36,536 nucleotides of DNA, taken from NCBI RefSeq assembly GCF_014596945.1, contig NZ_JACVXB010000007.1, positions 1-36,536 on the forward strand. The letters are read 5' to 3'. Numbering within the stretch: the first letter of the stretch is position 1; the number at the start of each line of letters is the position of its first letter. The stretch comes from Aestuariibaculum sediminum. Its GTDB lineage: Bacteria > Bacteroidota > Bacteroidia > Flavobacteriales > Flavobacteriaceae. Below, in pieces: positions 1 through 36,536 of the stretch. Below the pieces are notes generated by a model. That model saw only the letters and a program-made list of their open reading frames with translations. It did not search any database and was not told the DNA's origin. A program made the position numbers and the translations under genes.

Positions 1-306
1 CAATCGCGGAAATATAGATATAAAATTTATAATTCGACAAACAAACAGCCCAAATACCGAATTATTTTTATTAATAAATATTAATCAGTGTCTTCCAATT
101 TATTGACTCGCATTAAATTACCTACCGTATTAAATATCGGTAAGACAATGATATTGAACTTTACTTTTTATCATTTTCTCGAATAATTAAAAAATTGTAG
201 TCTCTCAATAAGTGCATAAAGATTAAATATCAAGGGGTATTATATCATTTTTTTTTACACACTTATAAAGAAGTTTCTTTTATAAAACAGTTTTCTCTAT
301 TACCAA
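1..306. other. AT-rich non-coding stretch
   Basis: Very AT-rich sequence downstream of the minus-strand gene that ends at 307. I see no open reading frame with coding character, no RNA gene and no convincing terminator hairpin. A neighbouring gene may lie just outside the window. Confidence 0.5.
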
Positions 307-1959
307 CTAAGTATTCCCATTAGCCGGTATGGTAACGTCTACTGTAATTTTATAGTCTCGGGTTAATTTATATGTTTTAGCTTTGCCTTCCTTTTCTCTA
401 ACTAAAGCCTTAGTTGATAACCCTGTGTAATACAATGGCAAGATAACTTTTCTATCAATATCTTTATCGGTTGGATTAAATAACATAACCAATCCTTTTT
501 CCTTTAAATTAGGATTCGCATGCATAAAACCATCCCAATCTTTTCCTGAAGGACGTCTCAAATGAATTAAATCAGAATTTAAAATATCGCGATAAGTTTT
601 GTACCAGTCAATTACATCTATAACCACTTGCTTGGTTTCTTCTGTGTCATACAATCTGGGACCACGATAGCAGGACTGTACGCCTGCCCCATAATTTTGC
701 ATCATTTGATTTTTATAATCCATTAAATGCTCATTAAGAGGCTCGATGGTAGCGGCTTCACCACCCCCATGATACTGTGTTAATGGAGTAAATGTCCAAC
801 ACATACTAGGTGTCCTGTCCCACAAACCATCATAAATATTGGTTCGCCCTAATACCAGTTGTCGATCGCGAGGTAAAGACCAATTGACTTCTCGGTATCC
901 TATTCCTACTTTGTTTGTTCCCGAATTAATATAAAAATCGGGAATATTCATATAAATACCTTCTGCACGCATCCACTTGTATAACCCTTGAATTTGAGCA
1001 TACTGTTTCCATTGCGAGTCGTTTAATCCATTGTGATGGGCATGACTGGTTGAAGCACATACATTGCCCAGATACGATCCGTCATTCTCAAAAACTGTCA
1101 TCCCTGTCTTTTCAAAAAAGGTTTTAATTTTTCTAAAATAATTATGCCCCCATTCACTTGACAAACATGGTGAAGACCCAAATATCATCCCACCTCGCTT
1201 ACCAGTTTTGGGATTAATCACATCCACCTCATCACTAATCCATCGGCTGGATAATAGAGAATATCCTCCCAGTTCTATACCCTTAGATTTAGCATATTCT
1301 ACTAATCTTTTAAATTTACTATAATTGGCTTCAGATTCATCTTCCATATTCACTCCGCTACCAAAACTTAGAATAATCATTTCATAGCCCACTTCAGCAC
1401 ATTGGTCAATGGCGCTTTTAACTACTTTTTCATTTGAATTCACCAAATGCATAAAAATAGGATTCTCGGTTACCCAAGGCGAAATAGTACGGTACATTTT
1501 CCTAATAAACAACCCTTTACGCTCTTCTTCTCTGGTATCTAAAGGTGTTTCCCAAACTCTGAATGTCGTTAATGTATCTCCAGGTTTAATTACAACATCA
1601 GGTCCTAAAGGAGGTTTTACTTCTAACAAACAAGGAACATTTAAAGGGTAATTGGTCTGTGAGGTATATCGAGGATCCTTTTCCCAATAGGTCGTTTGCT
1701 CAGATTTTTTTTGCTGCATACCGCCAAAGGCATAATCACTTTCAATATGAATATTAGGCTTTACCCAATAGTCTGGTGTTCCCACAAGATTCTCTCCTTC
1801 AACCATTGCTAATTGCTCCAGTTTAAAAGCATTAAGCTGAACTAACAAATCTCCTTTATTAACTACCTCAATCCATTTGCTTAGTGTTGGTATGCTGGAT
1901 AGGACGCAAACTGAGAGCCATAAACAGCGGAAATAATGATCCAGTTTAATTCTTGACAT
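307..1959 (-). CDS. Glycoside-hydrolase-like protein (alpha-galactosidase-like), 5'-truncated
   Basis: The 550-residue product resembles Bacteroidota proteins usually annotated as alpha-galactosidase-like (clan GH-D type barrel); I cannot name a CAZy family. Visible landmarks are EMIILSFGSG near residue 195, FENDGSYLGNVCAS near 290, REVNWSLPRDRQ, a PLTQYHGGGEAATIEPL stretch near 395, CYRGPRLYDT and a C-terminal beta domain containing LVMLFNPTDKD. DGSYLG and the EPLNEH region could hold catalytic acids, but this is inference. There is no recognisable signal peptide and the N-terminal domain looks too short. The first roughly 25 codons (about 1880-1959) lie inside a dispersed repeat also found at 5608-5775, so the reading frame seems to begin in foreign sequence fused to a gene that lost its 5' end. 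Homology seems native from about WIEVVNKGD onward. It is probably not expressed as a functional secreted enzyme. Confidence 0.6.
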   Translation of the reverse strand: MSRIKLDHYFRCLWLSVCVLSSIPTLSKWIEVVNKGDLLVQLNAFKLEQLAMVEGENLVGTPDYWVKPNIHIESDYAFGGMQQKKSEQTTYWEKDPRYTSQTNYPLNVPCLLEVKPPLGPDVVIKPGDTLTTFRVWETPLDTREEERKGLFIRKMYRTISPWVTENPIFMHLVNSNEKVVKSAIDQCAEVGYEMIILSFGSGVNMEDESEANYSKFKRLVEYAKSKGIELGGYSLLSSRWISDEVDVINPKTGKRGGMIFGSSPCLSSEWGHNYFRKIKTFFEKTGMTVFENDGSYLGNVCASTSHAHHNGLNDSQWKQYAQIQGLYKWMRAEGIYMNIPDFYINSGTNKVGIGYREVNWSLPRDRQLVLGRTNIYDGLWDRTPSMCWTFTPLTQYHGGGEAATIEPLNEHLMDYKNQMMQNYGAGVQSCYRGPRLYDTEETKQVVIDVIDWYKTYRDILNSDLIHLRRPSGKDWDGFMHANPNLKEKGLVMLFNPTDKDIDRKVILPLYYTGLSTKALVREKEGKAKTYKLTRDYKITVDVTIPANGNT

Positions 1960-2050
1960 GAAGTATTATTAAATATGGGCCCAGGTAAATTTCAGCTATG
2001 CTCAATTTTTTCCGCTGCAGGCGGTTCAGTATTGCCGTTTTTTGCACTCT
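1878..2050 (+). repeat. Degenerate dispersed repeat, copy R1
   Basis: This stretch matches 5608-5775 along its length. Shared blocks include GGATAGRACG, ACAGCGGA, a block ending GAAGTATTATTAAATA, GCTATGCTCAATTTTTT, CCGCTGCAGGCGGTTCA and GCCGTTTTTTGC. Its right end has two short direct repeats of the form TCAnTnTTnCCG. Multiple short terminal repeats are typical of IS21-family ends, so it may be a relic insertion-sequence end, but the family assignment is inference. Confidence 0.6.
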
Positions 2051-2188
2051 GGCTTAAAATCAAAAAAGCTTAGAAATATTATCGCTTTTTATTTTAAGTC
2101 TGTGTCCAAGATGATGTCATGAAGTGCTTTTCTTAAAGGTTTGAAAAACATTTAAGGAATGTACTGAAATAGAACCTTTCCTCAACTG

Positions 2189-2496
2189 GTACACTACAAT
2201 ACTGACAAGTTTTTCACCATATTAAAAGCAGCTAAATCCGATGACTCATATTTAAGATTAGTAAACTAGAAAAACAAAATTTATTAATCTTTAATGGCTT
2301 TAGACTTAAAACTTTGGATAATATTAATCCGCATGGTAAACGTAGTACGCCTATTGCTTCATAAACACCTATTGAAGCGTGACATAAAATAATAAGAGAA
2401 CAAACTATTGCTAACGCTATTTTGGATTGGTTGGTTCACACAGCTCACCGTTTCGATATCACAGGAGAGTAGATGAGAAAAAAATTTAAAAAATAA
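2189..2496 (+). pseudogene. istB: Decayed istB (IS21-family helper ATPase), C-terminal remnant
   Basis: Conceptual translation across frames recovers the C-terminal half of an IstB transposition helper ATPase. In order: HYNTDKFFTILKAAK from 2192, then DDSYLRLVN, LEKQNLLIFNGF where intact proteins have LLILDDFG (the Walker B region), HGKRST, IAS followed by TPIEA and HKII, ANAILDWLVHTAHRF, DITGE and MRKKFKK before a stop at 2494-2496. At least one frameshift (near 2270) and three in-frame stops have accumulated, where IAS-Q, A-W and GE-S are expected. The middle of the protein, between Walker B and HGKRST, is shortened. No istA is recognisable upstream. It marks an old IS21-type insertion. Confidence 0.85.
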
Positions 2497-2536
2497 CATT
2501 AAATTTAACTAATAATGAATCAATTTTGAGCACTTA

Positions 2537-2588
2537 GTTTTCTTTAATCCGCTGTGGGTGGTTCAGTATTTCCCTTTTTTACGCTTTG
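2537..2588 (+). repeat. Degenerate dispersed repeat, copy R2 (right-end part)
   Basis: CCGCTGTGGGTGGTTCAGTA followed by TTTCCCTTTTTTACGC matches the right part of copies R1 and R3. It begins about 40 bases after the istB relic stop codon, where the right end of an IS21-type element would lie. This placement is the main reason for linking the repeat family to IS21 ends. Confidence 0.55.
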
Positions 2589-2947
2589 TGATAGCATTAA
2601 AAAAAATTAAGAAGGAAGAATTATAAAGGCTAAAATAAGTACATAAACACTAAATGGTAAGTTAAAAAATATTGTAAATTAGAACCATATTATTTTAGTT
2701 TACAACCCTGAACTTGCTGATCAAAGAAGAATATAGTTTACCCTAAACCCCTAATTAAAAACACTTTTTAATTAGGCATAATATTATTAAAACACTCATT
2801 CTAGCTATAGAATTCTATATCGAGCAGAAACGAATTAATATTTAAACCGAAATATGGAAAATAGCATAGCCATAATTTATGACAATTTTTACTTATACTA
2901 ACAGGTAAACACGAATATCATATTATTAAAACAATAGAATTTTAAAA
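2589..2947. other. Non-coding stretch with a perfect hairpin
   Basis: No gene is visible here. The notable element is a perfect 12-bp hairpin with arms at 2750-2761 and 2765-2776 around a 3-base loop; it is very AT-rich and lacks a clear following T-run. A 13-base direct repeat (ATATTATTAAAAC) occurs near 2780 and near 2921, the second just ahead of the PhzF-like gene. Confidence 0.45.
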
Positions 2948-3745
2948 ATGAAAACCTACTTTGTAGACTCCTTTACTAATGAAAAATTTAAAGGAAATCC
3001 AGCTGCTATTTGTATTACCAATAATACTATAAAAAATGAAGTCATGCAAAATATTGCCACAGAAATTGGTTTTTCTGAAACGGCATTTATAAAGCATATT
3101 TCGAACAATATATACAGTATAAGGTTTTTTACTCCTCAAAAGGAAATTTCTTTATGTGGTCATGCTACTTTGGCGGCATCAAAAATTATTTTCAAAACCA
3201 CTTCCTTTACTGATATAAAATTTATTAACTGTAACAATATTGAATTATTTACAGAGCAAGTAGGAGGAAAAATTCAAATGCAATTTCCTGTATATGAAAC
3301 GGTAGAAATAGAAATACCTCAAGCGATGCTAAAAGCACTTGGTATTACTAAAATAATAGATAAAAGATTCAACTCTATAAATAACATTATTTTAATTGAA
3401 ATTGAAGATGCAACCGAATTGGCAAATTTGAAACCCGATTTCACAGCATTATTAAATTCATATACCGGTATAAATGGGGTGTTAGTCACAGCAATTTCCA
3501 AGAAAGAAAGTTTTGATTTTGATTATAGATATTTTTGGCCCTGGGCAGGTACAAATGAGGATCCGGTAACTGGCTCTATCCAAACATTTTTAACAAAATA
3601 TTGGGCTGCAAAATTGAATAAATCAAAATTACATGCTTATCAATCTTCGTTAAGAACAGGAACCATGTACACTGAGCTTTTACATGATAAGGTTTTAATA
3701 CTAGGTGAAGCCATAATAGTTTTAGAAGGACAATTTTTACTGTAA
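2948..3745 (+). CDS. PhzF-family isomerase/epimerase-like protein
   Basis: A 265-residue protein with the two-lobed PhzF fold signature. Visible landmarks are the start VDSFTNEKFKGNPAAICI, GFSETAFI near residue 43 (the Glu is the general acid/base of PhzF), FFTPQKEISLCGHATLAA near 65 and NEDPVTGS near 200, the conserved substrate-binding loop. Characterised members isomerise dihydro-3-hydroxyanthranilate in phenazine synthesis, but most homologues, including single bacterial copies like this, have unknown substrates, and there is no phenazine operon here. The ATG at 2948 gives the usual family start. It leads a three-gene plus-strand cluster with the DJ-1/PfpI-like and cyclase-like genes (gaps of 95 and 67 bases), so a shared small-molecule pathway is plausible. 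Confidence 0.88.
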   Translation: MKTYFVDSFTNEKFKGNPAAICITNNTIKNEVMQNIATEIGFSETAFIKHISNNIYSIRFFTPQKEISLCGHATLAASKIIFKTTSFTDIKFINCNNIELFTEQVGGKIQMQFPVYETVEIEIPQAMLKALGITKIIDKRFNSINNIILIEIEDATELANLKPDFTALLNSYTGINGVLVTAISKKESFDFDYRYFWPWAGTNEDPVTGSIQTFLTKYWAAKLNKSKLHAYQSSLRTGTMYTELLHDKVLILGEAIIVLEGQFLL

Positions 3746-3840
3746 TTATTTTTTCAATTTTAAACTAAGCTCGATGTATAGGTTATTTAACACAAAGAAA
3801 ATTTTTTCATGAACCGTTTAGAAGTCAAAAATAATAGATA

Positions 3841-4434
3841 ATGACAAAAAAAATAAATGTTGGAATTTTTATATTCAATGAAGTTGAAGTTCTTGATTTT
3901 GCTGGTCCATTTGAAGTTTTCTCCTTAGTAGAAGATAACAACCAAAAGATTTTTAATGTTATTACAATTGGAGAAGGAAACAAGTTATTGAGTGCAAGAA
4001 ATGGGTTAAAAGTACATTCAGATTATCTGTTCAACAACCATCCAAAACTCGATATACTGATAATTCCAGGCGGTTATGGAGCTGAACATATTGAAATAAA
4101 AAATAAGTGTTTACTCAATTGGATAAAAGAACAAAGTAATAAAGTTCAAATTTTAGCCTCAGTATGCACAGGAGCCCTTTTACTCGCTGAATGTGGTTTG
4201 CTAAACAATAAAAAAGCAACCACTCACTGGATGGATTTGGACCGATTGGAACAAGATTACCCAAAAATTGAAGTAGTTAGAGATGTTAAATTTGTGGATG
4301 AAGGAAATTTATTAACATCAGGAGGGATTTCTGCAGGTATTAATATGTCTTTTCATATTATAAAGCGATTGCTAGGAAAGGAAATAGCAGAACACACAGC
4401 AAAAAGGATGGAATACGATATTGTTATAAAATAA
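3841..4434 (+). CDS. DJ-1/PfpI superfamily protein, isonitrile hydratase-like
   Basis: A 197-residue single-domain protein of the DJ-1/PfpI/class I glutamine-amidotransferase-like superfamily. EVLDFAGPFEVF near residue 16, IIPGGYG near 74 and VCTGALLLAECGLL with the nucleophile-elbow Cys at about 109 are visible, followed by KATTHW. The VCTGA...THW pattern is that of isonitrile hydratase (InhA) and of the sensor domain of GlxA-type AraC regulators. No DNA-binding domain is present here, so an enzyme is more likely than a regulator. Known InhA members hydrate isonitriles to N-formamides; the substrate here is unknown. It sits between the PhzF-like and cyclase-like genes and is probably co-transcribed with them. 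Confidence 0.85.
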   Translation: MTKKINVGIFIFNEVEVLDFAGPFEVFSLVEDNNQKIFNVITIGEGNKLLSARNGLKVHSDYLFNNHPKLDILIIPGGYGAEHIEIKNKCLLNWIKEQSNKVQILASVCTGALLLAECGLLNNKKATTHWMDLDRLEQDYPKIEVVRDVKFVDEGNLLTSGGISAGINMSFHIIKRLLGKEIAEHTAKRMEYDIVIK

Positions 4435-4501
4435 GCACACCTTTAAGACTGTTTAGACCATAAAAATTCTAATACGGATAATTTAAAAAGTATAATACTG
4501 C

Positions 4502-5215
4502 ATGATTGAAATTATAGATTTAAGCCAAGAAATATATGAAGGGATGCCTGTTTACAAAGACCTCCCGCAAGTAAAAATGACAATACATAAAACTCACGAA
4601 GAATGGGATGGTATTAAAAACCCAGAAACTAAAACACCTGCGGTTTATAGGTTAGAATTAGGAGAACACACAGGAACACACGTTGATGCCATAAATCACA
4701 TGGCAATTCAACACAAAGAGAAGTCCATTGACAAAATGCCTTTATCAATGTTTTATACCGAAGGCATTTGTTTAGATTTCTCTCATAAAGGCCTAAAAGA
4801 ATTAATAGAACCCAACGAAATAGAAATCGCTTGTAAAAAAGCTAATTTGGAGATAAAAAAAGGAGATACAGTATTATTTTATACAGATCATTACAGAAAA
4901 AACTTTAAAAGTAAAGACTGGGGTAATGGTCCAGGAATTTCAATAGAATCAGCGCGTTGGTTAGGAGAAAAAAAAATATCGGCCTTTGGAGTTGAAACTA
5001 TGTCACCTGGTGTTCCTAAAGTATCAAATAAAAAAGTTCATCATATTTGTGGAGAAATGAATTTTACGCATTATGAAAACATGATAAATCTTTACAAACT
5101 AATTGGGAAAGGCAGATTTAGGTTTATAGGCTTTCCTCTAAAAATTAAGGGAGGCACAGGGTCTCCCGTTAGAGCTGTTGCAATATTTGAAAAAAACATT
5201 AAAATCGACAGGTAA
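4502..5215 (+). CDS. Cyclase-family metal-dependent hydrolase (kynurenine formamidase-like)
   Basis: A 237-residue member of the cyclase family (the PF04199 type that includes KynB kynurenine formamidase). It begins with IDLSQEIYEGMPVY, carries the metal-binding motif HTGTHVDAINH near residue 59 and has FYTDHY near 125, GPGIS near 143 and a C-terminal GFPLKIKGGTGSPVRAVAIF. The HxGTHxD motif binds zinc or manganese in characterised members. These enzymes hydrolyse N-formyl or related amides. That fits with an upstream isonitrile-hydratase-like protein, whose product would be a formamide, but the pairing is inference. It is the last gene of the three-gene cluster. Confidence 0.87.
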   Translation: MIEIIDLSQEIYEGMPVYKDLPQVKMTIHKTHEEWDGIKNPETKTPAVYRLELGEHTGTHVDAINHMAIQHKEKSIDKMPLSMFYTEGICLDFSHKGLKELIEPNEIEIACKKANLEIKKGDTVLFYTDHYRKNFKSKDWGNGPGISIESARWLGEKKISAFGVETMSPGVPKVSNKKVHHICGEMNFTHYENMINLYKLIGKGRFRFIGFPLKIKGGTGSPVRAVAIFEKNIKIDR

Positions 5216-5607
5216 CAGACAGCCCTGCCTTTGTAGATGAAATGGAGAACCTGAACCTCTAACAGGGAATAGTTTGAGTCATTTATTACTGAGTTTGATG
5301 TATGGCTATTTAGGTAATTATTTTCCTAGCTTTACTCGTTTAATTTTCTGAAAACACAAAATATAAACGCTTTGTACTAACAGACTTAAAATTAAAATTA
5401 AAAACTCCATCTATGAATGGATAGAAACCTAGTAAAATAGAAGAAGACATTCATTTTAACAAAATAGAGCTGTAAAAGAATTTGAATTAGACATGGACAA
5501 CCTTAAACTAGCTACTCAGTCATTCAACTATTTATCCATTTTTTATTGAAAGTCCACTAGTTTAAATAAAATAGCATTAATAGAAAACTTTGGTGATAAT
5601 TTTGGAT
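5216..5607. other. Gene-free decayed sequence
   Basis: Between the cyclase-like gene and repeat copy R3 there is no intact gene. A plus-strand frame near 5465-5545 can be read for about 26 codons (AVKEFELDMDNLKLATQSF) before a stop, which suggests decayed coding DNA I do not recognise. ACTGAGTTTGATGTATGG near 5288 resembles ACTAAGCTCGATGTATAGG near 3765. Confidence 0.4.
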
Positions 5608-5775
5608 AGTGATCGAGTGGATAGAACGGTAACCGAGAACCATCTACAGCGGATATAGTAATCCAATCTCATTCTTGATATGAAGTATTATTAAATAAGG
5701 ACTTACTTGCAATTCGGCTATGCTCAATTTTTTCCGCTGCAGGCGGTTCATTATTCCATTGCCGTTTTTTGCCCT
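5608..5775 (+). repeat. Degenerate dispersed repeat, copy R3
   Basis: Same orientation and organisation as copy R1 (1878-2050), including GAAGTATTATTAAATA and then GCTATGCTCAATTTTTT, CCGCTGCAGGCGGTTCA and GCCGTTTTTTGC. It ends just before the 3' end of the AAA+ ATPase gene. Both copies share in-frame stop pairs at the same place, so the parent sequence was already non-coding, or read in another frame, when duplicated. Confidence 0.6.
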
Positions 5776-5785
5776 ACAATTATAT

Positions 5786-6976
5786 TTAATACATAAAACC
5801 AAAAAGCCAGACCGGAATTACATTTCCAAAACCTATTTCAATACCATCTTTTACAATATAGGCATTTTCCATACCTGCAATTTGTTTTTTAGTTTTGTTT
5901 TTTCCACCTATTTCAAATGTATAAGTCTTATCAATTAAAAAATCCCCAATTTCTGAAAGGTTTATTTCATGTAATCCTTTAAATTGATTTAAGAAAAACG
6001 TTTCCCGAACATTTCCTATATTAATATTTTCTTTAGCTAAAGCGTACATTAGATTGCTATTATTTAAATACAATTTTTCTGGTTTAGTTAATACTCCAAT
6101 CCCGGAAGTATCTTTATACAATTCATTAACCAATCCTGCACGTTCCAGAATCTTTATACTTTGGACCAACATATTACGAGAAACACCTACTTTTTCACTT
6201 AATTTTGTAATATTAGGTGTAAACGGAGCACTTGATGCTATGCTTATCAATAATTTTTTAAGTTTTACCAAGGTGTCATATTGCAAATATTCCACAGCAT
6301 TAATATCTATTTCTATAATTAAATTGATAGTATTCTGTAATTTTTGAAGATAAAGAGCTTCATTTTCCTTATAGTAAGGATAAACACCTGTTTTTAAATA
6401 TTTTTCAAACAGAGGCAAGGGCTTTATTTCATCTAAAAGTTGGGTGGCTATTTGATTATGGCTATCTAATATTTCAGAAAAAGAATAAGTTTGAATTGTA
6501 TTTTGGGTTTCGAAAGCGATAAACTCCCTAAAAGAAAGCTCCTTCAAATAATAACTTACTGCTCTACGGCTCAAATCAGATTCTGACTTATAAATTTCGA
6601 GCATTGATGACGATGTAAAAATAACCTTGAGTTCTGGAAAATTATCGTATATAAGCTTTATTTCTCTTGACCAATTAGGATATTTATGCACTTCATCTAG
6701 AAGCAAATGTGTTCCTCCAAATAGAGTAAACTGTTTCGCCAAGTCATATAATTTATTCTCAAAGAAATAAATATGATCTAAACTCACATAAAGACTTGAT
6801 GATAATGGTAAATGTAATTTAACAATCTGTAAAAGCAAAGTAGTTTTACCTGAACCCCTTGCTCCTTTTACAGCAATCAACCGATTATTTAAATCTATTT
6901 GACCAACAAGATAACGCTGTATATTTAACGGTACTTGAGCTATTTTTAACTGAAATTCTAATAATAAATCCTCCAT
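5786..6976 (-). CDS. AAA+ ATPase (AAA_14/DUF4143-like) with internal winged-helix segment
   Basis: A 396-residue protein of the COG1373-type ATPase family. The Walker A motif GARGSGKTT covers residues 38-46 with Lys44, the Walker B motif LLLDEVH covers 91-97, and VIFTSSS follows near 120 as a sensor-like strand. ELSFREFIAFE near 147 is typical of the family. A helix-turn-helix-like stretch, ITKLSEKVGVSRNMLVQSI, lies near 256-275, and the C-terminus resembles the nuclease-like fold of the DUF4143 region without an obvious complete catalytic set. The biological role of this family is poorly known. The gene stands alone between repeat copies R3 and R4, and three palindromes at 33-bp spacing cover its promoter and start, suggesting autoregulation. 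The ATG at 6976 fits the usual family start. Confidence 0.85.
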   Translation of the reverse strand: MEDLLLEFQLKIAQVPLNIQRYLVGQIDLNNRLIAVKGARGSGKTTLLLQIVKLHLPLSSSLYVSLDHIYFFENKLYDLAKQFTLFGGTHLLLDEVHKYPNWSREIKLIYDNFPELKVIFTSSSMLEIYKSESDLSRRAVSYYLKELSFREFIAFETQNTIQTYSFSEILDSHNQIATQLLDEIKPLPLFEKYLKTGVYPYYKENEALYLQKLQNTINLIIEIDINAVEYLQYDTLVKLKKLLISIASSAPFTPNITKLSEKVGVSRNMLVQSIKILERAGLVNELYKDTSGIGVLTKPEKLYLNNSNLMYALAKENINIGNVRETFFLNQFKGLHEINLSEIGDFLIDKTYTFEIGGKNKTKKQIAGMENAYIVKDGIEIGFGNVIPVWLFGFMY

Positions 6977-6978
6977 AT

Positions 6979-7064
6979 TTGCTATTTACACAAAGCAAAT
7001 ATATTAATTTATTGCTATATAAATAAAGCAATTTTGATTTATTTTTGCTTTTAACTCAAAGCAA
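6979..7064 (-). promoter_or_regulatory. Three 20-bp palindromes at exact 33-bp spacing before the ATPase
   Basis: Imperfect palindromes lie at 6979-6998, 7012-7031 and 7045-7064. Each is 20 bp with the arms TTGCTWT and AAAGCAA separated by 6 bp, and successive copies are exactly 33 bp apart, about three DNA turns, so all face the same side of the helix. The first copy ends 3 bases from the ATPase start codon and would cover the ribosome-binding and promoter-proximal region. Between copies the sequence diverges while the arms stay fixed. This is what a cooperative operator or iteron array looks like; the binding protein may be the ATPase itself through its winged-helix segment (inference). Confidence 0.75.
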
Positions 7065-7108
7065 TTAATATAAGTAAATTTAGTATTTAACCAAATAGAA
7101 TTACTATT

Positions 7109-7160
7109 GGACCATTCCTAAAATTCAGCTATGCTCATTTTTTTGGCATAGGTAGTTGAT
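7109..7160 (+). repeat. Degenerate dispersed repeat, copy R4 (partial)
   Basis: GGACC followed by AATTCAGCTATGCTCATTTT aligns with the centre of copies R1 and R3 (TTCAGCTATGCTCAATTTTT). It then diverges into GGCATAGGTAGTTGATCC. It is in the same orientation as the other copies, so the ATPase gene is bracketed by direct repeats R3 and R4. Confidence 0.5.
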
Positions 7161-7206
7161 CCTATGAGCCGATTAACCAAATTAATCAGCTCAATTAAAA
7201 TTGTTA

Positions 7207-8430
7207 TTAATTTGACAACACCTCCTTAAGCTTCCCCATATCCTCACTTACCTTTTGATCCAATACTCTAGCATAAATTTGAGTAGTCGCAATTTTGGTA
7301 TGACCTAATAGCTTAGAAACTGTTTCTATTGGCACACCATTACTTAATGTAATTATCGTTGCAAACGTATGCCGAGCAATATGGAAAGTAAGATTCTTAT
7401 TGATTTTACATAAATCTGCGATTTCCTTTAAGTAACTATTCACCTTTTGATTCGATATCTTTGGAAATATACCTCCTGAACAGACCACTCTTGGGTGTTC
7501 TTTATACTTTTCTACCAATGCTTTTGCCTTTGGTAATAAAGGAACCCTTATAGATGTACTGGTCTTTTGACGCTCACTTATCACCCAATCATTACCATCA
7601 ATGCCTAACATAATTTGCTCTGGTGTTAAATCATGAATATCAATAAACGAGATTCCGGTATAACAACTAAACAAGAAAAGATCTCGAACAAGATTAAGCC
7701 GGTCTACTGATGAATTAAACTTCTCTAAGCTCATCAATTCCGTTTCGGAAAGATACTCCCTTCTCCTATTCTCAAAAGAGGTTTTAAACCTAACAAACGG
7801 ATCTTTATCTATCCATTCCATATGATAGGCCATGGTAACCATCTTTCTGAGTCTTTGAAGATGTTTCATAGCTGTATTATGGCTCATCTTTCTTTGATGA
7901 TCTTCTGGCTGATAGGATTTAATGAAGTATTCAAAATCTACAATAAAACCGTAACTTAATTCTCCAAGCTTCACATCTGTCGTAGCCAGTTTAATATCAA
8001 GGTACTTCTTCAAATACCCTTGAGTCACTTTATAATGTCTCAAGGTATGACTGGTTAATTGTTCTTTGGAAATTTCATTATGGTATTCAAATAATTCCAA
8101 AAGGGTTTTAAAATTTCTATCTTCACCCAGAAAGCGAGATTTTATCAGTTGAGCGGTAATTAATTTATCTTCACTTATTAAATCTTCATAAGATTGATAA
8201 ATTTTAGCTCTTACCTGATTTAAATATTTATTCAAGGCTTTAGCTTCTTGTTTACTTCCTTTAGCCTTTCCTTTGTTAGAATCCCAATTTGAGAGTGGAA
8301 TTCGTCGTTTCAAGCTAATATTAGCTCGTTTACCATCAACAGTAATTCTCGCATAAAGCGACACTTCTTTGTTTTTAATTCGTGAAGTATTAACCCAAAA
8401 CAAAAGGTTAAACGTAGAGCGTGTACTCAT
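7207..8430 (-). CDS. Tyrosine-type site-specific integrase (CTnDOT-like)
   Basis: A 407-residue phage-type integrase with the Bacteroidota arrangement: an N-terminal arm-binding domain (about 1-95, LYARITVDGKRANISL), a SAM-like core-binding domain (about 105-215) and a C-terminal catalytic domain. The catalytic residues visible are Lys289 in ERQKT, His350 and Arg353 in HIARHTFAT, His377 in LLGHT and Tyr386 in IYARV. The usual first Arg of TGLRxSE is replaced: the segment reads CYTGISFIDIHDL, with Ser at 261. The same substitution is known in CTnDOT IntDOT. The start codon faces a tRNA-Arg gene 235 bases away, the normal arrangement for an element integrated at a tRNA 3' end. No excisionase or transfer genes lie nearby. 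Confidence 0.93.
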   Translation of the reverse strand: MSTRSTFNLLFWVNTSRIKNKEVSLYARITVDGKRANISLKRRIPLSNWDSNKGKAKGSKQEAKALNKYLNQVRAKIYQSYEDLISEDKLITAQLIKSRFLGEDRNFKTLLELFEYHNEISKEQLTSHTLRHYKVTQGYLKKYLDIKLATTDVKLGELSYGFIVDFEYFIKSYQPEDHQRKMSHNTAMKHLQRLRKMVTMAYHMEWIDKDPFVRFKTSFENRRREYLSETELMSLEKFNSSVDRLNLVRDLFLFSCYTGISFIDIHDLTPEQIMLGIDGNDWVISERQKTSTSIRVPLLPKAKALVEKYKEHPRVVCSGGIFPKISNQKVNSYLKEIADLCKINKNLTFHIARHTFATIITLSNGVPIETVSKLLGHTKIATTQIYARVLDQKVSEDMGKLKEVLSN

Positions 8431-8511
8431 AATAATCGTCTTTTAGTTAAACATTTTTTTAAGACGAAAATCAAATCAACATTCTAAAAGTAAGCATTTT
8501 AAGTCGTAATT

Positions 8512-8560
8512 CGGTCAACACTTTTTGTGTTTTTCTAAACTGTTGACCGCGGTGTTGACA
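8512..8560. repeat. Inverted repeats upstream of the integrase, possible att/arm sites
   Basis: CGGTCAACA (8512-8520) is a perfect inverted match of TGTTGACCG (8541-8549) with 20 bases between, and a third copy GTGTTGAC (8552-8559) pairs with GTCAACAC (8514-8521). The group lies between the integrase start and the tRNA-Arg 3' end. Such clustered sites upstream of a tyrosine integrase gene are candidates for arm-type binding sites or for operators of the integrase promoter. Confidence 0.5.
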
Positions 8561-8606
8561 TTAAATTTCTTATCATTTCAATCAAATTAGAAGGTCTTAG
8601 AAAGAT

Positions 8607-8640
8607 AAAACCCTGTAAATCATAAGGATTACAGGGTTTT
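8607..8640. terminator. Bidirectional hairpin terminator after tRNA-Arg
   Basis: A perfect 12-bp stem (AAAACCCTGTAA at 8607-8618 with TTACAGGGTTTT at 8629-8640) encloses a 10-base loop. It lies 24 bases beyond the 3' end of the minus-strand tRNA gene and ends in a T-run on both strands, so it most likely terminates the tRNA transcript. Confidence 0.7.
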
Positions 8641-8664
8641 GAAAGTTTTTGTTTTACAACAAAG

Positions 8665-8738
8665 TGATCGCGACAGGATTCGAACCTGTGACCGTCTGCT
8701 TAGAAGGCAGATGCTCTATCCAGCTGAGCTACGCGACC
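8665..8738 (-). tRNA. tRNA-Arg (anticodon UCU)
   Basis: The minus strand from 8738 reads GGTCGCGTAGCTCAGCTGG, a complete acceptor and D arm. The anticodon stem-loop CTGCCTTCTAAGCAG carries TCT, the T arm contains GGTTCGAATCC, and the acceptor closes with CGCGATC plus discriminator A at 8665. No CCA is encoded. The length is 74 nt. A tyrosine integrase gene lies on its 3' side, so this is the likely attachment site of the left-hand island. Confidence 0.97.
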
Positions 8739-8774
8739 GATCCATTAAAGAAAACGTTTTCCGTTTTCGGTGTG

Positions 8775-8805
8775 CAAATATAGAACTAACTACATTTCTA
8801 ACAAA
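8775..8805 (-). promoter_or_regulatory. Promoter of tRNA-Arg
   Basis: On the minus strand TTTG (8805-8802) is followed after 19 bases by TATATTTG (8782-8775), an exact match to the Bacteroidota promoter form TTTG-N19-TAnnTTTG. Transcription would begin near 8768, about 30 bases before the mature tRNA. Confidence 0.65.
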
Positions 8806-8944
8806 GATAATTTTATTTTTTTTTCATTAAAAAAATCTTACTCTTTCTAAAACAAAACCAACCTCCTAATAACAAGCCAATTAAAAATTAATATAGGCTA
8901 TTTAATTTTTAGTCAATATCTTTATACTATAAACGATACTATTA

Positions 8945-9577
8945 ATGATTACCGAACTTAAAGAAAATTATGGTTATCTCTTTGAAGATGCGCTTTTAAA
9001 TGAAATTAACAATGTAGGCACGTTCAAAGAAGTTCCAGAAGGCTATATGCTCATGGATATAGGTGATTATATAAAATCGATGCCATTGTTGGTAAGTGGT
9101 GCTGTAAAAATTTTGAGAGAGGATGACAAAGGCGACGAATTACTCCTCTACTTTATAGAACGTGGCGACACTTGCGCCATGACCTTATCCTGTTGCATGG
9201 GACAGAAAAAAAGTGAAATTCGAGCCGTTGCTGAAACCCCAACCAAACTTATTATGATCCCCGTTGAAAAAATGAGCGAATGGATGAGTAAATACAAAAG
9301 TTGGCAAAACTTTATTCTACAGAGTTATCACGACAGAATGACTGAACTTCTGGAGGCTATCGACTCTATCGCTTTCTTAAAAATGGACGAACGACTATTT
9401 AAATATCTAAAAGATAAAGCGATGGTAAACCGAAATGATGAAATACAGGTCACCCACCAAAACATTGCTTTCGATCTGCATACATCCCGTGTTGTTATTT
9501 CCCGTTTATTAAAATCCCTCGAAAATAAAGGTAAAATTATCTTAAACAGAAACAATATTAAAATTTTAGATTTATAA
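8945..9577 (+). CDS. Crp/Fnr-family transcriptional regulator
   Basis: A 210-residue regulator with an N-terminal cyclic-nucleotide-binding-type beta-roll (about 20-120) and a C-terminal winged helix. The HTH runs VTHQNIAFDLHTSRVVISRLLKSLENKG near 169-196, with TSRVVISRLLKSLE as recognition helix. The phosphate-binding cassette of cAMP receptors is absent; instead Cys77, Cys83 and Cys84 sit in GDTCAMTLSCCMG, where thiol chemistry or a metal could be sensed (inference). Directly downstream, four promoters carry GTAAC-N4-GTTAC palindromes, the half-site size and spacing expected for a Crp/Fnr dimer, and three lie in front of sulfur genes. It is therefore the best candidate for their activator. 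No such palindrome precedes this gene itself. Confidence 0.92.
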   Translation: MITELKENYGYLFEDALLNEINNVGTFKEVPEGYMLMDIGDYIKSMPLLVSGAVKILREDDKGDELLLYFIERGDTCAMTLSCCMGQKKSEIRAVAETPTKLIMIPVEKMSEWMSKYKSWQNFILQSYHDRMTELLEAIDSIAFLKMDERLFKYLKDKAMVNRNDEIQVTHQNIAFDLHTSRVVISRLLKSLENKGKIILNRNNIKILDL

Positions 9578-9580
9578 AGT

Positions 9581-9624
9581 GTAACCAATGTTACTGTGTG
9601 CTCCCGTTGCGTAACCTAGTTTTG
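9581..9624 (+). promoter_or_regulatory. Crp/Fnr-type operator and promoter of the TauE/SafE gene
   Basis: The operator is the perfect palindrome GTAAC-CAAT-GTTAC at 9581-9594. A TAGTTTTG element, matching TAnnTTTG, lies at 9617-9624. The operator centre is 29.5 bp before the first base of that element, placing it at about -41 of the expected start near 9628, the class II activation position. The leader to the ATG at 9642 is then only about 14 bases. Confidence 0.8.
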
Positions 9625-9641
9625 TGGCATAAATTAAAATT

Positions 9642-10439
9642 ATGACTATTATAGAAATTATAGGATTTACAGGGGCGCTATTAATTGGTATTGTTCTCGG
9701 GTTAGTTGGTGGAGGCGGGTCCATCTTAACAGTTCCGCTGCTAGTTTACCTTTTAGGGTTTAACCCGGTTGTAGCTACAGCATATTCATTATTTGTTGTA
9801 GGATCGTCTTCTGTGGTAGGTGTAGTACAAAAACACCGTAAAAAACTTGTCGACTTCAAAACGGGACTATCATTTTCATTCCCTTCATTCTTAGCCGTTT
9901 ATATTTCTAGGAGGTTTCTCGTTCCCGGCATTCCTGATTCCATTTTTACTCTCAATGGATATACGCTTACTAAAGATATGGCTATCATGGTGTTTTTTGC
10001 CATTATCATGTTTTTGGCCGCTACATCTATGATTAAAAACAAAAAAGAAACCGCCGAAATACATACAAAACAACCTTATTATAAAACTTTTATTCAAGGT
10101 TCTGTAATTGGTGTTATAACAGGTTTAATTGGTGCTGGCGGAGGCTTTTTATATGTTCCTGCTTTAGTACTTTGGGCAGGTTTATCAATGAAACGAGCCG
10201 TAGGAACCTCCCTAGTTATTGTTTCCCTGAATTCAATAATAGGATTTACAGGCGATTTACATACTCTAGATATCGACTGGACATTCCTATTATCATTTTC
10301 ATCTATTACCATCATAGGAATCTTACTTGGCGGTTATTTATCTAAGTATATCTCCAATAAAGGGTTAAAAAAGAGTTTCGGATGGTTTGTTCTCGTTATG
10401 GCCGTTTATATAATAATTAAAGAATTTTCACAACACTAA
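9642..10439 (+). CDS. Sulfite exporter TauE/SafE family membrane protein
   Basis: A 265-residue polytopic membrane protein with the two-repeat layout of the TauE/SafE family. Glycine-rich repeats GIVLGLVGGGGSILTVPLLVYLLG near residue 16 and GVITGLIGAGGGFLYVPALVL near 152 begin the two halves, and about eight hydrophobic segments are visible. Family members are thought to export sulfite, sulfoacetate or related organosulfur anions, or to move thiosulfate/sulfide inward; the substrate here is not determined. In Bacteroidota it is frequently next to an MBL-rhodanese gene, as here. It has its own Crp/Fnr-type promoter and is followed immediately by the next operator, so it is probably a separate but coregulated unit. 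Confidence 0.88.
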   Translation: MTIIEIIGFTGALLIGIVLGLVGGGGSILTVPLLVYLLGFNPVVATAYSLFVVGSSSVVGVVQKHRKKLVDFKTGLSFSFPSFLAVYISRRFLVPGIPDSIFTLNGYTLTKDMAIMVFFAIIMFLAATSMIKNKKETAEIHTKQPYYKTFIQGSVIGVITGLIGAGGGFLYVPALVLWAGLSMKRAVGTSLVIVSLNSIIGFTGDLHTLDIDWTFLLSFSSITIIGILLGGYLSKYISNKGLKKSFGWFVLVMAVYIIIKEFSQH

Positions 10440-10443
10440 AAAT

Positions 10444-10487
10444 GTAACTTATGTTACGCACTAAACTTTAAAAATACCTTAATTTTA
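10444..10487 (+). promoter_or_regulatory. Crp/Fnr-type operator and promoter of the CstB-like gene
   Basis: Palindrome GTAAC-TTAT-GTTAC at 10444-10457 and TAATTTTA (TAnnTTTG-like) at 10480-10487. The centre-to-element distance is 29.5 bp, identical to the other three sites. The expected transcript start is near 10491, 17 bases before the ATG. Confidence 0.78.
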
Positions 10488-10507
10488 CAGTAAATAATGA
10501 TAAGATT

Positions 10508-11917
10508 ATGAAGATAGAACAAATATATACAGGATGTTTAGCACAAGGCGCTTATTACATCGAAAGTGAGGGCGAAGTTGCCATTATAGATCCATTAAGA
10601 GAGGTTTCTCCTTATGTTAAAAAAGCTCAGGACAATAACGCTAAGATTAAATACATTTTTGAAACGCATTTCCATGCCGATTTTGTTAGCGGGCACGTTA
10701 CGCTTTCAAAACAAACAGGAGCTCCTATCGTTTATGGACCGCTCGCAAACCCAGATTTCGATGCAATTATAGCTACCGATGGGCAGGAATTTAAACTAGG
10801 TAAAATTACCATTGTGGCACTACACACACCTGGGCACACCATGGAAAGTACCACGTACCTGTTAAAAGATGAAAACGGTAAAAACCACGCTATTTTTAGT
10901 GGAGACACCTTATTTTTAGGTGATGTAGGGCGTCCGGATTTAGCTCAAAAAGCTGCCGATATGACTCAAGAACAATTAGCTGGTTTACTTTATGAAAGCT
11001 TACGTTCTAAAATTATGACCCTGGCCGACGATGTCATTGTATATCCTGCACACGGAGCTGGTTCTGCTTGTGGCAAAAACCTTAGTAAGCAAACGGTAGG
11101 CACTATTGGCGAGCAAAAAGAAACCAATTATGCCTTACGTGCCGATATGACTAAAGAAGAGTTTATCGAGGAAGTTACCGATGGACTATTGCCACCGCCA
11201 CAATACTTTCCGTTAAATGTTAAAATGAATAAAGAAGGTTACGACGATATAGAAGATGTTTTAGAACGTGGTACCCGACCTTTAGAACCAAAAGAATTTG
11301 AGGCCATTGCAAACGAAACAGGCGCTGTTATTTTAGATGTTCGTCATCAAAATGAGTTTGTAAAAGGACACATCCCTAGATCCATATTTATTGGAATCGA
11401 TGGTAGTTTTGCGCCTTGGGTAGGAGCCTTAATCGCCGATGTAAAACAACCTATATTAATTGTGGCCAACGAAGGGCGCGAAGAAGAAACAATTATACGT
11501 TTATCTCGTGTAGGTTTCGACAATACTTTGGGTTATTTGAAAGGTGGATTCGATGCCTGGAAACAACATGGATTTGAATATGACACCATTTCATCTATTT
11601 CGGCCGATGAATTAAAAAATACTTTAGAAAAAGAAGAAGTACTGGTTTTTGATGTTAGAAAAGATGGAGAATTTAAATCGGAACATGTTTTAAATGCGCA
11701 TCATACATCATTAGATTATTTAAACGATTATTTATCTGAATTCCCTGAAGACAAACCGTTTTATGTACACTGTGCAGGCGGATACCGCTCCGTAATAGCA
11801 GCTTCTATTTTAAAAAGTAGAGGCATTCACAACTTAGTTGATATTACAGGTGGTTTTGCTGCAATAAAAGAAGCAGGCATACCTGTTACGGAATATGTTT
11901 GTCCGTCTACATTATAA
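10508..11917 (+). CDS. Persulfide dioxygenase-rhodanese fusion (CstB-like MBL-fold protein)
   Basis: A 469-residue three-part protein. Residues 1 to about 250 form a metallo-beta-lactamase fold with THFHADFVSGH (His54, His56, Asp58), HTPGHTMEST and FSGDTLFLGDVGRPD, the iron site of ETHE1-type persulfide dioxygenases. A first rhodanese-like domain (about 265-360) has ILDVRHQNEFVKGHIP but lacks the active-site Cys (VANEGREEET). A second rhodanese (about 365-469) has HCAGGYRS with Cys422. This order, dioxygenase, inactive rhodanese, active rhodanese, is that of Staphylococcus aureus CstB, which turns low-molecular-weight persulfides into thiosulfate and sulfite. It likely handles cytoplasmic persulfides from sulfide oxidation, and sulfite made could leave by the adjacent TauE/SafE protein. 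Confidence 0.92.
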   Translation: MKIEQIYTGCLAQGAYYIESEGEVAIIDPLREVSPYVKKAQDNNAKIKYIFETHFHADFVSGHVTLSKQTGAPIVYGPLANPDFDAIIATDGQEFKLGKITIVALHTPGHTMESTTYLLKDENGKNHAIFSGDTLFLGDVGRPDLAQKAADMTQEQLAGLLYESLRSKIMTLADDVIVYPAHGAGSACGKNLSKQTVGTIGEQKETNYALRADMTKEEFIEEVTDGLLPPPQYFPLNVKMNKEGYDDIEDVLERGTRPLEPKEFEAIANETGAVILDVRHQNEFVKGHIPRSIFIGIDGSFAPWVGALIADVKQPILIVANEGREEETIIRLSRVGFDNTLGYLKGGFDAWKQHGFEYDTISSISADELKNTLEKEEVLVFDVRKDGEFKSEHVLNAHHTSLDYLNDYLSEFPEDKPFYVHCAGGYRSVIAASILKSRGIHNLVDITGGFAAIKEAGIPVTEYVCPSTL

Positions 11918-11940
11918 AAACAAAAATGTTATTTATGTAA

Positions 11941-11970
11941 AAAAAAGAGTGGTTTAAGCCACTCTTTTTT
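11941..11970 (+). terminator. Intrinsic terminator after the CstB-like gene
   Basis: A perfect 12-bp stem (AAAAAAGAGTGG, 11941-11952, with CCACTCTTTTTT, 11959-11970) and a 6-base loop, ending in seven T. It separates the CstB-like gene from the rhodanese-thioredoxin-methyltransferase group, whose operator starts at 11972, directly after it. Confidence 0.85.
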
Positions 11971-11971
11971 T

Positions 11972-12015
11972 GTAACCAAAGTTACTTCACAAATCCTTTT
12001 AGCAACGTAACTTTA
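11972..12015 (+). promoter_or_regulatory. Crp/Fnr-type operator and promoter of the rhodanese operon
   Basis: Palindrome GTAAC-CAAA-GTTAC at 11972-11985 and TAACTTTA at 12008-12015, again with 29.5 bp from palindrome centre to element. The predicted start is near 12019, about 22 bases before the ATG at 12041. Confidence 0.78.
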
Positions 12016-12040
12016 TAGTATTAATAAAATATAATTGACC

Positions 12041-12373
12041 ATGTCTCTATTATCATTCCTTTTTGGAACAAAAAACGACAAAGTAACTGTTATATCTGCA
12101 GCCGATTTTAAACAACAAATTGAAAATAAAAACGTTCAGTTAATTGATGTCAGAACTGCGGGTGAATTTAAATCTGGTGCTATTAAAAATGCTACAAACA
12201 TCGATTATTTGTCTGGTAATTTCATATCAAAATGTGATTCCTTAAACAAAGACAAACCAGTATATCTATACTGCAGGAGCGGTGCTCGAAGTGCACGTGC
12301 TGCTAAAAAATTATCACGGGCAGGGTTCTCTAAAATTTATGATTTAAAGGGTGGCATAAGTAGTTATAAATAG
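12041..12373 (+). CDS. Single-domain rhodanese-like sulfurtransferase
   Basis: A 110-residue rhodanese domain protein with LIDVRTAGEFKSGAIKNATNID near residue 34 and the active-site loop CRSGARS with Cys78, followed by KKLSRAGFSKIYDLKGG. Such proteins carry sulfane sulfur on the Cys and pass it between glutathione-like thiols, thioredoxin and other acceptors. The N-terminus (SLLSFLFG) is hydrophobic but short. An in-frame TTG lies two codons upstream at 12035, but the ATG at 12041 fits the predicted promoter and normal usage. It is followed by a thioredoxin gene after 78 bases, a plausible partner that reduces the persulfidated Cys. Confidence 0.9.
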   Translation: MSLLSFLFGTKNDKVTVISAADFKQQIENKNVQLIDVRTAGEFKSGAIKNATNIDYLSGNFISKCDSLNKDKPVYLYCRSGARSARAAKKLSRAGFSKIYDLKGGISSYK

Positions 12374-12451
12374 ATAAAGAAAACTATACTAACAACGAAA
12401 AAAATTGGAAATTATAAATACTAAGGCGGTAAACTATCAAAATAAATCAAA

Positions 12452-12748
12452 ATGAGTAATTTTTCAGAAGTAATAAATCAGGACAAACCAGTTTTGGTCG
12501 ATTTTTTTGCCGAATGGTGCGGGCCATGTAAAATGATGAGCCCTGTTTTAAAACAAGTAAAAGACGAATTAAAAGAACAGGTTGTAATTATAAAAATTGA
12601 TGTAGATAAAAATCAGGTCTTAGCCTCGAAATTCCAGGTAAGAGGAGTTCCTACATTAATGCTATTTAAAAATGGTAATCAACTTTGGCGTCAATCAGGA
12701 GTTTTACAAAAAAATGAACTGGTCTCACTCATAAAATCTTATACATAA
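12452..12748 (+). CDS. Thioredoxin
   Basis: A 98-residue thioredoxin with the active site WCGPCK (Cys23 and Cys26), the cis-Pro motif GVPTLMLFKNG near residue 71 and no signal peptide, so it is cytoplasmic. It lies between a rhodanese gene and a methyltransferase gene with no terminator, so it is most likely in the same transcript. It could reduce rhodanese or protein persulfides and release sulfide. It is short and specialised by context rather than an obvious general housekeeping thioredoxin. Confidence 0.93.
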   Translation: MSNFSEVINQDKPVLVDFFAEWCGPCKMMSPVLKQVKDELKEQVVIIKIDVDKNQVLASKFQVRGVPTLMLFKNGNQLWRQSGVLQKNELVSLIKSYT

Positions 12749-12751
12749 TTT

Positions 12752-13333
12752 ATGGATTTATCGGAGTCGTATTGGGAAAATCGATACAAAACCCATGAAA
12801 CAGGTTGGGATATTGGACATATCTCCACCCCTATTAAAACCTATGTCGATCAACTTACCAATAAAGAACTAAAAATTTTGATTCCCGGTGCAGGTAATGC
12901 TTATGAAGCCGAATATTTGTTTAAATCGGGCTTTACCAATGTTTTTGTGATTGACATTTCAAAAACGGCATTAAATAATTTAAAGAAACGTGTCCCGAAT
13001 TTCCCAGATCAACAGATGCTTCACGGGAATTTTTTCGATTTAAATGATACTTTCGATTTAATGATTGAACAAACTTTTTTTTGCGCTATTAATCCCAGCC
13101 TTCGCCCTAAGTATGCCGAAAAGGCAAGTCATATTTTAAAGCCTAATGGGAAACTAATTGGCTTACTATTTAACGTTCCTTTGAATAAAACGCATCCGCC
13201 ATTTGGAGGTTGCAAAAGTGAATATATTAAGTATTTCCAGCCGTATTTTAAAATTAAAACATTGGATTTGTGCTACAACTCTATTGAACCAAGAGCAAAC
13301 AAAGAACTATTTGGAATTCTGAATGTTAAATAA
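12752..13333 (+). CDS. TPMT-family SAM-dependent thiol methyltransferase
   Basis: A 193-residue class I methyltransferase of the thiopurine S-methyltransferase type. It begins YWENRYKTHETGWDIGH, has the SAM loop LIPGAGNAYEAEYL near residue 42, VIDIS near 70, HGNFFDL near 90 and THPPFGG near 148, all as expected for this family. Such proteins methylate thiols, selenium and tellurium compounds, and relatives have been linked to H2S methylation. The start codon follows the thioredoxin stop by three bases, so translation is likely coupled. In this context, methylation of sulfide or small thiols as a detoxification step is a reasonable inference. Confidence 0.85.
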   Translation: MDLSESYWENRYKTHETGWDIGHISTPIKTYVDQLTNKELKILIPGAGNAYEAEYLFKSGFTNVFVIDISKTALNNLKKRVPNFPDQQMLHGNFFDLNDTFDLMIEQTFFCAINPSLRPKYAEKASHILKPNGKLIGLLFNVPLNKTHPPFGGCKSEYIKYFQPYFKIKTLDLCYNSIEPRANKELFGILNVK

Positions 13334-13352
13334 AAGTAAAAACCGTAATTAT

Positions 13353-13396
13353 GTAACATTTATTACAAATTATGTTGATTAAACTTATTATTTTTG
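13353..13396 (+). promoter_or_regulatory. Crp/Fnr-type operator and promoter ahead of cydA
   Basis: GTAAC-ATTT-ATTAC at 13353-13366, with one arm changed from GTTAC to ATTAC, and TATTTTTG, an exact TAnnTTTG, at 13389-13396. The centre-to-element distance is 29.5 bp, as at the three other sites. Unlike those, the expected start near 13400 is about 139 bases from the next ATG, and an intrinsic terminator lies in between. Confidence 0.75.
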
Positions 13397-13399
13397 CAG

Positions 13400-13476
13400 C
13401 CGATTACAGAAAATGTAAACTTCCATATTAAGATTAATAGCCCGAAAAAGCTTTCTTGAAAAAGAAGGCTTTTTTT
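13400..13476 (+). ncRNA. Putative short terminated RNA upstream of cydA
   Basis: From the predicted start at about 13400 to the end of the terminator T-run at 13476 the transcript would be about 77 nt. It contains no reading frame beyond a two-codon ATG-TAA. It could be a free-standing small RNA under Crp/Fnr control, comparable in logic only to FnrS of enterobacteria, or the attenuated leader of cydAB. Both readings are inference from promoter and terminator positions. Confidence 0.45.
13445..13476 (+). terminator. Intrinsic terminator with GAAA tetraloop in the cydA leader
   Basis: A 13-bp stem pairs 13445-13457 with 13462-13474 (one G-U pair, otherwise perfect) around the loop GAAA at 13458-13461, and runs into seven T at 13470-13476. 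It sits about 45 bases after the start of the predicted transcript and 62 bases before the cydA ATG. Confidence 0.8.
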
Positions 13477-13494
13477 CGTTTTTAGTGCCATTTA

Positions 13495-13517
13495 TTGTTT
13501 TTCGTATCTTATTTTTG
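13495..13517 (+). promoter_or_regulatory. Possible second promoter of cydAB
   Basis: TATTTTTG at 13510-13517 matches TAnnTTTG exactly and lies after the leader terminator, giving a start near 13522 and a short leader to the cydA ATG at 13539. An upstream TTG at 13495-13497 is slightly too close for the usual spacing, so this promoter is only tentative. Confidence 0.4.
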
Positions 13518-13538
13518 TTGGTATTATAACCACATACC

Positions 13539-14870
13539 ATGGAAGACATGCTTTTCTACGATAGGATGCAATTCGCATTTACTATCACCTTTCACTACCT
13601 GTTTCCTCAATTAACCATGGGACTTTCTTTAATTATAGTCTGGTTTAAATGGAAATTTTTAAGAACTAAAATTGAAACGTATAATGACGCAGCTAAATTC
13701 TGGATGAAAATATTTGCCATTAATTTTGCCATGGGTGTAGTTACAGGTATCCCTATGGAATTTCAATTTGGTACTAACTGGGCTAAATTTTCAGAACTTA
13801 CAGGTGGTATTATCGGGCAAACATTGGCTATGGAAGGAATGTTCTCATTTTTCTTAGAATCTTCATTTTTAGGCCTCTTTCTTTTTGGTGAAAAGCTTTT
13901 AGGACACAAACTTCATTTCGTTACCGGATTTTTGGTGTTTCTCGGTTCTTGGGCCAGTGGTTATTTAATTATTGCCACCCACTCATGGATGCAGCATCCT
14001 GTAGGATATGAAATTTTAGAAAATGGCAAATTTGTTCTTAATAACTTTGGAGCATTATTCTCTAACCCTTGGTTATTGCCTTCGTATTTTCACAATCAAC
14101 TGGCGTCTGTAATAACGGCTTCTTTTGTTATTTCGGCCGTTGGCGCTTTTTATGTATTAAATGATAAGCATAGCATATTTGGAAAATTATTTTTGAAATC
14201 CGGAGTTATATTCGGTCTGATATCAAGTATTTTAGTCGCATTTCCAACAGGAGATTTGGTTGCTAAAAATGTAGTAAAACATCAGCCAGTAACCTTCGCT
14301 GCGATGGAAGGCATATTTGAAACAGAAGACGGTGGCAGTGAAATTGTTTTAATTGGACAACCGAATATCTTGGAGAAAAAATTAGACAATAAAATTGCCG
14401 TTCCCAATATTTTAAGTTTTTTAACCTATCAGGAATGGGATGCCGAGATTAAAGGTTTAAATGAATTCGATTCGAATATATATCCTACTAATATTCCGGG
14501 ACTCTATTATGCGTATCATATTATGGTTGGATTGGGTACCATTTTTATAGGTTTAATGTTGTTGGCTGCGGTGCAGTTATTAAGAAAAAAACTTTTTCAA
14601 ACGAAATGGATTTTGTGGGCCTTACTATTTATGGCGCCTTTTCCTTACATAGCCAATACAACAGGCTGGTATACCGCCGAACTTGGTAGACAGCCTTGGT
14701 TGGTATATAATTTACTGCGAACTAGCGAAGGTATTTCCCCAACAGTTTCTTCTGGTAATACGCTATTTACCTTACTCGGCTTTGTAGGCTTATATTTATT
14801 ACTTGGCCTCTTATTTTTAATACTTGTTGGAAAAATTATTTATAAAGGTCCTCAACCAAAAAAATACTAA
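13539..14870 (+). CDS. cydA: Cytochrome bd oxidase subunit I
   Basis: A 443-residue membrane protein of the cytochrome bd quinol oxidase subunit I family, with about nine hydrophobic segments. His19 in FTITFHYLFPQLTMG matches the heme-ligand His19 of the E. coli protein. The motifs HSWMQHPVGYE and TGWYTAELGRQPWLVYNLLRT are intact. The length is shorter than E. coli CydA (about 520) because the quinol-binding loop is short, a common form outside Proteobacteria. It reduces O2 with quinol without pumping protons. Bd oxidases resist sulfide, which fits its position in a sulfide-related regulon. cydB follows after two bases. Confidence 0.97.
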   Translation: MEDMLFYDRMQFAFTITFHYLFPQLTMGLSLIIVWFKWKFLRTKIETYNDAAKFWMKIFAINFAMGVVTGIPMEFQFGTNWAKFSELTGGIIGQTLAMEGMFSFFLESSFLGLFLFGEKLLGHKLHFVTGFLVFLGSWASGYLIIATHSWMQHPVGYEILENGKFVLNNFGALFSNPWLLPSYFHNQLASVITASFVISAVGAFYVLNDKHSIFGKLFLKSGVIFGLISSILVAFPTGDLVAKNVVKHQPVTFAAMEGIFETEDGGSEIVLIGQPNILEKKLDNKIAVPNILSFLTYQEWDAEIKGLNEFDSNIYPTNIPGLYYAYHIMVGLGTIFIGLMLLAAVQLLRKKLFQTKWILWALLFMAPFPYIANTTGWYTAELGRQPWLVYNLLRTSEGISPTVSSGNTLFTLLGFVGLYLLLGLLFLILVGKIIYKGPQPKKY

Positions 14871-14872
14871 TT

Positions 14873-15949
14873 ATGGAATTATTCTGGTATATCGTATTAA
14901 TGACTATGTTGACCGTTTATGTTATTCTGGATGGTTACGACTTTGGCGCAGGTATTGTACATTTGTTTTTTGCCAAAAAAGAAAAAGACAAAAAAGCCAT
15001 TACCAACGCAATTGGCCCCTTTTGGGACGCCAATGAGGTTTGGTTAATTGCCTCTGGAGGTGTTCTTTTTTTCGCTTTTCCTACGCTCTATGCAGCATCT
15101 TTTAGCGGATTTTATTTACCGCTCATTATGATATTATGGTTACTTATATTCAGAGCCATTGGTTTAGAACTACGTGGACAAATACATAACAGTATTTGGG
15201 AAACCATTTGGGATAAAGCTTTTGGAATTGCCAGTTTACTATTAGCTTTATTTTTTGGTATTGCTTTAGGCAATGTGGTACGTGGGGTTAACCTAGGCAT
15301 GGTTACAAATGGCGTTCCTGTACATGAATCTCATTATTTTTTTCTGCCACTTTGGAATCCAACATTCAGCCCTACTACCGAACATTTAGGCATCATAGAT
15401 TGGTTTACCATTTTACTTGGTATTATAGGTGTAGTTGCCTTAACTATTCATGGTGCAAACTGGATTATATTTAAAACGAATTCTGATTTAAATGATAAAT
15501 TAAAACGAATCGTTTTCAGATTAAATTTTGCGCTTTTAGGATTAGTTGTTATTTCTCTTTTGGTTTGGCATATTATTGAACCTAAACCTTTTCATAATTT
15601 TATAAAAACCCCTTGGTTGTGGATTTTTCCTTTCATTACTTTTACAGGATTATTCGGGTTGTTTTTTATAAAACGCTTTAAAAAAGACGGACAAGGGTTT
15701 ATTTTTTCTGCATTGTTTCTGTTCGGTGGGATTACTACAACGGTAGCGTCAATTTTTCCTAAACTATTACCTTCAACTAATACTATAAATCCTGATTTAA
15801 CCATCTATAATATGGCAGCAGATGATTACGGCTTATCAGTTGGAGTAAATTGGTTTATTGTAGCGATTATTTTAGTAATTATATACTTTACCATTCAGTA
15901 TAAAGTATTTAAAGGAAAAATGGATAATGTAGGCTACGGTGAGCACTAG
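14873..15949 (+). CDS. cydB: Cytochrome bd oxidase subunit II
   Basis: A 358-residue polytopic partner of CydA. The N-terminal VILDGYDFGAGIVHLFF, GPFWDANEVWLIASGGVLFFAFP and FRAIGLELR motifs are the family signature. ADDYGLSVGVNWFIVAIILV lies near the end. It has the normal length for subunit II. The start codon lies two bases after the cydA stop, so the two are one operon. I see no cydX-like small gene after it and no cydDC exporter genes within the window. Confidence 0.97.
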   Translation: MELFWYIVLMTMLTVYVILDGYDFGAGIVHLFFAKKEKDKKAITNAIGPFWDANEVWLIASGGVLFFAFPTLYAASFSGFYLPLIMILWLLIFRAIGLELRGQIHNSIWETIWDKAFGIASLLLALFFGIALGNVVRGVNLGMVTNGVPVHESHYFFLPLWNPTFSPTTEHLGIIDWFTILLGIIGVVALTIHGANWIIFKTNSDLNDKLKRIVFRLNFALLGLVVISLLVWHIIEPKPFHNFIKTPWLWIFPFITFTGLFGLFFIKRFKKDGQGFIFSALFLFGGITTTVASIFPKLLPSTNTINPDLTIYNMAADDYGLSVGVNWFIVAIILVIIYFTIQYKVFKGKMDNVGYGEH

Positions 15950-15987
15950 CATTATCCATTTTGAAAATTATTTAAAACTAAGTTTTC

Positions 15988-17178
15988 TTAAGAAATCACA
16001 TTTAATGCTTTACCTACTTTAGTAAAAGCTTCTACCGCCTTATCAATATGATGTGTTTCGTGTGCTGCTGAAAGTTGCACGCGAATTCTCGCCTTTTCTT
16101 TTGGTACAACTGGATAAAAGAAAGCGATAACGTAAATCCCTTCATCTAATAATCTAGCTGCAAATTCCTGCGCTAATTTCGCGTCATATAGCATAACGGG
16201 CACAATTGGATGTTCTCCTGGCATAATATCGAATCCAGCTTCGGTCATTTTTGTTCTGAATCGGTGAGCATTTCCTTGTACTTTTTCAATTAAATTAGTA
16301 GACGTTTTTAAGGTATCTAAAACCGCAATAGAAGCTCCTGCAATTGCTGGCGCCAACGTATTTGAAAATAAATACGGACGAGATTTTTGTCTAAGCATTT
16401 CTACTATTTCTTTTTTAGCAGCAGTAAAACCACCCGAAGCACCCCCTAAAGCCTTACCATAAGTACCGGTAATAATATCAATTCGCCCCATAACATTGCG
16501 ATATTCATGCGTTCCGCGACCTGTTTTACCAACAAAGCCTGTAGCATGACATTCATCGACCATAACCATGGCATCATATTTATCGGCTAAATCACAAATT
16601 TTATCGAGTTGTGCAATAGTACCATCCATTGAAAACACACCATCGGTAACTATTAGTTTTCTTCTGGCTCCAGAAGCAGCCTTTAACTGTTCCTCAAGAG
16701 CTTCCATATTATTATGTGAATAACGGTAACGCGCCGCTTTACATAATCGTATACCATCAATAATTGATGCGTGATTTAATTCATCTGAAATTATGGCATC
16801 TTCTTTAGATAAAATTGGTTCGAAAACCCCTCCATTCGCGTCAAAAGCTGCAGCATAAAGTATACAATCCTCCATACCTAGAAATTCAGCTGTTTTCTGT
16901 TCCAGTTCCTTATGAATATCCTGAGTTCCACAAATAAAACGTACTGATGATAAACCAAAACCATGTGTGCGCATAGCCTCAATTCCTGCTTCAACCACGT
17001 CTGGATGTGACGATAATCCCAAATAATTATTCGCACAAAAGTTTAATACTTCTTGGCCTGCTGTGGTGTTAATTTCGGCTCCTTGAGGCGTGGTAATAAT
17101 CCGTTCTTTTTTATAAAGTCCAGATTCCTCTATCTCTTTTAATTCGTTTTCAAGCTGTTGTTTAACTGCTCCGTACAT
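15988..17178 (-). CDS. kbl: Glycine C-acetyltransferase (2-amino-3-ketobutyrate CoA ligase)
   Basis: A 396-residue PLP-dependent enzyme of the alpha-oxoamine synthase family, with full length and start. [16 protein letters not shown] near 47, [16 protein letters not shown] with Asp208 and His211, and [13 protein letters not shown] with the PLP Lys242 are all present. It cleaves 2-amino-3-ketobutyrate with CoA to glycine and acetyl-CoA, the second step of threonine catabolism. The gene begins 13 bases after the stop of the threonine dehydrogenase gene, so both form one operon on the minus strand. It converges with cydB, with 38 bases between. Confidence 0.96.
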
Positions 17179-17191
17179 AATCTTGTATATT

Positions 17192-18148
17192 TTATTGCGT
17201 TACTAAATTGTATTGTTTTGTTAATTGCATAAGCATATCGCGGGTCATGGCGTCTAAATCGTATTTAGGTTTCCACCCCCAGTCTTGTCTTGCTTGTTCG
17301 TCGTTTAACGATGATGGCCAGTTTTCAGCAATCGTTTGTCTGAAATCAGGCTTGTAGCTCACCTTAAAATTAGGATAATATTTTTTAATATTAGCGGTTA
17401 TTTGCTCCGGAGTAAAACTCATGCCTTGTAAATTATACGACGTTCTTACTGTAATAGCGTCTTTTGGAGCATCCATAAGCTCCAGCGTGGCACGTATGGT
17501 ATCTTCCATATAAATCATTGGCAACATAGCGTCAGGCTTTAAATAACATTCAAAAGCTTCTTCTTTTACTGCTTTATGATAAATCTCGACAGCATAATCG
17601 GTAGTTCCTCCTCCAGGCAAAGATTGGTAACCAATGACGCCTGGATAACGCAAGGACCTTACATCTAAACCATATTTAAGAAAATAATATTGTCCCCAAT
17701 TTTCTCCAGAGGCTTTACTAATTCCATAAACCGTAGATGGGTTTAAAAAATCGGTTTGCGCTGTGTCTGTTTTAGGAGCCATATCGCCATAAACTGCTAT
17801 TGAACTCGGATAAAACACCTTATTAACCTTCTCTTCTACTGAAACTTCTAAAACATTAAATAATGTTTTCATATTTATGTCCCAAGTAAGCAAAGGATTT
17901 TGCTCGCCCTTAGCCGATAAAATAGCTGCCAAATGATATATTTGCGTGACTTTATTTTCTTTTACAATCTGCTCTAAACGTGCCTTATCGGTAACATCTA
18001 ATTGCTCATAAATTCCCGTATAATTTTTTATAGGATTTAAATCTGAAGCAATAACTGCATCCTGACCAAACTTAATTTTTAGGGCTTCAACTAATACAGA
18101 ACCTAATTGACCTCCTGCTCCTGTAACTAATATTTTTTCGTAATCCAT
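17192..18148 (-). CDS. tdh: L-threonine 3-dehydrogenase, SDR type
   Basis: A 318-residue short-chain dehydrogenase/reductase with the NAD-binding [13 protein letters not shown] near residue 7, DLNPI near 36, and the catalytic Tyr141 and Lys145 in [36 protein letters not shown] is typical of the SDR-type threonine dehydrogenase, unrelated to the zinc-dependent E. coli enzyme. It oxidises threonine at C3 to 2-amino-3-ketobutyrate, which kbl downstream then cleaves. A longer reading frame starts 16 codons upstream, but the ATG at 18148 ([10 protein letters not shown]) gives the normal family N-terminus. The gene is divergent from the Lrp-type regulator. Confidence 0.94.
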
Positions 18149-18317
18149 ACCTATTCTTGTAAAGGATAAAATTACGAAATACATGACTAAAAACATTATA
18201 TAACCTTTAAAAACAAATTTTTACAGGAAATTTTATTTTATTTATCTATTTTAAAAGAATTTATCACTTTTAAATTAATAAATTATTACCTTTAAGAGAA
18301 AAAATAACTTGATATTT

Positions 18318-18782
18318 ATGATGGAAAAACTCGATTCAATTGATTTAACCATATTGAAAATCTTACAAAACGATGCAAAAAAAACCACCAAAGAGATTGC
18401 AGCAGCCTTGGGCATGACCATTTCTCCAGTTTATGAACGCATAAAAAGATTAGAAAATGATGGTTATATTAAAAAATATGTAGCGCTTTTAGACAAAAAG
18501 CAACTCCACTACCCGGTAACCGTAATTTGTATGGTTTCCTTACGCTATCATAACGAAGGTTTTATCGATAAGTTTGAAGAGCAAATTAAAGAATTACCTG
18601 AGGTTCAGGAATGCTTTCATATGGCTGGAAAAGTCGATTTTTTTCTAAAAATAAATATGACGAGCCTAGACGGTTATCATGACTTTGTTCGGGTAAAACT
18701 CTCTAATATTTCAAATATTGGGATATTAGAAAGTTATTTTGTTTTGAAAGAAATAAAGCATAGTACCGAATTTGTTATTTAG
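18318..18782 (+). CDS. Lrp/AsnC-family transcriptional regulator
   Basis: A 154-residue regulator with an N-terminal HTH (LDSIDLTILKILQNDAKKT, then EIAAALGMTISPVYERIKRLENDGYIKKY) and a C-terminal RAM/ligand-binding domain containing VTVICMVSLRYH and CFHMAGKVDFFLK. A TTG in frame at 18309 and two ATGs at 18318 and 18321 are possible starts; the ATG fits the family. It is transcribed away from tdh-kbl, and Lrp-type proteins often control the amino-acid catabolic operon they diverge from, so it probably responds to an amino acid such as threonine, glycine or leucine (inference). TACCTTTA at 18287-18294 could be its -7 promoter element. Confidence 0.92.
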   Translation: MMEKLDSIDLTILKILQNDAKKTTKEIAAALGMTISPVYERIKRLENDGYIKKYVALLDKKQLHYPVTVICMVSLRYHNEGFIDKFEEQIKELPEVQECFHMAGKVDFFLKINMTSLDGYHDFVRVKLSNISNIGILESYFVLKEIKHSTEFVI

Positions 18783-19021
18783 ATAATCGTTGTTGGTTGT
18801 TTAGATAAAAAATACTCTCAATAATAACTACCTCCAATTCGAGTGAATTTCACAATTGCAATGAAGTAAAATTTGTATCCAGAAATCATAAACCTTAAAT
18901 ATTAAATCATTTCAGCACCAATAAATATGATATAACCCAATTTTACGGCATTCAATTTCTACTATTATAGAAATGATCAACTAAAAAACAATAAACTTTC
19001 TCATCAGGTATTTATAGTTGT
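18783..19021. other. Non-coding stretch
   Basis: AT-rich sequence between the Lrp-type regulator and the terminator of the polysaccharide locus. I see no reading frame, RNA gene or repeat in it. Confidence 0.5.
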
Positions 19022-19056
19022 AAAACAAAAAAGCCTTTCAGTTAAACTGAAAGGCT
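19022..19056 (-). terminator. Intrinsic terminator at the end of the minus-strand PUL operon
   Basis: AGCCTTTCAG (19032-19041) pairs perfectly with CTGAAAGGCT (19047-19056) over a 5-base loop. On the minus strand the stem runs into TTTTTTGTTTTA, so it ends the operon whose last gene stops at 19089. Confidence 0.85.
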
Positions 19057-19088
19057 ATAAATAGCTCAAAACTGCGGCAAATAAATAT

Positions 19089-20444
19089 TTATTTATTATG
19101 GGTAGCTTCTAAAACTGAAAAATCTATTTTAGGAGGTTGCCCATTGGCTTCTCGTATAAATTTTGTGTCTATTTGGGTGTTTTCATTAAAGAAACCACAG
19201 TTTTTCATAAAAAATGCATTCTTATCTACACCTCCTGCATAATCCATTCTAGATTCCTTTCGGGCTGTAGCATCTGCAGTAAATTTAGCTTCTGTTAGTT
19301 CTATCCATTCACCTTCTGTAGTACAAATCCATTGATTCTGATAATTTGCCATTCTTTCCAAATATCCAGTATTTGGATTAAAATTCTCTAAAAACGAATG
19401 GAAATTTTTTAAATATGTAGAGGTATCTGGTCTCTGGAAACTTGCTATTAAATTCCATTTATTTTTTTCAGAATCGAAAAAATAAGCAGTATAAATTGTT
19501 TGGTTGTTTTTTGTAGGCTCACCTTTTAATAAAAACTTATAAGTTAAACCAGCCTTCCAATTAAACACTTTATAACTTTGTCCTCCAGAACCCTCATTAC
19601 CAAATTCTCCGGCAGTTACTCCTTCCCCTTTTCCTAGCAATACAATTTTATATTCATCTGGTATTTCGTTTGGATCTTGAGTTTTAAAAGGACTCCAAAC
19701 TGAAAATAGAATTCTACGCTCGGATTCAGAATTTACCTGAATACCAAAGTAACCATGTTTAAAGCCATTAGCCATAAAATAAGAACCTATTTTATCTTCA
19801 CCCTCAGGAACATTTATTTCATTATAATACCAAAGTATATCTTTATTTTCTGGTGTTTTATAGCTTAAGTGAACAGAAGGCCCACGACGACCAAAATAAA
19901 AATCTTCATCTACAAAATATACCCCACTTTCTACAATCTTTCCTTGCAATAAAATGTCACTTACTTCTGCTATGGTTTCACCCACCTTACTAACCCCTTG
20001 AATTTCTATAAAATTATATCCTTCTTTAGCATTGAATTCATCTATTTCAATTCTTTTAAAATCTGAATTATTAATTTTAATTTCTTTAGTAACATCTCCT
20101 AAAGTCACTCTTACAACCGATTCACCCTGTGGTGCTTTTGCTACCAATGATACCAATAATTTACCTGAGGCGTTAGTTTTAAAATATGTATGAATTACAG
20201 TATTCAAATCTGTCCAATTATGAACGCCTTCCTTACCAATTACCTGACGGTTCGTATTAGGCTCATTTATCACCCAACTATTACCCTTAGTTGGTATACT
20301 AATTATTTGCCCTGATTCTTGAATAAGTTCACTACTGTTATTAGAAACGATAACATCCTTGTTATTTGAACGACATCCTATTGCACTAAAAGTCAATATT
20401 CCTCCACACAACACGGATACTGCAGTTATATAGTTTTTTTTCAT
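19089..20444 (-). CDS. DUF3472-like lipoprotein of a polysaccharide locus
   Basis: A 451-residue predicted lipoprotein. The N-terminus MKKNYITAVSVLCGG runs to a lipobox FSAIGC, after which the mature protein starts. Residues about 45-165 form a beta-rich domain of the DUF5077 type, with LLVSLVAKAPQGESVVRVTLG. The region from about 170, GVYFVDEDFYFGRRGPSVHLSYK, through GYFGIQVNSESERRILFSVWSPF to ENTQIDTKF resembles DUF3472, a family of secreted Bacteroidota proteins of unknown function found in carbohydrate loci. The reading frame extends 15 codons upstream, but the ATG at 20444 gives a proper signal sequence. It follows the previous gene by 13 bases and is the last gene of its transcript. Confidence 0.72.
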   Translation of the reverse strand: MKKNYITAVSVLCGGILTFSAIGCRSNNKDVIVSNNSSELIQESGQIISIPTKGNSWVINEPNTNRQVIGKEGVHNWTDLNTVIHTYFKTNASGKLLVSLVAKAPQGESVVRVTLGDVTKEIKINNSDFKRIEIDEFNAKEGYNFIEIQGVSKVGETIAEVSDILLQGKIVESGVYFVDEDFYFGRRGPSVHLSYKTPENKDILWYYNEINVPEGEDKIGSYFMANGFKHGYFGIQVNSESERRILFSVWSPFKTQDPNEIPDEYKIVLLGKGEGVTAGEFGNEGSGGQSYKVFNWKAGLTYKFLLKGEPTKNNQTIYTAYFFDSEKNKWNLIASFQRPDTSTYLKNFHSFLENFNPNTGYLERMANYQNQWICTTEGEWIELTEAKFTADATARKESRMDYAGGVDKNAFFMKNCGFFNENTQIDTKFIREANGQPPKIDFSVLEATHNK

Positions 20445-20457
20445 TATACCCAAAATA

Positions 20458-21783
20458 TTATTTATTATCTTTAAAAGGAATTTTAACAATTACTGTTTCT
20501 CCCTTACCATATTTATTAGCTATACTTTGCACCGTCCATAAATCGCTTAGATTATCTCCATCTATTACACTCCCACTATAATCCCCCCAAGATGTCCCGT
20601 CAGTTGCTCCTTTTCCTTCACCTAAACTAACTATTTCTCTAACTGTTCCCAGAGGATCGTTTGCATAACGGTAGGCAAACCGGGGACTGATAAACATTTT
20701 TTCGTTCGTTTCCTGAAAACCAATAACCACATCATTGTTTTTATTAACCGCTATGGTTGTTTGAATAAAATTAGTTCCTTCATTTTCTATTAAACCTGTT
20801 TGAACAATTGTCCCATCAGTTTCTATTTGATGCCATTGCACAGCGGACCTTCCTTTATAATTTACGGCGTGCGAAAACCAAATGCATCCATTCTGGAACA
20901 CCAAATTTTTTGGGTTTCTATCTCCCGATGATGTTTTTTGTTCTGTATCTTTTTGTGGCGATTTGGGCGGGTAATTAGTATACTCTAACTTATGCTTTGT
21001 CTGGCATACATTTTTAGCAATTGGTGTTCCATTATCTCCTGTTGTTACTTTATTTATAATAAAGTCTTCTTTAGTCAAAGTAAAAAAGTACAAGTCGTCT
21101 ATATCATCCTGCATAAAAACAGGATGACCTAAACTTCCCTGAAAATGATAAGCTTGGGTTTCTTTTCCTTTTTTAGCATCTTTAATAGACATGACAAAGG
21201 TTTTTTCTTCTCCTCCAGGAAATGAATAACCAATCCACTTTTTACTAAAGCCTAAACCTCCTCCATCAACACCTCTAGGAGCTGAGACAGGATAAATATG
21301 CCAACCTTTTGTCGGGTTATCAGATTTTGATATGGCTATATTTACTGGCTTCTTTTTGTCTTCATCCCAAGGATTCCACAAATCGAAACCAAAAACCTTA
21401 TTATGAGGATCAAAAAACATTTTAGGGTCTATACCTTTGTTAAAACAATTTTGAGAAACGCCATCGATGAATAATCCGTTTTTATCATAAATTATAATTC
21501 CTGAATTTGTTGCATGTAAAACATACCCACCACCTACGGCTACTTGAGGATCTACCTGCCTGTTACCGTCAACTGCGCCACTAAACTGCATAAAACCATT
21601 ATACATCTTTGTGCCTCCACCCTGCACTCTTTGCGGACAACTATCCTCTCTAAATGCTTTTTTAATTATGGGGGTTATTTGTTCTGTTCTGGTTGGTTTA
21701 ACCACCCTATTACTCTGTGCTGACAAAGGTGCATAGCATGCCAAGACCAACAAAACTATGGCCCTTAACTTACATAATATCAT
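20458..21783 (-). CDS. Secreted protein of unknown function, beta-propeller-like
   Basis: I do not recognise this 441-residue protein. It has an N-terminal signal sequence (LRAIVLLVLACYAPLSAQ). The mature part shows repeated short blade-like segments such as VDPQVAVGGGYVLHATNSGIIIYD, NPKNLVFQNGCIWFSHA and NFIQTTIAVNKNNDVVIGFQE, with several Ser/Thr-Asp turns, suggesting a beta-propeller related to those of sialidase-like proteins. No catalytic set can be assigned. It lies between a DUF5007-like lipoprotein and a DUF3472-like lipoprotein and is separated from the former by a terminator-like hairpin. It is probably a periplasmic or surface glycan-handling protein. A role is not supported by more than location. 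Confidence 0.7.
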   Translation of the reverse strand: MILCKLRAIVLLVLACYAPLSAQSNRVVKPTRTEQITPIIKKAFREDSCPQRVQGGGTKMYNGFMQFSGAVDGNRQVDPQVAVGGGYVLHATNSGIIIYDKNGLFIDGVSQNCFNKGIDPKMFFDPHNKVFGFDLWNPWDEDKKKPVNIAISKSDNPTKGWHIYPVSAPRGVDGGGLGFSKKWIGYSFPGGEEKTFVMSIKDAKKGKETQAYHFQGSLGHPVFMQDDIDDLYFFTLTKEDFIINKVTTGDNGTPIAKNVCQTKHKLEYTNYPPKSPQKDTEQKTSSGDRNPKNLVFQNGCIWFSHAVNYKGRSAVQWHQIETDGTIVQTGLIENEGTNFIQTTIAVNKNNDVVIGFQETNEKMFISPRFAYRYANDPLGTVREIVSLGEGKGATDGTSWGDYSGSVIDGDNLSDLWTVQSIANKYGKGETVIVKIPFKDNK

Positions 21784-21795
21784 GTTAGGATTTTT

Positions 21796-21830
21796 TTAAA
21801 AATCAAGGCTAGTTGCCTCTAGCCTTGATT
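21796..21830 (-). terminator. Intercistronic hairpin inside the PUL operon
   Basis: A perfect 12-bp stem (AATCAAGGCTAG at 21801-21812, CTAGCCTTGATT at 21819-21830) with a 6-base loop is followed on the minus strand by five T. It lies 18 bases before the start codon of the secreted unknown protein and would partly terminate transcription from the SusC promoter, lowering expression of the last two genes. Confidence 0.7.
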
Positions 21831-21853
21831 TGTCTTTATTGTTTAGTAAATGA

Positions 21854-22942
21854 TCACACTTTTAATTTTGTGTAAGGAATGCGCATTTTAATTTCCCAAG
21901 TTCCAGAGTCATTAATTTTTATACCCCAACGAATATAAGCCTGATTGACTATTTCTCCATTTGCATTTGTATAAGGTGTCCAATCGAAAGCACCATAATC
22001 TGCCTCGTAAGCTTCAGTATCTACGGTAAAAGCATCACGTGTTGTAATATAGTACATTAAATAAGAACTATTACCTCCATAATTTCTCGCATACTGAGGA
22101 AAAGGTGGTGCTGGTAAAGAAAAAGTTGTAGAGGTCGCGTCAGAAATAGTTTCTACGGAGTTATCATGATAATTTTGAAGATATGATGAACCACTTGGAT
22201 AAAATGGTATTTTATCAGGATGCAATGGATTATCATAACTATCAGTTATAATCATTTTTACATTTACTGCTAGAGAAGGCTCTTCACTAACCTTAGTAAT
22301 AGTAATATAAGGGTGCGTACCATCTAAAACACTAGGCACTTCATCATCAAAACCATTTGTAATAACAGAGGTATACAAAGCATTTAGACCATTATTAGAC
22401 TGTCTCACGAGATTAAGTCTGGAGCGCATTTCAGTAGGAAACTCTACAGGTTGAAAAGGCTCTAATTTAATTACAGTAAAGTCATCTAATTGCTTCTCAC
22501 CTCGCACATTAGAAGCATTTACATTTACTTTATAAGTGTCTTGCCCTTCAATATACTTTGTAGCCTGGGTGAAAGCAAATTCACCACTAACACTATTCAT
22601 TAAAATAGACGGTTGCTTTGTTAATTCTAACTTAGCATTAGCTAAAGCTAAAGTAGTATCAGTATCTCCATTAAAAGCTTCTTTCCAAGTTAATATTTCA
22701 TATTCATCGAAGAAAGCATTTGTAGGATTTCCATCTGCGTCAGTTATACTTGTAATCTCCCAATGCATGGGATATGTAGAACCTTCTATCGCTGGAGTTG
22801 CGCTTGTTGAAAACACCCCCCGTGGTACAAAAATAGTATCTTGTGTGGCATGTATGTTGTCACTTAAATACCCTACTTCTGGCGGCTGACATGCCACTAT
22901 TATTAGGGCTACAGCCAAAAATGTATATAATATGTTTTTCAT
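21854..22942 (-). CDS. DUF5007-like lipoprotein of a polysaccharide locus
   Basis: A 362-residue predicted lipoprotein with signal MKNILYTFLAVALIIVAC (lipobox IVAC) and then QPPEVGYLSDNI, which resembles the DUF5007 family of Bacteroidota. Several beta-sandwich-like segments follow, ending WEIKMRIPYTKLKV. Such proteins are encoded with SusCD and fasciclin lipoproteins and may act as surface glycan-binding proteins, though the function is unproven. The reading frame extends 28 codons upstream into the fasciclin gene, but the ATG at 22942 yields the lipoprotein signal. It follows the fasciclin gene by 37 bases. Confidence 0.72.
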   Translation of the reverse strand: MKNILYTFLAVALIIVACQPPEVGYLSDNIHATQDTIFVPRGVFSTSATPAIEGSTYPMHWEITSITDADGNPTNAFFDEYEILTWKEAFNGDTDTTLALANAKLELTKQPSILMNSVSGEFAFTQATKYIEGQDTYKVNVNASNVRGEKQLDDFTVIKLEPFQPVEFPTEMRSRLNLVRQSNNGLNALYTSVITNGFDDEVPSVLDGTHPYITITKVSEEPSLAVNVKMIITDSYDNPLHPDKIPFYPSGSSYLQNYHDNSVETISDATSTTFSLPAPPFPQYARNYGGNSSYLMYYITTRDAFTVDTEAYEADYGAFDWTPYTNANGEIVNQAYIRWGIKINDSGTWEIKMRIPYTKLKV

Positions 22943-22979
22943 TTGTATGTTTTTAATTAATAAATTTCGAATTGGTAAA

Positions 22980-23639
22980 TTAGTTTCGCTTATAATTAAA
23001 CAACGTATGGTTACCTTGTAATACATGGATAACGCCGTTTGTTGACATTATATTAGAGGTTCTAACCACAAATTTATTATCCCTCTCATCCGCATTTCCA
23101 ACATTCTCATTCCAATCATCCCAATCTTGACCTATCTTATAAGTAAAATATACCAATTCTGGGTAAGTATCTAGTTCACCACCGTAGATATCAGCTGGCT
23201 CAAGAGAAATTCTTCGTTCTTCTCCATTTGTAGAAGTATAAATTTCACCTTGGTTTTTGAACATATTCTCTCTTGTAATTTTACCATCAAAAATATATCC
23301 TCCAAGATATTTAGTTAAAGTATCTGCAGGAATATCATTAACGGTATATTCGGCTAATGGGTCAGATTCTCTCATTTCTGCTAATACCGCATCTATATAA
23401 TTTTTTATAGATAAATTATTAGGAGCAAAAATGGTTGCATTACCATTTACAACATTTTCCATCCCCGCACGTTCAATAAGAATTGCTAGGGTATCTAGTT
23501 GATCATGAGATTTAAAAAATTCCAGCGTTGTAGAACCAGTATTGGGGTTACTAAGCCCTCCATCTACTAAATATCCATCGCCATCGCAAGCATATATACT
23601 TAGTAAAAGTGCTAATATGGGAAATATTAATTTTTTCAT
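22980..23639 (-). CDS. Fasciclin-domain lipoprotein
   Basis: A 219-residue predicted lipoprotein. Signal MKKLIFPILALLLSIYAC ends in a lipobox. The body shows one FAS1 domain, from TTLEFFKSHDQLDTLAILIERAGM through GNATIFAPNNLSIKNYI near residue 70 to NIMSTNGVIHVLQG near 205. FAS1 domains mediate cell-surface adhesion or ligand binding. The ATG at 23639 is preferred over a start 9 codons upstream because it opens the signal sequence. It lies 30 bases after the susD gene, so it is in the same transcript. Confidence 0.9.
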   Translation of the reverse strand: MKKLIFPILALLLSIYACDGDGYLVDGGLSNPNTGSTTLEFFKSHDQLDTLAILIERAGMENVVNGNATIFAPNNLSIKNYIDAVLAEMRESDPLAEYTVNDIPADTLTKYLGGYIFDGKITRENMFKNQGEIYTSTNGEERRISLEPADIYGGELDTYPELVYFTYKIGQDWDDWNENVGNADERDNKFVVRTSNIMSTNGVIHVLQGNHTLFNYKRN

Positions 23640-23669
23640 CTTAAGTCTTTTTTTAAAATAATACATTTA

Positions 23670-25214
23670 CTAAATTTTGCCTTGCCAGTATTCAGTTTGA
23701 ACAATCGCTGGGTTGGTTGAAATAATATTTGGATGAACAGGCCAGAAATAACCTTTCTTGTTATTTCTTGCTGTATTTGCCCAACTTACGCCTTCAAAAT
23801 AGTCCATACGGATTCTATCGTACCCTGATTGTGCCTCTCCAACAAATTCTATGGCTCTCTCGTCAAAAATAGCCTTCATTAAACTTTCTCTGTCAGTAGC
23901 TCCAGTATAATTTGGTACACCAGCCTTACCTCTAACCATATTGATATCATTAACTGCATCAATACCATTATTTAATCTGGCGTTAGCCTCTGCTCTTAAT
24001 AAATACATATCAGCTAATCGGAAAATTAAAATATTCGATTCAGAAAATAATGCATATGAACCTTCAGAATCTGGATCTTGAGAAGAATAAGCGTATTTCA
24101 TAGTAAATGTACCATTGGTAGTTCCGTATTCATAGAAAAATAAATCTTTTCTAATATCATTTGTTCTATCCGGATCCATGGTCATCATTTCGTTACCATA
24201 AAAATCGGCGTTCCATACTGGTGTAGCCCCTGTTGCCACAGTAGGTCTATTAAATGGTGCGTTTAAAGTTAGTCCTGTATGGTTATTATCTGCTGTAGAC
24301 ACCCTAAAAGATTCTCCATAGGCTGAACTTATATTAATCTCGAATAATCCAGTTTCAGATTGACCTGTACACATTTTTTCAACTCCATCTGCTCCTTCTA
24401 CTGTATAATCTATAAGACTCGCTCCACTATTGTTAATTACATTTGTTGTTGCAGCAATAGCTTCATTAATCATCCCTGTATTATCATTATCTCTAGATGC
24501 ATACCACAAAGCAATGTGTGCTTTTAAAGCTTCCGCACTTGCTTTATTTGCTCTAATTGCCCAATTTGGATCAGCAGGAGAAGAATACTCTAACAAACTA
24601 ATTGATTTTTCAACAGCTTCCAAAGCAAAATCTAACACTTCGTGTTCTGGAGATCTTGGCACAGTTACTATAAAACCATCTTCAGTTACCAGCTGATCGA
24701 TGCTTTCAAGCGACTCACTAATAATTGGCACATCTCCCCAGATGCGAGCCATATAAAAATAGCTTAATGCCTGTACAAATGCAGCTTCGCCTATAAGCTT
24801 ATTCTTCATTTCCACTGAATCAAATAATTCATCACTCATACCTTCAATATATTGCTGAGCGGTAAATGCCCAGTTTGCTGCACGATAAAACCCTTTCCAA
24901 TCTCTTGAGGCATCTCTATACGCTAAATTGTAATTACCACTACCTTCTATGTAATTTACTATCCAGTTACGGCTATCCATAAAGGTCATTCCTGTCCATT
25001 CTCCCCAGTATAAAAAATTACCTTGGGTAAGAATAACTTCTTTAAATAAAGCATACGACCCAGCCACTGCCTGTTCTGCATTTGCTTGATTTACCCAAAA
25101 AACATCAGGATGTGTAATGGTTACAGGTTCTTGGTCTAATAAATCGCTACAACTAACGAAAGTAAGCAGTGCTAAGACCATTCCATATATTTTAAAACTT
25201 ATAAATTTTTTCAT
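23670..25214 (-). CDS. SusD/RagB-family nutrient-binding lipoprotein
   Basis: A 514-residue outer-membrane lipoprotein. The signal MKKFISFKIYGMVLALLTFVSC ends in lipobox VSC with Cys22. SusD landmarks include LLDQEPVTITHPDVFW, ALFKEVILTQGNFLYWGEW near 55, AAFVQALSYFYMARIWGDVP near 145 with its tetratricopeptide helices, LADMYLLRAEANARLNNG near 400 and FDERAIEFVGEAQSGYDRIRMD near 450, all typical of RagB/SusD proteins. It binds oligosaccharides on the cell surface and hands them to the SusC channel encoded upstream. The start lies 12 bases after the SusC stop, so the pair is translated from one message. Confidence 0.95.
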   Translation of the reverse strand: MKKFISFKIYGMVLALLTFVSCSDLLDQEPVTITHPDVFWVNQANAEQAVAGSYALFKEVILTQGNFLYWGEWTGMTFMDSRNWIVNYIEGSGNYNLAYRDASRDWKGFYRAANWAFTAQQYIEGMSDELFDSVEMKNKLIGEAAFVQALSYFYMARIWGDVPIISESLESIDQLVTEDGFIVTVPRSPEHEVLDFALEAVEKSISLLEYSSPADPNWAIRANKASAEALKAHIALWYASRDNDNTGMINEAIAATTNVINNSGASLIDYTVEGADGVEKMCTGQSETGLFEINISSAYGESFRVSTADNNHTGLTLNAPFNRPTVATGATPVWNADFYGNEMMTMDPDRTNDIRKDLFFYEYGTTNGTFTMKYAYSSQDPDSEGSYALFSESNILIFRLADMYLLRAEANARLNNGIDAVNDINMVRGKAGVPNYTGATDRESLMKAIFDERAIEFVGEAQSGYDRIRMDYFEGVSWANTARNNKKGYFWPVHPNIISTNPAIVQTEYWQGKI

Positions 25215-25226
25215 AACTCTTTAATT

Positions 25227-27131
25227 TTAGAATTTAGTATCAATTCCTAATGAAATTGTTCTTGCTTGAGGATATCCATTTCCGTATGTATTACCTTGGA
25301 AATCCACCATAGATGCGTCCACTACTTTTTTAGAACGTTGCCATTGATAAGGATTTAAAACCGAAGCAAAAATTCGTAATCTTGATAACCCTATATTTTT
25401 CATAAAAGTTTCACTTTTGTTAAATGTATATCCAAAAGCGGCATTTGTTATTTTCCAATAATCTCCACTGTCTATCCACAAAGTTTGGTTTCCTCTAAAT
25501 CCATAAAAAGGCCCACCAATACTTCCCGTTGTGGGGTAAAGTGCAGGAAAATCAACACCTGCTGCGCCATCACCTGGCTTTTCCCAAAACGTATGTGCAC
25601 TTAAATCAGCTAAACCTCTCCTTGCCCAAGCATCGCCTGTCCGGTCGTAAGCATCCATATAAGCATTCAACACTGTATTCTTTATATCTGCCCCAAAAGA
25701 GAACTGACTATATGCCTGTAGATACCATCCTTTGTACTGAAAGTTAATATTGAACCCACCCTGAATATCTGGTATTGGAGAAAACTCGGTTGCTAATTTC
25801 AAATCGTGATCTTCATTTAACAAGTAATCGCCATTTAAATCTCTCCAGATTGGAAAACCTGGTCTGATGGCTGCCCAAGCAGATTTTCCTGTTAAAGGTT
25901 GCCCGGTAAATGGATTAACAGGTAGTTGACTTAAATCATCGATTATATAATCATTTACAAACATTCTATACAGATTTAGAGGTAAACCTACTACATAACC
26001 ATAATTTTGATTAGTATTTATGTAATCTCTATTTCCGTTTGGTAATTTAGAAACAAAATTTTCATTCTTAGAAAAATTCAACATTAAATCCAACTTCCAA
26101 TCGCTAACAGCAGGAAACACTCTGTATCGAACTTGAGCTTCCCACCCGTAGTTCAATACACCGGCAATATTAGCTTGTGCATAATTGTAACCTGAGTAAT
26201 TAGGAAAAGTTGTATCAAATAGCAATTGATCTGTTTTTTTGTTATAAGCTTCAAAAGTTAAATTTAATCTACGATTAAACATATCTAAATCAACACCAAT
26301 ATTCCATTGCTCTGTTTCCTCCCATGACAATTTATCGTTTGCCATACGATTATAATTTGGAATAACTCCAGTTACCCCGGCATAAGTAGATCTATTCATC
26401 TGGTTTGCCCAATAACCACTAGGGTTACCTCCAAATCCTAAATTATACGCTCCAAAACGCGCATTATTAGATCCCATTTGTTTACCATTTACCCCCCAAC
26501 TGGCGCGAATTTTTAGGTAACTTACGAAATCTGGTAAAACTGGTTCTAAAAAAGGCTCCTCTGTTAAAGTCCAAGCACCTGATATAGAATAAAAGTCTGC
26601 CCATCTAACATCTTTACCAAATTTAGAAGAACCATCTCTAGTATAAGTTCCTGATATCCTGTAACGATCCTTAAAATTATAACTACCTCTACCGTAGTAA
26701 GACAATAGGGCATTAGACTCAATACTTGTGTCACCTGAAATCTCATCATTCGTATAACGTCCGTTAATTACTTTAATCGCATCACTTCCAAATCCTATTG
26801 CTGACAATCTCATATTTTCGTATTGGTTAAAATCAACACGATTACCTAATACTGCTGTTACATTATGACTCCCATCACCAAAACTATTAAAATAGCTAAA
26901 ATAAGTATCAGCGTTAACATTGTTTCTATTATATAAGGCATAACTAGCAAATCCATCGCCCTCAGGTCTTATTGTAGAAGGCTCGTAAAAATTCTTTTTA
27001 TTACTGTCATACACATATGTAAGTTGAGAGTTTAAACTTAAGCCCCCAATTAAATCAAGTGTTGCAAAATTAGATAATGTTAGTAAAACACTTCTATCGG
27101 TATTTAACTTATCATTTAACTCACCTGCCAA
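25227..27131 (-). CDS. SusC/RagA TonB-dependent transporter, C-terminal part (frameshifted gene)
   Basis: This 634-residue frame is the C-terminal beta-barrel of a SusC-type TonB-dependent outer-membrane transporter, ending ARTISLGIDTKF with a terminal aromatic residue as in barrel proteins. It has no start of its own; the only upstream start in frame is a TTG. It continues the frame 27116-28429 after a one-base shift. If one A were added in the five-A run on the minus strand (27144-27140), the two frames would fuse as DEKRASLAGELNDK. Neither part carries another stop, so the shift is recent or a sequencing error. Together they would give a transporter of about 1070 residues, the normal SusC size. 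Confidence 0.85.
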   Translation of the reverse strand: MAGELNDKLNTDRSVLLTLSNFATLDLIGGLSLNSQLTYVYDSNKKNFYEPSTIRPEGDGFASYALYNRNNVNADTYFSYFNSFGDGSHNVTAVLGNRVDFNQYENMRLSAIGFGSDAIKVINGRYTNDEISGDTSIESNALLSYYGRGSYNFKDRYRISGTYTRDGSSKFGKDVRWADFYSISGAWTLTEEPFLEPVLPDFVSYLKIRASWGVNGKQMGSNNARFGAYNLGFGGNPSGYWANQMNRSTYAGVTGVIPNYNRMANDKLSWEETEQWNIGVDLDMFNRRLNLTFEAYNKKTDQLLFDTTFPNYSGYNYAQANIAGVLNYGWEAQVRYRVFPAVSDWKLDLMLNFSKNENFVSKLPNGNRDYINTNQNYGYVVGLPLNLYRMFVNDYIIDDLSQLPVNPFTGQPLTGKSAWAAIRPGFPIWRDLNGDYLLNEDHDLKLATEFSPIPDIQGGFNINFQYKGWYLQAYSQFSFGADIKNTVLNAYMDAYDRTGDAWARRGLADLSAHTFWEKPGDGAAGVDFPALYPTTGSIGGPFYGFRGNQTLWIDSGDYWKITNAAFGYTFNKSETFMKNIGLSRLRIFASVLNPYQWQRSKKVVDASMVDFQGNTYGNGYPQARTISLGIDTKF

Positions 27132-28429
27132 AGATGCTCTTTTTCATCTGAAATATAAAATAGAGAAGAATTTAACTGAGCTGGGTTTATGGGTAATGTT
27201 GAATTAAGATTAAAAGAACCTTGATAAGGATTACCTTGACCAGTTCTCTGGTCGGAATGTGTGAATCTCGTAATTAATTGATTACTAAATTTTTCACCAA
27301 CTTTAAAGTTTAAATTTGATGAAAGTGTAATACGTTCAACTCCAGTTGCTTTCACAACACCTTCTATATCGTCGTAACCTAAACCGATTCGATAATTAGT
27401 TTCTTCGGTACCTCCACGCATCGAAACATTATACTTTTGCATAATTCCAGATCGATAAAATAAATCCTGATAATCAACATTGTTATTAAATGCTGGATTC
27501 AAACTATCTGACAACATAATTGGAGTTGTCCCGTTTTGTCTCTCAAATTCTGCCCACCAATTATTTAACATATCCCATTTCGCATTACGCTCTGCTGCGC
27601 CAACGTACATTGGAGCAAGGTCAGGCTTTGGTTGAAAACCTATATTTGAAGAAAATGAAAATTCAGGTCTTGCTAAAGCAGCTCCCCTTTTAGTTTGAAT
27701 AATAATAACACCGTTTGCACCCCTAGACCCATAAATTGCGGCAGCCGATGCATCTCTTAAAACGTCAATACTTTCAATATCATTTGGGTTTAAAGATGCA
27801 AGAAAATCCTGATTGGATACGCCATAGCCAGCCAAGTCTTCTAAACTTGTCTGTACTCCATCGATAACATACAAAGGACTACTATAAGCTATATCTGGAT
27901 CGATATTTGCTCCAACCGCTGTATTACCCCTGATGATAATAGCTCCTCTTCCTCCTGGAGCTCCAGTAAGATTTGGACTTTGCATACCAGGCACCTGAGT
28001 AGCAATTAAACCAGAAACATTTAAAACAGGAATCCCCTCTATGGCTTCTGCTTTAACACTTGAAATTGCCCCTGTAACTTCTTTTTTATGCACTTTTTGA
28101 TAACCAATAAGTACGACTTCCTCAAGTTCTCCAACGTCCTCGCTAAGCTTAACGTTTAAAGAAGTGTTCTTTCCTACAGTAATCTCTACTGTTTTATACC
28201 CTAAAATTGAAAATACTAAAACAGAATTAGCATTAACACCAGAGAGTTTGAAGTTCCCGTCAAAATCAGTAGCTACTCCGATAGCTTTATTTTCTTTAAC
28301 AAAAATACTAACTCCAGGTAAAGGTGTACCTGTTTGCGAATCGGTAACGTTTCCTTGAATAATTTTCCCCTGTCCATGGGATAAAAAACTCAGTTGAAAC
28401 ATTACTAGAAAAAATAATAATTTCCTCAT
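27116..28429 (-). CDS. SusC/RagA TonB-dependent transporter, N-terminal part (frameshifted gene)
   Basis: The 437-residue N-terminal part has a signal peptide (LLFFLVMFQLSFLSHGQ), a carboxypeptidase-regulatory-like domain (about 22-105, GNVTDSQTGTPLPGVSIFVK, SILGYKTVEI), the plug domain (about 110-240, EVTGAISSVKAEAIEG, IIIRGNTAVG, DASAAAIYGSRGANGVIII) and the first barrel strands. It ends prematurely at HLWQVS after the frameshift near 27140. The product as read would be non-functional because the barrel is missing. SusD follows the C-terminal part. Direct repeats between 28431 and 28510 lie before its start codon. Confidence 0.9.
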   Translation of the reverse strand: MRKLLFFLVMFQLSFLSHGQGKIIQGNVTDSQTGTPLPGVSIFVKENKAIGVATDFDGNFKLSGVNANSVLVFSILGYKTVEITVGKNTSLNVKLSEDVGELEEVVLIGYQKVHKKEVTGAISSVKAEAIEGIPVLNVSGLIATQVPGMQSPNLTGAPGGRGAIIIRGNTAVGANIDPDIAYSSPLYVIDGVQTSLEDLAGYGVSNQDFLASLNPNDIESIDVLRDASAAAIYGSRGANGVIIIQTKRGAALARPEFSFSSNIGFQPKPDLAPMYVGAAERNAKWDMLNNWWAEFERQNGTTPIMLSDSLNPAFNNNVDYQDLFYRSGIMQKYNVSMRGGTEETNYRIGLGYDDIEGVVKATGVERITLSSNLNFKVGEKFSNQLITRFTHSDQRTGQGNPYQGSFNLNSTLPINPAQLNSSLFYISDEKEHLWQVS

Positions 28430-28430
28430 A

Positions 28431-28510
28431 AATTTTGGTTATTAATTGGTTAATTAAAAATTTTGGTTAAAATTTGTTGCGTTTGTTTTATGATATAATT
28501 GGTTAATTAA
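28431..28510 (-). promoter_or_regulatory. Direct repeats upstream of SusC, candidate HTCS sites
   Basis: Two copies of AATTTTGGTTA (28431-28441 and 28459-28469) alternate with two copies of AATTGGTTAATTAA (28444-28457 and 28497-28510). They fill the gap between the SusC start codon and the terminator of the preceding GH109-like gene, exactly where a HTCS regulator would bind. The assignment to the HTCS is inference. Confidence 0.45.
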
Positions 28511-28512
28511 TC

Positions 28513-28544
28513 AAAAAAAAGAGAGTATCGAGGTAGACACCCTC
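28513..28544 (-). terminator. Intrinsic terminator after the GH109-like gene
   Basis: GAGAGTATC (28521-28529) pairs with GACACCCTC (28536-28544), nine pairs including two G-U, around a 6-base loop. On the minus strand it runs into eight T, from 28520 to 28513. It therefore separates the GH109-like gene from SusC. Confidence 0.75.
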
Positions 28545-28579
28545 TTTTTCAAATCAAGTGACTAATAAACCAAACAATA

Positions 28580-29938
28580 TTAAAATGTTTCTTTCATCCA
28601 ATTATATGGATTGCGCTTAATCCAGGTACCTCGAGTAAAATCAGGAAAATCCTGTGGCGCACCATTATTTTCTATTGATAATTCCGACAATGGTGTAATG
28701 GCACTCCACGCTGCTGCATCATAAGCATCCAATGGTGGTGCAATATTTTCTTTAGCTGATTCCACAAAAGCGTTCATTACAAAAAAGTCCATTCCACCGT
28801 GTCCTGCTCCTGTAGCAAGCTCACCATATTTTTGCCATAGTGGATGATCATATTTCTTTAACCACTCATCGGCAGCCTCCCATTGATGCGGTTTCGATTT
28901 TCCTTCAACATAAATCCTGTTTCCATCGACTTCCCATAAACCTTCGGTACCCTGAACTCTAAATCCTAATGAATAAGGACGTGGTAGATGTACATCATGA
29001 GTTACGATGATGGTTTCTCCATTAGCAGTTTCGATGGTAGAGGTAATAACATCTCCCATTTTAAAGTTAACTTTAGCATTTGGGTGATCTTGTCCGCCAT
29101 GTTCAACAATATAATTGTGCATACCTCTACTTTTAGTAGCATGCGACGTCAACGACACAAATCGGTTACCTCTATTTACATCGCACATAGCTGCAATCGG
29201 TCCAACACCGTGAGTAGGATACACATCGGCATTACGTAATACAGAATGTTGTGTTCTCCATGCGGATTCTGAAATCCCTTTTTCGCCAAATTCAACACCC
29301 TTACCATAGGCTGTTTTTCCATCATTTAGCATTACAAATCGTAAATCGTGCTGGTAACCACATCTAAAATGAATAAGTTCACCGAATACGTTTTGTTTTA
29401 CCATATTTAGTACTGCTAATACATCGCGACGGTAATTTACATTTTCCAAAATCATTAAATGACTACCGGTTTCTTCATGTGTATTTACCAAATCCCAACA
29501 TTCTTCTAAGGTATTTGCTGCCGAAACTTCTACCCCTGTATATTTTCCTGCTTTCATAGAGTCGACTGCCATACGCGTATGCCATAACCAGGGCGTAGCA
29601 ATAATAACTGCGTCAACTTCTTTTAATTCTAATAATTTTAAATAATCGTAATCAGAATCGCCAAATACCTGAGGTTTAGAATGTCCTGCATCATCTATCA
29701 TCTTTAACGCAATTTTTATACGCTCTGGATCGACATCACAAATCGCTGCAACTTCGATATCCTTTCTATGTAGTGCATTATTTAAATGATTTGTTCCGCG
29801 CAAACCAACGCCAATAAAGGCCATTTTTAATTTCTCTCCTGGTTTTCCTAAACCCATACCAAACGATAAGTTTGGCATTAGTGATAAGCCTGCTCCGGCT
29901 ATTGCTGTTTGCTTTACAAAATTGCGACGTGAGTTCAT
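28580..29938 (-). CDS. GH109-like Gfo/Idh/MocA protein with Tat signal
   Basis: A 452-residue protein of the Gfo/Idh/MocA fold and GH109 type (alpha-N-acetylgalactosaminidase, NAD-dependent). It starts with a twin-arginine signal (NSRRNFVKQTAIAGAGLSL) and has the NAD loop FIGVGLRGTNHL, then VAAICDVD, AVIIATPWLWHTRMAV, GYQHDLRFV, VYPTHGVGPIA, FRVQGTEGLWE and GAGHGGMDFFVMNAFVE. The C-terminal PPLDAYDAAAWSAITPLSE and FPDFTRGTWI also match GH109 members. Known members remove alpha-linked N-acetylgalactosamine by an NAD-dependent redox mechanism, but some have other substrates. It is exported to the periplasm, presumably with bound NAD, which fits Tat export. It has its own transcript. Confidence 0.9.
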   Translation of the reverse strand: MNSRRNFVKQTAIAGAGLSLMPNLSFGMGLGKPGEKLKMAFIGVGLRGTNHLNNALHRKDIEVAAICDVDPERIKIALKMIDDAGHSKPQVFGDSDYDYLKLLELKEVDAVIIATPWLWHTRMAVDSMKAGKYTGVEVSAANTLEECWDLVNTHEETGSHLMILENVNYRRDVLAVLNMVKQNVFGELIHFRCGYQHDLRFVMLNDGKTAYGKGVEFGEKGISESAWRTQHSVLRNADVYPTHGVGPIAAMCDVNRGNRFVSLTSHATKSRGMHNYIVEHGGQDHPNAKVNFKMGDVITSTIETANGETIIVTHDVHLPRPYSLGFRVQGTEGLWEVDGNRIYVEGKSKPHQWEAADEWLKKYDHPLWQKYGELATGAGHGGMDFFVMNAFVESAKENIAPPLDAYDAAAWSAITPLSELSIENNGAPQDFPDFTRGTWIKRNPYNWMKETF

Positions 29939-30199
29939 ATATCTTAATAAAATCGATTATTCGTTAAATATTCGTTAACAAATATTCACTTTAGTATTAA
30001 CATATAAGTTGATTTTTTACGCATTAAGGGGTAAAAAACTGTATATTAAAAGGTTGTGAACAATTCCTTCACCTTTTTGATTAGTTTGTCTCCCATTTGC
30101 TATTTAACAATAATAGCTTAAGCTCTTAAAATTATTATATTTACATATCTGCGACACTAAATTATTTTCCTTTATTTTTTTACATTAAAAGCAGCACAT

Positions 30200-33100
30200 A
30201 TGACTTTTAAGCAATTATTATCTTATAAAAACTATTTATTCTCAATAGTATTTTTATGTTTAACCTGCTTCACTACAGCACAGAATCATATTAACTTTAA
30301 ACCAATTGCGCCTGTAGTAAATAATAAACCAATCTTTGTAAGTAAGACTGTTCAGGATAAATTTGGTCAAATTTGGATGGTGCACAGAGGAGGTCTATTA
30401 ATTCATGATGGTTATAATTTTAGACCCATTACGAATAAAAACATTTTCAAAACCGAGAATGAGCGCATATCGGATATTGTCGTATGCGAGAAAAAAGACA
30501 TTTGGATTATTTCGAATACAGGTTCTTTGCTATATTTTGACATTAATAGCGGGCGTTTTAAAAACAAAAATTCGATTGTAAACAACAAACGTATTAAAAC
30601 AATATTTAATAATAATAATATTTTGTGGTTTGCTACATATAAGGGAGAAATTTTTCGGCACGAAGGCAATTCGACAGATAGTATTACTCAAATAACAAAC
30701 AATAGCTCAATTGTTAAAGACATAAAAAGTTTGGCTCTTACTACACCTAACAACTTATTTATTGGTACAGAAAAAGGTAAAATTTTTAATTATAACTTAA
30801 ATACTAAAAATTGTAAAGAAATAGTTGGACTATTTACCGATTATCCTGGTAACATTATTTTAACCTCCGACAAAAATAATAGACTATGGATTGGCACTGA
30901 AACCTATGGTATTTTTGTTTACGATAGCGACAAAGAAAAATTTATACATGATGATCTATTCTACTCAGAAAATTATGGTGTAAACAAACAAATGTTTTTA
31001 ACTCTTTATAATGATAGTGATGGATATGTTTGGGGAGGAACTGATGGTGGTGGACTATATAAAATGGACCCCGAAACGGGAAAGATTGAATTATTTTTCA
31101 AGGAAGACTCTAACGAATTTTCTTTAGGAAGTAACACCATTTTAGATATTAATGAAGATAGCCATAAAAACCTTTGGATTTGTACTAATTATGGAAAAAT
31201 ATCTGTATTACCAAATGTAGATAATAATATTAGATATCATGAAGGTTCTGCAAATCATACACCACAACGAATTCTAAGTATTTATAAAAGTTCGAAAGAT
31301 ATATTGTGGATTGGCACTGATGGCTCTGGACTAACCAAAGTTAGCTTTCTACCTTCTGGAGTTTCTAAAGAAAAACAATACTTTAACAACGTAGCGATTA
31401 ACCGTGGTTTTTATATCCAATCCATTACCGAAGATAAAAATCAAAACATATGGTTTGGAACTTATCGAAACGGCTTATGGTTTCATAACACAAAACTCAA
31501 TACATTTGAAAAAATAAATATTGTCAACCCGAGAAATCAAGAAGCATCAGATATCAGAACTGTCTTTACAGATTCAAAAGGTCGTATTTGGGCTGGGACT
31601 AATATTTCTGTAGTTGTTTTTGATGCAAACAAAAAGCTTCTCGCTACTTTTGAAAACAATAGACATGGCTTAAAAGGTGTAATTGCCGAAAGCTTTGTTG
31701 AAGATGACACTGAAAACATTTGGCTAAGCTTTTTTAATGGCGGACTATTTAAATTCCATGAAGACCATACCAATTTACAATCTTCATCGTTTTCTGATAT
31801 TCCTTTTTTAACCACCAACGATAGTAAAGAAAAGACATCAGAAGTAAAATCGATTGAGCTTGGAGAAAATGGAACACTTTGGCTCATAGATAATTTAAGC
31901 AACTTGATTAAGTTTGACACCAATTCTAAAACCTTCAAAATTTATGATAATATACAGCCATTCAAAGATGTTAGCTTGGCTTCCATTATTAAACAAGATA
32001 ATGACAATTTATGGCTAAGTTCTAATAACGGTATATTTCATTTAAACCTAAAAAGCAATAATATAAGATCGTATTACAGTACCGACGGATTACAAGGAAA
32101 TACTTTTTTGACTCGATGTGTGTTCAAAGACAAAGACGGCACTTTGTATTTTGGTGGTCTCAATGGGTTAAATTATTTCAATCCAACTAAAATCAGAAAA
32201 AAGGAATCTACTCCTAAACTATATATTAACACTATTGAAATACTTAATCAACCCATTGATCAACTTATTCCTGAACAAAGTAACCTAAATGTTTATAATA
32301 TGGAAAACTTAGATTTAAAATCAGACCAATCTTCGTTTTCTTTTAAATTTTCAGCAATCGACAATGTTCTGGACCCCAAATTTCATTATTCCTATCGCCT
32401 TAAAGGTTTTAACAATAAATGGGTAAATAGTGGAGTGGAACGAATAGCAACTTACACTAATATTCCACACGGAAAATATGTTTTTGAAGTAAAAGCTGGA
32501 ACAAAATCGGAAAATTGGAATATTCCAATGAAACAAATTACAGTAAATATAGCGCCTCCATTTTGGCAAAGTTCAATTGCTTATATACTATATTTTTTAC
32601 TTTATGGATTATTCATTTACGCATTAAGATTATGGTACAAATTGCGAAATAAATTATTGATAGAAAAAATTAATCATAAGAAAGAAAATGAACTTCATGA
32701 TCTAAAAATGAACTTTTTTGCCAAAATGTCGCATGAAATTCAAACGCCTATAACCCTAATATTAGGACCGCTTGAGGATATGATCAAGCGATCGGCAGAC
32801 AATGGCAACTTACTTTTAAATCAGCGATTAAAAATTATAGAAAATAACAGCAAACGCCTTTCAAAAATTGCCAGAGAACTTACCCTGATTAGAAATAAAG
32901 AATTGAATGAGCTAAAACTGTTGGTTAACAAGAATAATCTTTACAAACATATTGACGAAATATCACTCTCATTCAAAGAATTAGCTCGAAAAAAACGCAT
33001 AGATTTCGCTATTAATTGCCCAAAAAACTTACATACTGCTTGGTACGATAAAGAAAAAATAGAACATGTAATTTATAACCTGCTATCAAATGCTTTCAAA

Positions 33101-34315
33101 TTTACACCAAAGGAAGGGAATGTTCAGTTAAGTGTTATCCCCATCGACTCTAAAAAGCAAATAAAACTATCGGTTTCCGATACTGGATCGGGAATTCCAA
33201 AAGAAGAATTAGAACTCATTTTTGATTTATTTTATCAATCCAGAACGAATAAAAAAAATAAAGGTTCAGGTATTGGCTTAGCCTTAACTAAGGAGTTAGT
33301 AGATTTACATAAAGGAACGATTGAAGTAGAATCTTCGCCCGTGCAAGGAACAGTTTTCACCTTCACCTTACCTATTACAAAGGACGCTTACAACGAATCG
33401 GAATTAATTATAACCGATAATGATAACGAAGAATTAAATGAACAAGAGGAAACAGAACATGAAAACCAATTACAAAAATCGGCCAAAGATCTCTCTAAGA
33501 AAACTATTTTAATCGTTGAAGACAATTTAGATTTACAAGCGTTCCTTAAAGAACTATTAGTTCAAGAATATAATATTTTATTGGCAGAAAATGGCGCCGA
33601 GGGTTACCATTATGCCAAAAGTAATTTTCCCGATTTAATTTTAAGTGATATCATGATGCCAAAAATGGATGGTATCGAGATGTGCATGATGCTGCAGGAA
33701 GACCCTTTAACAAAGCATATACCTGTAGTCATGCTTACCGCAAAAAATTCAACGAATGCAAAGATTTCCGGATTAAAATCGGGCGCCATAGAATATATCA
33801 ACAAGCCTTTTAATACTAATGAGTTACTTTTAAAAATAAAAAACATCATATCTTCTAAGGAGCATATCATTTCAAAATACAGAAAAGAGATAATTACAAG
33901 CCCCGATATAGATACAGAAAAAACTCAGGACGAAATTTTTCTTGAGAATATGACCAATATTATAAATGCCAAATTAAATGATGAAGGATTTAAAATTGAA
34001 GATTTAGCAGAATCACTAAACATGAGTTATTCGAGCCTGTACAGAAAGTGTCAGGCACTCACCGGAAAAAGTTTAGTAGATTACATTCGATTAATCCGAT
34101 TAAAACGTGCGGCTATTTTAATTACAAAATACGGTTATACCATTTCAGAATCGGCGTTCGCTGTTGGTTTTAACGACCCTAAATACTTTTCAAAATGTTT
34201 TAAAAAACAATATGAAAAAAGCCCAAAAGAATTTGCTAAAGAAGCAGAAAAAATAGGTGTCGACAATTATTTGAAAAAACACAATCTGGAGCATTTTAGC
34301 TCAAGTGTGAACTAA
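30200..34315 (+). CDS. Hybrid two-component system sensor-regulator (HTCS)
   Basis: A 1371-residue single-protein signalling system. An N-terminal signal peptide is followed by a periplasmic region of two-component regulator propeller repeats (about 45-700, recurring IWIGT/LWFAT/IWFGT segments), a Y_Y_Y domain (about 730-785) and a membrane segment (about 790-812). The cytoplasmic part has HisKA with His845 in MSHEIQTPITLI, an HATPase domain (NLLSNAFKFTP, DTGSGIP, GSGIGLAL), a receiver with Asp1150 in LSDIMMPKMDG, and an AraC-type DNA-binding domain (about 1255-1355, AESLNMSYSSLYRKCQ, VGFNDPKYFSKCFKKQY). It senses a glycan fragment in the periplasm and activates the adjacent SusCD locus. It is transcribed divergently from the GH109-like gene. 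Confidence 0.96.
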   Translation: MTFKQLLSYKNYLFSIVFLCLTCFTTAQNHINFKPIAPVVNNKPIFVSKTVQDKFGQIWMVHRGGLLIHDGYNFRPITNKNIFKTENERISDIVVCEKKDIWIISNTGSLLYFDINSGRFKNKNSIVNNKRIKTIFNNNNILWFATYKGEIFRHEGNSTDSITQITNNSSIVKDIKSLALTTPNNLFIGTEKGKIFNYNLNTKNCKEIVGLFTDYPGNIILTSDKNNRLWIGTETYGIFVYDSDKEKFIHDDLFYSENYGVNKQMFLTLYNDSDGYVWGGTDGGGLYKMDPETGKIELFFKEDSNEFSLGSNTILDINEDSHKNLWICTNYGKISVLPNVDNNIRYHEGSANHTPQRILSIYKSSKDILWIGTDGSGLTKVSFLPSGVSKEKQYFNNVAINRGFYIQSITEDKNQNIWFGTYRNGLWFHNTKLNTFEKINIVNPRNQEASDIRTVFTDSKGRIWAGTNISVVVFDANKKLLATFENNRHGLKGVIAESFVEDDTENIWLSFFNGGLFKFHEDHTNLQSSSFSDIPFLTTNDSKEKTSEVKSIELGENGTLWLIDNLSNLIKFDTNSKTFKIYDNIQPFKDVSLASIIKQDNDNLWLSSNNGIFHLNLKSNNIRSYYSTDGLQGNTFLTRCVFKDKDGTLYFGGLNGLNYFNPTKIRKKESTPKLYINTIEILNQPIDQLIPEQSNLNVYNMENLDLKSDQSSFSFKFSAIDNVLDPKFHYSYRLKGFNNKWVNSGVERIATYTNIPHGKYVFEVKAGTKSENWNIPMKQITVNIAPPFWQSSIAYILYFLLYGLFIYALRLWYKLRNKLLIEKINHKKENELHDLKMNFFAKMSHEIQTPITLILGPLEDMIKRSADNGNLLLNQRLKIIENNSKRLSKIARELTLIRNKELNELKLLVNKNNLYKHIDEISLSFKELARKKRIDFAINCPKNLHTAWYDKEKIEHVIYNLLSNAFKFTPKEGNVQLSVIPIDSKKQIKLSVSDTGSGIPKEELELIFDLFYQSRTNKKNKGSGIGLALTKELVDLHKGTIEVESSPVQGTVFTFTLPITKDAYNESELIITDNDNEELNEQEETEHENQLQKSAKDLSKKTILIVEDNLDLQAFLKELLVQEYNILLAENGAEGYHYAKSNFPDLILSDIMMPKMDGIEMCMMLQEDPLTKHIPVVMLTAKNSTNAKISGLKSGAIEYINKPFNTNELLLKIKNIISSKEHIISKYRKEIITSPDIDTEKTQDEIFLENMTNIINAKLNDEGFKIEDLAESLNMSYSSLYRKCQALTGKSLVDYIRLIRLKRAAILITKYGYTISESAFAVGFNDPKYFSKCFKKQYEKSPKEFAKEAEKIGVDNYLKKHNLEHFSSSVN

Positions 34316-34333
34316 ACTTAGTATGTAAAAAAC

Positions 34334-34364
34334 AAAAAGCTTGAGATTAAAACTCAAGCTTTTT
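34334..34364. terminator. Bidirectional terminator between HTCS and FKBP genes
   Basis: A perfect 12-bp stem (AAAAAGCTTGAG, 34334-34345, with CTCAAGCTTTTT, 34353-34364) and a 7-base loop lies between two convergent genes. It has T-runs on both strands and probably ends both transcripts. Confidence 0.85.
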
Positions 34365-34389
34365 TAATATTCCAAAAAGTTATAAAAAC

Positions 34390-34818
34390 TTATTTTATTT
34401 CGATTAACTCTAATTCAAAAGTTAAGTCATGACCAGCTAAAGGATGGTTTCCATCCACAATAATGTGATCTTCGTTAACTTCTGCTACTCTAAATTGATG
34501 CTCTCTACCATCTTCACTTTTAGACACTAAGCCCATACCAACTTCTGGTTTTACATCACCAGGTAGTTGCCCGTTGTCAACCTTATGAAATAATTCTTTT
34601 TGAATTTCACCATAAGCTTCTTCTTTAGGTATTGTAACAGTCTTTTTCTCATTTACTTCCATGCTAATGATAGCTTTTTCAAAACCAGGAATTAATAAAC
34701 CTTGTCCTAAAGTAGCTTCTAAAGGCTCTCTTTCGGCCGATGTGTCAAAAACTTGACCATTACTTAATTTTCCTGTGTAATGAACTCTAACAGTATCATT
34801 TTCTTTTACTTGACTCAT
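34390..34818 (-). CDS. FKBP-type peptidyl-prolyl isomerase (SlyD-like)
   Basis: A 142-residue SlyD-type prolyl isomerase. The FKBP half begins VKENDTVRVHYTGKLSNGQVFDTS, has GQGLLIPGFEKAI and returns at the C-terminus with GNHPLAGHDLTFELELIEI; the inserted-in-flap domain runs about 65-120 (IPKEEAYGEIQKELFHKV). This domain order is typical. It lacks the metal-binding His/Cys-rich tail of E. coli SlyD. No signal peptide is present, so it is cytoplasmic and acts as a folding helper. It converges with the HTCS gene. Confidence 0.95.
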   Translation of the reverse strand: MSQVKENDTVRVHYTGKLSNGQVFDTSAEREPLEATLGQGLLIPGFEKAIISMEVNEKKTVTIPKEEAYGEIQKELFHKVDNGQLPGDVKPEVGMGLVSKSEDGREHQFRVAEVNEDHIIVDGNHPLAGHDLTFELELIEIK

Positions 34819-34848
34819 AAATTTTGTTTTCTTGTTTAAAAATCCTCA

Positions 34849-34879
34849 CAAAACTATCATTTATAAATTGAATACCAAT
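34849..34879 (-). promoter_or_regulatory. Promoter of the FKBP gene
   Basis: On the minus strand TTG (34878-34876) precedes TAGTTTTG (34856-34849) with 19 bases between, matching the Bacteroidota TTTG-N19-TAnnTTTG form except for the first T. Transcription would start about 25 bases before the ATG. Confidence 0.45.
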
Positions 34880-35387
34880 AAGATATAATTAAAACCTGAT
34901 ATAATTTAAGATAAACTTAACCCTTCTTTTGCTTTCATTGGTAATATCACGGTTTTTACATATAAATCTAATAGTGATTCCCTTTATTTTTAGTCTTTAA
35001 ATCTCATCAATAAAATAACACTAAAATACACTTTATCGATTTTTTTATACATTTCATAGATGTTTTTTAGAATTTTGTTGTATATTCGTCACTGCAAACA
35101 ACTAATTTTCACAATTGAATATTAACTAACTATTAATTTTCGAAAGTATGCCTTGTAAAAAAACATACTCATTAATTAAAAAAAGTTATTTTAATGAGCG
35201 CACACAAAAGAAGAAACAGGTATTTCAACGATTATATTTGAAATGGCCTACGCCTTCATCTAATTTTACACATGCCTTCTTGGGATTGGTTAATAGCACA
35301 ATGAGAAAAAATGTTACTTGTCTTAGTTAAATAAATAATTAAAGACAAGCATTTTTTGTTGTATAACGCCCTAATCGTTAACTAATT
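34880..35387. other. AT-rich leader region before the large secreted protein
   Basis: No convincing gene is visible. A TATATTCG sequence near 35083, one base off the TAnnTTTG form, could serve as the promoter of the large gene that begins at 35388. A 60-codon frame at 35148-35330 lacks homology I know and is not called as a gene. Confidence 0.4.
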
Positions 35388-36536
35388 ATGAAGCATAATT
35401 ACTTTAAAAACTTCTTTTCGCTTTTTTGCTTATTGTGCATAAGTATGGTAACCTATGCCATACCTTTCAATAACAATAGTGAAATAGACAAAACAACTTC
35501 ATATTCAAAATTTATATACTACGGTGCTCTAACGGACTATGCACATTTTGTCCAAACAGAGTTGATAAATTTTAAGAATTCTGAAAACACATACAAAGTT
35601 GAATCCAATTTATCAGTTTTAATCTCTCCTGAGGTAGGCGACTATATATCCAATGGTGATGGTAATTGGAATAACCCTAACAGTTGGCTTGTTTGGAATG
35701 GCTCTATAGGAGTTATAACAGCGCAATACCCTGGTTTAGTTGGAGGCTCTTATAGCGTTTTTATAATGCCAAATGACACCATAACTATAGCTAGTGATTT
35801 AGGCACTCAAAATATGGATGCCGTTAATGTTTATGGAACATTAATTTTAGGAAATGGTACAGGCAATCAACACATAACTACATTAAACACCCCACAACTT
35901 ACCATTGCTACTGAAGCTCCGGATAATGGCGCATTAACCTTTAATGGAAACAGAGTCAGACTTATATTGCCTGCTAATGCTGCTCTTACAGTTGAGCCAT
36001 CATCTATTATCGATGGAAGTTGTTCGAATAATGATGAAATTTATATAGATACTCAAAAGTATGCTACTTGCGTAGGAGGAGGTTCTACAACGTATTCTTT
36101 TGGAGACATTATTGCTTCTGGTGGAACGATCAACGCTGAAATCGATTTACCTGCGTCAAATTATACCACCGAATCTTGTGTATCTATTGCTCTTGAAGGA
36201 AGTCATACTGGTGCGGTTTCAGGAACTGTTACCCACACCTGGACAATACAAGACCCTAATGGACTGACAACCCCATTAGTATCCAATTTGATTGGCAACA
36301 TCTCCACATCAAGTTTCACTCCCACTATTTTAGGAGATTATCTATTATCATTAGAGGTTAGTGATGATAGTTATACAAACGTAGAAACCAGAACCATTAT
36401 TATAGAAGATAATATCGACCCTGTGGCCATTTGTCAAGATATCACCGTACAGCTGGATGCCGCTGGTAATGCTTCTATTACGGCTGCTGATATTGATAAT
36501 GGTTCTAACGATGCCTGTGGGATTAAATCGCTGGCT
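35388..36536 (+). CDS. Large secreted repeat protein, N-terminal part (runs off the window)
   Basis: From the ATG at 35388 the frame is open for 383 codons to the window edge. It has a signal peptide (NYFKNFFSLFCLLCISMVTYA), then a unique region with GDYISNGDGNWNNPNSWLVW near residue 86, typical of Bacteroidota secreted proteins, a PKD-like segment (VTHTWTIQDPNGLTTPL), and near the end DPVAICQDITVQLDAAG followed by ASITAADIDNGSNDACGI, a HYR-like repeat common in very large surface adhesins of gliding Flavobacteria. These proteins are often thousands of residues long with a type IX secretion tail; the tail is outside this window. The 3' end is missing because the window ends. Confidence 0.88.
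   Translation, partial: MKHNYFKNFFSLFCLLCISMVTYAIPFNNNSEIDKTTSYSKFIYYGALTDYAHFVQTELINFKNSENTYKVESNLSVLISPEVGDYISNGDGNWNNPNSWLVWNGSIGVITAQYPGLVGGSYSVFIMPNDTITIASDLGTQNMDAVNVYGTLILGNGTGNQHITTLNTPQLTIATEAPDNGALTFNGNRVRLILPANAALTVEPSSIIDGSCSNNDEIYIDTQKYATCVGGGSTTYSFGDIIASGGTINAEIDLPASNYTTESCVSIALEGSHTGAVSGTVTHTWTIQDPNGLTTPLVSNLIGNISTSSFTPTILGDYLLSLEVSDDSYTNVETRTIIIEDNIDPVAICQDITVQLDAAGNASITAADIDNGSNDACGIKSLA

Follow-up and report, generated by a model that had tools for sequence, protein, structure and literature searches.

Four copies of the palindrome GTAAC-N4-GTTAC, one of them with one mismatch, were found in the analysed stretch of Aestuariibaculum sediminum DNA (36,536 nucleotides; hereafter the window), with exactly 22 bp between each copy and the TAnnTTTG/A box that follows it. 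We propose that the product of the adjacent Crp/Fnr-family gene (8945-9577, + strand) would bind these operators at -41.5 of primary-sigma TAnnTTTG promoters and act as class II activator of a TauE exporter gene, a CstB-like dioxygenase gene and a rhodanese-thioredoxin-methyltransferase operon. The putative signal is reactive sulfur species, which would be sensed by a conserved cluster of Cys77, Cys83 and Cys84. As a whole, this model, in which a class II activator responds to reactive sulfur and runs a regulon for sulfide/persulfide handling, is rather probable. Among its parts, control of the TauE, persulfide dioxygenase-like (PDO) and rhodanese-operon genes by the regulator and operators is very likely, class II activation is likely, and sensing of reactive sulfur through the cysteines has about an even chance.

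Promoter architecture

An operator centred at -41.5 occupies the classical class II position. Operator 1 (GTAACCAATGTTAC, 9581-9594) has its centre there in the predicted tauE promoter, and its -7 box (TAGTTTTG, 9617-9624, + strand; predicted +1 at 9629) was assigned with the consensus given in the available part of PMC6847099. The same arrangement was observed for operator 2 (GTAACTTATGTTAC, 10444-10457) with TAATTTTA (10480-10487; predicted +1 at 10492), operator 3 (GTAACCAAAGTTAC, 11972-11985) with TAACTTTA (12008-12015; predicted +1 at 12020) and operator 4 (GTAACATTTATTAC, one mismatch, 13353-13366) with TATTTTTG (13389-13396; predicted +1 at 13401), all boxes being on the + strand. The coordinates given for these operators and boxes in the preliminary description were all correct. 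The T of the F. johnsoniae TAnnTTTG element is placed at -12 in the part of PMC6847099 that was available; with the same placement here, all four operator centres fall at -41.5, and the identical geometry claimed for the four promoters holds, with a 22-bp spacer in each. Both features of a class II Crp-type promoter were present, namely the operator centre at -41.5 and the fixed distance to the -7/-10 element, with the transcript start being a predicted one. A terminator-like hairpin (11940-11971, + strand; 14-bp stem, -19.3 kcal/mol, z -6.0) lies flush against operator 3; the folded stretch included this operator, and the terminator pattern scan did not report the hairpin.

When the palindrome and TAnnTTTG were searched together at the window spacing with at most one mismatch, four places were found in the 4.04 Mb genome, all four being the window operators. 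In 40 genomes of 4.04 Mb simulated from the window by an order-2 Markov model, such places numbered 0.20 on average and never more than 2, which bears out the earlier judgement that the repeated spacing is improbable by chance. The regulon had also been called local, and this is true of the present genome with its four places but not of the relatives, in which some sites are found a long way from the regulator gene. The exact palindrome alone was not enriched in the whole genome (6 places vs 6 for the control pattern), nor were palindromes with up to two mismatches in the window (17 vs 13.8 expected), and the palindrome with box at up to three mismatches was in no excess over the control in the genome (39/34 vs 43/53). 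For these reasons, the palindrome alone and loose composite matching were both dropped as evidence. The equal numbers for the palindrome alone would agree with an origin of the pattern by chance, or by repeated promoter DNA copied between genes. This explanation is extremely improbable, as the composite sites are rare in the genome and in the simulation, the site spacers vary in sequence at constant length, and conservation in relatives and across the phylum already contradicts it.

Conservation in related genomes

The named loci of 80 relatives contained 192 exact palindromes, compared with 0-4 for each of seven permuted palindromes; a lack of conservation in relatives, which had been named beforehand as an outcome against the regulon, was thus not what was seen. 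In the same 80 loci, 96 boxes stood at 22 bp and no other offset between 0 and 60 had more than 4, with each palindrome counted in both orientations. When 199 family genomes were scanned with free spacing, the pattern matched 138/199 and the reversed control 54/199 (hand count). Among the 150 matches listed, out of more than 150 in these genomes, the spacing was 22 bp in 117, 21 bp in 9, 23 bp in 6 and any other value in at most 3 each. Since the sequence between palindrome and box is little conserved across sites, the conserved feature is the distance. No -33 element was seen in the spacer, and F. johnsoniae promoters likewise show little of it in the available part of PMC6847099. A search of the phylum gave 53 composite sites in 26 genomes, and the control had 0 matches in 296 genomes.

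CstR and SqrR are repressors, and the regulator may in the same way cover the promoter and be released when modified, an alternative that we regard as unlikely. Contact with RNA polymerase would explain why one exact distance of 22 bp is kept while the spacer sequence is poorly conserved; this argues against a repressor, whose site would be allowed shifts in position, and -41.5 is where a class II activator would sit. On the other side, the operator lies over the stretch in which a -33 element would be expected, and the sulfur-oxidation persulfide sensors in the accessible part of PMC11211675 include CstR and SqrR. From the sequences compared, we infer activation rather than repression, and class II activation is the preferred reading.

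Association with the regulator gene

A match (spacing 10-34) was present in 135/166 family genomes with the regulator and in 3/33 without it (hand counts). Within one genus (g127), sites were found in 4/4 genomes with the regulator vs 1/13 without (hand counts). Across the phylum, the numbers were 20/23 genomes with a strong homologue (at least 250 bits, a cut-off chosen after data inspection) vs 6/273 without (hand counts), the latter being six genomes that carry sites in spite of having no strong regulator homologue. Because genomes and loci share ancestry, Fisher test values for this co-occurrence overstate independence. In the genomes compared, the sites track the adjacent Crp/Fnr gene. 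The scan of related Flavobacteriaceae for palindrome and box, which had been put forward as a check, accordingly found the sites conserved and following both the regulator gene and sulfur genes.

Target genes

The gene behind operator 1 encodes a TauE/SafE-family exporter (9642-10439, + strand; PF01925). Behind operator 2, an MBL protein is encoded that resembles persulfide dioxygenases and carries two rhodanese domains (10508-11917, + strand; PF00753 and two PF00581 stretches), which is a CstB-like architecture. It matched PDB entries 3tp9 (E 8e-70), 3r2u (E 5e-52) and ETHE1 4chl (E 1e-16). The match to 3r2u, which we take to be CstB, covers residues 3-453, and the CstB-type order of an MBL dioxygenase followed by two rhodanese domains was found. 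The operon behind operator 3 begins with a single-domain rhodanese (12041-12373; PF00581) and continues with a thioredoxin (12452-12748; PF00085, NCBIfam TIGR01068 above cut-off) and a TPMT-like S-methyltransferase (12752-13333; PF05724), all on the + strand.

In relatives, operator and box were found upstream of 48/63 TauE, 45/69 PDO and 22/49 RHD genes, and of 27/684 other ORFs. These counts, together with the co-occurrence, uphold the earlier link of the operators to the adjacent Crp/Fnr gene and to sulfide/persulfide genes. Another 35 sites lie in front of ORFs that have no homologue in the window. For 19 of these, the representative scanned for the gene group is related to sulfur or redox functions (SQR-like 7, peroxiredoxin 3, cytochrome c-like 3, NrfD/Fe-S 3, YgaP-like TM 2 and Sulf_transp 1). 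The remaining 16/35 stand before groups that are unscanned or not clearly tied to sulfur or redox functions (efflux 6, HMA 4, DUF983 3 and two unscanned groups 3). No gene was assigned to 16/178 sites. Autoregulation of crp was also considered and dropped, as sites precede just 7/84 regulator genes.

Cytochrome bd oxidase had been included among the genes behind the operators. In this strain that part was not supported, in contrast to the TauE, CstB-like dioxygenase and rhodanese-thioredoxin-methyltransferase genes. A strong intrinsic terminator (13444-13475, + strand) lies between the -7 box of operator 4 and cydAB (13539-15949, + strand; PF01654, PF02322), and cydA has its own proximal -7-like box (TATTTTTG, 13510-13517, + strand) with no operator 36 bp upstream. 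Three sister genomes keep the operator 4 palindrome (L102, L103, and L104 with one further mismatch), and all three have lost the -7 box. Membership of cydAB in the regulon is thus doubtful in this strain. Among other close cydA orthologues, 9/23 (nine other genera) have operator and box with at most two mismatches, and in several other genera cydAB is a probable regulon member. In a control with permuted palindromes, six patterns gave 0/23 and GTTAC-N4-GTAAC gave 5/23; the latter is two mismatches from the operator, which makes the cydA count at two mismatches less secure. In six more distant cydA homologues (L236-L241, outside the 23), operator and box at 22 bp were not found.

The Crp/Fnr regulator

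The regulator (210 aa) belongs to the Crp/Fnr superfamily, with a cNMP-binding fold (PF00027, 37.2 bits, cut-off 27.5) and HTH_Crp_2 (PF13545, 32.2 bits, cut-off 27). Its AF2 monomer has a Crp fold (mean pLDDT 84.5), and Foldseek matched the model to 3dv8, CRP and NtcA with listed TM-scores of about 0.5-0.65. Cys77, Cys83 and Cys84 lie in the effector cassette and do not vary in alignments of 22 and 34 sequences, presumably where Crp binds cAMP or NtcA binds 2-oxoglutarate. Cysteine distances in the monomer were set aside, as a pLDDT of 64-69 around the cysteine helix is too weak.

The recognition helix reads TSRVVISR. At the position of CRP-181, Val is found in the window protein and in 143/157 other distinct homologues, and Glu in 14. 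Counted over distinct regulators other than that of the window, a site lies within 1.4 kb in 102/143 Val-type vs 2/14 Glu-type cases, and 41/143 Val-type regulators have no site within this distance (some loci being short). As proof of the pairing of regulator and operator, the helix code is weakened by one homologue (L176) in which Glu replaces the Val of the family although the sites are present. To see if Glu-type homologues have a changed operator, 13 loci of this type and 6 of the Val type were examined for palindromes at the same place; the Glu type gave one unrelated candidate (L209), L183 and L292 had the usual word, and the idea was dropped. The Cys triad occurs in 7 Glu-type homologues as well, 2 of these beside TauE/PDO/RHD, and is therefore not exclusive to these genes.

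The cysteines of FNR form an N-terminal motif. An oxygen- or redox-responsive FNR-like factor, in which the cysteines would hold an Fe-S cluster or a disulfide and low oxygen or thiol oxidation would induce the sulfur genes and cydAB, is rather unlikely. It would account for three clustered, conserved cysteines, for the operator before cydA in nine other genera and for peroxiredoxin and Fe-S/NrfD genes among the targets. However, the cysteines lie in the effector cassette, the FNR (4Fe-4S oxygen sensor) NCBIfam model NF008365 scored 17.3 bits vs a cut-off of 228, and TauE, PDO and rhodanese, which form the core of the targets, have persulfide handling as their role. We retain reactive sulfur as the candidate signal.

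Comparison with known systems

E. coli CRP class II promoters share with the present ones a palindrome centre at -41.5. The differences are another half-site, the TAnnTTTG core promoter and cysteines in the cAMP cassette, with activation here being predicted. By sequence and fold, the best PDB match of the regulator is 3dv8, a Crp/Fnr structure from Eubacterium rectale, in which the first two cluster cysteines are present (DxCxxxxxSC), with Ile at the third position and Glu in the recognition helix.

The CstR-controlled cst operon of Staphylococcus aureus contains TauE, CstB and rhodanese-type genes, and resembles the present set in pairing a TauE-like transporter with an MBL dioxygenase that carries two rhodanese domains. 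CstR is of the CsoR family, whereas the present sites have activator geometry and the regulator is of Crp/Fnr type. The persulfide sensors CstR, SqrR and FisR have a CsoR, ArsR or sigma54-activator fold, and the regulator shows Crp-type domains only. FisR, SqrR, CstR, OxyR and CsoR, none of them Crp/Fnr, are the sulfane-sulfur sensors switching on sulfur-oxidation genes in the accessible part of PMC11211675. According to the available part of PMC7315123, a Crp-like protein of A. baumannii is persulfidated after sulfide. It shares the Crp fold and a persulfidation-prone cysteine, but is near E. coli Crp and Vfr (50% and 54% identical, respectively) and has no dedicated sulfide regulon there. 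No Bacteroidota regulon that combines a Crp/Fnr regulator with TauE, PDO and rhodanese was found in a literature search that had most subscription journals outside it. The recurrence across many marine flavobacteria points to an undescribed sulfur-stress control circuit; if the model is true, marine Flavobacteriaceae gain a regulator of the sulfide response whose operator and promoter code can be predicted, and the constant 22-bp distance in many genera makes class II activation testable on native Bacteroidota promoters.

HcpR2, a regulator in nitrosative stress, is the closest case in operator word: its motif as given in the available part of PMC1274295 (Rodionov et al. 2005) is GTAACnnnnGTTAC, identical to the sites of the window and relatives, so the word alone cannot name the signal. 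This identity would be explained if the protein were a nitric oxide/nitrite regulator of the HcpR2 type that uses heme as effector and has the sulfur genes as secondary targets, and a heme-binding HcpR is required for hcp transcription in B. thetaiotaomicron (available part of PMC13370916). We consider this reading quite unlikely. HcpR2 controls and co-occurs with hcp, but hcp (PF03063) was absent in 49/49 family genomes searched, the own genome included, and was dropped as a target; overall it was present in 3/80 genomes, each from the same other family within the order, and in 5/14 control genomes. The commonest targets are sulfide/persulfide genes, and the Cys triad is conserved in the effector cassette. 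As far as the available text of PMC1274295 allows the comparison, both are Crp/Fnr proteins with CRP Glu181 replaced, site G3 kept and Arg at the CRP R180 position in the window regulator, the difference being Val instead of the Pro of most HcpR2 at 181. We tentatively suggest, at somewhat less than even probability, a Bacteroidota Crp/Fnr subfamily in which the nucleotide pocket became a three-cysteine reactive-sulfur sensor and which, as class II activator on TAnnTTTG promoters, reuses the HcpR2 word for a dedicated sulfide/persulfide regulon. One operator word would then serve two Crp/Fnr branches with different regulons.

Operators and promoter geometry in the window

The positions given in the preliminary description for four GTAAC-N4-GTTAC palindromes (operators 1-4, at 9581, 10444, 11972 and 13353, the last with one mismatch) and for their four TAnnTTT(G/A) boxes (starting at 9617, 10480, 12008 and 13389) were borne out by the sequence. 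The gap between palindrome and box is 22 bp at all four operators. In the Flavobacterium johnsoniae promoter map (PMC6847099), the -7 element begins with a T at -12. On this numbering all four palindrome centres are placed at -41.5, the class II position that had been proposed, and the leaders of the first three operator-led genes are predicted to be 13, 16 and 21 nt long.

The exact palindrome alone was not enriched genome-wide (6 places vs 6 for the reversed control). When the palindrome was combined with TAnnTTTG at 22 bp and at most one mismatch was allowed, only four places were found in 4.04 Mb, namely the four window operators. Forty simulated genomes with the base statistics of the window gave a mean of 0.20 composites (maximum 2), in agreement with the claim that the geometry is unlikely by chance. 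With up to three mismatches, the composite showed no excess over the control in the 4.04 Mb genome. Operator 3 begins flush against a terminator-like hairpin 3' of the dioxygenase gene, which supports it as an independent promoter. At 11940-11985, the T-run of the hairpin ends at the first G of the operator, with no gap between them.

Conservation in related genomes

When 199 Flavobacteriaceae genomes were searched for the palindrome with TAnnTTTG 10-34 bp behind it, matches were found in 138, compared with 54 for the reversed control (hand count). Among 150 matches listed (more existed), the spacer was 22 in 117, 21 in nine and 23 in six, and any other length occurred three times or fewer. 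Around orthologues of the regulator, 80 named loci contained 192 exact palindromes vs 0 to 4 for each of seven permuted palindromes. TAnnTTTG occurred at offset 22 in 96 cases; within the range 0-60, no other offset was seen more than four times (both palindrome orientations tried). In a phylum-wide search of 296 genomes, 26 genomes carried a total of 53 composites, vs 0 matches for the control pattern.

The 22 bp carry little sequence information (strongest: G at the second base in half of the sites, A at the sixth in 61 %), so spacer length, not spacer sequence, is what is kept. A constant length is what a bound activator would require in order to touch RNA polymerase.

The Crp/Fnr regulator

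The gene at 8945-9577 encodes a Crp/Fnr regulator, homologues of which (E ≤ 1e-30) were detected in 254 of 299 family genomes. The expectation that sites go with this gene held in the family, where the pattern (spacing 10-34) matched in 135/166 genomes with the regulator vs 3/33 without it (hand count), and in the phylum set, where sites were found in 20/23 genomes whose homologue scored 250 bits or more, a cut-off picked after the data were seen, vs 6/273 others. Within one genus (17 genomes), sites were present in 4/4 genomes with a strong homologue vs 1/13 with only a weak one.

R180-E181 of CRP correspond to R-V in the recognition helix of the regulator. Among 157 distinct homologues (window left out), a site lay within 1.4 kb in 102/143 with Val at the position equivalent to 181 and in 2/14 with Glu. 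Valine is not required, because one Glu-type locus (L176) carries sites. Cys77, Cys83 and Cys84 are invariant in alignments of 22 and 34 sequences (window included), and the AF2 model places them at a short helix (residues 78-84). By alignment to NtcA, this helix maps to the effector-binding cassette, where NtcA binds its ligand.

Just upstream of the regulator gene, tRNA-Arg(tct) (8664-8738, minus strand) adjoins the gene of a tyrosine recombinase that carries phage-integrase domains (7207-8430, minus strand), and 7207-8738 is likely an integration site of a mobile element. Elsewhere in the window (19000-34400), candidate ORFs judged by eye comprise SusC/SusD-like outer-membrane uptake proteins on the minus strand and, at 30200-34315, a hybrid sensor-regulator of 1371 aa.

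Genes behind the operators

In relatives the sites do accompany sulfur genes. Operators with no more than one mismatch, followed by the box, were found upstream of the TauE exporter gene in 48/63 cases, the persulfide dioxygenase (PDO) in 45/69 and the rhodanese in 22/49, vs 27/684 for other ORFs. The remaining counts were 1/28 for thioredoxin, 0/24 for the S-methyltransferase (TPMT), 7/84 for the regulator gene, 1/11 for cydA and 0/8 for cydB. Counted per site, 178 sites have a box, of which 127 lie before homologues of window genes (TauE 48, PDO 45, rhodanese 25, regulator 7, CydA 1, thioredoxin 1). Another 35 precede other ORFs, and no gene was assigned to the last 16. In the window dioxygenase, an MBL domain is combined with two rhodanese stretches; PDB 3tp9 and 3r2u match most of its length.

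The 35 other-ORF sites form 11 groups, and one representative was scanned for nine of them, covering 32 of the 35 sites. These nine are SQR-like (7 sites; the NCBIfam type III SQR model, with a cut-off of 525 bits, gave 233), outer-membrane efflux (6), HMA domain (4), peroxiredoxin, cytochrome c-like, NrfD/Fe-S and DUF983 (3 each), YgaP-like TM (2) and Sulf_transp (1). In three loci (L130, L131 and L180), no TauE follows the regulator. Operator plus box there precede an Fe-S/NrfD protein of 538 aa (domains from the L131 protein only), and behind it lie ORFs of about 960-970 and 572-576 aa. This suggests a polysulfide-reductase-like complex in the regulon.

Operator 4 and cytochrome bd

Operator 4 had been described as the cytochrome bd promoter. 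In the window, a strong intrinsic terminator at 13444-13475 separates operator 4 from cydA. A further -7-like box belonging to cydA itself (TATTTTTG at 13510) has no operator in front. Elsewhere, operator and box at 22 bp (at most two mismatches) precede 9/23 other close cydA orthologues, in eight cases at 62-77 bp from the start codon; six permuted palindromes gave 0/23, and a seventh, which differs from the operator at just two positions, gave 5/23. For these reasons cydAB plausibly belongs to the regulon in the family, but its control through operator 4 is not clear in the window.

Most transcripts from a promoter at operator 4 would be about 80 nt long; at 13397-13480, operator, -7 box and terminator could give such a short product. 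Three sister genomes keep the stretch with the terminator. Two of them retain the palindrome and the third (L104) retains it with one further mismatch; the -7 box at 22 bp is lost in all three.

Proposed mechanism

Reactive sulfur would most likely lead to persulfidation or internal cross-linking of the regulator at its cysteine cluster; the modified regulator would bind the operators at -41.5 and, once bound, activate the sulfur genes. From sequence comparison, the link between regulator, operator and regulon is strongly supported, and the activator mode moderately so. The target content and the cysteine position suggest that the signal may be reactive sulfur; the best rival reading is that the regulator responds to oxygen or redox instead.

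Comparison with known systems

The published operator word of HcpR2 (PMC1274295) is identical to that of the window, and Glu181 is lost in both regulators, although most HcpR2 members have Pro at this position. HcpR2 is defined by hcp. We did not assign the window regulator to HcpR2 because hcp was absent from 49/49 family genomes searched (its own genome included) and HcpR2 usually has Pro at 181; the operator word is common to both, the regulon is not. The cst operon is controlled by CstR. Its genes are similar to the target genes of the window regulon, whereas the fold of the window regulator differs from that of CstR.
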